64,000 nt of DNA, from assembly GCA_022410635.1 (NCBI GenBank), contig JAJVDF010000165.1, positions 1,996,367-2,060,366 of the forward strand, given 5' to 3'. The translations under genes and the position numbers were made by a program. Positions within the stretch are counted from its first letter, which is position 1. Each line of letters opens with the position of its first letter. A model generated the notes under the pieces. That model was given only the letters and a program-made list of their open reading frames with translations. It was not told the origin of the DNA and ran no database searches. This document shows positions 1 through 64,000 of the stretch, piece after piece. This DNA comes from Tretioscincus oriximinensis (taxonomy: Eukaryota; Chordata; Lepidosauria; Squamata; Gymnophthalmidae).

Positions 1-36
1 TTGAAATCTAGTTGGGTATAAGTCAGGATTAATAGA

Positions 37-181
37 TAAAACCTGGGACAGAAGTTTGCCCCGTTAATGGGGGTGAAAAAAAGTGATTTTCATCCCAGGT
101 GAATCAGGCATTTGAAGCTGCACCTGGTGAAAACTCTCTTCTGTAGTTACTAAAAGTATAAACTTCTGTCCTGGGATTTTA
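37..181. mobile_element. Short inverted-repeat element (MITE-like), old copy
   Basis: The left arm (38-57, around CCTGGGACAGAAGTTT) is repeated in inverted orientation at 160-180, giving a unit of about 145 bp. A diverged relative is at 46803-46943, with the same order of landmarks: GGGCAGGAGTTTG, TTAATGGGTAAAA, CACTTGGT, then the closing arm. No clear target duplication is visible. Seen directly: inverted ends and two copies. Inferred: a non-autonomous DNA element. Superfamily unknown. Confidence 0.5.
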
Positions 182-182
182 C

Positions 183-960
183 TTGGTAAATCTAATAGAA
201 GTAGACTTTGCAGTTGAAGTTATTATTATTACATTTCCAATTTGTATTTTTGTAGAAGTTTAAGGAACTTTCTTATGGTTTAAGATGAGGCAAGAATAGC
301 AAGACTTCGTCTGTGGCTTTGATCCTGTGCATTGTCCTGTTCATTACTCTCATTTTTAGAGTATCTTTCCTTTTTTTCTTATTGTAGTAATGATGACTTT
401 TTGCTGAATAAGGAATAAGTTATAAGTTTGAACCAACATCTCATTTGGACCTACATCAGTCTTTCTCCATTTGGCATATTCATAGAAGCTGATAGCAGTT
501 GGAGTCTAACAACATCTGGAGGACCCAAAGCTGATCTAGCTAATTATGACACAAAGCCAATTCTTCAAACTTTACCAAAAAAAAGAAACATTTCAAGGAG
601 TTTGTAGTTGAACTTAACCCCTATTATTTGAGCAAGAGTTCTTAAAAGAGATGGGGATGAAGCATCAAATGAGAGTTTGGTTCACATCAAGTTGTGTCCT
701 GACACCCTCAAGACGCCACAGCGGGTGTGCTGCATATATTCGAATAGTCCAAAACCAGTTCTACCAGTATTTCAGTCAAAGTGACCATTTTGACTGGATT
801 ACATTGCATCCTATGTGGATACAACATTTTTGTAGGCTGTAAGCCTTAGGGTAAGGCTCCTAAGTAACAACTCCAGTGCAAATTAAATAAATGCAAAGAA
901 GAATAAGCTTTGGAATTTCCAAAGAGTTTATGTTTGAATGGAAATAAACATATAAATTCC
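183..960. other. AT-rich stretch, nothing recognised
   Basis: No splice-bounded exon, RNA gene or repeat family could be supported. The 63-codon frame at 651-842 has no visible protein features and is probably fortuitous. Confidence 0.5.
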
Positions 961-966
961 ATTTTT

Positions 967-1297
967 CAAGAAGAAGAAAGAAGAAAGAAGAAAAAAGAAA
1001 AAAGAAGCTCAGCTTTTTATACCCCGCTTTTCTTACCTTTCAAAGGGACTCAAAGTGGCTTACAAAGGTATTTTGCCCAAAGGCTTACGTTCTGTCTTCC
1101 CCACCAGGCTTTGGTGGATCCCATGTATCTACTTGCAGTCAGTTGCAATTTCTTGCAATTCATGCTTTCAAATAGCTGGGTTGGCTAGAGCTACAGGCTA
1201 GTAGAAGGTGCTCACCCCTCCCCACATCCGACACAGGGCTTCGAAACCCCATCTCCCAGGTGAGAGACCGTTTCCTTAGCGACTGAGCCATTTGTGC
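967..1297 (-). mobile_element. tRNA-derived SINE, family 1
   Basis: Read on the minus strand it starts with an A-box-like TGGCTCAGTCGCTAAGG and a B-box-like GGTTTCGAAGCC about 35 bp later. A body of about 200 bp shared with three other copies in the window (28573, 45065, 60430) follows. It ends in CGGGGTATAAAAAG and a GAA-rich tail. The Pol III boxes near the 5' end and the shared body support a SINE. The 5' end is taken just before the A box. Confidence 0.8.
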
Positions 1298-1299
1298 TT

Positions 1300-1904
1300 C
1301 TCTAAGGCATTTTTGAAATGCTCCTTTGGCTACATGTGAATGCAGCCTCATTCTTGTTTTCAGAAATGAAATTGCTTGGTACTTCATTAATTTCTCCCAG
1401 TTTCCTCCCCTCAAATATATGCCAAGTAACAGCTTATGTGTTTTTTTCTAGTATTATTTGTGGGTTCTGATGTCTCATGCTTTTACTTTCTATGGCTTAT
1501 TTTAAAATTACAGTTCTTTGGGTTGTGGTTGGAGATAATGTCTAGAATTTTAAAAACTAAGAAATCATCTGCACGTGCCTGACAAGGTTTGGGCTTTAGT
1601 GCTGAAACATCCACCCCACCCTTACCTTATGAAACCGAGTGAGAAACTTCTGCAGTTCAGGGGCCTGGAATGATCTCATGTGGTTATCAGCAAGTGATAA
1701 AAAATATCCCTAAGAAGTAATGATGTTCTAATATCAGTTTTTTGAAGCACAAACTACAGCAGAGACTCATTCTCTCCAACACAACTTTACTACAGAAATT
1801 CCTGAACAGTCCCAGTACCTGTTATCTAGAATGTGTATATATAACACATATCTACAACTGTAGGATAATGTTGTGCACTGACATGCATTCATGCATCAGA
1901 AAAG
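1300..1904. other. AT-rich stretch, nothing recognised
   Basis: No gene or repeat could be supported here. Confidence 0.45.
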
Positions 1905-2062
1905 TTGCCTTTTATACTCTGCTTTTTTATCCTGAAGGGAATCAAAGTAACTTACATAACCTTCTGTTCTTCTCATCACAGCAGACACCTTGTGAAGTAA
2001 ATGTGACTAAGAAAGCTCCAAAGAACTGTGTCTAGCCCAGGGTCACGCAGCTGATCATCCAT
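1905..2062 (-). mobile_element. SINE fragment, family 2 (partial)
   Basis: It holds the CACAGCAGACACCTTGTGAAG block and the TAGCCCAGGGTCACGCAGCTG block, also found at 25466-25718 and 46375-46520. The tRNA-like head is missing, so this is a truncated 3' piece. Confidence 0.6.
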
Positions 2063-2064
2063 CA

Positions 2065-3430
2065 ACATGCATCTCAGCTGTGATTAAGGAAAGAGGAGTT
2101 ATAATGGCATGCATTGGATAACAGGTCCCTAAACTGTCGGGACTTCTGGGGAATCGGGTGAAGTTATCAAAACAGAACAAAGACAGTCAAGTAAAATTTT
2201 GAGGTCTGGGATGCTTCCAGATTTTGCCTCTAATCTACCTCATTCCTCTCCTATAGAATGTATGCAATGTCCCCCCACATCATCCTTGGAAACCATCCCA
2301 AATAAATAAACATAAATTCAACCTAATTCTTTGTTCTGAACATCTTAGGATGATGGAAAATGGAACTGTGAGCAATTGAATTCAAATGGATGAGTGTATA
2401 AAACAAAAGAAAATAAATCATTAACTGTCTAAGGGAAGCTTCCATTTTCGGTGATCCTTGCTTAACTTAGGGTTATCAGATCACCACAAAACTGGAAAAC
2501 AGACCATAATTATTAAAAAGTAAAGACAAAAGCAGGGCTGAAATTTTTAAAAGAAGCTCAGTCTCATGGAAGCTGTAGCCTTCTCTCATGAGCTCTCCCA
2601 AGGTATCCCCCCTTCAAAAAAGGCAGACAAAGATATCAAAATATGGCCCTGTCCTGCTAAATGTTGATATTTGATAACCTCATGTGACTACAGAAATGAT
2701 CTTCTCACACTAGCATTAATGATTTATTAACAAAAAGTAAGCATTTCTTTCTCTTCTTTGATTTACACTAAATCCATTTCAATTCTATATACATGTTTAT
2801 GTTGGCTTACATCTTTAACTTGACATGTTTTAGCATCTTAAAGATCAACTTCAGAGAGAAGCGAGTTTATTGTGTTCATGGGCTTGTTTTTATAAAAAGA
2901 AAATATATAATGTGAAGACCAGTGCTTAAATTCTCTCTGGCTGATTTTAACAAATGATGGTTAGTTTAGAAGTGATTATGAAAATATAAAAAGCAAAGGC
3001 TGCTTTTGCACGTAGCAAAAGAAGCAACTTAAAAATCCCTTAGAGGCAGCAACATATGAGTTGTAATCCATGTTCTCTAGCCACAAGTGTTCATGAGAAA
3101 GGGGATCTCCTGGCTAGAGTCCTTAGTAAAATATAATTCGGTTTATTTATTGTCTTCAATGAGTCATAAAGAAAACTATTTACTAAACACAATGTAAATC
3201 TGGACACAGTAATAAAATTTCATTGTTGTTGGTTTGGCAAATTAGCCCAAACGTCCATTTTTACATTGTACTTTTACATTGAGTTTTATTAGCATAATAA
3301 ATTTAGATATGAGAGGTGGCTCAGTTCAGATTCAGTCAAACCACCTCAGCTGTCTAACAAGCAGAGAATTGCATGAAGATCTAGGAATGATCCACCCCTT
3401 TATCATAACATGTTTTTCCTTTTGCTCTTC
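2065..3430. other. AT-rich intergenic or intronic sequence
   Basis: No exon, RNA gene or repeat copy is supported. Long A/T tracts and many stops occur in all frames. Confidence 0.45.
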
Positions 3431-3444
3431 CTTATGTCAAACAG

Positions 3445-3653
3445 AGAAATAGCCGTGTTAATCCAGTAGTAAGTCCAGCAAAGGGGCCAGTAGCACGTAG
3501 AGACTAATAGGAGAAAAGTGAGTGGCATAAGCTTTCATAGACACTTGTCTACTTCTTCAGATGCATCCGAAGAACTAGACTTGTCTACGAAAGTTTATGC
3601 TATCCACTTTTCTCCTGTTAGTCTCTAAGTGCTACTGGCCCCTTTGCTGGACC
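3445..3653. mobile_element. Foldback element with 12-bp direct flanks
   Basis: The two arms are inverted copies of one another. One runs AGTCCAGCAAAGGGGCCAGT... to CTTCTTCAGATGC; the other runs GAAGAACTAGACTTGTCTACG... to CCCCTTTGCTGGAC. A perfect 12-bp direct repeat (TATGTCAAACAG, 3433-3444 and 3654-3665) flanks the unit and looks like a target duplication. Related copies are at 6358, 24798, 24895, 29972 and 38944. Confidence 0.75.
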
Positions 3654-3669
3654 TATGTCAAACAGTTTT

Positions 3670-6095
3670 TTGATGTTTTTTGATGTTTCAGACCACTTTC
3701 CCCATTTTTGCCTAACTTGGTGCAGTGCAAAACCGAGGCCTTGTTCAGAGGTTCGTGATGTGTGTGTGTGTGAGCACTCAAGTTGGAGTGTCCAGATGAC
3801 ACTGTTAAACCTCCCCAGAAACCAGCATAACATATCTATTAAGTTCAGAGCAGAATTTTTCTACGCAGAAACAGTCCCATTCCATTAACTCAGATTGCTG
3901 TGATCCCATCACGACGAATGGATGGGTTAAATCCAGGATTAATTTTAAATCCAGCTTTACCCATTCACACCTTTGCCTCAAGTACTTCTCACAGGCTGTG
4001 TTACCGGAACTAGCATTCTAGAGTTTTGTAGCTCTGTGAACCTGTGTATGCTCTTCTCCCACTCCTTGTAGTCTGAATTCCTGTACACGTCTTGGAAAAT
4101 CTTGTCTTTTCATGTACTTTGAAGGAAGAGAAAAACCTGCTCTGAGAGCAGCTTGAAATTGCTCTCAGGAAAATCCAGGGCAACAGAGCGCTTTTGCAAA
4201 AGGATTACTGAAACTCCTGAGCACATGAGGTGAAATCTTCCTGATACAACTATCGTTGTGATAGGAAAACCTCATCTGAGGGTGGTGGTGGTCATATTGC
4301 AACAAATTCCAGAAGCTAAATCAAAGAGTTTTCACATACATATGAAGATGAATGTAGCACTACTGAAGAGGTAGTAATCATTGTGTAGCTGAACCCTTGG
4401 TTGGGTTATTCTTACAGAGTTAATCTGATACTTTGAAGAAGCCCACACATTGAATATGTGTGTAGTACAAAGCCATCTATTTTCCCAATACCTGATTCAA
4501 TTGCTTCAGTACTGGAATCAGTACATAGTAATATCAGCTAGCAGCTAGAGTACATTTCCAAGTAATAGGCATGAATGGTTGGCTCAAATGGACAAAGTGT
4601 GCAAATTCTACCTCACCCTGTACCTCAAGTAGGACGCAGCACCATTGTGGTTCCATGAGAGTTACACAAAGGCAGAAGGTCTGCGTGCCTTTGCAAACTT
4701 GTGACGTCAAGGATGTGCCAGAATATGTAGACCACACAGTCCTGCTCTCGCTTAGCAACAACAAAGCACACGTACCCATTAGAGCATTTTAGCAGCAGTG
4801 TAGCAGTAAGAAAGATGATAGAATGTCCTCTATGCTGCTTGTGTTGGACTTATCTTTTGTGTTTTCCTTTGGCCACATAACGTGAAGTCATGATGCACCT
4901 ACTTTATGACATTATGATGGACTGCATTAAAAATCTTAGTTAAGATGGGAAAGGAGGAGATGTAAGTATCCTCTTGTTCATAAAACTTGGTGTCGGCAGC
5001 AGCAACCCCCCAATATCTGACTCTGTGAATCAGAAATGTGGGTGAGGGAATGAAGAACAACAGTGTGACTTAAATCATCGTTTTAACTCATCCAAATCAG
5101 GAAACTCTCAGATATACAAGAAGCCATATTTAATCATGTAATTCTCTACTTTCTCTACCTATGTACAGTAGTTTCAATCTCTGACAACAATCTTGAATGT
5201 AAATTGCAGTGTACAGGCCAAGACATCTGGTGGACCTCATGTTAGGAGTTCCTTGTTGTTCTGTCTGAGGATAATGTATATTCAACATAACTGGTAAAGA
5301 TATAATTTTATATCCATTCCTTCCTTTGTGGTGATATCCTTAAGTCTGGATTCTGCCAGACAGCAAAAAAAAAAAAAAAGGCGGGGGGGGAGAGAGACTG
5401 TATATATTAGCTAATACACAAACAGTTTCATGGTGTGCTATATTCAGTAACATATATTTTACTGGGGATATATTTTCTTGTTTTATTATTTTATATCCCA
5501 ACAGCATGAAGTAATCAGAATAAATGTGCTCTAAGAGCCAGAGTCTAAATTAATCAAATGGTTTCCCCCCACAGCTAGAGGAAGTGGTTTCTATACTTTT
5601 ATAAAGCTGTTTGTTTTTCACTCATCTATTTCTGCTATTGAGAAATACACTCATTTCTGCTACTCCGGAGTCCTTACTATTTTTCAGATTCAGCTGCTTT
5701 CTTGAAAGCAGTATTTGAAGAGGAAATAGGAATCCCCCGCCTTTTACAAAAAATGTTTTGGGAAAAATCTATGAAAATGTCAGGTCACAGAGTTTGTGTG
5801 TCAAAATCTATACCACATGAAAACGGGTTAAAATTCCAAGGTTGTGGTTGGTCATTTTCAGTATTGCTCCTCTTTGAAAAATGTATTCAGAAGGCAAGGA
5901 TTTGGGTTTTCAGCTAGTAAAACAGAGAATAATGGAGGTGGGGGGAATAGTCTTATTTTCCTGCTTGAAAGAGAAAGGTTAGAACAGTGTATATTACAAG
6001 GATGTTTGGAGTTGTAAGAATTGTACAGCTGGGCAGCAGAAAGATCTAGCAGGCAATGGACTGTCCTTCAGAAAGTGGAAATTTCAGCTTGTCAA
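3670..6095. other. Intergenic or intronic sequence with simple repeats
   Basis: It holds a short TG run near 3758-3772 and an A15/G8 run near 5366-5390. No gene is supported. The 73- to 81-codon frames on opposite strands at 4534-4792 overlap each other and look fortuitous. Confidence 0.45.
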
Positions 6096-6099
6096 TTGC

Positions 6100-6182
6100 C
6101 TCTTATCAATTGTCAGTTATTCCCTGCTCTATTCTCAAAGGTCTCAGGGCAGCTAACAAAAAAACAAAAACAAAATACAAAC
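6100..6182 (-). mobile_element. SINE/LINE 3' tail fragment (CCTGAGACC type)
   Basis: Reverse-complement reading gives GCTGCCCTGAGACCTTTGAG, preceded by an A-rich tail on the plus strand. The same block occurs at 29078-29160 and 57170-57245, next to A- or ATAA-rich tails. Confidence 0.5.
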
Positions 6183-6355
6183 TTTACTATCAGCCATTGC
6201 CTCTTGCTGCTGCAGGAACTTCTTCACATGAGAGGATTAGTATCTCCCATTTAGCTGTTTTTCTAACCTGGAGTTCATCACCTTATCATTTTTGCATATG
6301 CTTTGTCATCTCCCATACACAGTTTCCTATAAATACCTATTCGTGACATTAGTCC

Positions 6356-6430
6356 CTCAGCATCTGAAGAAATAGATGCGTCTATGAAAGCTTATGCCAC
6401 CTACTTTTCTACTGTTAGCCTCTTTGCTAC
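6356..6430 (+). mobile_element. Foldback-family fragment
   Basis: One arm of the element described at 3445: GCATCTGAAGAAATAGATGC, then GAAAGCTTATGCCACCTACTT and GTTAGCCTCTTTGCTA. The second arm and flanking duplication are not seen. Confidence 0.65.
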
Positions 6431-6431
6431 A

Positions 6432-8448
6432 AAATTGGAATAAACATCTGAAGGTGGAAAAGAAAACAGCATTTCTTTATAGAAGCCAGTTTAAAGAGGT
6501 GCCTTTTCAAAAATATTCTAAAAAAATACAGTAATAGTGACTGATGCACCTTGAAGGGGAAGGCTATTCCATAGTCTGGGACAACCACCGAGAAGGCCCT
6601 GTATCTATGCAGATTTTTTATATATATATATAGGAAAGTGGCTTGTCATCCTTCCTCTCTGGAGAGATGCTGTGGAATTGAATCTTTGACCCTCTGATTT
6701 CACATCAGTGTCATTACAGTAGCTGTAGCCCCATCTCTAGACTCTTCATTTGTGATGGTATTTATTGAAAGATGGACTGAGATTAGTTGAGGATGGTGTA
6801 GATGCCATTTGGAGATCCCAACATGATGATTCTATGGCATACTTCCAAGGGCTGCAGCTTCACAACAGAGAACTGGTATTACTAAAAGACCCTTGATCGT
6901 TGGTTGGCAAACATGTCCGCCTTTCAGATGCAATTATTCCCTAAAAGCTGTCCTGCATGCAAGGTATAAAAAATGATCTGTGGGCAGTTTGTGCTCTCTT
7001 TTGGCCCTGTTGCTGTTTCGGAGATGATTTGCTATGGGCAGCTTCTGAGTGGTACAGTTATCCATGGGACCAAAAATGGTTTCCAGTCTAGTGTCTAAAC
7101 AATAAAGTAGCTATGGAGCACTCATTCTGTAGCTTTGACCTTTTGAAGGCCAGAAATTGCACCTCCCATCCCTGAGACATCTCATAGGCTATATCTCATC
7201 CCTCTGAGATATAGTCTACGAGATGCTTCATAAAAAGGATTGGAGAAACGAATCCTTGTACTTACAGCACCACAGTTCTGTGATTCTGAGGAAGAAAATG
7301 AACACAGTGTTCATAAGGACACATGGGAGTGAGTTGACTACCCTCCTTCTGCAGACTAAAAACCGCTTTCCATTTCCCTTTTTGAGATCACTATGTCAGC
7401 AGCACAGAGGGGACGTGAAAAGTCTGGCAAAACAAGCCTTTACCATGGGAATTTTTTTATCATTTAGCTCACAGATGAAACAAATGAAACAGACTCCACT
7501 CCCCACCACCCCCAGGGATAGCAGCCGAGTTGGCAGTAGAAGCTGCCGTCTTTGTCTGCAAATGTAAATCAGCTGCAGCAGCAGGGAAAGCAAAGGAATC
7601 AATTGCATCTTGAACTGCACAGCAGCTCCCAGCTTCTGAGCATGAACTTTCCCTTTATATCGAATGCACTGAGCCTCTCTCCTCCCAGCGTCGGCTATGG
7701 AGCTGTAACACTTTCAAGCAGTGCTAGCAAAAATCACCCTTTGTACCCAGGGACCCCAAGCCAAGGCTCCTCCTCCTCAGTTATTCTAACTCAGAAACTG
7801 AAAACTTGCCTGCCTGACTAGACGAAGCAGCCACCAGGCAACAGCTGAGAAACTTCTTCGAAAGGAGGAAAGAGTTCTGCTCATGCTTTTGGAATGACAA
7901 GTCTGAAAAAAAGATATATATATTTTAATCTGTCCTGGACTTGAAAAAAGTTATTTTCAGCAAGTCTTCATTATACCTTGACCAGAGTCACAACACATTA
8001 AGCTATTTAAATGTATGATGAGATAAAAACATGAACTCTTTATACATTCGCTATGCTAAATCTGCATCAATAAATCCAGATTTGCTTAATCCAGATTAGC
8101 TGTAGCAATGTGCATCTGCATTAAGCTGGTTGGGCTACAGTACAGATTCAGTGCACGCTCCTTGTGTCTACTCGTGCTCGGTCAGATCTGGTCTACATGT
8201 GGATTCTCCACTGCTTAATTCAAAATAAACACCACGGATAGAAATCTAGTCTGTGGACATGGATATACTTGCTGCAGACCCTTTTGCATTGCTGAATGTT
8301 GCCATGCTGGACAAGCAAGTCGATCAATGAATGCATGCATTTTGGACACCATGTGAAAGATCCCCAGTGCATAGTAGTTATTTTTTATATGGGTGTGCAA
8401 ACTGTTTTGAATAATCCGCATAGAAATCTTGCATTATAAAACCAATTC
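6432..8448. other. Unassigned stretch with a GC-richer island
   Basis: A TA run lies at about 6619-6632. Positions 7480-7880 are richer in G+C than their surroundings and carry an 89-codon frame (7552-7821) that is Ser/Gln/Leu-rich. No acceptor, donor or homologous repeat could be tied to it. It could be an exon, a 5' untranslated region or a conserved non-coding element; I cannot decide. Confidence 0.4.
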
Positions 8449-8451
8449 TGA

Positions 8452-9270
8452 AATCTTGGGGTGTTAGTGGACAATTCAATGAAAATGTCAACCCAGTGTG
8501 CAGCAGCAGCAAAAAAGGCAAATTCCATGTTGGGGATAATTAGGAAAGGAATCGAAAATAAGTCAGCAAATGTTGTTTTGCCTCTTTATAAATCTGTGGT
8601 GAGGCCACATTTGGAATACTGTGTTCAATTCCGGTCACCACATCTCAAGAGGGATATTTTGGAACTGGAGAAGGTGCAGAAAAGGGCAACAAAAATGATC
8701 GAGGGTCTGGAGCACCTCCCTTACGAAGCAAGGCTGCAACGTCTGGGCCTCTTCAGCCTTGAAAGGAGACGTTTGAGGGGTGATCTGATTGAAGTGTACA
8801 AAATCATGCATGGGATCGACAGAGTGAATAGAGAAAAAATGTTTTCTCTATCACACAACACAAGGACCAGAGGGCACTCCTTAAAACTGTTGGGTAGAAA
8901 AGTGAGAACAGACAAAGGAAAGTATTTTTTCACCCAGAGGGTCATCGGCCTGTGGAATTTACTTCCTGAAGAGGTGGTGGTAGCTAACAGCTTGGATAGT
9001 TTCAAGATAGGACTAGACAGGTTTATGGACACTAAGGGTCTAAATGGATACTAAGATAGTTGTCTGGATGTAGCCTCCGGGATGGAGCAACAGGCAGGAC
9101 TCTTGAAATACCATTTGCAGGGAGTCACAAACAGGAGCAGCATATTTTGCTTTCCTCTGTTTGGACTGCCCAGGTGCATCTGGTGGGCCTCTGTGTGACA
9201 CAGAATGCTGGACTCGATGGGCTGTGGCCTGATCCAGTATGGCTCTTCTTATGTTCTTATGTTCTTATCT
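8452..9270 (+). mobile_element. CR1-clade LINE, 5'-truncated 3' end of ORF2 plus tail
   Basis: An open frame of 197 codons (8461-9054) holds the C-terminal part of a CR1-type reverse transcriptase ORF, with landmarks LGVLVDNSMKMSTQCA, VRPHLEYCVQF, EKVQKRATKMIEGLEHL, RTRGHSLKLLGRKVR, FFTQRVIGLWNLLPEEVV and LDRFMDTKG. The catalytic RT core is missing. A 3' UTR of about 215 bp ends in repeats of TTCTTATG, the usual style of CR1 3' ends. This is a dead, 5'-truncated insertion with an accidentally open frame. Confidence 0.9.
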
Positions 9271-9274
9271 GGCA

Positions 9275-11190
9275 ACACAAATCTTTACATTCTGCATAAA
9301 ACCTGTGAAGTGCAGTGTTGACCTGAGTAGTATTTATGAAATTTGAGTGTCTATGTGATGGATGATTAAATGGATTTTCCTGCTCTACCTCTGAAGTACT
9401 TTTATTAAAATAGTTGAAAGAGGAATATAACCAAATATGTCTGAAAATGGCAGAATGTGCTAATTGTCTAAGATTTTGCCTGGATTGCTACACTCCATCT
9501 GATCATAGAGTGGAGTAAAATAGAAGGGCTCTTTTCCTCTAAAACCCAGTTGTATGCAATCTCTTACTTAGTGGGAGTCTTGGGTATTAATTGGGTATTA
9601 GATTCCACTTACCTTATTGCTGTGAATTGGGCAAGAATGACTTCATTGACCTTGAATTGGCCACACTTTTGTTCTGAGAAAATAAACAGGAAGTTTCACT
9701 TCAGGATGTCTTCTCTTAGGTTTTAACTGAAATCTATGAAGTTGATTGCCTGTGATCACTGTGCTCCCATTAAAACCTGATCCCTGGGGTTCCTTGCTGT
9801 TTNCCTTTAAATTCTGTCGCTTTATACTTAAGGCCAGCCTAGAACTTGACAAACCTTCAGTATGGTGTTACTTATGGATTCCTGGATGGCACTCCTCTTT
9901 TTTGTCCTCATGAATGTGTTAACCCTAACCCTGGCACATCATTTCTAATCATTAACTGGCCTCAGAAATCTCAGGGTTATTCTATATAGGTCAATAAACT
10001 GGACCAGCAGGTGTACTAGGAGCCTTAATTCTGCATCCTAGGGTGAGGTCAATTCCTGGTCCTATTTGCACCAGTGTATAGAAGGAATGCGTGAAATATG
10101 TTTCCTAGTCTGGTATATTGGCAGATGCAGAATCACCAAAGGTTCAGTACTATTTCCACCCCCATCTAGGTCTATTGCTTGGGCTTTTGACAGCAAATAG
10201 TTTAAGCAGACACCTAATGTTGGACTCAGACTACAAGACTCATTTACTGAGATCTGCCAGCACAGAGGCTATAGGCCAGATTGTATTTAGATCTTTATCC
10301 TATCTTCACAGAACAGCCTATACAGCCGTCTCTTGCTGTGGAAAAAAGTGACATCTAAGAATGAGGAAAAGTGATTTCAGATGTCACATTACATCACCTA
10401 TAGTCTAGTTCCCCCCCTCTCTGTTTCCATTTCAGAAAACAACAAAAGGCCAAAATCTTTAAAATTTACTCTGCATTTTCATGCAAGGGGAAAAGGGTCA
10501 GTAAGAATATAAAATGAACCCAGTCAAAAGTTTTACCATGTTTTCTTTTTTTACCTGTTAGAACAGAACATAAATTGGCACCCATATTAAACTTACAGCC
10601 ACACCATCTTCTAGGCAGTCATGCAATCATTGAAATTGTGCCAACCTTTCCATTATAGCTACTACTCTCTCTTCCCATTTTCAAGAGTCTGCATGTTGGC
10701 TACAAAAAATATGCTCCAGACTGAAAATTTGGCATAGAAAAGTCCCATTTTAGGTGGGGATTTCTTTCTTTTTATGGGGGATAATAATGAATCAAATTCT
10801 GATGGCATTTTTTTAAAAAAGAAAGCAAGTCAAAAGAAAAACGGATAAATAGCATATGGTTTATTTTTTTGCCAATTTGCACAAAAAGCATGAATTTAGT
10901 GGGTAAACATTCCCTGGTGTACTGATGTATTTGTTAAATTTCCGACGTCTGCATATAGAAGCTCTGCCTTAAAAAAAAAAGATCAGTTTTGTACATTGTT
11001 GAAAGCTGACTGGGCTGAAATAACCGTGAGGCCATTAATACAATAGCATAGTGTTTTGGGGAAATCAGAATTCCCCTAAGCAAACCTTTCCTATCCTATG
11101 CATAATTATGTATGCTTCAGTAAGGTCATACTGGAACTGTGTCTTTCCATAATGAAGAACCTTAGACATTGCAATCTGATTTCACAAGAG
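9275..11190. other. AT-rich stretch, one assembly N
   Basis: A single N lies at 9803 and an A10 run at about 10971-10980. No exon or repeat family was supported. Confidence 0.45.
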
Positions 11191-11439
11191 AGATATTCTA
11201 GCTTTTTCATTAGCCAGCTTGCACTTTTCTGCATTTTTCCAATGACACAATATCCTTTCTGAACTGGGGTTTGGAGTGTTTACCCCGTCCTCTTGGGGGA
11301 TGGGGGCATAAGTTCCCCATTTTTTGCTGAGGAAAAAAATAGAAAAAAATCAACTGCTCCACCACTAGGGGGCTCTGGTAACCAAGGCCGGCTCCTGAAG
11401 GCACCCTTCCCTCAGTGAAAAATAAAAAAAAAAAATACA

Positions 11440-11577
11440 AATTTCTCATGCACTTCAAAAAATTCTCATGCACTTCAAAAATTTTTCAGAAGCTTCGCAA
11501 ATTTATCAGGCGGGGATTTCGGAGAGCATGAATATTAATTGCCCCAGTTTTGGCCTCAGAAAATCTGGTCAGTCTAG
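11440..11577 (-). mobile_element. End fragment of the CTGACCAGA-terminus element
   Basis: The reverse complement begins TAGACTGACCAGATTTTCTG and continues with AATTAATATTCATGC and direct repeats of TGAAGTGCATGAGAA. It matches the left 180 bp of the larger element at 16867-17939. The inner boundary is uncertain. Confidence 0.6.
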
Positions 11578-11642
11578 AACTGGGGTATCCAGAACTGTAG
11601 TCAATATTCCACTATCTACTATCCACTATCACCAGTCTACTA

Positions 11643-11848
11643 TAGGCTGACCAGATGACCCCCTTTTGGGGGGGTTTGAAAACCCGGTTTTGGGATGCAT
11701 CCCATTTTTTTCTGAGGAATTTTTTTTCCAAAAAAGGTTTTTGTTGAGGATTTTTTTTTAAAAAAAAAATTCCTCAGAAAAAAACGGGAAGCACCCCAAA
11801 ATCAGGTTTCAACCCCCCCTCCCCAAAAGGGGTCATCTGGTCAGCCTA
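11643..11848. mobile_element. Palindromic hAT-like MITE with 8-bp target duplication
   Basis: It starts TAGGCTGACCAGATGACCCC and ends with the exact inverse, GGGGTCATCTGGTCAGCCTA. The two arms (about 95 bp) are nearly perfect inverse copies around a T/A-rich centre. An 8-bp direct repeat GTCTACTA flanks it at 11635-11642 and 11849-11856. Eight-bp duplications are typical of hAT-superfamily insertions. It has no coding capacity. Confidence 0.8.
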
Positions 11849-11859
11849 GTCTACTAGAT

Positions 11860-13185
11860 AAAGCAGCAGAATGTGTTTTTTAAAGCCAATTATCGAAGTT
11901 ATTGGAAAGTCAGCTTTCAAACTGGGATATAGGGTTAAATTATAAAGGCGATACTGTGTGGACAATTTTTAGTGAGAAACTGCAAGATTGTTGATGTTTA
12001 CATTTCCATAAACTTTCCCTTGCTTCACAAAAGGGGTGTATGTGAAGCTTGATACGGACCGCAGACAGACCATAGCATTTGGGAAGAGGGACTACTGCAC
12101 TTCCTCTTGACAATCAGCAAACAAAATGGCTGCCAGAAGAAAGTGTCACGTGCAGGGAAAATCTTGTTTGCCAGTAATTGCCAGAATGACAACATCTGGA
12201 ATAAATTGTAAAGGTATGAACAGAGATCTTTAAAATCAGAAAACCATATATCTGGATAATCGGGAAAATCCAGAATAAACAAATGCTGTCTGGATGCAGC
12301 CTTTGTCATTCTGACCGTTCTTGGTAAATGAAATTTTCCATGCTTATGTATCATTGGTGACTGGTTTGAGTTGGCCTCCAGAAAACAGCTCTCAATCAAT
12401 GCATCAAAATTGTTATTCTCTTGACTTTTATCTTAAATCTAGCGATGTGTAATTTTGAAAAATATTAGTAAGGGCTTTTCTGCTTGCATTTGTCAAAGCA
12501 AGAATGTTATTTGCTTTAGAGCAAATTGCAACAAGACTAAAAAAAGCATGGTATTTAATGACACAAGAAGGAAGGTGCTCCTGTTCCAGTAAGAAACAAA
12601 TGCTAGTTGATGTATTCCAGAAATATTCCCTTAAAAAGAGCAACAGATACCAGATTTTTGCATCATGCATCCTTCCAAGCAGCTATAACTAGAATTGGTT
12701 AGAATGATTTTGGAATTGCACCAGCAAGAGCTATGTAAATCAAGTAAATGTTTTATGTCACCTGCTAATGCTTTCCCGTAGCCTCACAGTTTCCATAATT
12801 GTCTGGTTTGTGTGAACAACCTCCCCCCCACCCGCTTTCTTCCATGCACACCACTTACGCACATGCCAGCTGCCATTAGACGACAGCTGTTTCACATTCT
12901 GTTGAAGAATATCATAAAAAGAAAAAAAAAAGGNCTAACGTGATATGCACCAAAAAAAGTGTTGTTCCACATTACTAAAAGTCTTGAACTGAATTGGAGT
13001 TAAACGTCCTCTTCCAAGTGTTATTCCCCAAGGCATTCAAACTTGAACACGTCTAGATACATTATGCATGGGTAGTTTCATATGTGCTATGGGAAATAGC
13101 TCTCATTGCAGGAAGTGGAAAGGTCAGTCTTTGTTTTTCATTTCTCTAATTATGGAGTCTGGACAGAGTGCGCTTGGAGTGTTAG
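11860..13185. other. AT-rich stretch, nothing recognised
   Basis: The 124-codon minus frame at 12025-12399 shows no domain, signal peptide or splice context that I recognise. A single N is at 12934. Confidence 0.4.
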
Positions 13186-13189
13186 GAAC

Positions 13190-13365
13190 TTTTTAAGCAC
13201 AGAATTATAGCTCCCTGGTAGAGTAACTGCCTAGAAAGTAGAAGATGACAGATTCTATCTCGGGCATCTCCCAGAAAGAGTTTTGGCAAAGAACTCATAG
13301 TGGATCTTGCCAAGGAAATTGCATGTCCATATTCATGCAGACCGTGGCTGAAGTTTTTGTTTCCT
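13190..13365 (+). mobile_element. tRNA-derived SINE, family 3
   Basis: The tRNA-like head TAGCTCCCTGGTAGAGTAAC is followed by a B-box-like region ending in TCTATCTCGGGCATCTCCC. The head and body resemble 45715-45895. Divergence is high. Confidence 0.6.
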
Positions 13366-13369
13366 TTTT

Positions 13370-14155
13370 GCACGCATAGAAAAAACCCTCCTCTACTATG
13401 TACTATATCTAGGTACACATGATGACTTAAAAAACGCTACAATACTATAATCTGGAATATAGCAATCAGTGTCTGTGCACACCAAACATGTATATTCCAT
13501 GACCAGTGCCCCAGTTCTGTAATATCGCTCATTGATCTCATCCGAGGAATTTATTTATTTTTTACTCGTAACAGCCAACAGAAACAAATGCTGCGTTCTC
13601 GATTGTTTTCTCGCACACGGATATGGTCATGAGACATGGGGGTTCTGTGGAATGATGCAGGAATATCTGAACAATAGTTTATTCCAGGGAAAACAGCATT
13701 TATTGTGGGTTGAGTCTGGTTGACTACTGAAAAGGTCTTACCACTTGTGCCCGAGTCTTCCTGATTGCGCTACGAATGAGGTAGAAAAAAGTCATGTGCA
13801 CGCAGCCTATGTCTTCACTCGCATGACAAGATAACTGATGAAGCACCTTCTGTTGTCATGTTTCCATTTAAGCAGCAGTAAGTGTTTGCAGCAATTGTGA
13901 AGGATGGAATCACTGTCTGATGTACCATTATCAGAAAGTGGAATGTTGCTTGTCTCTATTTTCAAACTGATTCATAAACTAGAGCCTGGAATCCCGACAA
14001 TGGAATCTTATTCTGAATTCTTTCTAATTTGATGCCTCAGATAAACCATGCAGTTGTTTAAAGTATTTCAAAGAGAACCAATTAATATTGCAAACAAATA
14101 GTTGGAATCCTCAGAAGTTCCTAATACTCCTTTCAATTTCCTTGTTTGTAGGAAA
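13370..14155. other. Unassigned stretch
   Basis: No repeat copy or exon could be supported. Confidence 0.4.
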
Positions 14156-14157
14156 CT

Positions 14158-15120
14158 CAATCAATCAATCAATCAATCAGTATTTATTACGGTCGTAAAC
14201 CAGTACAAAAGGGCACTGCCCTACATTAAAAATTTACAGATTTGCCACCTCTTAAATCATAAAAAGGCGTTACATCGGCAATATAAAAACTTTTGTTTGG
14301 GTTAAAATAGTGATAGTTGTCGCAACACACATAGTCTGTACGCACTTGTCAGTGGCAGTGTCTGCTTCCTATGTTGGCATGTCTGTTCACATTGAGTTCA
14401 TCATCTCTCTGCGTGTTTTAATCGCTATAGCGCTGAATCTAGCGACGTTTGATGTTATTTCGGGTTTGTCATCATTCAGCAACAGTGAGATATAAAATTT
14501 ACCCGTGCCACCTGGATGACCTTTTAAAATTGGTGTGATAAATTTTCCCCTTGTGTCTCTATAGAACTGGCAGCACAGAAGTATATGCTCGGTCGTTTCA
14601 ATATCGCCTGAGCCACATGGGCACAGTCTCTCAGCTAGGGGGGTCTTTTGGTATTTTCCTTCAATAACTGCTGATGGGAGGGCTTGGCAGCGGGTTAGAG
14701 TAAAAGCCCTACGTTGGCTTGGCACTTCTAGGTTGGTTAAATATGTCATAGGTGTTACCATATACTTTCTGGAATCACTAGCGNTAAAAAAAGGGGCTCT
14801 GGCCAGATCTTGCTGACGTTCCATGTCAAAAATTCGTTGTTTAATAGCTGCCTTTGCTTGTTCGTAGCCCACATTTAAAAGATGTTCGGGTAGAAAACCT
14901 AGGGTTGAAACTTTATTTATTATTTGTTTTTTCCAGGTTGATTGAAATTCATCTCTCATAGTTAGTGGGACCAAACCAAGTGGAGTTTGTAGTATTCTGA
15001 GCCAATTTTGTAGGAAACTGTCAGAATATAGTGGCAGAATTATCAAGTTGCAGGGATGTCTGGCTACTATGGGAGAGGGGAAATAGCAAACATATTCTAG
15101 ATATGTAAAATCCACTATAA
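14158..15120 (-). mobile_element. Non-LTR retrotransposon 3' half, clade not assigned
   Basis: On the minus strand a 242-codon open frame (15115-14387) ends with CPCG-x8-EHILLCC-x5-R. This Cys/His cluster is typical of the C-terminus of many non-LTR retrotransposon polyproteins, downstream of the RT domain. A TGAT tandem repeat tail (14159-14183 on the plus strand as AATC) marks the 3' end. The RT core is absent, so the copy is 5'-truncated. One N (14784) falls inside the frame. The preceding RRAFTLTRCQALPS stretch may be nucleic-acid binding. A possible piece of the same 3' end is at 31030-31190. Clade cannot be told from this part alone. Confidence 0.75.
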
Positions 15121-15124
15121 GGAG

Positions 15125-16860
15125 GCTTTCACATACTCAATCAGAGTTCTTTGTCATTTTGCAAAATCTCCTTTAAAAATCTCCTCAGAGCATATAAGAA
15201 CCGAGTGGGAGATTTTACTAATTTTCTTTTCAAAACTCTAACATGTGGGGCATACTTTACCTTCGCAGCATTGCACTTTGCTTTTTCCCTGTTCATATTT
15301 ATTTTTATTCCTTTTACTATCACTGTCCCAAGTGTTTTGGTTATTTCTTCCAATTAAAAAACACAGATTTGAACGGGAAAGTTGCCTAGGTGTCCCCAAG
15401 TGTATCCCATCTGTCTGAAACACTTTGCTTGTAAACTGCCCCTGGAACACTGATATTGGGTCACATACAGCTTCAGTATTTGGAAAGTTTTTTTTCCCTC
15501 AAAAGGATCTAATTCCCATTTACTTGTCCAAAAAGAAGCTAGATGCCGTCCAATTTCAATGTTTTAAAAATATATTGGACCCCATTCAACTATGTCCTGA
15601 AGGAACAAAAACGTCCAAGGAAAGAAAGGAATATTATAGAATAGCGCAATATCCTGATTGTCTTTTTACTGGCAACTCACAATGACAGGGGCATGATGCT
15701 GTTCAACAGCTGTTTCTGCTTTTCAGTCCTGAATCTAGTGTGACAAAGTAGGCACAAGGAAGGTGAGGCTTCACATCAAGGATCAGAAACTCATAAAAGA
15801 AATGTGGTAACATTCCAGATTCGGGGAGAAAAGAATTCAGTTGAGGTTAGTCCAGAATGAAGACAGGAATTCAGATTGCTCTGAGCTGACTGAAAACAAA
15901 ACTAATGTATTACATAAATTAAAGTGCCTTTCAAATGTAATAACAATTAATTAAACCTCAGCACTTTGATTCTAGGTGTGTTTGGGCTGAAAAAAAAAGT
16001 TTCTGTTTGTGGGAAAAAGTTGAAAATGTTCTCCATTAAATACTATTAGTAAATTTCCTTTGCTATTAGACTTTGGGTATCCACTATTTCTTTCTATAGT
16101 AAAAAAAAAAGGGTTTACCCTGTCATTGCTGGCCATCCACAAGCATTGAGTGATTGACTTTATGCCCTGTGAGTCTGCTTACATTTCTCAGTAAAGCTTA
16201 GTTTGCAATTGGTTGTTCTGTATCCTTTTTGTCATTGGTTCCCTCTGTTGCTGTGGAGGGAAATTCAAGGGAACATCCCTCCCCTCAATTTTAAACTTTG
16301 AGCTTGCAGATGGTATTTTAAATTTCATCGTTGCTTTTTCCTCTACAAATTTGACTGGAAAAAGTAACTGATTGCCCTTTCTAGCTTCTGCCCATAATGA
16401 AGGACAGAGCTGGAAGTCATGAAAACCTTTGCAAGCTCTTGCAGGCAATGTCTACATAGTGTTGTCTTGGGGCAAAGGCAAGACATTTTGCCACAGAAGT
16501 TGCATTAATGTTCCAGCAGGGAGAAGTGTAATGATAGTCCTTTCTACACTACCACTGCTAGAGCCTCACAAACTTTTTCTTCTAGATTGAGAAAAACCAT
16601 GTGTAGATGCTGCCATTGCAAAAAAGGCCTCCCTTCCTTTCTTGCCCATTCTGCTCTGAGAGCAAGAGGCTCTATCATCACAAACAGGACTGTATTTTGG
16701 ATGTATTTTGCCCATGGGCTCTAATTTATTTTCTTACTTATTTACTTTATTTATTTATTCTACTCCCCCTCTTATCACAACTACTTCAGGTTTTATAATA
16801 ACAAAAGCAGTAATATTTTTAATAGCTTCTTAGTACTATCAGTAGCGATATTTTGCCTAC
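15125..16860. other. Unassigned AT-rich stretch
   Basis: The plus and minus frames of 60-86 codons overlap one another and show no protein features. An ATTT-rich low-complexity run lies at 16728-16760. Confidence 0.4.
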
Positions 16861-17104
16861 ATACAGTAGACTGACCAGACTTTCTGAGGCCCAAACCAGG
16901 GTAATTAATAATCATGCTATTTTGCATATTCATGAATATGCAAATCACCCAACCCACATACCCACAAATGGCTCTAGGAACCTCTGAAGTACATGAGAAG
17001 CCTGCAAAGTGCATAAGAAATTGGCAAAGTGTGTATGAGAAATTTGTGACATCACTTCTGGGATGGGGCTGGAAGTGACTTAATTTAAACCTAGATTCAG
17101 GAAT

Positions 17105-17235
17105 GGGGAAGAAATAGGAAGGAAGGAGAAGGAGGGGAAGGGAGGAAAAAAGAGAAAGAAAGAAGGAAAGAAAGAAGGAAAGATAAAGAAAGGACAGAAA
17201 GAAAAAAGCAAGGAAAGAAAGGAAAAGGAAGAAAC
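17105..17235. repeat. Purine-rich low-complexity tract
   Basis: Almost pure A and G, in GGAAGGAA and GAAAGAAAG patterns. The long minus-strand Phe/Leu/Ser-rich frame across it is a translation of this tract and is not a protein. Confidence 0.9.
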
Positions 17236-17239
17236 AACC

Positions 17240-17900
17240 TACCTTCCTCGTGGCCTCCTCCTCAGGCTGCAGCCTGATTGTCCCGGGCTCCGGTTGCAGC
17301 TGCCTCCCTGTTTTGCTGCCCTGGGTAGCACTGGAGGGCAGCCGAGCTCCTCCAGCAGCCTCCGCCACTGCTGCCACCCTTGTTGTGCACTCCTGCTAGA
17401 TCCACTTGGGCTGCTTTGGCTGCCTGGGCCCACCAGCGGCAACACTCAAGGTCTTGGCTTGGCAGCACTCGGCCCGGCATTGGCATTGCTCTCCTGGTGG
17501 CAGCAGCATTCTGACAGCATCATCACTGCGCTTGGCAGTGGCATTGCTCAGCTCGAAGGCAGCATTGCTTGGGCCAGCGGCATCACCACTGCTAGGTGGG
17601 GAAGATTTCCCTCTGTTTCCCCCCATAAAATGTGTACATATGCACATGGCATCATCGAGGTGCGCTGCACTCTGCTGTTGTCACGTGGCACACAGCGTCA
17701 TTGAGACATGCCTTCTAATTTTCCTCATCCCACAATGCTGCCACCCCCCTCACAGCCTGGCTCTTCCTCTTCGCCTCATCACAGAGCCCTGGGCAGTGGT
17801 GGCATTATGGTATGAGGATGAATAGAAGGCGCATCTCAATGCTGTGCACCATGCACCATGCACCAACCATGCCCGGGGGCCATGGGGAAGGGGCTCCAAA
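17240..17900 (-). other. GC-rich exon-like block inside the repeat element
   Basis: On the minus strand an ATG at 17377 opens MAAVAEAAGGARL..., Ala/Gln/Glu-rich. It reads to GAGGAAG followed by GTAGGT, a plausible splice donor at 17239-17244. This looks like a first coding exon, but it sits between transposon ends. It may be captured genomic sequence or only a GC-rich low-complexity filler. Frames are open on both strands, which weakens the coding case. Confidence 0.3.
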
Positions 17901-17944
17901 CAGGAAATCCCAGCCCCCCGGGACCTTCTGGTCAGCCTAGGCCC

Positions 17945-18668
17945 CTACCCTTTGCATCTCTGAAACAGGGGGGACTACCAGAAGGCCTCATATTCTTATT
18001 GAGATCTTAGAGCAGCAACTCATCTCTGTGGTTCATGTTTTTCCTACTTTCTCTTTCTCTGTGACATAATTTGCCTGCTGTTGCTTGATTGTTAGCTTGT
18101 TCAGAAAGCATGAAACCCATTATCAAGCAAAGTATGAAGAAGTTAGTGGTTGCAAAGAGGCAGAAGAGCTATTGACAGAGCTACTGCGTTGTGGACAAGC
18201 TTTGGACTGTTTTGCACTTGGCCTTGTTCTGCTCCAGAAAGTGTTCTAAGTGGCCTGCTGTCCACATGCCATTCTGGACAAGGGATATACATACTTTTGC
18301 AAGGCACTGTAAATGTGTGACAAACTTGCACAGCCAAATCAGACATCTTCCCTGCTGATTATGAGTCCTTTGAATCCCATTGACCAGAACGCCAACAGTA
18401 GTTGCTATTAATCATATTTTGCCCTCCTATCTTCTTGCCCGTCCAATTAGTACTGGCTGTACTAGTTTGACTCAACTGGGATTTTAGCAAGGACTTATGG
18501 TTCTGAGTATGCGCAACTCCCTTGGTAAAAAAGGGCTCAGGGACAGGAATTCTCTCCATTGTCTTGTTGCAACCACTCCAGTTTCCTGGTCATTTGGGCC
18601 CTCCTAACTATGTTGCAAGTGATTCAGAAGCAAGATCTCCCCTAACCTCTCCCCCAAGCCACATCCCT
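17945..18668. other. Unassigned stretch downstream of the microexon gene
   Basis: No exon or repeat copy was supported. It lies past the inferred 3' end of the minus-strand gene. Confidence 0.4.
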
Positions 18669-18760
18669 GGTCCACCCAGCCTATGCCCTGGTCCACCCTG
18701 GTCCTATGCCCTGGCCCACCCTGGCCCACCCAGCCTATGCCCTTAGCCCAGCCTGCCCCT
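18669..18760. repeat. C-rich minisatellite-like tract
   Basis: Imperfect repeats of CCTGGTCCACC / CCTGGCCCACC and CAGCCTATGCCC. It lies about 110 bp beyond the inferred polyadenylation site of the minus-strand gene, where its transcript would be G-rich. Confidence 0.7.
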
Positions 18761-18869
18761 ACCCCAGCCCACACTGGCAGCACATCCTCCCTTACTCCAG
18801 CAACCTCAGTTGGAGCTTTTACTCTTTCCACAGAAAAACAGACACAAAACCCAATAATCACATCCACAC

Positions 18870-21800
18870 AATTCCTCTCAGTTTAAAAATCTTTTTATTA
18901 AACAAGACAAGGAAATTGAGGCACCTTAAAGTTGCCTTGCCTCAAGGGAGCCCCCATTGTAACTCTTCCTGAGCTCTCAGCCAACCTGGAGCAGCCCAAG
19001 GAGAAGGCAGTGCAGAGAAGGCGAAAAAACCCGTTTTCTCCCCAAGCCAATTAGGATCCAACGGGGAAAAATTCCTTCTCGGTTCCAATTCAGGCAACCA
19101 GCTAGGCCTGCACGGTCAGGTTAAAATGGAGGGCAGAAACTACTTCCAGCCACTGCAATGGAAAGTGGTTAGACAACAAAGCACAAACACTGAGGAGGGA
19201 ATTACATGTGTTCTAATGTAAAACTAAGGCACATCCCTCTCCCTTAGTTTTGCAAATCTCTCTACTAGACCTTGCTGAGAATTCTGACTAGGCTAACTTC
19301 TCTGAATTCTACTAAGGAGAATTCTGCTTAGGGTGGGGACCATACACTCCCGAACGCAGAACTAACCTTGACAATGTCTTTGAAGAAGCTGTGGAGATAA
19401 AGTGTTAAATGCATTCATTCCAGAAGTCAGGAAGGTTCTAGGGCTGAAGGGGGCAGGGGTATAGCTACCATAGGGCAAACCAGGGCAGTGCCCCCCCTGA
19501 GAGCCTCGCCAATTGTGAAATAAACATTTAAAATCACTTTTTCTNCTGGAGCAGCCCAAGGAGAAGGCAGTGCAGAGAAGGCGAAAAAACCCGTTTTCTC
19601 CCCAAGCCAATTAGGATCCAACGGGGAAAAATTCCTTCTCGGTTCCAATTCAGGCAACCAGCTAGGCCTGCACGGTCAGGTTAAAATGGAGGGCAGAAAC
19701 TACTTCCAGCCACTGCAATGGAAAGTGGTTAGACAACAAAGNACAAACACTGNGGAGGGAATTACATGTGTTCTAATGTAAANCTAAGGCACATCCCTCT
19801 CCCTTAGTTTTGNAAATCTCTCTACTAGACCTTGCTGAGAATTCTGACTAGGCTAACTTCTCTGAATTCTACTAAGGAGAATTCTGCTTAGGGTGGGGAC
19901 CATACACTCCCAAACGCAGAACTAACCTTGATAATGTCTTTGAAGAAGCTGTGGAGATAAAGGGTTAAATGCATTCATTCCAGAAGTCAAGAAGGATCTA
20001 GGGCAGAGGGGTGGGGGTGGGGGGCAGGGGCATAGCTACCAAAGGGCCAGCTGGGGCAGAGAGCCTGACCAATTGTGAAATAAACATTTAAAATCACTTT
20101 TTCTACCCAAGGGCCCCCAAGAGTCTAGCTACACCACTGGGGGGGGGTTATTACACTAAGGGCAAATCATTGCCACACAAAGGCAATTGTCTCCCCTAAA
20201 ATGGCCAATATGGGATGCTAACAATTAAAATAACATGAAGGTCTCTTTGTATACCATGGTGGGTGGGAATCAGGTAAAATGTCCATTAATTTCTCAGCAT
20301 TCTTGAGGAACTAAATTAATCGTAGTCCAAAAGCCATCCCTCTATCATTATTAGAAGCCTCACAACTTCTCTGAATTCTACCAGGGCAGCTCAGAGGTTG
20401 GGGAGGGGACCATTCACACCCGAACGCAGAACTAACCTGGATGATGTTCTTGAAGAAGCTGAAAAGTCAAAGGGTTAAAGACATTCATACNGGCAGGCAG
20501 AGGGAATCTTGGGCTTGGTGGGGAAATTGCTTTGAGGACCATGCAAAGGCAATGGTCCCTCCTAAAATGGTCAGTCCAGAATGCTAACAATTATAATATG
20601 TCTTTGTATGTGGTTCAGAGCAAAGAGGCAGTTAAATTATCCATTAATAGATCGGTATAGATGGAAGCCATTTTTGAGTAGTCCAAGACCCACCCCACTC
20701 ACTAATTTTGGAAAATTTGCCTCTTAAACTCCCTTGCTGGGAATGCTGATTCATATTAAGCTCTTTGAATTCTACCAAGAGGTGGGGGTGGGGGTTAGGG
20801 TTTGGGGAGGGGTCCATACACACCCGAATGCAGAACTAACCTTGACAATGTCTTTGAAGAAGCTGAAAAGTTAAATGGTTAAATGCATTCATTCCAGAAG
20901 TCAGTAAGGATCTAGGGCAGGGGGGGGGGGGGCATAGCTACCAAAGGGCCAGCCAGGGCAGAGAGCCTGGCCTATTGTGAAATAAACATTTAAAAATCAC
21001 TTTTTCTACCCAAGGGCCCGCAAGAGTCTAGCTACACTACTGGGGGGGGGGGGTATTACACTAAGGGCAAATCATTGCCACACAAAGGCAATTGTCTCCC
21101 CTAAAATGGCCATTATGGCCAATTAAAATAACACGATGGTCTCTTTGTATACCAGGGTAGGTGGGGATCAGGTAAAATGTCCATTAATTCCTCAGCATTC
21201 TTGAGGAACTGAATTAATCATATTCCAAAAGCCATCCCTCTATCATTATTAGAAGCCTCACAACTTCTCTGAACTCTACCAGGGCAGCTCAGAGATTGGG
21301 GAGGGGACCATTCACACCCGAACGCAGAACTAACCTGAATGATGTTCTTGAAGAAGCTGAAAAGTCAAAGGGTTAAAGACATTCATGCAGACAGGCAGAG
21401 GGAATCTTAGGGTTGGGGGTGGGGAGAATTGCTTTGAGGGCCATACAAAGTCAATGGTCCCTCCTAAAATGGTCAACCAGAATGCTAGCGAGAGGCAGTT
21501 AATTTATCCATTAATGGATCAGTATAGTTGGAAGCCATTTTTGAGTAGTCCAAGAGCCACCCCTCTCTCTAATTTTGGAAAAATTGCCTCTTAGACTCCC
21601 TTGCTGGGAATTCTGATTCATATTAAGCTCTTTGAATTCTACCAAGGGGTGGGGGCAGGGTTTGGGGAGGGGTTCATACACACCCGAACGCAGAACTAAC
21701 CTTGACAATGTCTTTGAAGAAGCTGAGGAGTTAAATGGTTAAATGCATTCATTCCAGAAGTCAGGAAGGATCTAGGGCTGAGGGGGGCAGGGGCATAGCT

Positions 21801-24800
21801 ACCATGGGGCAAGCCAGGGCAGCACCCCAGTGCCCCCCAAGGCTCTGGCCAATTGTAAAATAAACATTTTAGGCCCCACTTTGTTTTTCTTCCCCAGAGC
21901 TCCCAAGAGTCTAGCTACACCACTGGGGGGCATTACTCTAAGAGCAAATCATTGCCACAGAATGGCAATTGTCTCCCCTAAAATGGCCATTATGGCCAAT
22001 TAAAATAACACGATGGTCTCTTCGTACACCCAGGTGTTGGGAATCAGATAAAATGCCCAATAATTCTTCACTATACACAAGGAACTGAATTAATCGTACT
22101 CCAAAAGTCATCCCTCTATCATTATTAGAAATCTCACTGCTTCTCTGAAGGAGGCTCAGAGGTTGGGGAGGGGACCATTCACACCCGAATGCAGAACTAA
22201 CCTGGATGATATTCTTGAAGAAGCTGAAAAGTCAAAGGGTTAAAGGCATTCATACCAGCAGTCTGAAGGGAATTGGGTTAGGTAGGGAGGGCATTACTTT
22301 AAGGGCCACACAAAGACAGTGGACCCCCTAAAATGGCCAATAGAGAATGCTAACATCTAAAATGATGTGAGGATGGCTTATGACATTGAGAGCAGGGGAC
22401 ACTTGAACTGGCCACTAATGCCCAGTTTGGAGGCTGAAATTGAGTATCAGAAAGTAATTCAAAATTTATTCCTTTCTCTCGTTTTTGCAAGTCTCACTAT
22501 TACTCCAAATTCTTTGAAGAGGGCCAGGGATTGGGCAGGAGGCGACACACACCCAAGCACAGAACTAACCTGAATAATGTTCTTGAAGAAGCTGTAACAT
22601 TAAAGGGTTAAAAACATTCACACCATGAATGGAAGTTGGAAGGTTTAGAATAACTTTAAGGGAATATAAAATGGCCAATAAAAAAATGAAATTATTTGAA
22701 AGCTAGAAATTTTGACCCAAACTAACTTCTTTGAATTCTACCTAGGAGGAGCAGAGGAAGGGGAGGGGATCATTCACAGCCAAATGCAGCACTAACCTGG
22801 ATGATATTCTTGAAGAAGCTGGGAAGTAAAGAGTTAAAGACATTCATACTGAAAGTCAGAGGGAATCTTGGGCTTTGCGGGAACATTGCTTTGAGGACCA
22901 TGCAAAGGCAATGGTCCATCCTAAAATGCCAATACAGAATGCTAACAGTTGAAATATGTTTAGGAGCAAAGAGGCACTTAAATTGACCACTAATGGCTCA
23001 GTACAGATGAAGGCCATTTTGAGTTTTGGTCAGTAGTCCAAGACCCACCACTCTCTCTAATTTTGGAAAAATTGCCTCCTAGACTCCCTTGCTGGGAATT
23101 CTGATTCACATTAAGTTCTTTGAATTCTACCAAGGGGGCCCAGGGTTTGGGGAGGGGTCCATACACACCCGAACGCAGAACTAACCTTGACAATGTTCCT
23201 GAAGAAGCTGAGAAGTTAAGAAGGGTTAAAGACATTCATACCAGCAGGCAGAAGGGAATTTTGGCTGGGGAGGGCATTACCCTAAGGGCAAATGTTTGCC
23301 ATTACAGGCAACTATCTCTCTTAATATTATCAATACAGGATAGTACCATTAAAATGATATGGAAGACCCTTTCTATGTGTGAGGCGGTGAGTTTGAAAGA
23401 TAAATTGGCCATTAATGTTTCAGTCTGGAAACCAAATTTGAGTACTGGAAAGTAGTCCAAGACCCACCAATCTCTCTTTTGTGGAAATCTCACCTAGTCT
23501 TTCACTGAGAAGTCATTAGGCAGACCGTGAGAAAGCTTGGGTTTTTAAAAATCTTCTCATCTTCATGTTCAATGAGTGGCCTGAGAGCCACGGGTATAAA
23601 GGAGTTCCTTTTCCAATTCCTGTGCTAAAGACCTTCTCTGCATTGCATCTAAAGAACTCGGTTTAGTCTATGGAACTTCTTGCTGTCCACTTTATTTCCT
23701 CGCCTATTTCCATGGTGTTACTAGATGCCCCTTGCTAGGAATCCTGACCTAAACTACGGCTATGCTTGCACAGGCTTACTAATGTGTTTTAGGAACCTGT
23801 TATAGCACATCTGTTAACAATGTTTTGTAGCAGATCATTAAAACGCTTCATTGAGGTTTCTCTGACTTCTACCCAAGGGTGTCAGGGGTTGGGGATCATT
23901 CACAAGTGAACGCAAAACTTACCTGGACAATTTTTTGAGGAAGCTGAGAATGCAAAGGGTTACTCTAAGGGCAAATGATTGCTCTACAAGGCAATGGGGG
24001 CAGAGATAAACTGGCTATCAATGTCTTAAAACTAGTCAGGAAAACAAATTTGAGTATTGAACAATAGTCCAAGACACAACTCTCTTTTATTTGTAGAAAT
24101 TTTTGGCCGGACTTTCAGTGTGGAGTGGCCTGAATATAACTGAGAGGCCATTAGCAGGAGTGTGAGAGAGCTTGGATATTAAAAGCTTTCTCACTTCACA
24201 TCTATGAGTGGCCCATGGAGTTATTGGTATAAGGCAGTCCCTTTCCCGCAATGCCTAGGCAAAGGAAGTAAACTTAAAGGGCAAGTGGAGGGATGGGTCT
24301 GGATGATACTCACGACCTTCGATGTTGCTCCACAGTCAAGATCTTCTTATGTCCTCCCTTGGGAATTGGGCCTAAAAGGATTTTAAGAAACCCTATTGTT
24401 GAATAAGTGGGCAGCAACAAATGACTTTATGACATCAGTGATGCTATCAGCAGGCACTGTCAAGTTTTGTTATCAAGGAAAGAAATGGGAAGAGGCATAG
24501 TCCACTAGGTGCCCCTAACCAAGGTCTCCTGGTTCAGGGTGTTCCCTGCATTTGTCTTCTCTAGGCAATGGTCACAGTGAATGCAATATCTCAGTCTCTT
24601 GAGAGCACTCCTGGATTATTCTTTTCTTCACCTTACTGCATACATTTGATTGCAACATCTTCACTTATTTAAACTTCTTTCCCCCAGGCAATTCTTTCCA
24701 CTTAGGATTTACTACTTGACCTGACCTGTACCTCATTGGACAAATAACCTCTATCACCCAGTTTGCTATATAGTCTGCCCCTAGGCAGTTGTTCTATAGC

Positions 24801-26365
24801 ATCTGAAGAAGTAAACTTGTTTATGAATGCTCATGCTGCTTGCCTTTTTCTAGTTAATCTCTATGACGCTCAAGAACCTCTTTCTATGCTCCACAGCATT
24901 TGAAGAAGACTTGTATATGAAATCTCCTGCTATTGTTAGTCTCTAAAGTGCTATGAGGCTCTTTTGTACGGGCATGGAATGTCATCTAAAATATTCCCCC
25001 TGCTTGAGTGTCAAGATACTAAGGCAAGAACACAGTTTCAAAAGCTCCATCAGATGCAATTTGCCAAAGGGTGCTTCCTATCAGGTGGCTCCATCCCTTT
25101 TTTTCTCCAATTACCAGTGAAACAAATTTCTGAAGTGCCAGGTTGGACTTGGCTACTGTCAAGAAAGCAGCTGAGCTGCTCTTAAACGAGTCCTGCTTCT
25201 TAAGGCCTTGCATTCCTGTCTGAACAGCTAGTAGGCCATTTAAGGGCCAGTTCTGTATAATGATTGTTTAACTATAAGAGACTCCACCACTTTTCAGAGA
25301 GGGGTCATTTTTCTTTTGGCTGTTATAAACAGAATAATCATTGGGTAAGAATAAAATTTGTTTCCAAAGATCTGTCCAATGATGGTTCGAATCTGAGTCC
25401 AAAACTTTACTGCATCTTCAAAGTTTCACCACATACGCAAAGATGAGAGTTTGGTATAGTGAGAGCCAGTTTGGTGTGGTGGTTAGAGTGTTGGACTCGA
25501 ACCTGGTAGTCTCCCTGTTCAATTCCCCACTTCTCCACGAAAGCCAGCTGGGTGACTTTGGGCCAGTCATAGTTCTTTGTATTCTTTCAGCCCCACCTAC
25601 TCCACAGGGTATCTGTTGTGGAGAAAGCAACAAAAGCTATGTGCGCCACCCTATGGTTGGTCACCCTGAGATCTTCGTGTGTAGTGCGGGATACAAGTAT
25701 AAATAAATAAATAAATGAGTCGAGGTCAAACAAACCCATGCCAGCACCTTGACAAGACCAAACTGTTTATTCAGTGCAAAGTACTGGGAGTATGGAATCA
25801 TCTGTGGCTGGGTATGTGAGAAAACTCCCTAACACATTATCATTGCAGAGTTTCAAAAAAGAATTCTGAAACATTCAGCCATTGTCCTTCTCTAAAATCA
25901 AAATCCCACAGTCAATGGACCAGTTGGATCCACCACCCCCTTTAGTGGGCTCCCTTTCTTCTTACCTGCTGTTATCATCTTCTCTTCCATATCACCTGTT
26001 CCTTTGGAGGCCAAATCCTCAATTCTACACTCAGGATTAGCTATCACCCCTACATTCTTATCAGAGGGGAGTCCATAGACCCCCAAGATCCTTCATTTAA
26101 ACTGCATGGGTAAAGTGTCCCTCAGGCCCTGAAGGCCACAGGGAACCTCTAGCTTTTCTCCTGCTACTCTACCACTATGGTTTCCACAAGAAAATTAACT
26201 GAAGTGGAGCTTACTGGGTGATGCTTTTCTGGGGAGGGGAGTTATCAGGAGAACCTCTTCTGCCTAACTGCCTTAGAATGTTCAGCCTCTTTGAATCCTC
26301 CTGCCATTCTTACCTGCAGTGATCCGTCTAAAGGTGGCTGAGGTCATAGTCACACCTTGACTTCC
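18870..26365 (-). CDS. 3' part of a spliced gene, product unrecognised, with tandem alternative microexons
   Basis: Seen in the sequence: on the minus strand, exon candidates at 26365-26314, 26049-25966, 24371-24314, ten 22-nt microexons, and a last exon at 18985. Acceptors and donors are mostly consensus and phases match. The 52-nt exon ends in phase 1, the 84-nt exon is phase 1-1, and the 58-nt exon is phase 1-2. A 22-nt microexon takes phase 2 and returns phase 0, and the last exon then reads Val-Gly-stop. Other frames of the first two exons contain stops. Family knowledge: none; the protein (with ...TATFRRITA..., ...EEKMITA..., ...TVEQHRR...) is not recognised. Inference: a real gene with about ten alternative copies of its penultimate coding exon. 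The 5' end is not found. The weakest points are the acceptor of the second exon and that of the last exon. A decayed gene remains possible. Confidence 0.6.
18875..18985 (-). CDS. Last exon: Val-Gly-stop and short 3' UTR
   Basis: A pyrimidine-rich tract (TTCTCTGCACTGCCTTCTCC) and CTGCTCCAG precede GTTGGCTGAGAGC. After phase 0 it encodes only Val-Gly before TGA. In phase 1 it stays open to TGA after about 14 codons. In phase 2 it stays open for about 28 codons, to a TAA that overlaps the polyadenylation signal. The 3' boundary is an estimate, 15-25 nt past AATAAA. Confidence 0.55.
18894..18899 (-). terminator. AATAAA polyadenylation signal
   Basis: Canonical hexamer on the minus strand (TAATAAAAAG). 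About 25-55 nt downstream the minus strand is GT-rich (TTGTGTGGATGTG and TTTTGTGTCTG), as expected of a downstream element. This supports a true transcript end rather than a chance hexamer. Confidence 0.65.
19367..19388 (-). CDS. Microexon A1 (FFKDIVK)
   Basis: Acceptor CTTTATCTCCACAG, donor GTTAGT. It is the copy closest to the last exon. It lies in the first arm of the 559-bp N-joined duplication, so it may be the same exon as the copy at 19927. Confidence 0.55.
19927..19948 (-). CDS. Microexon A1' (FFKDIIK), possibly a false duplicate
   Basis: It differs from the copy at 19367 by one base (Val to Ile). Acceptor CTTTATCTCCACAG, donor GTTAGT. It lies in the second arm of the N-joined duplication. 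Confidence 0.45.
20437..20458 (-). CDS. Microexon B1 (FFKNIIQ)
   Basis: Acceptor TTTGACTTTTCAG behind a branch-point-like TTTAACCC, donor GTTAGT. Compared with type A it carries Asn for Asp and Gln for Lys. Confidence 0.6.
20841..20862 (-). CDS. Microexon A2 (FFKDIVK)
   Basis: Exon sequence identical to A1. The acceptor tract reads ATTTAACTTTTCAG and the donor GTTAGT. Confidence 0.6.
21335..21356 (-). CDS. Microexon B2 (FFKNIIQ)
   Basis: It differs from B1 by one third-position change (ATC to ATT). Acceptor and donor are as in B1. Confidence 0.6.
21701..21722 (-). CDS. Microexon A3 (FFKDIVK)
   Basis: Exon identical to A1 and A2. Acceptor TTTAACTCCTCAG, donor GTTAGT. Confidence 0.6.
22202..22223 (-). 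CDS. Microexon B3 (FFKNIIQ)
   Basis: One synonymous change from B1 (AAC to AAT). Acceptor TTTGACTTTTCAG, donor GTTAGT. Confidence 0.6.
22570..22591 (-). CDS. Microexon B4 (FFKNIIQ)
   Basis: Two third-position changes from B1, same peptide. The acceptor tract CTTTAATGTTACAG is less pyrimidine-rich. Donor GTTAGT. Confidence 0.55.
22797..22818 (-). CDS. Microexon B5 (FFKNIIQ)
   Basis: Exon identical to B3. Acceptor CTTTACTTCCCAG, donor GTTAGT. It is only about 205 bp from B4, the shortest spacing in the array and a short intron if the two were ever joined. Confidence 0.55.
23186..23207 (-). CDS. Microexon AB (FFRNIVK)
   Basis: It mixes type-A and type-B residues (Asn as in B, Val and Lys as in A) and carries a conservative Lys-to-Arg change. 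Acceptor TTAACTTCTCAG, donor GTTAGT. Confidence 0.6.
23923..23943 (-). pseudogene. Decayed 21-nt microexon copy
   Basis: It keeps an acceptor (TTTGCATTCTCAG) and a better donor than the others (GTAAGT). One base is lost, so it would leave in phase 2 and encode FLKKLS. This could be a dead copy or an alternative that reads the longer phase-2 frame of the last exon. Confidence 0.45.
24314..24371 (-). CDS. 58-nt exon feeding the microexon array
   Basis: Acceptor AAATCCTTTTAG, donor GTC/GTGAGT. Read in phase 1 it gives GPIPKGGHKKILTVEQHRR and leaves TC. That completes a Ser codon with the first C of any 22-nt microexon. This match to the phase needed by the microexon frame (independently indicated by their substitution pattern) is the main argument that these belong to one gene. 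Confidence 0.5.
24798..24970 (+). mobile_element. Two foldback-family fragments in an intron
   Basis: AGCATCTGAAGAAGTAAACTTG at 24798 and AGCATTTGAAGAAGACTTG at 24895. Each is followed by the GTTA(G/A)TCTCTA arm end seen at 3445 and 38944. Confidence 0.6.
25466..25718 (+). mobile_element. tRNA-derived SINE, family 2
   Basis: The head GAGAGCCAGTTTGGTGTGGTGGTTAGAG (A-box region, split here for reading) and a B-box-like GTTCAATTCCC precede a body with GGGTGACTTTGGGCCAGTCA. It ends in GGATACAAGTATAAATAAATAAATAAA. Read antisense it lies inside an intron of the minus-strand gene. Confidence 0.8.
25966..26049 (-). CDS. Upstream exon (30 or 84 nt)
   Basis: Donor GCAG/GTAAGA is strong. Two acceptors keep phase 1-1: AAGGAACAG (30-nt exon, encoding DMEEKMITA) and AAGAATGTAG (84-nt exon, adding VIANPECRIEDLASKG before it). 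The frame is open through both, while the other frames have stops. Neither acceptor has a good pyrimidine tract, so the 5' boundary is uncertain. Confidence 0.45.
26314..26365 (-). CDS. 52-nt upstream exon
   Basis: The strong acceptor TTTGTTTTTCTTGTTGCCAG and strong donor GCAG/GTAAGA bound a segment open in only one of three frames (GSQGVTMTSATFRRITA). It enters in phase 0 and leaves in phase 1, matching the next exon. A CR1 insertion begins 36 bp upstream of its acceptor. Confidence 0.5.
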
Positions 26366-26400
26366 CTGGCAACAAGAAAAACAAAGCTGGGGAAATATCT

Positions 26401-26979
26401 GGGCAACAAAAATGATCAAGGGTCTGGAGCACCTCCCTTACGAAGCAAGGCTGCAACGTCTGGGCCTCTTCAGCCTTGAAAGGAGACGTTTGAGAGGTGA
26501 TCTGATTGAAGTGTACAAAATCATGCATGGGATTGACAGGGTGAATAGAGAAAAAATGTTTTCTCTATCACACAACACAAGGACCAGAGGGCACTCCTTA
26601 AAACTGTTGGGTAGAAAAGTGAGAACAGACAAAGGGAAGTATTTTTTCACCCAGAGGGTCATCAGCCTGTGGAATTTACTTCCTGAAGAGGTAGTGGTAG
26701 TTAACAGCTTGGATAGTTTCAAGACAGGACTAGACAGGTTTATGGACACTAAGGGTATAAATGGATACTAAGATAGTTGTCTGGATGTAGCCTCCGGGAT
26801 GGAGCCACAGGCAGGACTCCTGAAATACCATTTGCAGGGAGTCATAACAGGAGCATATTTTGCTTTCCTCTGTTCGGACTGCCCAGGTGCATCTGGTGGG
26901 CCTCTGTGTGACACAGAATGCTGGACTCGATGGGCTGTGGCCGGATCCAGTATGGCTCTTCTTATGTTCTTATGTTCTA
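26401..26979 (+). mobile_element. CR1-clade LINE, 5'-truncated
   Basis: A 119-codon frame (26412-26771), nearly identical to the end of the copy at 8452, then the same 3' UTR ending in TTCTTATGTTCTTATGTTC. It begins at GGGCAACAAAAATGATCAAG. High identity to the 8452 copy suggests both are fairly young. It lies antisense in the minus-strand gene. Confidence 0.9.
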
Positions 26980-26981
26980 AC

Positions 26982-27515
26982 CCAGACAAATCATGGTTGT
27001 TGGTAACTATCTTTGCTCTGCTTTAAGGCAGGGACAAAAAGTCTGCAAAAGAAGGGTTGCCCCATTTCTTATGTTCTTATGTATTTATTTCCTTATTATT
27101 TATATTTTCTAGATGTTTTTCACCTGAAGGTCTTCAGACAGATCACAATATTAAATAAAAATGTATTGACCAAAAATGTTACTATAAAAATAATGAATAT
27201 TTAGTCTTGTTATTAGACAGATTATTGGCTATTTCTGTCCTTGATTTGTGTTTACCCCNTGTGGATCAGTCCAGTTCTCTCCATCCATAGCCCTTGTAAA
27301 AGCACTTAGTTCACACTCATTTTCAGACTGGACCTTGCGTTTAGGATGGAGGGGAGATCTCCATTTGGGGGTATTTTTTGTACCCACAGGTTGGCTCAAA
27401 TTCCTTCAATTTTCTTTTATATTATTTTTTTTGTTGCACGAAATAAAGAAATATTGATACATTGGCATTTTTGTGCTTTAAGGTGTACAATAATACTTCC
27501 TTCCACCCTCCCTCA
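26982..27515. other. Unassigned stretch, one N
   Basis: N at 27259. A short AATAAA-rich tail-like block is at 27105-27165. No exon found. Confidence 0.35.
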
Positions 27516-27519
27516 TCCC

Positions 27520-28170
27520 TAGGGTAGTTGATCTATATTCATCAATTGTTCAGGTTTAATTGAAGAAGATTAAATTGAATTTGTATTTTTGGGACTGTAG
27601 AGTCAGGTTTGATTGTAGATAGTCTTCAGTGGATCTCCATTTATCTTTTATTGCATTCATCTTCTTGATATTGTATGCCGAGTTAACTTTTACATTGTTT
27701 ATATTCACAGGTATTTTTTCTATAATATAATCCCACCACCATTTGAGCTCTCTATATGAAACATCCGTCCACCCTCTTAATAACACCAGTTGTGCACACG
27801 ATAATAGTGTTATCATCATTTGTTTATTGATCGAGAAATTGAAATTATTTAGGTCCCCCCCAAAAAATAGCCATCTTAACTGTTATTGTTATATTTAATA
27901 AAGTTATCTTATTAATTTCTGTTTGTATTTTCTTTCAACAGTCCTGTGCATTGTTACAGCTCCACATCTGATGGTCATAATCTGCTAGGACCTGGCATCC
28001 ATTCCAACATAAATTATTTGTGTTAGAAACATAATGTGCAATTTGTTTGGGTGTTCGGTGCCATTTGTGTAAAATTTTTAACCTAGCTTCTTTGGGTTCC
28101 TTTACTTTTCATGGATTTTCATCTTTGTTTAGAATCAAATTTTATCCAAAATCCAAAAAGAAAACCTAAG
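27520..28170 (-). mobile_element. L1-clade LINE fragment, ORF2 C-terminus
   Basis: The minus-strand translation, in broken frames, gives KILHKWHRTPKQIAHYVSN, then CWNGC-x9-HQMWSC, and later LKWWWDYI and KDKWRSTEDYL. This is the order seen at the C-terminus of L1-type ORF2 proteins. Stops and frameshifts are present, so the copy is dead. Confidence 0.75.
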
Positions 28171-28572
28171 CGATAACATAATTCCTTTCAGCTCAGCAAG
28201 TTTTTAATTAAGCTAAATGTGAGATATATTAATATGATTCTAAAACACCCTTCAAAGGAGCCCCCATTTCAGGTCCTTGGAGGGTAAGATGTAGCAATGC
28301 TTTCTTGGACAGATGACCAGGTTCTGGCTCCAGATAGAAGAGACAGGCAGGAGGCCTCTGCCAACTGCAAAGAATTAATAATAGGTTAAAGGTTTGCTTT
28401 CTCCTTCTGTTTGAAGTGCTGAGAAGCAATTGATGAGGCCCTGTGCGAGAGAAGATGCTGACCTACATGGACTATGAATTGTCCCAGCAGGAGAAGTTCT
28501 TAAAACAACCTCTCAAAAGAGATGTTGTATCCCATGGGAATTCTTGGCTAAGGTTCTCACATAGCAATGTAC

Positions 28573-28830
28573 AGAAGAAGAAGATGGAGAAGAAAAACAA
28601 TTGGATTTTTATACCCCGCCGCTTTCACCCAAGAGGACTCAGAGTGGCTTACAAGTTATTTTTCATCCGAAGGCTTACATCTATCTACTTGAAATCTCTT
28701 GGTTTTGAACAGCTAGGCTGGATGAAGCTGAGGCCAGTAGAGGGAGCTCTCTCACTCCAGGGCAGACACATGAGGCCTCATACTCCAATCTCCCTGTAGA
28801 AAGACCTTTGCTCTTAATTTCTGCACCACC
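28573..28830 (-). mobile_element. tRNA-derived SINE, family 1
   Basis: Same body as at 967 (TAAGCCACTCTGAGTCCTCT, CGGGGTATAAAAATCC, GAA-rich tail), more diverged at the tRNA-like head. Confidence 0.7.
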
Positions 28831-29077
28831 ATGCCTTGATGTCTCACAATATTTACCATTTTCCCACAATGGAAGGCCCCACAAAGACTTTTTAGCAGAT
28901 TTACACAATAGCCCGAAATGAAAACTAGGACCATGGGTCTTTTTAGTGAGTGGACTGCTGAACCTGTAATTCATCCTGATATAGGTACCATAGTGGTTAA
29001 AATTCTGCGTGAGGATTCAGCCTTGTGAATAGTCCCTTTGTTGGCATGCTAACTGAAGTGCAACAGAACAGAAATAC

Positions 29078-29160
29078 TTTATTTATTTTAATTCAATTTG
29101 GATTTTTATCCCGCCCTATACCTGAAGGTCTCAGGGCAGGTCACAATCATAAAAACAGAA
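29078..29160 (-). mobile_element. SINE/LINE 3' tail fragment (CCTGAGACC type)
   Basis: Reverse reading gives GACCTGCCCTGAGACCTTCA and ATAGGGCGGGATAAAAATCC with an A/T-rich end. It is related to 6100 and 57170. Confidence 0.55.
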
Positions 29161-29255
29161 TGCAACATCTATGAAACAACAATAGTGTATGAAAGTGGAA
29201 AAGAAGAAAAATTGCTCACTTTGTCCTCTCTATGGCAGACACACTTGACTTTTGG

Positions 29256-29456
29256 TAGGCTGACCAAATGACCCCTTTTGGTGTGTGTGTGTGTGTGTGT
29301 GTAAACTTGGTTTTGGGGTGCCTCCGGGTTTTTGCTGAGGATTTTTTTTCCTATAAAGTTTTTATTTTATTTTTTTTATTCCTCAGCAAGAACTGGGAGG
29401 CACCCCAAAACCGGGTTTTCACCCCCCCCCCCAAAAGGGGTTATCTGGTCAGCCTA
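29256..29456. mobile_element. Palindromic hAT-like MITE, second copy
   Basis: Same ends and arm content as 11643-11848, with a TG-repeat expansion at 29281-29302 in one arm. Flanks ACTTTTGG and ACTTTTAG match at 7 of 8 bases if the last A is shared. Confidence 0.7.
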
Positions 29457-29971
29457 CTTTTAGGAGAGCGTTTCCTATGTTTTGAGTAATTGTCTGGTCC
29501 CCCTGGGAATGTAAACAATGAGCAGGCTTTGTTTTTCACTCTCCATCCTATTGCTATTATAAGTTTTAGACTGTCAGCTTCGAGCATCGGTTGTAACCTG
29601 CCATCCAATCATCCGAAATGGCTGTTATGTTTCAGAAACAAGGGAGTAGAAACAGTATAGGGTTCTACGTTACAGAAACTTGTATGGTGGTCGTTCTGGA
29701 GGGGGCATTGTTCAAATTTTCAACTCACAAAATTACTCACAGGAAGCAACTGCCTCACTCTGATTAATAGCAGGGCTGCCCATCTGTGAAAGTGACTAGA
29801 GTATTTGGCATATTTAACCCTCTTCTAATATACATACCATGTTTCCCCCCAAATAAGACATTATCTTATATTAATTTTTGCTCCCAAAGATGCACTACAT
29901 CTTATTTTCAGGGGACATCTTATTTTTCCACGAAGAAGAATTCACATTTATCAAATATTTATTCACATTTA

Positions 29972-30101
29972 AGAATTCGCATCTGAAGAAGTAGACGTGT
30001 CTACGAAAGCTTATGCCATCCACTTTTCTCAAGTTAGTCTCAAAGTGCTGCTAGCTTCTTTGCTGGACTTTCTACTAGACTAACACTGCTATTTCTCTGA
30101 A
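29972..30101. mobile_element. Single-arm foldback-family copy with 11-bp flanks
   Basis: It runs from GCATCTGAAGAAGTAGACGTG to CTAACACTGCTATTTCTCTG, the outer end also seen at 3445 and 38944 in inverse. ATTCACATTTA occurs on both sides (29961-29971 and 30102-30112). A third copy of that 11-mer lies just upstream, so the target-duplication call is less certain here. Confidence 0.65.
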
Positions 30102-30114
30102 ATTCACATTTATT

Positions 30115-31028
30115 GTTGAACAAAAAAAAAGAACTATTTTGCAGTTTCTGGCCACCAGGTGGAACTCATCACAAACGAAAACGTTGCTACGTCTTACTTT
30201 CGGGTGGCACCTTATATTTAGCAACCCAGTCTTAGTTTCAGGAAAATAGGGTAGGTCAAAAAATCATGGTTTTTCACTGCAGCATATATCTTCAAGCTGT
30301 TCAGAGAAGACTGGTAGTCTACAAAAGATAGTTTTAAAAAAATCACTGATTTATCCTCTTGGTTCAGTTATAACCTTTCTTCATTAATAAAAATCACGCC
30401 ATTTACACTGTTAACAGAGTTCTTCCCAATCTCTAGCATGCGGAATGGTTTACTTGCCATATTTTGTGGTTCAATTGTATAATTGTATTTGACCTCTTGT
30501 GACCTTATGGGCCACACCATGATAGGTTCTTCTGTCTTCTGCTGTCTCCCCAAGGCTTTCCTAAACTAGTGTTCATTGCTTCCATGGCACCGTTAATCTC
30601 ATCCTCTGTCAACCCCTTTTTTGCCTTCATTTTTCTTAGAATTCTTCCAGTGAATACTGGCTTTTTATTATGAAATGGAAGTATTTGAGTGAACAGTCAG
30701 GGTTTATTCCCTTTAATGTTGGTTGACTTTATCTCCTTGCAATCTATGAGACTCTCAAAAGTAGACTATACAGGTTGCTAGCTTCTTATTCTCAGCCTGT
30801 ATTTAGAAAGTCCTTGCTTTCATCTGTAGTATAAGAAACTGGATAGTATTAGATTAGACCAGAGTATAGAAACTGCCATTCTCACTCGCTTTTTTAAAAA
30901 AATATTGTGGGAGTTGAAATCCAAAAGGAGGAATGTTCCTCGATTACTCAGGACACTTCTACAGGTGATATAAGCCAAGATCTCAATTGGAAAATTGACT
31001 CTGAACTTTGTGAACTGAACCCTGTGCT
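30115..31028. other. Unassigned AT-rich stretch
   Basis: No exon or repeat copy was supported. Confidence 0.4.
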
Positions 31029-31029
31029 G

Positions 31030-31190
31030 CCTCAAAACAAATCAAATGTTTATTACAGTCATAGACCCATAGCATAAACATCACTTGAGTAGCCAAAATC
31101 AATATACTGAGTACATTTTGTTCAGAAAGTACTAACCAAAACCAGAAAAGGCATGTTAGTTTATACAAAACATAGTATCAGTATAAACCA
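31030..31190 (-). mobile_element. Possible 3' end of the unassigned non-LTR element
   Basis: AATGTTTATTACAGTCATAG resembles AGTATTTATTACGGTCGTAA at the 3' end of the element at 14158. The tetranucleotide tail is missing. The match is short, so confidence is low. Confidence 0.35.
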
Positions 31191-31278
31191 AGCATTAGAA
31201 CTCCACGTTTCTGATCAATGGGCTGCTGTGGATTCTAGTATTTCTCAGCCTAATACACCTGATATACTGTGAGACTCT

Positions 31279-31692
31279 TAAAAACATAAGAACATAAGAA
31301 GAGCCATACTGGATCAGGCCACAGCCCATCAAGTCCAGCATTCTGTGTAACACAGAGACCCACCAGATGCACCTGGGCAGTCCGAACAGAGGAAAGCAAA
31401 ATGTGCACCTGTTCATGACTCCCTGCAAATGGTATTTCAGGAGTCCTTCATGTTGCTCCATCCTGGAGACAATATCCAGACATCCATCCTAGTACCCATT
31501 TATACCGTTGGTGTCCATAAACCTGTCTAGTCCTGTTAGCTACCACCACCTCTTCAGGAAGTAAATTCCACAGGCCGATAACTCTCTGGGTGAAAAAATA
31601 CTTTCCTTTGTCTGTTCTCACTTTTCTACCCATCAGTTTTAAGGAGTTCCCTCTGGTCCTAGTGTTGTGTGATAGAGAGAACATTTTTTCAA
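31279..31692 (-). mobile_element. CR1-clade LINE 3' fragment with internal deletion
   Basis: On the minus strand it begins in MFSLSHNTRTRG and ends in CTTCTTATGTTCTTATG. Relative to 8452 it lacks about 24 bp just after CTAACAG, removing the residues around SLDSF and shifting the frame. Confidence 0.88.
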
Positions 31693-31699
31693 GGCAGGA

Positions 31700-34600
31700 A
31701 GGCTGGTTTTAGTAGCATTTGGAGGATTAAAGTTTCCCATCCTTTCTGTAAAAGAAAGGGGCCTTTTTTCTTGCTGTATTAAAAAGCCTTGTTTTCTTCA
31801 GACTATGGCCACCTCCACATGATGTGTTAAAATGCTCAATGGTGTTAAAATTTGGAATAATCCATTGAGGATCCATGTATTTTACTCTCATACTTTCTGG
31901 ACAATCAACACATATGACTGTAAATCGACATGAAATCTGTGAGACAGCTAACAAAGAAGTAAATACAGAGCATGCTCAACCAGCAATTCTTCCTGGTATC
32001 ATTACGTTACACAGGATGGCTTCTTGCTTCTGCAGCTGCAGGCATGGTAATTTTGCAAATATTGTGCAATATTTTACAATATTGTGGGCCAAAGGACTTT
32101 TTTCTGGGTACTTTGCAAAATCTCCATTAACATGTGGGGCTGAGACATTGTGATGTTGCCACCATCATGGTAGAAAAATCTTGTGTCCCTGCAGCTTTTA
32201 TCTCAGAATAGGAACCTGCCACCTGGATGCTATTGCAGACTATGGATGACGGCTATCTATTCCAAGAAATAATCTGGAACAGGTTCCGGTGCAGAAAGGA
32301 CCAAAGTAAAAAAGGTTAAAGATCCATTTACTCTGAAACACCAGAAAGCAGGAGTCCATAGGAAGGTAGCCAACCAGATCCTTTTAAGGGAAACATCTTC
32401 ACAGAAGTTTATTTATGGAAGAATTTCATCATACTTTACAAAGGATTAGGAGTCCTCATTTGGACTGTATGACTCAGTTTAGGCTTTTTTTTTAGTTGAA
32501 ATAAAAATGTGATAGTTTTCAATAAATAACAAAACCCAAAAGTGTATATATTCCAGATTTTTTAAATAGCTATTATGAAGATGACACGCTATCATCTTCA
32601 AAATGATCAGTATCGTTTATTTTCCTTACTCTGCTTGTTTAGTGGATTTAGTTAGATTTATTCCCAGATATAGCAGTAATTTATTTGTTGCATTTGTTTT
32701 CTTCATTTTGTCTAACAGTCCCAGAGCAAATAGCATCATAGAAAAATGACATATTTACAAAAATGTTATATATACATATTTGAAAAAGAAATATTACACA
32801 CTAGTTCAAGTGAGGGAATGGCAGGATGAAAGAGGCATGTACTGTATAGTTGCTTCTCCTCTTTTATTAAGCCCTGATCACACTTTGACTTTTAAATCTT
32901 CTTTAGTTCTACAGTGTTCAAATATGCTTGTTCTAATATGTCCATCTCTGAAATGTCATCTAATCAAACCTGTGTTGGCTACCCAGAGACCTTCTCAGGG
33001 GTATAAGAATAAATGAATGAATAAACAAACAAACAAATAAATAATAGGTTCCTTCAGTTTCCGCTGAAGTCCTGCTCCACATTTCCACTCTGTTGGGAAC
33101 AGACTTCATTGTTTAGCAGAAAAAGAAATAATTTTTGCCAAATTCTTCTGAGCAGGTGTAATTGTATTGGGGGGAGGGGCAAAAATGTTCATGCTGACAC
33201 AGTACTTAAAAAGTTGTATAAAACAGCCTAGTTGGTCCACAATCACTGATTCCAAACACAGGATGGGGAGTGCAGAAACAGTTTAAAGCTACCTTAGACC
33301 CTTCCTGTGTGGGTAGAACCAACCACTGTTGTTTGTGTGTCAGCTCAAATCCACATCAGTCCAAGAATTGCAACAAATCTGATGTATTATTTGAATTATG
33401 AATACTTGGATGAAAGTTCCTAGTATCTTGGGCACTGTTAGATGCATTTTAGACTGCATTTTCATCAGTTACTGAGAATGTCCCTCTGATAATGCTAAAC
33501 ACAGCTGCATTCACTGTTTTCATTTGTTCACTAGTCAGCCACACTATATGCATTCTTGTTTGGGAGAAACAGGCAGGGTGCTTCTAAATGCCATTTTTAG
33601 GGAGTCAAGAAGAACAAATGAAGGCTTTGCCTATTGCTGCTGCTTGAGAATGAGGCAGAATAGTGAATTTGTAATCCAATTGATCAGGACTCCTCTTAAA
33701 TTCTTTGGACCACTGGCCTATTTGATAGTCACAGTCAACTGCAACTGCTGGTATTCCCAATCAGGAGCCTTCTGATTTGGGATTATGATTCATCTAAGGC
33801 AAACAAGATGGGCAGACACATAGATCAACATTATTGTGCAGATCTATGCTGCTTACTATCTTACTACATTGTGATTAAAGGCCCATGCAGAAAAAGTATT
33901 TCATCCCTCTCTCATGCTAAAATACACAAATAATCTATTTTGAATGGAATAAATGCCTTTCCTGCACTTTTGAGCTTCTTCTACCTTAAAGAGTTATGCC
34001 TTGTTAATAGAAGAGAAGCTATTTTAAACATGTTTTAATAATTAGCCATTCTTTCAGGACTAAGAATTTTTTTAAAATCAAGATATCTTATCTTAGAATG
34101 GTTCATAACTACCTATAACCATTTCCTTTAAGTCTTGCCACTGTGTTTTGGAGATAAAATCCATTTGAGTTCCTGGAAACCAAATTACAGTGTGATACAT
34201 CATAGCCTGTTTCATCTTGCAGCTGTTTAAAGTTTTCTTCTTCTCCTTCCTCAGTTCAGTATTCTGCACTGGAAACTTCCAGATATATTTGTCCAGCTTC
34301 AGATACCTTTTCCCTTTCTCTCTCACTCTCTCTCAATTAATTATCATTTATAATATTAACATCTGCCCTCAATCAGTTGCTATCTGTCTCTTGTCAAATT
34401 TTACTTAATTGTTTACTCTGAGGTATATCAAATATGTGTTGCTAACTTTGTGGATTTCCTCTTTTCTACATTTGATGAATTGTTGTTTTATTGTTGTTGG
34501 TGAAGGAAGAGGACAAAGATGGGAATAAAAACAATAACATCAGTCGTTCCATATGGTTTGTGTGCCAAATCTATCATATCTAGGAAGCTGAATAGGAATT

Positions 34601-35245
34601 AGACCTCAGAAGATGCAAGCTTTCCCAGTTACATTATGAAACCATTTTATTTTTTTTCTTTCGTAATTTTCTGACCGAAGTATAATTATACTTTAAATGC
34701 TGTTGGTAGAATCCTAAGTTGTATCCCCATTGGGCCTTCAAGTGTATTTCAGATCATATGACTGGGTGAGGGTAGGTTAACGTGAATCTGCTGCCATTAG
34801 GAGAGGGGCAATGGAAGAGGAAGACCCAGGAAATTTTGTTCCTAACCTAGATAACATTAGTAACTCTGTGCTGTAAAACAGCAAATTCAGGTCATTTGGA
34901 TTTATCTTCTGTCAGCAATCTAAATAGAATTAGGGGTGAATGTTTGCACATCAGAGGGTTCATGTCAAACTTAACATTTTAGGTTTGATGCTATTCCTTT
35001 AAGTAAAAATGAAATACTAACTCAAGCTCTTCCTGTATTGAAGCTCTTTCCGAGATATATCTTGAAATGGAAGTCCACATGCTGGTGCAGACTATAGAAA
35101 ACCTTGAATGAGGTCTATCATAATCTGTACAACATGAGCACTGCAGACATCCATTCAAAGATTTGCTAGTAGAATAAGGTTCAGTGCATAAAGGGGCCAT
35201 ACCGAAAGTAAAAATATAAGCACTGAGGAGTCAACACCTTGTTTT
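31700..35245. other. Long unassigned stretch
   Basis: Contents seen: an ATAA/ACAA simple repeat at 33013-33045 after a short SINE-like tail, a CT-rich run near 34316-34334, and a very short CR1-tail-like block (AGGCAGGGTGCTTCTAAATG) at about 33572. No gene was supported. Confidence 0.4.
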
Positions 35246-35250
35246 AAATA

Positions 35251-35328
35251 TACTGCTCAAAACAATTAAGGAAACACCTTAATGTACACAGTTATGTTAA
35301 AGTGTTCCTTTAATTGTTTTGAGCAGTA
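35251..35328. mobile_element. Tc1/mariner-like hairpin MITE
   Basis: TACTGCTCAAAACAATTAAG at the left and its inverse CTTTAATTGTTTTGAGCAGTA at the right form a nearly complete 78-bp hairpin bounded by TA. TA target sites and this terminal style are typical of Tc1/mariner elements. There is no coding sequence. Confidence 0.8.
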
Positions 35329-35429
35329 TATTTTATTAATTTTTGTTCTAGTGGGATACCTGTTTACATATTGATGCTAATTCCTTTGAACTGCAAAATA
35401 GAACAGTATGTTTTCACTTTCCATTTTTC

Positions 35430-37424
35430 CGTATGGGAATATGCTACCGGCCTTCTAACCAAACACCTGAAAGTGATACTCATTTGGAATATGAAGATAT
35501 TGAAGTTTCCAAAAAGGGAAGGATAGTAATAATGGGAGACTTCAACTATCCACACATTGATTGGGCAAACTCTTGTTCAACTCATGAAAAAGAAATAAAA
35601 TTGCTTCCTAGAACAGGTGGTTTTAGAACCAACCAGTGGCAAAGGAATCCTAGATTTAGTCCTAAGTAATGAACAGGACCTGATACAAGATGTAACTGTA
35701 ACTGATCCCATAGGAAACAATGACCACAAAACAATAACTTTCAACTTGAACGTGGATAGAAAATTATCAAGCAGTTCTAACACAGAAACCTTCAACTTTC
35801 ACAGAGGAAATTTTCCCAAAATGAGGAAAATGATAAAAAGAAAATTAAAAGGAAAAGTGAGAAAAGCCCAGTCCCTTCAAAAAGCGTGGAAATTGTTTGT
35901 AAATACGATATTGGAAGCTCAAATAAAATGGATTCCCAAGAGAAGAAAGGGCCCTGCCAAGTCCAAGAAGACACCTGTATGGCTTACCTCTGCAGTAAGG
36001 GAAGTCATTAGAATGAAGAGAAAGTCATTTAAAAATGGAAGGCTTATCTTAGTGAGCAGAACAGAAGGGGGCACAAACTGTGGCAAACAAAATGCAAAAA
36101 AACTTTGAGGAGCACATTGCAAAGCACATTAAAAGAAATAATATGGACTTTTTCAAGGCAGACACAAGATAATAGAAAAACAGTAGTCTGCCTTCTGGTG
36201 TGAGCTTCTGTTCAGCCCACAAGGAAGGATTTTAGGGCATGGTCGCAGATTTCATTTGCTCACCCACGCCAGACTTGTGTTTCTGCCTGCTATGTTTAGG
36301 CAGCAAACAAGGAATACAGACTCCTCGGCCTGTGCCTCATGACACATAGTACCAGTAGATTGGAGGTTAGCTAACACCAATCTTCAAAAAAGAATCCCAG
36401 GGTGATCCTGGAAATTATAGACCCATCAGTTTAACATCAGTTCCAGGTAAAGAGTTGGAAACCATAATTAAGAACAAAATTACTAAACACATGGAGAAGC
36501 ATGCATTATTGAATGAAACTCAGCATGGCTTCTGCAAAGGTAAATCATGCCTTACTAATTTGCTAGAATTGTTTTAGAGTGTTAACAAGCATGTAGATAA
36601 AGGGGATCCAGTTGATATTGTCTATCTAGATTTTCAGAAGGCTTTTCATCAAAGGCTTCTAAAAAAGCTCCACACTCATGGTATAAGAGGACAGATTTTG
36701 TCCTGAATTGGAAACTGGCTAAAAGATAGAAAACAGAGGGTAGTAATAAATGGATAGTTCTCTGAGTGGAAAGAGGTAAGAAGTGGGGTACCCCAGAGGT
36801 CCGTGCTGGGACTTTGCTTTTCAATATATTCATAAACAATCTGGATGCCAAAGTAAATAGTGAAGTAGCCAAGTTCACTGATGACACTAAACTGTTCAGA
36901 GTAGTGAAAACTGAAAATGATTGTAAGGCACTCCAGAGTGATCTAATGAAATTGGGTGAGTGGGCATCAAAGACGCAAATGCACTTCAATTTAAGCAAGT
37001 GCAAGGTCATGCACATTGGGGCAAAGAACCCCAACTACTTCTACCATCTGAGGGGAACCAAGCTTTCTATAACTGAGCAAGAAAAGGATCTTGGTATCTT
37101 GGTGGACAATTCGATGAAGATGTCAACCCAGTGTGCAGTAGCAGCAAAAACAGGCAAATTCCATGTTGGGGATAATTAGGAAAGGAATAAAAAACAAGCC
37201 AGCAAATGTTGTTTTGCCTCTTTATAAATCTGTGGTGAGGCCACATTTGGAATACTGTGTTCAATTCTGGTCACCACATCTCAAGAGGGATATTGTGGAA
37301 CTAGAGAAGGTGCAGAAAAGAGCATGTTCAGGCTGCCCAGGTGCATCTGTTGGACCTCTGGACTCAGAATGCTGGACTAGATGGGCTGTGGCCTGATCCA
37401 GTATGGCTCTTCCTATGTTCTTAA
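35430..37424 (+). mobile_element. CR1-clade LINE, internally deleted
   Basis: Endonuclease C-terminal part (GICYRP, IVIMGDFNYPHIDW, NDHKTI) is followed by a Lys-rich linker (35820-36110), RT fragments (YRPISLTS region at about 36415, GTLLFNIFINNL, FTDDTKLF) and the LGILVDNSMKMSTQCA block. It ends in a shortened 3' tail (TTCCTATGTTCTTAAG). The RT YADD-type site reads FTDD, so a key neighbour residue is altered. Many stops and frameshifts occur. A stretch at about 36180-36358 does not look like CR1. A deletion near 37322 joins ORF2 directly to the tail. Confidence 0.88.
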
Positions 37425-37429
37425 GTAAG

Positions 37430-38120
37430 AAATGAACTCCATTCTCTAAAAAGTTCTTCACTCAACTATTTTTATCCTTAAAAGGTATGTTGTACAAAAA
37501 TGTTATTGATGCAGACAAATTCTTATCTTTGTCTAAGTAAAGGAATTTAGTACTTCTTTCTCAAGGGTCTGGTTGACTTTAGTTTTAAGTGTGGTGATCT
37601 AAAGCTATTGTTAAGAGGTATCCAAAATGTTCTTAATTTTTTTTTTCTTTATCTGTTAGGCACAAAAAAGAAAAAAAGTGTTTCAGTCAATCATTCTGCT
37701 GTAATTTCCAACAAAGTCACAGCTAATTGTAAAAAAAGAAACAAACTATACCTGAGAAGAAAAAGACTACTTTTAAAAATTAAAATTAATTTTAAGTGGC
37801 CATTCTTGCATTCCAATTTTATAAGCATTGTAGTACAAGAAAATCCCTCAACAGTGGCAAGGTGTGATAAACTTTGCTTTATTTGAACAAAATAATTTAT
37901 GGCACTTCTGTCAAAGCATGATAAATATATATGTCACCTGACACAGTTTCACAAATTCATTTAAATTGTTTGGTTACTTGACACCATCTCTTGGAAACAG
38001 TATAGAGTAAGGATGATTCTACACTGGCATCAGTATGTGTACCATGATCCTCTCTTCCACACTGGTGCTATCTAAGGGACATTCTGGTTTTCTAAACTTG
38101 TGAATCTCTTTTTACTTTGT
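37430..38120. other. AT-rich stretch, nothing recognised
   Basis: The Lys-rich frame at 37608-37886 reflects A-rich composition. Confidence 0.4.
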
Positions 38121-38121
38121 G

Positions 38122-38330
38122 TCAATCCAGTGTGCAGCAGAAGAAAAACAACAAATTCATTGAGTAATGGGCAGTATTCCCGAAATACTATTTGTAGTGA
38201 GTGAAAAACAGGTGTGGGTTTTGCCTTCAGACTACACAGGTGCAATTGGAGGGTCACTGTGTGAGACAGAACACTGGACTAGATGGACTCTGGCCCCATT
38301 CAGCAGGTTTCCTTTTATGTTCCTATGTCT
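38122..38330 (+). mobile_element. CR1 3' tail, diverged
   Basis: CAGTGTGCAGCAGAAG, then a jump to the 3' UTR (ACACTGGACTAGATGGACTC, CCTTTTATGTTCCTATG). An older, internally deleted copy. Confidence 0.7.
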
Positions 38331-38943
38331 TATTTTTCTCCCTTCTACTTTAATAGGTGTCCCTACATTAAGTATTTCTCAATATTTTCCAGCAGGAGAC
38401 AAAATCAGTCCACCAAACTAATCCTTCCTTTCTGTATAATTCTGAAACTGTCAGTCTGCTGTTCTTTTGTTCAGACACCTCAGTAATGTCACTTGCAGCT
38501 GGAGAGAGAATAAACATGGAGAGACGTTATTTCGCCCTTTGCTTAACTGGCTTTCATCCTCCTGAATGATCTCTCACATCTTGAGCAAAACTATTGCTAA
38601 TGAAGACTTGCAGGCCAGAGTTAAAGACTAATTTGCACTGACTTGCCATATATTTGCCATATAAGTTTCCAGTTTTTAGCCAGAACGTAATACACCTTTC
38701 TTTAAAAAGGGTTTATTTTCATTGAAAAAAAATTATATTGCAACAATTCCATAATATCATTTGCAGCTTCCAGGGAAAGCAAGCAGCAAAGCAAAAGGGG
38801 GGAAAAAACTCAAACTGACCCACCCTAATCCAAATGGTATGTTATTTGTTACAATTCTATATCCATTTGTACATAATAGGGAAGGCTTTAGAAACAATTT
38901 TACAACTTCAGCCCACTCCCCTTTCCTTCACATAATTTATTAA

Positions 38944-39138
38944 TTTCAGATAAATAGCCTTGTTAGTCCGGTAGAAAGTCCAGCAAAGGGGCTAGTAGCA
39001 CTTAGAGGCTAACAGGAGAAAAATGGGTGCCATAAGCTTTCGTACACACATTTGCATCTCAAGAGGTAGACGTGTCTAACAAAGCTTATGCAACCCACTT
39101 TTCTCCTGTGACACAAGTGCTACTGCCCCCTTTGCTAG
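38944..39138. mobile_element. Foldback element with 12-bp direct flanks, second full copy
   Basis: It has the same architecture as 3445-3653: AAGTCCAGCAAAGGGGCTAG at the left and its inverse near 39115-39138. A perfect ATAATTTATTAA flanks it at 38932-38943 and 39139-39150. Confidence 0.75.
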
Positions 39139-39154
39139 ATAATTTATTAACTTC

Positions 39155-40260
39155 TACTTATGTTTGATTGAGATTGGTGTAGATTGCCCCATCATTTTTT
39201 TCTGCATTCAAGCACTAGCTCAGATTTCATACTATCAATTGATAGTCCATTTTGTACTCTTCCCATTCCCAAACCAATGTGGAGTGGTCAGCAGAAATTA
39301 AATGTTCCATTAAATAATTGTCATTGTCTTCCAGCTGTATTTCATAAGGTCATGAACTGGCCAGGGTACCAGCTTGCCTGATGGCTAGTGGACCTCTAAT
39401 GAAGTAGGCCTTGCCTGGCAAGTGTGGCCATCTTATGGAGAAGGTCCCACCTGCTTGCTTTTGCTTTTATCTTCATTTTAATCATGCGAGTCTGTGACAC
39501 TCTTTGCACATGTGCAATCATGCCTGGTAGCTCAGCTGTAGCTAGGCAGGGAGTTGGCACATGGGGTTGGGCTTGGCAGTTACCAGGTACATGTGCACAT
39601 GCTGTCATGCCGTGTTCCATGCCGCTGCAGTACCATCCAATTTGTGTGGGCCCTTTGACTCCCAGTCTACTACTACTGCAAGTAACCATTTCTCTTTGGG
39701 AGGGAGGATGCCTCTTTATCTAACCTTGTTTTCTGTCTACAGGAATATAGCTTGGGGACTAGTCTGCATGTTTTGTAACAGGTGTGTTTGCATGTGGACA
39801 CAACTCAGCTTTGTCTTTAACTGTGAATATCAGCATTTCAGTACTTGGACAGCTCTGAGTTCTGCTCCAAACTCTGCAGAGGCAATTGCTTCCATTCGCA
39901 GCTGAACATGGAAGCTACGCTAACTTGAACTGGAAGCATTGTGACTGAATTTGTTATATATGACAGCAACATCATATGTAAAGCAACCGATTGGCATTTG
40001 CATCAGCACAGCATGTTGTTTCACTTCTAATGTGGATCTAGCTGCTGAACTCCAATGTATTTGGCTGCAGCTCAGCTACTCCAAGCTTAAAGCATATTAA
40101 CAAATGCGCTTTAAGACAAATAAGGGCAAAAAGAGTCTCAGAAGAAACTAGACATCCAAAGGTGGATAAAGAGGAATGTTTTAATTTATGAATCCATCAC
40201 ATTTTGTAAATCTCTGAAGATGAAGCAACTCACTAAGGCCTTTTACCCTTGCAACAAAGA
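39155..40260. other. Unassigned stretch
   Basis: The overlapping frames at 39396-39905 are open on both strands, Cys/His- and Ala-rich, and show no splice context. I see nothing I can support as a gene. Confidence 0.4.
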
Positions 40261-40263
40261 ACA

Positions 40264-40385
40264 GATATCACAAGTACATAAGAATAGCCATACTGAGTTG
40301 GGCCAGAGCTCATCTAATCCAGCATTCTGTCTCACCCAGAGGCCCACCAGATGCACCTGGGCTACCATAAAATCATGAAAGCTCC
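40264..40385 (-). mobile_element. CR1 3' tail fragment
   Basis: TACATAAGAATAGCCATACT and CAGCATTCTGTCTCACCCAG in the antisense order of the CR1 3' UTR. Confidence 0.75.
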
Positions 40386-40535
40386 AGCTGTAATGGTTGT
40401 GAAAAAGAGGACATTTCAGGAGATACTGCATGCATTATAAGGTGAATCTACTAAAACTTCTCTTTCCCATATTCATTAAACTGAACCCTTCATCCAGATG
40501 GACTAATGCCTCAGTATTAGCAGAAGAGTATCTTA

Positions 40536-40640
40536 CATAAGAACATAATAGAAGTCATGCTAAATTGGGTTAGGGGCCATCTAGTCAAACATTCAGTCTC
40601 ACCCAATGGCCCACCAATGGCACCACTTTGTTCCTAAACC
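40536..40640 (-). mobile_element. CR1 3' tail fragment, diverged
   Basis: TTACATAAGAACATAATAGA followed by CTAGTCAAACATTCAGTCTC and GGCCCACCAATGGCACC. It sits about 150 bp from another tail in the same orientation. Confidence 0.65.
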
Positions 40641-40644
40641 TCCT

Positions 40645-43390
40645 TCTGTTATTTCTGGGGTAGCAACAAACATCCCACCTTCCATCAATATGACTTGGGG
40701 AAGGGAATAATTGTCTGTTAATGGAGATATAGCTTTAAGACACTTTTGTCCAGTTTTCCTGTATTGCTCATGGGTTATTGGCCTGTCAGCAAAACGCTAC
40801 TAAAATATGTATATGTGCTTTTTCTGAAAATGTAAGGACTTTGGATGATTAATACTCCTAAAGCACATCCGTCTTCAAAATATGGACACATCAATCTTCA
40901 GTAGCTGCCCAAAAGCACATTTTCTTGGAATTAAGATTTGTAGAAAATTGTGGCAGTTGTCTGACATGTGGTTTTATTTACAAGGGTGCAGAAAATCACA
41001 GCCTTAATAGTCTTAACAAATTCTGCTTTTCTTCATTAAGCTTCAGATAAGACAGTTAAGCTATCCTGGATTCTAAAAAACAAATCTAGGTTGCTCTTTC
41101 ACAAAACAGTTCATACAAAAATAAGCTCATCTTTAAGTTATGATCATTGGGGTTTCATCTTACATTGTGCAGTATGAAATTTCAAATAAATTGTGAAACA
41201 GTCCCAAACACACACATCTCTGAGATTCTCTAAGATAGTTTAGAGAATAGATTAGTACCCCAGCTTACTCTTCTTACCTAGAAATGATAGATGAGAGAAA
41301 GGTTGGTAGCCTGAGGGCCGTATCTCTTTTATTATGACTTATCAAAGCCCTATACTCTGTCCTGCAAATGAGTGTATCAGATACAATAGGTACTAGTGCT
41401 GAATGATTAATGTGGACATCATGTTCTGCTTGTTGGCTTTTGTACAAACCTCCTCAGTGAAGATGATTTCGAATGGGCCTTTAGTCCCAAGATTGCCATT
41501 GTATCATTGCCAGCTGCAGAAGAGTGGGTAGGTAGGCAAAGGAAGAAGAATGTGATGCAGAATAGTCTACAACTATGACATCTCTCTGTCCATGTAGCAG
41601 AAAAAGAGCTTCAAAATTTCCTTGGCAGTGGAAACATGCATACAGGACTGAGGATGAGGACAGTCCTTCTTCCAATTCTAATCCATCTTTTCGTGAATAA
41701 ACTGAGGAAGAGCAAATGTTTTGTGAATGATCCCACCAATGAACCATTTCTAAGCCACCTCAGAGGTATTATTATTATTTTTAATTTCTTGATCTTCTTT
41801 TTCCAATACTGGGCCAATGATGAAGGGCAGGATATAAATCATTTTAAATGAATGAATCAATCAATGAATCAATATTTTGAATTGCCAACAAGGATTTGGA
41901 TAGCAAAAGTTGGGTTTTGCTTTTCCTATCCCCTTCATACATATTCTTCACATATATTTCAATTCAGAGTTAAGCGCCTAATTTTTTTTGCACTTGGTAG
42001 TACTGTGATCTAGGAAGAGTCCAAAGGCGCCACTCTAGCACTGTATAAGTTCCACCTTTCCCTACGGTACTTCATTTGCACTGGATAAAATGAGACAATG
42101 GAATTAGATTAATCAGTATACAAGTGAATTTCTGGGAAATTATTTTTGGCACTGTCCCCAAAAGCACCTCTTGAAGTGATACCCACACTGCCAGAAAAGC
42201 TCCCTAGGAATTCTGAAGATTTTGCCATTCCTGACTTCAAAATGGATTTCAAAGCCAGAAGCTTTGTTGGTCTGGCATAGGCTACTTGAAATGCAAAAGC
42301 CTGCATTAGGTCTAGTCTGGTCCAATGTTGCCAGACTACATAGCACAATGCATGCAAACTCATAATATATGATTTCTGCCACACTGTGAATTTCAAACAA
42401 AGCTGCCAAGCAATGTATGCAAGGTTGGAGGCTCTCTGTTGAAGCTTACAATATATGTAACTTTGGGGGTTTTTTTTAGATAGAAACACTAACTGGCAAA
42501 CTGGAACAGGTGGGGCGTGGGCTGAATAGTGATTGGAAATGTGCATTTCATCATACCTACAACAGGGCCAGTATATTTCATGCTTCAAAGACACTTCTGG
42601 TATAAAGAAAATCATTTGCCTAAATGTTGCACTCTTACTATTCTATTGCTGCCATATGAACGTATGTCCCTTAATACAAATAGCTAACCAACTAACTAAA
42701 CAAACAGATGGAATGAGTGACACAAATGTTTCCCTAATGCAGTGCACAGAGCAGAGCAGAACACTTCTTCCGTATGATACAATCATATTACGCAGTTCCA
42801 AAGATGTTAAGCAAACGGGTGAAATACTTCAGACACTCCTGGGCAAAGTTATAGCCAGGAAAATTGACTCCAGGTCAGTCCAGCATTATTAAGTGTATTT
42901 ATCATTAGCAAAAGCCCAATAAAATATTTTCTCTGTGTGTCATCACTTGCGTTAACTACAAACCTGCAAAGAATCATCTTTGGGCTTGTTTCGACTGACT
43001 ACTAGTCTGTTACATAAATTTTAGTTTTCTTTGGCTGAGTTCAGGAATAGATTGTTTTACTGTACCGCACTGGCCTCAGCTTTGGCTTTATGATATTGAG
43101 AAAGCTACTTCAAGCTTTTAAGAATGAGTATGTGGAATTTTTAGGTTGGATTCTCAGAATATCGATCTATCCTAAGTTTGCAAAAGCAGCTGTAATATCA
43201 GTAATTAATACATTTTTGCTATTTCGTACTTTCACTTTGCTTAACATTTGCACAAATCAGAAGGCTGTATTAATATAGCTATAAGAAAAATAGTAACTAA
43301 CTATAGTAACATTAATAAAATTGATAATGGAAAAATAAGCACAAAGTAGTGTATATCAATAGTTACAATCCTAAAACAACTACAAAATCA
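40645..43390. other. Unassigned stretch
   Basis: A SINE-like 3' tail with TGAA/ATCA repeats lies at 41740-41880 (AAGCCACCTCAGAGG, GGGCAGGATATAAATC). The remainder, including open frames at 42109-42615 on the minus strand, shows no recognisable protein. Confidence 0.4.
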
Positions 43391-43394
43391 CAAG

Positions 43395-44150
43395 TTCTCC
43401 ATGGCATCTATGACCTCCTAAAGAATAGAGGAGTTCTCCTGGAGGAGAACTTATCTCTCTGAAACATGACCACCACCATTATCTTTCCCTCTATGGGTGG
43501 GGATGTATTGTGCGCATATAGTTTGGCCAAACAACCATTTTTCCGTACACCAATTGATTGTAAAGCCCATAATCGTATCCATAATAGGTTGAATGACTTC
43601 CCAAAAGATTTTTACCAGTTTGGATTTCCACAAGAGGTATAAGAAATCTCCACGGTCAGCACCAGAATGCCAACAGTTTGATCCTAAATTATTCACAAAA
43701 TGAGATAACTGTATGGGAGTTCGATACCACATTAATAAAAACTTTTTATATAACTCAATTACTTTGTTATATTGGTACTGTTGTGTATGGGATATTGAGT
43801 TCCTAATCGTACTAGAAGAGATATTAGTCAAGCTTAAACATTTGGCTATAACAATTTTGGAGAGATAATATTTCAAGCTAAGCAAATATTTGCATATCAG
43901 TCCAATAATGTTCTTCTGAGTATTAATTACATTATTAATTATAGCTTCCCATGGATTAAGTGGCTGCAATATTAATTGTTTTATCTGAGGTTTGGAGAGA
44001 TAACCTAATATTGCATTGAATATTAACCAATTGTTGGGGTGAATCTTGCTTATGGACTGAGTTTTGAAGATAGTCAATACTTCTTTTAAGTTCAAAAGGG
44101 CCCCATTGTGTCTGATCAGAAGTAGTGTGTTTTAACAACACTTTTTAAAA
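43395..44150 (-). mobile_element. L1-clade LINE fragment with intact 214-codon C-terminal frame
   Basis: The frame 44095-43451 carries the L1 ORF2 C-terminal pattern: LLMWYRTPIQLSHFVNN, a degenerate Cys/His/Trp segment (CWHSGADRGDFLYLLWKSK, with the usual second Cys and His positions lost), then FWEVIQPIMDTIMG. The RT and endonuclease domains are absent. The zinc-binding positions are not conserved, so this is a non-functional remnant despite the open frame. Confidence 0.8.
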
Positions 44151-44154
44151 AAAT

Positions 44155-45060
44155 CTGTTGGTATTCTTGGCAAGCTACTAATTTTTAAATGCATGTATAT
44201 TTTCACTTGGTGTTCCAGCTGTCTTCTGGTGGATGAATTGCTTTACAAGTGTGACTGGCTATTCTCTTTGACATCTTAGTGGCATTTGATACTGTTAACC
44301 TCTGTAATATTTTCAGCTACTGCAAAGAGTCGAGAGCTTAAATTCTGCAGAGCACAGCTTGTTCTACTCCTGCTGAAAATTCATGTAAAAACAGTGTTAA
44401 ATGACTTCCATGCCACTGTTTAGGAACTGTCATGAGAGACATGTGAAAGCAAATATTAAGCTTTTAAATAATAGCTTTCCCTGGATGGCTGGGATCTTTG
44501 AATTATTACCCACATCCAGGTGATCTTGTGGGTTGACAACTGTAGTGTTTTCAAATAGACTTTTTTTTGCAGAAAATAGAGGAGGGCGTAATCCCACTTT
44601 TCTGTAGGGAGTTGTCACCAAAGCTGTGATGTGATAAGTTATAATTATGTACTATCTGCCCATTCATCAGAACTTCAGTTCATTGCAAGTAGTTTATCAC
44701 ACTTCTGGGAGTTGNTGTGTCCTGCCTACAGTTGGAAGTACCTGGCACATGAAATGGAGCAGGTGTGTTTTACTTGGATGTTCTGGGAAGCTTTTATACC
44801 AAACAGCTATCCAATAAAAATATAAGAGCATCACGTGATTTCTTGGTCTCCAAGGCCCGCAGATCCCAACTTCTTAGATTAGCTGCTTTTGGATGAATTC
44901 CTCTGAAGAAGTCAGGCTATCTTCTCTAAGCCTGTTGACTAGTTCCACAATGTAAGGTCAAAGCTGCTTTATCTTTTATCTTTCTGCATGTTGTTATGGA
45001 ACATGCAAACATTTTCCCTTTGGTTCATGACAACTTAAATGTTTACATGATATAAAATAT
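44155..45060. other. Unassigned stretch, one N
   Basis: N at 44715. No exon or repeat copy was supported. Confidence 0.4.
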
Positions 45061-45064
45061 CTTT

Positions 45065-45375
45065 TAGCTCGGTCGCTAAGGAAACAATCTCTCATCTGGG
45101 AGATTGGGTTTCGAAGCCTGTGTCAGATGTGGGGAGGGGTGAGCACCTTCCACTAGCCTGTAGCTCTAGCCAACCCAGCTATTTGAAAGCAAGAATTGCA
45201 AGAAGTTGCAACTGACTGCAAGTAGATACATGAGAACCACCACATTCTGGTGGGGATGATAGAATGTAAGCCTTTGAGCAAAAATACCCTTGTAAGCCTC
45301 TTTGAGTCCCTTTCAAAGGTGAGAAAAGCGGGGTATAAGAACCCAGTTCTTCTTCTTCTGCTGCTGCTGCTGATG
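45065..45375 (+). mobile_element. tRNA-derived SINE, family 1, best-preserved copy
   Basis: A-box region TAGCTCGGTCGCTAAGG, B-box region GGTTTCGAAGCC, the body shared with 967, and CGGGGTATAAGAAC. It closes with a CTT then CTG triplet-repeat tail (45346-45373). Confidence 0.85.
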
Positions 45376-45714
45376 ACTGAAAATGGATATTTATAAGCTT
45401 GGAGGAAATACCTGATGTGGATTACTTTCTTAATGGTTCCTTTAAGCAAAGAAAAATGTCAGTACCGAATAGAAAATAAGTTAGCAACTGCTCTTTGCTT
45501 TTTGCAAAACAGCAGTAAAGGACACATGCAATGACAACAACACTACTTTCTAAAGAAAATAAATGAATCCACTTACTAGACATGTGAAACCAGGGAAGTC
45601 CTTGTAAGGAGAGCCTGTATGAAATCACTGCTGACATGACCCTCTCCCATTGGGAATCCTTTGAAAGGGTTTTTCCCCAATGCTTTGGTTTAGAAATTGC
45701 ATTCAAAATTTGAA

Positions 45715-45895
45715 CCTAAGAGTAGACTATAGCTCCGCAGTAGAGAAAACTGCCTAATAAGCAGAAGGTTGAGCCCTAGGCTCTGTAGGCAATGACAAAC
45801 CATTTCTGTATCTTTGCCTAGAAAACTATATAGAAATCTCCAGGTTATCTCATGTGACTCATGCAGAAATCCTGCTCCCATTTGCACCACAATTA
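45715..45895 (+). mobile_element. tRNA-derived SINE, family 3
   Basis: Head ATAGCTCCGCAGTAGAGAAA and ATAAGCAGAAGGTTGAGCCC, then a body ending CTCATGCAGAAATCCTGC, comparable with 13190-13365. Confidence 0.6.
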
Positions 45896-46374
45896 GTATT
45901 CCACAGTATTCAGCAACATTTTGGGGAAGCAGTTATTTATTTAAGATTCAGTTTATGAACTAAGGAAGAAAGCACTTCTCATTAAAATGCATAAGGAATT
46001 TGTTTCTAGCTAGTGGGTAGATGTGTTTGCAGTGGTATAAATATTACCAAACTTTCCTTTCAGAAATATCAGAACTGTATATTCAAAATGCATAAGCAAT
46101 GTGAAATAGTAGCAATACATATGTACTACAGCTGCCTGGGCTGTAGGGCAAAGGTGTATGTAAAAGGCTGATTGCAGTTTCATTGAAGTGGTATGAATTG
46201 CTTGCAAGTCTGTGATATCTGTGATTAGGATTTGTGCCTGTGATTATCACAGAAACTATTGATTAGTTATGTAGTTAAGTTAATAAGTAAATGAAATTTA
46301 AATTTAGCAACTGATGCATCTTGGATCTAAAGTTTGTTTATCTCTGCTGCTTATGTATAAAGAACAACAAAAAT

Positions 46375-46520
46375 AACTACCTGTTCTTCTCTTCACAACA
46401 GACACCTTGTGAACTAGGGATTGAGAAACTTGGCTTTTGCAGAAGAGTGCAGAATTGAACATGGAGACTTCCAGATATGAGTCTGGCAATCTAACCACTA
46501 CATCAGACTGGCTCTCTTAG
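46375..46520 (-). mobile_element. tRNA-derived SINE, family 2
   Basis: On the minus strand GAGAGCCAGTCTGATGTAGTGG-type head and the CACAAGGTGTCTGTTGTG block, as at 25466. Confidence 0.7.
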
Positions 46521-46802
46521 TGGAGGCTTATGGGGCACCAAGCAAGCATGGTTCAGCTGTTTTGGGCTGGTGGTAGTTATTGAATTAGCCAAATTAATTA
46601 CTTCTGCTGTATAAAAAAACTTGAAAGATCAGATATGTTTTATTATTTACTAATTTTACATACAAAGTTGGTTAGCCTGCTGTAGAACATAAATATTGTA
46701 GATTTAATTGGTGTGGGAAAGGGTTTTTTTACTAGATGCTGTAGGGATAATAAGCAGTACCTGGTGAACATTCCTCCTTTCCACACCCTTTAGATTTGCC
46801 AC

Positions 46803-46943
46803 ATAAAAACTGGGGCAGGAGTTTGAATCTTTAATGGGTAAAAATAATAATTTCACCCTCAAGTGTTGCAGGCACTATAAACTGCACTTGGTAATTCCTC
46901 TCTTCCATATCTATTAAAACTGCAAACGTAGAACCTGGTTTTA
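46803..46943. mobile_element. Second copy of the inverted-repeat element at 37
   Basis: Shares landmarks in order with 37-181. A further partial, possibly tandem, copy of its 3' portion precedes it (46757-46802, TACCTGGTGAACATTCCTCC). Confidence 0.5.
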
Positions 46944-46944
46944 T

Positions 46945-49860
46945 GTTGTAACCCTACAATAAATTTGCAGGATTTCTGTCCTTTTCACATGTGTGTGTAT
47001 TAACACTGATCTGTTATGAAGACCTGAGAGGGAAAAGAATAAAAACTGGAAAAACAAAGAAAATACAAAATTCAATTTCTAGACACTTTCACAAATTATA
47101 AAATTATGAGTGTATAGACTGGTTGAAAGGATCTCCAACCCCTCAGCCACCCACCAACCTAATGATGCTAATTTATGGGAGAGGGGAATCAACAGATAAA
47201 TGAGTCAAATTTCATTGTATAGATTTTTGTAGGAAAATCTTAGCATTTACCTACTAAGCCCCTAATCCAAATTAATTGCTAGAAAATGTCTTTTAAAACA
47301 TTTTTAATGAGAATTAAAGCTGGAATAAGACCAGCAATGTCCAAACAGTACTACCTCTAAGCTGCTTTTGTTCTGCTGCTTTCAAAAGTCCGCCGCATAA
47401 TTCTTGGACTTCCTATAACGTTGTAAGTGATGAGTAATTGCATTTTCTGGAATAGAGCATAGATATTTCAGTACAAATCAATACAGAATATCCATGTTTT
47501 GTGGATTAAGTAAGTAACATCTAGATGCAGTCTAAAAATGATACTGTATCTGTCAAGGACTCTCATAATACCTTAGGTAATAACAAGAAAAAAGTAGGCA
47601 GCGTAAGTTGTAGACAAGCCTACTTCTTCAGATGTTATTACTATTGTAGTGACTATCTTAATATCATGTGTTCTGCCCCCATGTATTTCTCTTGTATCTG
47701 TCTGAAACACTATATTTATTGACCACATGGAAATCAAGTACATTTGATCTAGACTATGTAGACTGTGGAAGACAGTCTGCATAATTTAATGTTACTATGC
47801 TCCTAAAACATTTCAATACAGAATAGCTATCTGGTACACTAGTTTTCCCTGTTTTGAAATCTTCTCTACCATAGGATCGTCTCCCTTTCTGCAGTCGGAA
47901 AAGGCATAGCCCAGGCTTCTCATTTTAATTAAGAATAAAACTGCTGACACCTGGCTTTCTTGGCTGTACAAGACATGTGAGCTGGGATTGGTGGGGATGC
48001 CAAACAAATCGGAAAAGTATGTATGTGTGTGTTGAATTTCCCATTGGTTTGGGGGAAGTTATTTTGTGTATGTGAGTGTGTATTGAATTTTCCATTTGGT
48101 TTTGGGGGAGCTGTTTGGATTGGAAATGGCTAAAGGTCAAAGCATTTGTTCTGCAGCTGGGAAAGACACAGAAGTTCATACCGAATGCAAAATACTTTTT
48201 TCCCCCCTTCCCAACACCTGGTGCTAGTTTTGGAAGAGGCTTCTGTCTATTGTCTTCTTCATCAGAGCAGTGTTTTGTGTGACTTCCCAGGAATCAGAGA
48301 TTATTTTATTTTTTCCTTTCATGTGTCTCCTTGAGCATTTTCAGCCCCCTAGAAGTAGATTTATACCCATAGTACTGAGGGCTTTATCACATCTAAATTT
48401 TAATCCAACTTCAGTCCATTTTCAGTTTTATCATCAAAATGGCAAGATATTTTTCTTTGGTATTCTTGAACTCAAATAATCCACCTTTGGTTTTAATAAA
48501 GTGAAAATAAAATCATTATTCACTTTGCTGATATTGTTTTTATTCTGAAGTGGACTGAAGGTGAATTAAAACTGTGACCAGGCAAGAGAGCAAAATAATC
48601 ATAGCTTGAATACAGAGTTCAAACTGGCTCAAAGAACATCAGGTGTTGTGGATTAGAACAGAGGAGAACCAGAACGGATGGAAATGATGATTTACACTAG
48701 AGACCCTGCACACTTTTTTCCAGACTTAGGAATGTTGAGCAATAAACTTCTGAGTGGGAAAATGTGGTTTGGAGAACAATTTCTCCCAGACCCATTGAAT
48801 AAAAAATTGCCTATTTTGGCTGTCTGTTGTTGGATTTTTTTATAAAAGGAAGCCAGAAAAATGTTGGTTTCAAGATTTTTTTTTGAATTACCTTAAATGG
48901 TAGTTGTACTGGTTAGCTGAGCAATTTTAATTTTATTTTATGCTTCAAATACTGGAAAGGAAGAGTAAGGAAATGTTGCACATAACACCATGGGGAGAAT
49001 TTGTTTTTAGCAAGTGGGGTGTGGAGTCTAGATTGATTGCTTCTGGAATTTTAAAAGATCATGCTGTCACAATGGACTATTTACATCTTTCATGAAAGCA
49101 TGTGTATCCAGCAATATAAAAATAAAACAACTAATTGCAGTGTTATAAATATTTGCTTAAGGAATGCTAATTTTTTACAAGTTTAACCAGCTCTTCAGTT
49201 TGGTTACGGGATTTACAAAAAAATCTCTGTACCTCTCAGTTCTTACTTTGCTCTGGGGTCAAGTACTTTGGGGCCTGATGAAGGTCAACGAAATCTCTTA
49301 AACACTGGGCAGAGATAGCCCCATCTTTGTTTCATTACCCGGCAATATTTTCAATACATTTGTTTCAGCAGCAGCCGTGTGGTGTCTTTTTATTTTTGTC
49401 TACCGCATCTGCCGGCACCACTCCCTTCATTGTTCACAGTGGAAATCTGCAGACATAATTCTGATGGATGGAAGAGACTATTCCCCTCCCTCATCAAGGT
49501 CAGCTATGATTTTGACATGGTGAAAGGGGAGACTGCCTTTGCTTAGGGAAGGAAAAGAAGGCACCTTCTCTGCCACTGTGACTAAATCTCTGACAATATT
49601 AATTGTAAAGAAAGTAACCTCACTTTTCAAAACCATGCCTGTGGATTTTCTTCCAATGACTTTGACAGGTCCCCTCACTCAAAATGGAAACAAAGCAATT
49701 CCTGATTTTGAGTTGTATGACAGGCGGATTTTCAAATGTGTCTCTGCAATGCAACTGCCATAATGGCACTTAAAGTTGATTTATAGTAACACAGCATGGA
49801 TGCCAAGTTCATGGATGCCAAGTTCATGGATGCTACTAAGTTGGATGTCTTGATACTGCC
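46945..49860. other. Unassigned stretch with local duplications
   Basis: A locally duplicated block at about 48018-48117 (TGTGTGTTGAATTTCCCATT and a relative) and a 15-bp tandem of ATGGATGCCAAGTTC at 49796-49833 are visible. The block GGCCTGATGAAGGTCAACGA at 49273 has the look of an interspersed repeat but has no partner here. No gene was supported. Confidence 0.4.
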
Positions 49861-49861
49861 T

Positions 49862-50030
49862 CTGAAATGGAGCAACAAGCAGTATTCCTGAAATGCCATT
49901 TGCAGGGCTTCAAGAACAGTTGAAGATTTTGCCTTCTTTCATTCCAGACTGTCCAGGTGCAATTGGTGGGCCTCTGTGTGAGACAGAATTCTGAACCAGA
50001 TGGACTGTGGCCCATTTCAGCACGAAGAAG
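49862..50030 (+). mobile_element. CR1 3' tail fragment next to the large CR1
   Basis: GAAATGGAGCAACAAGCAGT, CAGACTGTCCAGGTGCAATT and GAACCAGATGGACTGTGGCC are the 3' UTR landmarks of the 8452-type CR1. It ends where the larger element of a different CR1 subfamily begins. Confidence 0.75.
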
Positions 50031-50231
50031 CTAAAAAACTCACCGCAAGGCAAAAGAATACCAGATGTGATGACCAAAGAAGCAGAGAAATTCACCAGCC
50101 CAGGAATCTGAACTTTAGGGAGTAATTTGCATATTCCAAATGCATGCTGGAAAGAAGCTAAAAAACTCACCATGAGGCAAAAGAACACCAGATTTGGTGA
50201 CCAGGGAAGCATAGAAATTCACCAGCCCGCG
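50024..50231 (+). repeat. Direct duplication of about 78 bp at the 5' end of the CR1
   Basis: GAAGCTAAAAAACTCACC(G/A) starts at 50024 and again at 50154, each running to GAAATTCACCAGCCC. The copies are about 85-90% alike by eye and 130 bp apart. Tandem 5' blocks are common in LINE promoter/5' UTR regions. Confidence 0.75.
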
Positions 50232-50244
50232 CGACTTCATGGTC

Positions 50245-51150
50245 TTCTGCAGTGAATGTAATAACTTCACCTGCCACAAATGCAAGATCGTGTCGCTGCT
50301 GGAAGAAAAGGTGCAAAGTCTCAAGGAGAGAGTGTCCACTTAGAAACTCATTAGGGATGCAGAGAGCCAAACAGAAGAGTCCCTTCTGATTCATGAAGAG
50401 AAAGAAAATCCTAGCATACCAGTAGAAGCAGCGGAATGGAAACATGTGACTCAGACAAGAAGGTGGGATAGGAGGCTGTCAGCACCTATACAGCTTAAGA
50501 GTCAATTCCAGGTTCTCATGCAAGAGAACAATGAAGAAGAGCAGAATTATACATCTAGATGACCCATGAGGAGCAGTCCAGTTAGCACTCAGAAACCTCT
50601 TGAACTGAGGAAATGAACTGCCCCAGAGAAGAAGAAAAGGAGAGTGGTGGTTGTGGGGGATTCCCTATTGAAAGGAACAGAAGTAGCTGTGTGCAGACCT
50701 GACATAACTTCACGAGAGGTTTGCTGTCTTCCAGGAGTACGAATCAAAGATGTGTCTGAGAGGCTGCCAAGACTTTTTTGTCCTACAGATGACTACCCAT
50801 TTCTATTGATACATATAGGAACAAATGACACTGCAACACAGGATTTTGAAACTATCTGCAGANATTTCNAGGATCTAGGCAGGAAAGTGAAGGAACTGGA
50901 AGCACAGGTAGTCTTCTCATNTATCCTCCCAGTGGATGGTCATGGAAGAAGAAGATGGAACAAGATTTTGAAGGTAAACAACTGGCTACGTCGGTGGTGC
51001 TACCAACAGGGATTTGGATTTCTAGACCCACAGAGTGAGCTACTTATATGATGGACTCTTGGCAAGGGATGGGCTGCACCATACAAGAATAGGAAAGAAT
51101 ATTTTTGGAAGGTGTCTGGCATCAATCATTAGGAGAGTTTTAAACTAAAG
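50245..51150 (+). pseudogene. CR1 ORF1 remnant (Cys-rich, coiled coil, SGNH-type esterase)
   Basis: It begins with a CSECNNFTCHKC Cys cluster and a heptad-like LLEEKVQSLKERVSTL segment. After a broken linker, an open frame (50644-51051) holds VVVGDSLLKGTE (GDS block with the nucleophile Ser), IHIGTND (block III) and LPVDGHGRRRW, and it closes with a GLHHTRIGKNIFG-like end at about 51070. CR1 ORF1 proteins are RNA-binding, with an SGNH/GDSL esterase-like fold. Three Ns (50863, 50869, 50921) and linker stops make it non-functional. Confidence 0.85.
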
Positions 51151-51195
51151 CAGAAGGGGAAGTGAAGTAAAAGGGCAGGCAAATATGCACAGCCA

Positions 51196-54100
51196 ATGAA
51201 TGCAGAGGACAATCTTACTGGCCAAATAAGAAGAGAAGAACAAAGGCAAAACATTTGGGAGAGACCCAGAGAACACAAGCTAAATCACAAACTAAAATGC
51301 TTCTATACTAATGCACATTGCATGGGAAACAAACAAGAAGAATTGGAGATCCTAACACAGGAAAATAAATATGATGTCATAGGTATCACTGAAACTTGGT
51401 GGGATGAATCACATGATTGGAATTCAAAGCTTAGAGGTTACAACTTATTTATAAGAAGCAGACTTAACTAAAGGGGAGGAGGTATTGCATTGTATGTTAA
51501 AGAAATATATACCTCCTCAGAGATTCAAGTTTCGGAAAATGGAAGCCCTGTAGAAACTGTCTGGGTAAGAATACAAGGTGAGAAAAACAGAAGGGACACC
51601 ATCGTGTGAGTTTATTATAGGCCTCCTGGACAAACAGAAGATAGGGATAAACTCTTCCTATAACTGATGACTATGCTCTCAAATAAACATGATACAGTGA
51701 TTATGTGAGATTTTAACTATCCAGACATTTATTGAGAATCTCTCTTGGGCAAAACTCACGGGTCTACTAAATTTTTATCTAGCTGATAATTTTATCTGCC
51801 CCAAAGTGGAAGATAAAACAAGAGGACCCGCTATCCTGGATCTAATTCTTATCAACAAGGAGGAAATGGTTGCAGAAGTAAGGGTGGTTGGGACCTTGGG
51901 ATGCAGTGACCATGCAATCATTGAATTCTACATAACAAAGGGAGGAAGACCTGAGAGGACGTAGACTTTAGGACTGGATTTCAGAAGAGCAGATTTTGAT
52001 GGACTCAGAAGGAGGGTAGGAAGATTCCAATGGTTGGAAGTCTTAAAGGACAGAACTGTCGAAGAAGGATGGGAAATCTTGCAAAATGAGATTCTAGAAG
52101 CACAATCTTTACCAATTTCCAAAAGAAGAAAACACGGGAAGTATCTAAGAAGGCCACTGTGGTTGAACCCAAATCTTAATAACCTACTGAAAAGGAAAAA
52201 AGTACTGTTTATGAAATGGAAGAAGGGGGATATTTCTAAGGACGTATATAAGACAGTCTGTAGCAACCGTAGGGCAAAGTGTCAGAAAAGCTAAAGCTAA
52301 ATATGAACTGAGTCTCACAAGGAATGTAAAAAGCAATAATAAAAGGTTTTGGGGGTATGTCAAAAGAAAAAGAAAANTCCAATGGTTGGAAGTCTTAAAG
52401 GACAGAACTGTCGAAGAAGGATGGGAAATCTTGCAAAATGAGATTCTAGAAGCACAATCTTTACCAATTTCCAAAAGAAGAAAACACGGGAAGTATCTAA
52501 GAAGGCCACTGTGGTTGAACCCAAATCTTAATAACCTACTGAAAAGGAAAAAAGTACTGTTTATGAAATGGAAGAAGGGGGATATTTCTAAGGACGTATA
52601 TAAGACAGTCTGTAGCAACCGTAGGGCAAAGTGTCAGAAAAGCTAAAGCTAAATATGAACTGAGTCTCACAAGGAATGTAAAAAGCAATAATAAAAGGTT
52701 TTGGGGGTATGTCAAAAGAAAAAGAAAAGCTAAAGGTGCTATAGGAGTTCCACAGAGGGAAAATTGTGAATTGATCAAAAACAATACTGAGAAAGCTGAA
52801 CTTCTGGACACTTATTTTGCATCTGTTTTTTTCTGAAGAAGGACATGCAACAACAGCTGGCCCTCATTCTGCTATTGAAGGAACAAAAGAATCGAAACAC
52901 TTAATAGACAGAGAAAAGGTGAGGGAACTCTTAGCTAATTTAATGAATTCAGATCTCCAGGCCCAGATGAACTACATCCCAGGGTACTGAAGGAACTAGC
53001 AGAAGTAATAGCGGAACCACTTGCAGTGATCTTTGAAAATTCATGGACAACAGGAGAAGTCCCAGTAGAATGGAGAAGGGCAAATGTTGTCCCTACCTTC
53101 AAAAAGGGTAAAAAGGTGGAACCAGGAAACTACAGGCTGTGAGTCTTACTTAAATACCAGGAAAGCTCCTTGAACAAGTTATGAAGCAGCATGTATGCCA
53201 GCACCTGGATAGGAATGCAGTAATTAACCAGAGCCAACATGGATTTGTAACAAACAAGTCATGCCAGACTAATATAATTTCTTTCTATGATAGAATCACC
53301 AAATGGGTTAATCAGGGAAATGCAGTAGATGTGGTATATCTTGACTTCAGTAAAGCATTCGACAAATATCTCATTCCATCCTTATTTTAAAAATGGTCAA
53401 GTATGGAATTGACAAAACAACAGTTGGATGGATTCAAAACTGGCTTAGTGATCGTACTCAGAGAGTGGTAATAAATGGTTGCACATCCAATTAGATGAAT
53501 GTTTCAAGTGTAGAACCACAAGGGTCTGTCCTAGGCCCAGTGCTATTTAACATATTTATAAATGATCTAAATGAAGGAATTGAAGGAAAACTTTTCATAT
53601 TTGCTGATGACACAAAGTTAGGCAATGTTGCTAATACTAAACAAGATAGAGATAGGATTCAAAAAGATCTAGACAAGCTTGAACAATGGGCTGAAACTAA
53701 CAGAATGGTATTTAACAGTGAGAAATGCAAGATCCTACATCTGGGCATGAATAATGAAAACAGCACATATAGAATGGGAGGAATATGTCTGAGCAGCAGC
53801 ACAGGTGAGAAGGACCTGGGTATATTGGTAGATCACAGATTAAACATGAGTCAACAGTGTGAAGCAGCTTCAAAAAAGGCAAACACAATCCTGGGATGTG
53901 CCAAGAGGAGCATAGAATCTCGCTCACGTGAAGTAATTATTCCTCTCTACTGTACTTTGGCATGACCACACTTGGAATACTGTGTTTAGTTCTGGGGGGG
54001 GGGACAATTTAAAAGGGACATTGATAAACTAGAGCAAGTTCAAAAGAGAGTTACAAGGATAGTGAGTGGTCTGGAAACTATGTCCTATGAGAAACGGTTA

Positions 54101-54230
54101 AAGGATATAGGGAGAGAAGACTGAGAGGAGACTTGATAGCTGTCTACAAATATCTGAAGGGCTGTCACAGAGCAGAGGGATCAGCATTGTTCTCATTAGC
54201 ACATGAAAGAACATGGAAGGACTAGAAACA
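51196..54230 (+). pseudogene. CR1 ORF2 remnant (endonuclease and reverse transcriptase)
   Basis: Endonuclease: FYTNAHCMGNKQEEL, IGITETWWDESHDWN, VYYRPPG and a CSDHAIIEF-type motif near 51904. Linker about 52030-52740. RT: LKELAEVIAEPLAVIF, RRANVVPTFKKG, NYRL, SQHGFVTNKSCQTN, YLDFSKAFD, GSVLGPVLFNIFINDL and the intact catalytic FADDTKLG. C-terminus: LGILVDHRLNMSQQC. Several frameshifts (for example after FSKAFD) and stops break it. Confidence 0.88.
52026..52728 (+). repeat. Identical 351-bp duplication across a single N
   Basis: 52026-52376 and 52378-52728 are the same sequence, with N at 52377 between them. In the CR1 linker only one copy is expected. Most likely an unmerged contig overlap. 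Confidence 0.85.
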
Positions 54231-55017
54231 ATGGAATGAAACTGCAAGGGAGTAGATTTAGATTAGATATCAGCAAAAAACTGTCTAACAGTCAGGGTGA
54301 TAAACCAGTGGAACAGTTTGCAACATGGGGTGGTGAGTTCACCTTCCCTGGAAGTCTTCAAACAGAGACTGGACAGTCATCTGTCTGGGATGGTTTAATG
54401 AATCCTGCATCGAGCAGGGGGTTGGACCCGATGACCTTGGAGGTCCCTTCCAACTCTATGATTCTATGAAAAAAAAACTAGAAACAATGGAATGAAACTA
54501 CAAGGGAGTAGATTTAAATTAGATATCAGAAAAAAACTTTCTAACAGTCAGGGTGATAAACCAGTNAGAAGACTGAGAGGAGACTTGATAGCTGTCTACA
54601 AATATCTGAAGGGCTGTCACAGAGCAGAGGGATCAGCATTGTTCTCATTAGCACATGAAAGAACATGGAAGGACTAGAAACAATGGAATGAAACTGCAAG
54701 GGAGTAGATTTAGATTAGATATCAGCAAAAAACTGTCTAACAGTCAGGGTGATAAACCAGTGGAACAGTTTGCAACATGGGGTGGTGAGTTCACCTTCCC
54801 TGGAAGTCTTCAAACAGAGACTGGACAGTCATCTGTCTGGGATGGTTTAATGAATCCTGCATCGAGCAGGGGGTTGGACCCGATGACCTTGGAGGTCCCT
54901 TCCAACTCTATGATTCTATGAAAAAAAAACTAGAAACAATGGAATGAAACTACAAGGGAGTAGATTTAAATTAGATATCAGAAAAAAACTTTCTAACAGT
55001 CAGGGTGATAAACCAGT
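54115..55017 (+). repeat. Identical 451-bp duplication across a single N
   Basis: 54115-54565 and 54567-55017 are the same sequence, joined by N at 54566. Inside each copy there is a second, diverged and probably genuine repeat of the CR1 3' end (GCAAGGGAGTAGATTTAGAT against ACAAGGGAGTAGATTTAAAT). Confidence 0.85.
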
Positions 55018-55189
55018 GGAACAGTTTGCCACAGGGAGTGGTGAGTTCGCCTTCCCTGGAAGTCTTCAAACAGAGACTGGACAGTCATCTGTCTGGGATG
55101 GTTTAATGAATCCTGCATCGAGCAGAGGGTTGGACCCGATGACCCTGGAGGTCCCTTCCAACTCTATAATTCTATGATTCTATATGTAG

Positions 55190-57165
55190 TGGCATCCAGG
55201 TAGCTATTACATACTGGTTCTGCACTTGTGATTCCCAGCACTGATCTAAGTTTCCTGAATTTTACATGTTACCCAATCACAATGAGGTGGGCAGCCACGG
55301 ATGTAGAGCAAAGAAAAGCTAGAGAATGAAGTCTTTGAACTTCCTGCTCCTAAGCTAAGAGAAGGGGTGCTCCTGCATGGGAAAGTGCAAAAGGTAGGAT
55401 ACAAACCCCACCTCCACCCCATCTGGAAATGTTTCCAAAAACAATTCCCTAAAGCGTGAAAAAAGCTATAAATCACTTATCTCATTATGGTCCTTTCTTA
55501 TTCCATACCAGGAACAGATCTAAGTTTTGTTACAAAATGTACATTTAATCCATCTTCATTCATAAAGAACTGTATTGAAACAGGGAAAACACAGCCTCAG
55601 GGACCCACACTGTGGTGTCATTTCAAGATAACACAGCTCTGCCTGAAATGGAATAAAGCCTAAAAGGGCCTACCTCTTTGTGTTTAGCACATTCGAAAGT
55701 TAGTCATTGGTTTAGGAATGCCTGAAATATGAAACACGCACAAACACTATTCAAAAAGAAACTGTCGGTAAGGCCAAAGCATTTTGTTGTGGAAAGCATT
55801 TTGGCTGGTGCTAACGTACAAACTTGCGAATGAAACAGAATTTATTTTCAGTAATCCAAGGGATTGACTTTCCTACATTAAATCGTCAATGTTATTTTTA
55901 TTTTTCCTCTGTGAGTCAGATCTTATTTGATGTCAATTTTTATGTGCCAAAATATCTACGTTTATCAGTAAGCAAGGAAGTTGTTGTTTTTACCGGAAAC
56001 ATTTGCTTCAGCTGACTTTGGTCAATAACATCATTTGACTTCTTCTATAATTACCAGTAAATGTGAGGAATAAATCTGTTCCAGATAAATTGGAGGCACA
56101 GATATTAATAATAGTGTTTATTTATAACACCATTTCAAAGTGCCAAAGAATGGCACGTGTGTCTGGTTTCTGGATAAGTCTTTTCATTAGTTATTCCTGT
56201 GCTTATTTTGATTCCTATTTTTAACTTTCATTGTTGGCTAATGGAAATATTGATGTCTTTAAGACTCCTGACACTCACCCCACTCTGGTAACTGTGAATG
56301 CTAAGGTCAATTCCATATTGTCTTGTGTAGGTGCTTTAAACCGTCTTTAGTCCTGAAGAACTGGACTGAAAACCAGAAAAACTGTTTTGTTTTCTTATTT
56401 AGTTCTGTTCTTCAGTAATGAAGATAATTGTAATGGTTTGTCTGGCTCCAACTGCATTAGGAGCCTCCTTTCCACATTTTGGTGGAGCCTAAGGGAGCTT
56501 CCAGGTGTGAAGGGTTACTCACAATATTTTTGCTAATCCATTAAACTGCGGAATGGGGAAATGATGTTTGGGCATTTTCACTCTTTTGAAACAGGATAAT
56601 GTGAGTTGGTACCTCTTTGAAAACACTCTTTCACATGCTAGAGTGAAAGAGAGAGCAATCATCTCTTGGACTTTGCTGCAACTTACACTGGATGGAATGA
56701 AGTACCCATTCAAGTGGCAAAATGTCTGTCTATACAGGGGTCTGTATAATGCAGTGTGGAGGCATGATAAGAATAGATGCGTCACTGTTTAGTTTAACTT
56801 GTGAATAGATGACAGATGTGCACCAAATTGCAGCACCAAAATGGGTCTTTGGGAGGAACGGACACAAGGAACTTCAATTTATTGAACCTGGAAATGTTCC
56901 TGGAGATTAAAATGAATCAGGACCATCATGGGGTGCTGTACTATAACTGTTTTCTGAATATGGAAGGTCTGTCTTGGATCTGTGAGGCATTTCTGTCATT
57001 GGAATGTCTGGTTCAATAAGGAAAATGGAGAACCAGCCTAAAATAGAACATTCAACATAGGGAAGCAAGAGAACCAGTAAGACTGCTTAGGCTGCCCCGT
57101 CCTTAGCAGACAACTTATGATGGGTGTTTCTTGCCTCATATTTTGCACACCTAAATTTAATATGT
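55190..57165. other. Unassigned stretch
   Basis: No repeat copy or exon was supported. Open frames of 60-90 codons on both strands lack features. Confidence 0.4.
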
Positions 57166-57169
57166 TAAT

Positions 57170-57245
57170 TTGTTTTTTTATTGTTAACTGCCCTGAGACT
57201 TTCGGGTATAGGGTGGTATAGAAATGTAAATATACAAATAAACAA
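57170..57245 (+). mobile_element. SINE/LINE 3' tail fragment (CCTGAGACT type)
   Basis: TTAACTGCCCTGAGACTTTC, TAGGGTGGTATAGAAATGTA and an ACAAATAAACAAAT tail. It is the plus-strand counterpart of 6100 and 29078. Confidence 0.6.
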
Positions 57246-57249
57246 ATTT

Positions 57250-58960
57250 CCATTATAACCTTCAGTAGAAAAGGGATGACATAGACAGGTCACAAAGGTC
57301 TGCCTCAATTCCCAGTACAGAGCAAAGGATCACATAGATGCTTAATCTGAAGTAATTTTGTCAAAATTAACAGACATGTCACAATGTGAATATTTGCAGA
57401 AATACAGCCTATGTTGCTAATCCTCAACAAGCTCTGTTTTACTTTCTTTTCTATCTATGGACTGAATTTACAGATAAAGATAGGTTACGTGTTGTTCACT
57501 AATCTGGCTATGACCATGTATTTTGCTCTGTCCATCAGCAGAACATATGGACATACTTTTCAGCATATCAGCATTTTGGCTGCTGGATAAAACAAAAGAT
57601 TCTGGACCGAAGGTGATGTCATTTATGGAAGAATATTACTGGTTTTTTCTCAACTCTGTACTCAAAGAAAATGGATAAATGGGCATGCATTGTAGTATCA
57701 CCACAAATGGTGGGTGGAATTATGTCACCCATGGATAGCTTACTTTCCTTAGTGAAAAATATGTGGGCAGTCACAGAAATAATACATTTTTAAAGTGTTT
57801 TAAAGACCCCTTTGTAGTCTCATGATAGTTTCTTGACTGATCTGAAGCCAGTAAGAGAATGAATGGGGTAGTATGTAAAATCAATTGCAAGTCACACACA
57901 ATGGTTTGCAAGACCTGGCATGTACGTCCCACTTAAAGCTCAAAAAAGAACCTAGAAAACAGAGAAATCACAGAAACCATCCACAATATCTAGTAGAAAC
58001 TGTGTATGTATATTAATCAAAATGACTTGTTACAATTCTGGTTTGGGGGGAACTTCATGGGAACTTGGACCAGGTCAGCTATATTATATTATCAAATCCC
58101 TTTTAACACCTTCCGAGCACAAATACAAGTAGTCAATAGAAGAAAGGTATTTATTTGGCTAGAAAAGCATTTATTTGATCTGCACTTTTTGAAATTTGGA
58201 ATGATATGTGCACATTCTATTTCCTATGCTATTAATTGGATACATGAAAGTGCTTGATTTCTAAGATATGCCCTGTACCATAAAGACAGCATCTTGGTTC
58301 TGAAGATTGTCTACAAATGAATGTGTTAAATCATTGGAGTAAATTAACAAGATAATAAAATTACACTTGGTGTCTTTGACTGGTCATTTTTCTGGATTAT
58401 GCGTCAGAATAGGGACTTGTCATTGGCACGCTGGTGTAGACTATATCAATGGGATCGTCATAGTCTGCATCAGCTTTATCAGGTGTCTATTTCAGTATAT
58501 AATCTAGAATAAAACTCATTTGCAACATGGAGTACAGAATCAAAGAAAATTGAACAAAAGAAATGCAATTGTTTTGTGGGTGGTTTTTTTGAGAATTTAT
58601 TCACGATTGAAATTGATACAAATTCAAACCAACAACATGAATCTTACACAGTATTGTAACCAATCATGTGAATAAAGTTACAGCAACAAACAGTGCAAAT
58701 AAACAACAACAATGGCGGGAATCATCTGTGTAGTCAATGGCCAATCATATGTTAAACTAATCCAAAAATCTATACACCCAGAGTAGCATTTCCTCTCTCT
58801 TCAAAAGAATCTAGAGAGTTAGAACATTCAGTGGTTTCCGGAAAAATGGGGAGGAAAAACAACAACAACAATGCAATGAAAAATAGGAAAATACTCTCAT
58901 TTAATAAAAACAGAATAGCTTTGAAATACTTAATTAAGAAACCGTTTAAGCCTGTCATTA
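57250..58960. other. Unassigned AT-rich stretch
   Basis: The 83-codon frame at 58006-58257 is Phe/Ile-rich with no motif. A weak non-LTR-tail-like block (GAATTTATTCACGATTGAAA) lies at 58590. No gene was supported. Confidence 0.4.
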
Positions 58961-58963
58961 TAC

Positions 58964-59037
58964 TTCTTTAGGGTTTATTCTATTTTTTTGCTTTTTGTTA
59001 TTACAAAGAGCAAAAAATTAGAATAAATCCTAAAGAA
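58964..59037. other. Hairpin with a 34-bp stem
   Basis: The left arm 58964-58997 (TTCTTTAGGGTTTATTCTAT...) and right arm 59004-59037 pair at 31 of 34 positions around a loop of about 6 nt. No copy is seen elsewhere in the window and no TA flank is evident. It could be a MITE or a small-RNA hairpin precursor. Confidence 0.7.
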
Positions 59038-59039
59038 AT

Positions 59040-60425
59040 ATCATTATCAAATTAGATTTTCTAGTAGTGAAACCCTTTTAAATAGTAGAAATAATTTTCA
59101 TTAACCAATAGAAATGTATATTTTTCAAGCCAAAATAATTTGTGGGTCCCACGAGGACCCTTTGCCAATGCAAAATACATTCTATAAATGGATTAGTAGC
59201 AATAACGTAAGTGAATGCAGTTCAGGTCTTCTGCAGTTCTGAAATAATCGAAGAAAGAATAAATAAAAATGTCCGTTTTTTTTTTAAATAATAATTTTCA
59301 TAAATATGTTCCATGTTGCATATATTTTCTTAACAACCAAAAACTAATAATCTGATTGGAAAAAGCTTAGACTTTGAAAAACATATAGCTACTTTCCACT
59401 AAACTGCAAAAAACCCCAGTTATCAATAATTGTAATTGAACACAGATTGTTGTCTTCTTAGTATGGGGAAGAATATGCACCAACAGTGCCATAAATATAT
59501 CATGCTATATGATTAAAATCCTCAAGATGAAACTTAAAATACAGTTTGGAACCAATGTCAACAAAACAATATACATTTCATCCAGGATTCTCTATGCTCA
59601 AATGAAGAGCAATCTGTCTTAGCTGGAGACAATTTTTCATGATTTTCAGAATGCTTTGGAATTATTGACTTGTTCAAGGTAGCATATCTGGGAATAAAAT
59701 ATGACAAATCTAACATAGGGAACAGGTGCTAAAGAAAACATTCTAGGATTTATGATGTGAAATCTGTTACGTTCTGAGTTCTAAGGCCAAATCAGTTCTT
59801 CCATAGAATTTCATTTACGATGCAAAATTTGGCTTCCTTTCGGAAGAATGAAGTCACTGAAGTTTTAAATATATTTTGTACAATCTGCAGACAATAAATT
59901 TGGCATATTGGTTCTATAAGGAACTTCACTAGCTCAGTTGCATCTTTCAAAGACCACATGATGAGGAAGATAAGACAGGCAGGCTTGTTGGCTTATCTCA
60001 CTTTCCATGGACTTTGCAATCTCATCCCGGCCTCCACAACTTCTGAAAGAAAGACTCAATAAAGGTTCTTCTTGCTGATATATTGATTCACAGTATAATG
60101 CTTATGATTTAAATCCATGATTCTCAAACTGTGATCCTTCACCTCCCAGAAATCCATGCCAATTCTCATTGAATGCTGGAAGCTGACTGCAGGGAGCTTT
60201 TGCAGAGGAATATCTGGATGACCATAGTTTGAAAATGACCAGATTTATTATTCAACTTGATTTTTTCTCCCCATTTATATGCTCATCCTTCTGCATGGAG
60301 TCTACATGGAAGTAAGTTGCCTTAATTAAACAAATAACTATTAAAATATTTTAAAACTGAAGTCATCCAGAAGTAAAATTAAGTAACAGCATGGAGAATA
60401 TCTGCATGCTGTTCTATCTTCTAAG
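59040..60425. other. Very AT-rich stretch without open frames
   Basis: Almost no frame over 60 codons. The character is that of an intron or a long 3' UTR, but no transcript signal could be fixed. Confidence 0.4.
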
Positions 60426-60429
60426 AAGG

Positions 60430-60662
60430 CACAAGAGTGGGTCTTTCAACTGAGAGATATGGTTTCCAGTCCCTGTGTCAGATGTGGTGAGCGCCATCTA
60501 CTGGCCTTCAGCTCTAGACAACTCAGCTATTTGAAAGAAAGTAGATTTACAATCTACATTTCATTTAGATAAACAAGTACCACCATTAACCTGCTGGGGA
60601 AGATAGGTGTAAGCCTTCAGGCAAAAGTTAACCTTGTAAACCATTCGGAGATTCTTCTTCTT
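60430..60662 (+). mobile_element. tRNA-derived SINE, family 1, diverged
   Basis: Order as at 45065: GATATGGTTTCCAGTCCCTG, GTGTCAGATGTGGTGAGCGC, CAACTCAGCTATTTGAAAG, GTGTAAGCCTTCAGGC, GAAG-type tail. The B box is degraded. Confidence 0.7.
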
Positions 60663-60961
60663 ATTTGCAGTTAAGTTCTATTATAAAGAAACTCACTCTG
60701 GATCATTCTACCTGAACCTGGAACATGGATTTGTCTACCAATCTTAAGCCACAGGACAATGAATAGCTGAGGTAGGATTCTTTCAGATCACAGGTTCCAT
60801 GTCAGTTAGGCTTTAATGGTCAATGTTAATACTTCAAATTGGTTGTGGGAGCTCTCAAGGAGTCTAGTGCAATATTTTAAGGATTAGTGTCAACATAAGA
60901 CTGTTTGGCAAACAGATATATGGCTACAGGGTCCCATGAAAAAAATAACAGCCCTATTTTA

Positions 60962-61545
60962 CATAAGAACATAGGGAGAGCCATAGTGGATCAGGTCACA
61001 ACCAATCAAGTCCAGCATTCTGTCTCACACAAAGGCCCACCAGATGCACCTGGGCAGTCTGAACAGAGGAAAGCAAAATATGCTCCTGTTTATGACTCCC
61101 TGCAAATGATATTTCAGGAGTCCTGCCTGTTGCTCCATCCCGGAGACAACATCCAGACATCCATCCTAGTACCCATTTATACCTTTGGTGTCCATAAACC
61201 TATCTAGTCCTGTCATGAAACTATCCAAGCTGTTAGCTACCACTAACTCTTCAGGAAGTAAATTCCACAGGCTGATGACCCTCTGGGTGAAAAAATACTT
61301 TCCTTTGTCTGTTCTCACTTTTCTGCCCATCAGTTTTAAGGAGTGCCCTCTGGTCCTAGTGTTGTGTGATTGAAAAAAACATTTTTTCTCTATTCACCCT
61401 ATCCATCCCATGCATGATTTTGTACACTTCAATCAGATCGCCTCTCAAACATTGCCTTTCGAGGCTGAAGAGAACCAGATGTTGCAGCCTGACTTCATAA
61501 GGGAGGTGCTCCAGACCCTTGATCATTCTTGTTGCCCTCACTCAC
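60962..61545 (-). mobile_element. CR1-clade LINE 3' fragment
   Basis: Minus-strand reading from RATRMIKGLEHLPYEVRLQ through DRVNREKMFF to the 3' UTR and TATGTTCTTATG end. It has a frameshift in the SITQH region and other changes relative to 8452. Confidence 0.88.
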
Positions 61546-61574
61546 ACAAAAAGAAGAAATTAGTACTAATAGGA

Positions 61575-61787
61575 TAAAAATGCAAAGGAGTAGATAGATA
61601 TGAGGAAGAACTTTCTGACAGTGAGGCTATTCAATCATGGAATAGGTTGTCACAAGAATTCATGAGTTTCTCCTCTGATGGAAGTCTTTAAAGAGTGGCT
61701 AGAAAGTTATCTGCCTGGGATGGTTCTATGAATAACCCTGGGTTCCTTCCAAACTCCAAATTTTACAGTTCTATTATTCTAAGTGAA
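61575..61787 (+). mobile_element. CR1 3' end, ATTCTATG-tail subfamily
   Basis: GAACTTTCTGACAGTGAGGC, GTCTTTAAAGAGTGGCTAGA, TGCCTGGGATGGTTCTATGA and a TTCTATTATTCTA end align with the 3' end at 54960-55186. It abuts the antisense CR1 copy of the other subfamily. Confidence 0.75.
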
Positions 61788-61789
61788 AA

Positions 61790-63140
61790 TAATAATAGTT
61801 TCAATGACTGTAGTAATAATTATGCAGTGTCCCAGACTAGATAAAAGCTTTCTTATGTTTAGAAGGGTGCTACAGATCTTCTAAAGCAATGTAATGGAAA
61901 TTTTGATGGGGAATATTAAAAGTACCGACCATCCTTCATCTTCTATATACATGCAGTATATAGGACCAGCAAACATGGAGGACAGGTGTCTCAATTGCCA
62001 CAAGAGTAAATGCTTCGAGGTTGAAGTGATACCTTTAAAGGCATTTGAAGAAAATCAAGAGCAGAGGAAGGTTTTGCCTTTGTTTTTGGTTTAAGATGCC
62101 CAGAAGCAATGAATGGCTCATTGTGTGGTATAGATGATAATGGACTGATCCAACAGCCCTCTTGTTATGTTCTTTTAATGATACTCTTCACTTGAACGAT
62201 TTTGTCTCCATCATGCAAATCTAGAACAGAAGCTTTAAGCTTGGAAGCAGAAAGAGTCTTGCATTCCCTTATTTTCAAAAAATTCATCTACAAAACCCGA
62301 GGTGGGGCAGAACAAGATGAAGAATTTCCTGTCTGGAGCTCTGAGCTTGTCTGTATAGCATAGTTATGCACTGAATGAAGTTTTCCCCTTGCAGCTGGAT
62401 CTTGCTGAGTGCTCCGTCAGTCTCTCTCTCTTTAGAGTCCTATTGTTCTACAACTTCCCCTGTTATGCCAGCATCTCAAAAAGTGAAATATGCAACCATT
62501 ACCCATCCCACTTCTATTCCCTACCTATACTTCCTCCATCGATATCCCGATGGTGTGGAACTGGGAATTCAAAAGGTGGTCGTGTAACTGTTGCTGCTGC
62601 TTCTCTGGCCCCAAGCCTTGGACTGACCCGGCTAATGAGGGCCAGGTTTATTCCACACTAGTGTGACTGCCAAGGAGTCAGTGCTGTTGGAAGATGAGAG
62701 CTGAAATCCACGTCAGGCACGACTTCCCATTGCTTTTTCAGCTCAGCACTTGGAACAGACTGTAGTGTGATCAGCATGCATGTGAATAAAATACAGCAGC
62801 ATCCTCCTTTTCAGTATTCATCACTCTACTTTTTTTAAAATGAGCTTCATTTGTGGCAGTACACAGTTTTCAACAGTAATCCTGTGCACACTTATCTGGC
62901 CACAGAAGCTCTTGATGCTGGGGATACCTGCTTCTGGGAAAGCATAAACCCGTATTTGCATGGTCAATGATGAAAATTTAACTTTAAATTTACACAAATC
63001 TGTGAAAAATTACTCAAAAGCTGTTTTTTATCTCTACAAATTGGTTATGCTTCCCAGCCGTACAGATGACTTTTGGGAGCACTCTATAGTTCACTCATTT
63101 AATCATCAATGTAAGGGTGACTTAGTATAAGTTAAAAAAA
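61790..63140. other. Unassigned stretch
   Basis: A short CR1-tail-like block (ATAATGGACTGATCCAACAG, TGTTATGTTCTTTTA) lies at about 62140-62178. The two overlapping frames at 62375-62661 show no domain. Nothing else is supported. Confidence 0.4.
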
Positions 63141-63146
63141 TTTGGC

Positions 63147-63781
63147 TTGGACATCTGGGAGGTCCTTATTCACCTTTGCCCCTTGGTATACTTGCTGGAC
63201 CACCAGTCTAGGCTTGAGAGTAGGGTGAAGGAATTTATCTTTATAGATGCCCTTTGGTTGTTTTTGGTGGCATATTCACTCTGCATCCCAATAGCTTTGT
63301 TCTCTAAGTTGGTGGATACTATCTTAGATGTGATATTGAAGGCCTCCTGCTTGGTGACACTGGGGAACTTCAAGTTTAATATTGTGGGTGAGGAGGAAAG
63401 AGATACGAGAGAGAACACTCCGCAATCCAGGGATGAATCAAAGTTGATAACTAAGGATTCACCTCTCCCCCGACACTTCTGCCTGGAGGTGAATCAAGCG
63501 GAACCCCCTGGGAAGAAATTGACTTCGCCCCGAGGCCGAACAGAGGCTCTATTTCCTGGGTTAAGTCCGGTAAAGACAGTGTCTCCACCCGTGGACAGAC
63601 CTCGAAATGGCGTATGGAACGGCGTCTGTAACCCAGTGAACTTAACTAATCAGCTTGTTCGCTCAACTCCCAACCAAAACTTAGTGTTCTCGGAGTTAAA
63701 CAATTTCTCACCGTAGGTAAGCAAAGCCCTTTTCGAGTGCTTTCTCTTTCTCTTCTCTCTTCCTACTTCTTCTTCGCCGAC
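63147..63781 (+). other. GC-richer leader upstream of the terminal ORF
   Basis: This block is less AT-rich than its surroundings and carries a 189-codon open frame (63147-63716) that begins with hydrophobic stretches and becomes Pro/Asn/Ser-rich. It ends in a pyrimidine tract (TTTCTCTTTCTCTTCTCTCT) before the next ATG. It may be the 5' UTR or promoter of a LINE; the frame itself is not recognised. Confidence 0.4.
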
Positions 63782-64000
63782 ATGAGTAAGAGAAAACTCA
63801 CAGAAGGTTCTCCATGTGAGCCATCTCCCAAGAGTAAGGCAAGAAGAATCCAAACAACAGATAACGATTCCCCTATCACTGAGGCAATAAATTGTCTCTT
63901 ATCCCATGCCTCACCTAATAAATTTGCAGTGCTGGCTGATGATGAAGAGGCTTGCACCTTCGTTAAAGAGCAAAACAACGAACAAGCTGATTCAATTCCC
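63782..64000 (+). CDS. Start of an ORF running off the window, LINE ORF1-like
   Basis: ATG at 63782 opens 73 codons without a stop to the window edge, in good context (GCCGACATGA). The N-terminus is basic (MSKRKLTEGSPCEPSPKSKARR) in two parts: a Lys/Arg/Ser/Pro-rich head and then an acidic segment with NKFAVLADDEE. Such NKF-x-VL segments are common near the start of retrotransposon gag-like/ORF1 proteins, so a LINE ORF1 is the first guess. A host nuclear protein remains possible. The track of earlier frames does not extend into it because it is cut by the edge. Confidence 0.5.
   Translation, partial: MSKRKLTEGSPCEPSPKSKARRIQTTDNDSPITEAINCLLSHASPNKFAVLADDEEACTFVKEQNNEQADSIP

Follow-up and report, generated by a model that had tools for sequence, protein, structure and literature searches.

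On the minus strand of the 64-kb stretch of DNA analysed here (the window), a tandem array of 22-nt segments, each bounded like an exon, raises the question of whether these segments are alternative exons and, if so, whether they serve a protein or only an RNA. The reading that we consider probable, with a real margin of doubt, is that nine or ten splice-competent 22-nt microexons, together with an older 21-nt copy, lie towards the 3' end of a short transcription unit on the minus strand and would be usable as alternatives.

The array and its predicted neighbouring exons

Sequence inspection found ten tandem 22-nt copies from 23207 down to 19367, each framed by TTTAAC, a pyrimidine tract and CAG, and then by GTTAGT. 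The preliminary description had reported these ten copies and signals, and they hold in 10/10, amended by an additional 21-nt copy (c0) and by uncertainty over the tenth. The length between CAG and GTTAGT is 22 nt in all ten, TTTAAC occupies −21 to −16 in each, and CAG and GT are retained in all 11 copies when c0 is counted, with GTTAGT and TTTAAC in the ten of 22 nt. As in clusters of mutually exclusive exons, neighbouring exons are alike in length and sequence and have intact splice sites (10/10 copies). All splice-site scores come from hand-entered, approximate frequency tables, and those of the microexons are moderate (acceptor 1.6–5.7, donor 3.7–4.4). The features, in the direction of the putative transcript, are as follows.

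26314..26365, minus: predicted 52-nt exon, acceptor (7.8) and donor (7.1) both strong; the frame set by its ATG continues into the one open frame of the 58-nt segment
24314..24371, minus: proposed 58-nt upstream exon, with a single open frame whose phase suits the FFK reading; acceptor and donor are both weak, at 0.8 each
24234..24263, minus: candidate docking stretch, a weak lead from complementarity tests, complementary to a conserved intron element behind the microexons
23923..23943, minus: c0, the oldest copy, 21 nt (one base shorter than the others), GTAAGT donor; acceptor 3.6, donor 8.7
23186..23207, minus: c1, 22-nt microexon, FFRNIVK in the FFK frame
22797..22818, minus: c2, 22-nt microexon, FFKNIIQ
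22570..22591, minus: c3, 22-nt microexon, FFKNIIQ; most diverged flanks among the ten
22202..22223, minus: c4, 22-nt microexon, FFKNIIQ
21701..21722, minus: c5, 22-nt microexon, FFKDIVK
21335..21356, minus: c6, 22-nt microexon, FFKNIIQ
20841..20862, minus: c7, 22-nt microexon, FFKDIVK
20437..20458, minus: c8, 22-nt microexon, FFKNIIQ
19927..19948, minus: c9, 22-nt microexon, FFKDIIK; inside the 559-base stretch to the right of the N at 19545
19545..19545, no strand: single N between two 559-base stretches that match end to end; probable unmerged contig overlap
19367..19388, minus: c10, 22-nt microexon, FFKDIVK; may be c9 assembled twice
18880..18985, minus: predicted last exon, starting GTTGGCTGA, left end approximate; acceptor 5.7
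18894..18899, minus: AATAAA poly(A) signal, found by eye, with a GT-rich stretch after it at about 18870–18829

The copy number is given as 9 or 10 because the N at 19545 appears to mark a contig overlap that was left unmerged: the 559 bases on its left match the 559 on its right end to end at 92.8%, and the Ns at 52377 and 54566 have the same flank arrangement at 100% identity. The phylogeny of the copies is available in outline, and the array would have grown mainly through duplication of a unit with two microexons. The stretch from branch point to AG carries two small indels (c1 +2 nt, c2 −1 nt), neither of which disrupts the signal at either end. No array copy was found elsewhere in the 64-kb window at E 1e-6, and one scan of viral contigs with an array pattern gave 0 matches.

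The 58-nt segment (24371–24314) had been put forward as the upstream exon with exactly the phase needed. The phase stands, as only one of its three frames is open and that is the frame required; its standing as an exon is less secure, since in the 3 kb examined it comes last of 12 exon-like open pairs scoring at least both of its scores, and 20 shuffles of the same 3-kb stretch yielded 3 to 14 such pairs. When this segment, a microexon and the last exon are joined, the reading terminates in Val-Gly-stop, as had been stated. Because ten joined copies contain no stop in any of the three frames, and because the last exon ends every chain that was joined with 0 to 4 copies, the reading frame alone would not enforce a choice of one in ten.

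The joined peptides (40 and 59 aa) found no homologue candidate in the protein collection and no Pfam match, and their six matches to solved structures (E 0.74 to 2.1) were taken as chance. Squamate proteins are present in that collection, as a CR1 reverse-transcriptase fragment from the window retrieved 4237 proteins, with Anolis and Varanus among the 120 matches listed; the search reaches proteins 0.55–1.75 times the query length, so that a longer host protein would be missed. Pfam scans with stops as X, weak tests run without a positive control, gave no match for the minus strand at 3900–18898 and 24300–63998 in three frames or for one plus-strand frame of 3901–18899. One minus frame of 24300–39298 matched no solved structure at 0.01.

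Constraint on the splice signals

The above-chance feature of the array is the invariance of its splice columns. Across four aligned two-exon units these columns are invariant in 30/30 cases, compared with 156/310 ungapped columns outside the core (Fisher P=4.8e-9) and 76/107 in the remaining core (P=3.0e-4); with three units only, the latter comparison gives P=0.013. By parsimony, the branch hexamer, CAG and the donor hexamer each show 0 changes per ungapped column, the pyrimidine tract 1.27, near the flank rate, and the outer flanks 1.36–2.08, counts that are inflated by the poor alignment between flanks of one unit type and those of the other. At its true position the 15-column splice mask contains 0 changes; the next-best shift gives 3, and shifts >40 give at least 8 (median 25). 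Within the pyrimidine tract, 8 to 11 pyrimidines of 12 are kept in the 11 copies while the letters change. The well-aligned units d12 and d78 show a slight excess of conservation in exon and splice sites (56/60 vs 246/300, P=0.033).

Conservation extends into the introns, where TGAATG at −29 to −24 and part of +7 to +60, without known splicing role, are also conserved; intron columns +33 to +50 change at 1.0 per column. A local RNA structure or small-RNA array was considered as the object of conservation and rejected: 20 folds of the cores on both strands gave no stable local fold (z from −0.92 to +2.13), and the 64-kb window has no Rfam match at gathering score. Local RNA structure thus offers no alternative reason for the conservation. 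Since the splice signals are unchanged amid drifting surroundings, the copies look like real tiny alternative exons. In the mechanism proposed, selection would have kept branch point, acceptor, donor and nearby intron elements in each copy, any of which could be joined to an upstream exon on one side and to the last exon at 18985 on the other; the copies would be used as alternatives, and the transcript may be a noncoding RNA or a very short mRNA that codes for protein.

Coding, noncoding and other readings

Exactly eight exon positions vary among the ten 22-nt copies (9, 10, 11, 13, 16, 17, 19 and 20), producing seven distinct DNA sequences; in the FFK frame the peptides are FFKNIIQ (5), FFKDIVK (3), FFRNIVK (1) and FFKDIIK (1). 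The count of eight, and that four of them are third positions, agree with what had been described; these four carry six changes, all synonymous. An antisense frame, LDDVLEEAEK, that appeared coding at first glance was set aside, its third-position changes (4/11) being fewer than those of the FFK frame.

That the gene is coding, with one of ten penultimate exons giving C-termini S-FFKNIIQ-VG and near synonyms after the 58-nt exon, is somewhat unlikely. It is favoured by the synonymous share in the FFK frame (6/11 changes, vs 1 and 4 in the other two), with one second-position change, and by the sole open frame of the 58-nt exon, which fits both the microexon frame and the 52-nt ATG frame, a double fit expected from phase alone in about 1 case in 9. 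However, the bias towards FFK proposed in the preliminary description does not reach significance (P 0.07–0.12 for a preset frame, 0.19–0.29 for the best of three sense frames). In addition, conservation of the exons does not exceed that of the core in which they sit (P=0.22), the splice sites of the 58-nt exon are weak, and the joined peptides drew no homologue; third positions 4 and 7 of TTCTTC never changed, and therefore constraint at the RNA level is favoured. The protein reading of the microexons is weak. The interchangeable array once proposed survives as splice-competent copies in which constraint acts site by site on branch point, acceptor and donor, without a significant frame bias. 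A noncoding transcript, in which the 52-nt exon, some microexons and the last exon form a short RNA and splicing alone matters, is a serious possibility, though one we hold at less than even. Consistent with it are the invariant splice columns, the rate at exon positions 9–22 (0.79 per column, in the range of the intron columns at +33 to +50), the 6/11 changes that land on second codon positions when the 52-nt exon is joined directly to a microexon, and the +44 nt added by each two-exon duplication, which would put a coding sequence out of frame in a transcript that included every copy. Against it, exon positions 1–8 have 0 changes, more than splicing alone would seem to require, and the synonymous share leans towards coding, short of significance.

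It is unlikely that the array is a conserved DNA repeat or relict without present splicing, maintained by recent duplication and gene conversion or by a core that binds protein on DNA. The core is conserved beyond the splice sites, and some copies are recent (20222–20521 vs 21120–21419, 94% over 300 nt). Yet conversion acts on tracts, and invariant splice letters astride a fast-changing pyrimidine tract and variable exon sites are not what it predicts, nor do the two indels that spare both branch point and AG agree with it. Serial splicing of all copies into a long repeat peptide, as in the chicken BG heptad exons, is most improbable. Ten joined copies are open in all three frames, and three in series read as a 22-residue repeat; but 22 nt shifts the frame at each copy, and therefore each exon's frame depends on its place, while the other two frames lack a synonymous excess and each single duplication would alter the frame of the end. 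Splice-competent alternative microexons remain the preferred reading.

Known exon arrays and what this one may mean

Schistosome micro-exon genes likewise have many tiny exons, but there the exon lengths are generally divisible by three and splicing is mostly serial; the exons here are 22 nt. Among vertebrates, the absence of any described parallel had been asserted too strongly, given the human clusters of 3–10 exons (PMC5740500) and the chicken BG arrays (PMC5938342). Human mutually exclusive tandem exons, as summarised in PMC5740500, fall into 71 clusters with 3 to 10 members each, 283 exons in all, and in 60% of the clusters the exon length is not a multiple of three. They share with this array tandemly duplicated exons of similar length between common neighbours; they were established from RNA reads, whereas the array is known from DNA and has 22-nt microexons in an apparently lineage-limited unit. 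Chicken BG genes, according to the account in PMC5938342, contain 27–37 serially spliced exons, typically about 21 nt long with a few of 18 or 24 nt, and resemble the present locus in the long tandem run of near-identical tiny exons, the split first codon and a last exon ending the protein. In contrast to exons in multiples of three, which can be spliced serially in one frame, 10 of the 11 copies here are 22 nt and only c0 is 21 nt. Moreover, an uncontrolled X-for-stop scan of the minus strand at 24300–63998 in three frames gave no Pfam match to an upstream butyrophilin-family immunoglobulin domain.

The P exons of avian fast troponin T, as described in PMC7581897, are small alternative exons, repeated up to seven times and confined to one lineage, and are similar in being lineage-specific small repeated exons in vertebrate DNA. 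They differ in lying near the N-terminus and being spliced in together; the Pfam scans here gave no match of any kind, and no troponin sequence came to light. Clusters of the Dscam exon 6 type use docking and selector sequences (as outlined in PMC6071210), to which the conserved intron elements at each exon and the candidate complementary site that lies after the 58-nt segment and ahead of the first copy bear a likeness; in contrast to Dscam, pairing here is a weak lead and exclusivity only putative. One of six region–element tests beat its 10 shuffles, and 1 of 100 shuffles reached that level; the ten selectors average −24.5, vs −18.2 for 240 array windows, with three copies weaker (−18.6, −21.0 and −21.0). 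It is very unlikely, in our judgement, that a reptile gene picks one of nine or ten 22-nt C-terminal microexons by competing RNA pairing with a single upstream docking site, an arrangement that would parallel the Dscam exon 6 cluster in a vertebrate, on the scale of microexons, and would expand by exon-pair duplication.

If the copies are spliced, the locus would be a natural experiment on exon birth, in which ten copies of graded age separate the indispensable letters of splicing from the free ones. It would also extend vertebrate exon clusters to microexons of a length that rules out their simple use one after another in a single frame, and it would provide a small test bed for how a cell chooses among many near-identical exons.

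The microexon array and its growth

The minus strand of the window carries ten segments of exactly 22 nt, running from 23207 to 19367 (copies c1 to c10). TTTAAC (at -21 to -16), a pyrimidine-rich run and CAG stand in front of every one, with GTTAGT directly behind. The preliminary description had listed these ten copies and their signals, and its count of eight variable exon positions among them was found again. One further copy is older:

23943-23923, minus strand: c0, a 21-nt copy with a GTAAGT donor

The pattern AG-N22-GT[TA]AGT has 11 minus-strand matches in the window, including all ten copies, and 2 on the plus strand. Two copy types mostly alternate along the array, and the duplication unit is largely a microexon pair. 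The segment 23276-22724 agrees with 21789-21262 at 78.6% (561 columns) and with 20927-20364 at 80.5% (575 columns); 23243-22744 agrees with 22625-22149 at 68.3% (524 columns). The copy tree, built from non-exon columns with c0 outside by construction, has low support (38 to 61) at several inner nodes; the invariance of the splice signals is independent of it.

The copy number is nine or ten. A lone N at 19545 separates two 559-base stretches, 18986-19544 and 19546-20104, that match end to end at 92.8%. Two other segments, 52026-52728 and 54115-55017, are tandem duplications whose halves (351 and 451 bases) match at 100% end to end, with a single N, at 52377 and 54566, exactly at the junction. 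No matching stretches flank the eight other Ns tested outside the array (9803, 12934, 14784, 27259, 44715, 50863, 50869 and 50921), and the matches around five Ns inside it are the array's own repeats. The Ns at 19545, 52377 and 54566 are read as places where overlapping contig ends were joined but never merged. A tandem duplication beside a lone N in this assembly is therefore not to be trusted, and c9 and c10 may be a single exon that the assembly contains twice. The 559-base pair agrees at 48 or more of 50 bases per window over its first 450 bases and much worse over the remainder; the weaker agreement there is compatible with two genuine copies. The N at 19545 implies a contig end whose position agrees to the base with that of the predicted last-exon acceptor (match from 18986, exon at 18985), which is taken for coincidence, though without explanation.

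Constraint on the splice signals

Changes per ungapped column, counted on the tree of ten copies, were 1.62 at -70..-31, 0 in the branch hexamer, CAG and donor hexamer, and 1.27 in the pyrimidine tract; exon bases 1-8 had 0 and bases 9-22 had 0.79. Behind the donor hexamer the next 5, 17 and 11 columns had 0.4, 1.0 and 0.55, and columns beyond had 1.36-2.08. A 15-column splice mask covered 0 changes in place, 3 when shifted by one, and at least 8 (median 25) when shifted by more than 40 columns. Because the flanks of the two copy types align poorly, the test was redone on four two-exon units (paired copies with homologous flanks). Invariant columns numbered 30/30 in splice signals, 76/107 in the rest of the core (microexon and conserved surroundings) and 156/310 ungapped columns outside it (splice versus rest of core, P 3.0e-4; versus outside, P 4.8e-9). 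The three closer units alone gave 30/30, 89/107 and 278/367 (P 0.013 and 4.7e-4). Between pairs of units, exon, AG and donor together were more conserved than distant columns at P 1.4e-5 (d34-d78), 4.5e-7 (d34-d12) and 0.033 (d12-d78).

The letters of the pyrimidine tract change, yet 8 to 11 pyrimidines of 12 are kept across 11 copies. Invariant signals flanking a drifting tract are what splicing demands, a pattern that tract-wise conversion would not produce. TGAATG at -29..-24, ahead of the branch point, is invariant in 10/10 copies, and an intron element at +7..+60 behind the donor, which contains TTCTGC and a stretch resembling CCCCTCCCC, is well conserved; we can name a role for neither.

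Coding potential and predicted host transcript

The preliminary description had argued for coding from the FFK(N/D)I(I/V)(Q/K) frame. The argument points in the right direction, with 6/11 changes synonymous versus 1/11 and 4/11 in the other two sense frames and only one second-position change (P 0.075), but is too weak for the claim, since simulated changes reach six in 7-12% of trials for this frame and 19-29% for the best of three. Conservation of the exons does not exceed that of the remaining core (P 0.22, four units; P 0.46, three). The first eight exon bases are unchanged throughout, third positions included, which points to a demand at the RNA level. The transcript would be either a very short coding mRNA or a noncoding RNA.

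Three features, with splice scores from hand-typed frequency tables, frame the predicted transcript:

26365-26314, minus strand: predicted 52-nt exon, splice scores 7.8 and 7.1
18985, minus strand: predicted last-exon acceptor, fair (score 5.7)
18899-18894, minus strand: AATAAA of the predicted last exon, with GT-rich sequence after it

The 52-nt exon is the only open pair on either strand with both scores above 7, a result found in 1/20 minus-strand shuffles. The proposed 58-nt upstream exon (24371-24314) scores 0.8 and 0.8, last of 12 open pairs at 27000-24000 with both scores at least its own; 20 shuffles gave 3 to 14. The ATG frame of the 52-nt exon passes in phase into the one that is open in the 58-nt segment; if no microexon is included, this reading goes on through 26 codons of the last exon, counted from the first complete one, to a TAA overlapping AATAAA. 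Joined readings that include between 0 and 4 copies of c8 end in the last exon in every case, and no frame of the ten concatenated copies holds a stop; nonsense-mediated decay alone would therefore not remove multi-copy transcripts.

A repeat at 26978-26401, by eye a CR1-type LINE (97% like 9265-8684, 92% like 60961-61537), stops 36 bases short of the predicted 52-nt exon. At 53495-53962 a CR1-like reverse-transcriptase frame shares 67% identity with a protein of Anolis carolinensis, which fits a reptile genome.

Exon choice

Six region-by-element pairing tests were run, with ten shuffles each, and one beat its shuffles. It tested the element located 7-66 bases past the exons (7/10 copies used) for pairing with the intron that separates c0 from the 58-nt segment, where the best site is:

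24263-24234, minus strand: candidate docking stretch, complementary to the 7-66 element

In a run of 100 shuffles, one reached the score. Mean pairing energy with this stretch is -24.5 kcal/mol for the ten elements and -18.2 (sd 4.5) for 240 array windows, but three copies give only -18.6, -21.0 and -21.0. Since six tests were run, a putative docking stretch steering exon choice is a lead and no more. Docking and selector sequences offer a published comparison (PMC6071210), as do BG exons (PMC5938342) and P exons (PMC7581897); work on human genes gives clusters of 3-10 exons (PMC5740500) and 77/236 tandem-exon events at the C-terminus (PMC9741552). By title or abstract opening, none of the matches listed describes a vertebrate tandem microexon array like this one, which is no proof of absence. 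The array of splice-competent microexons, selected at the level of splicing, is real, and its members are probably used as alternatives.
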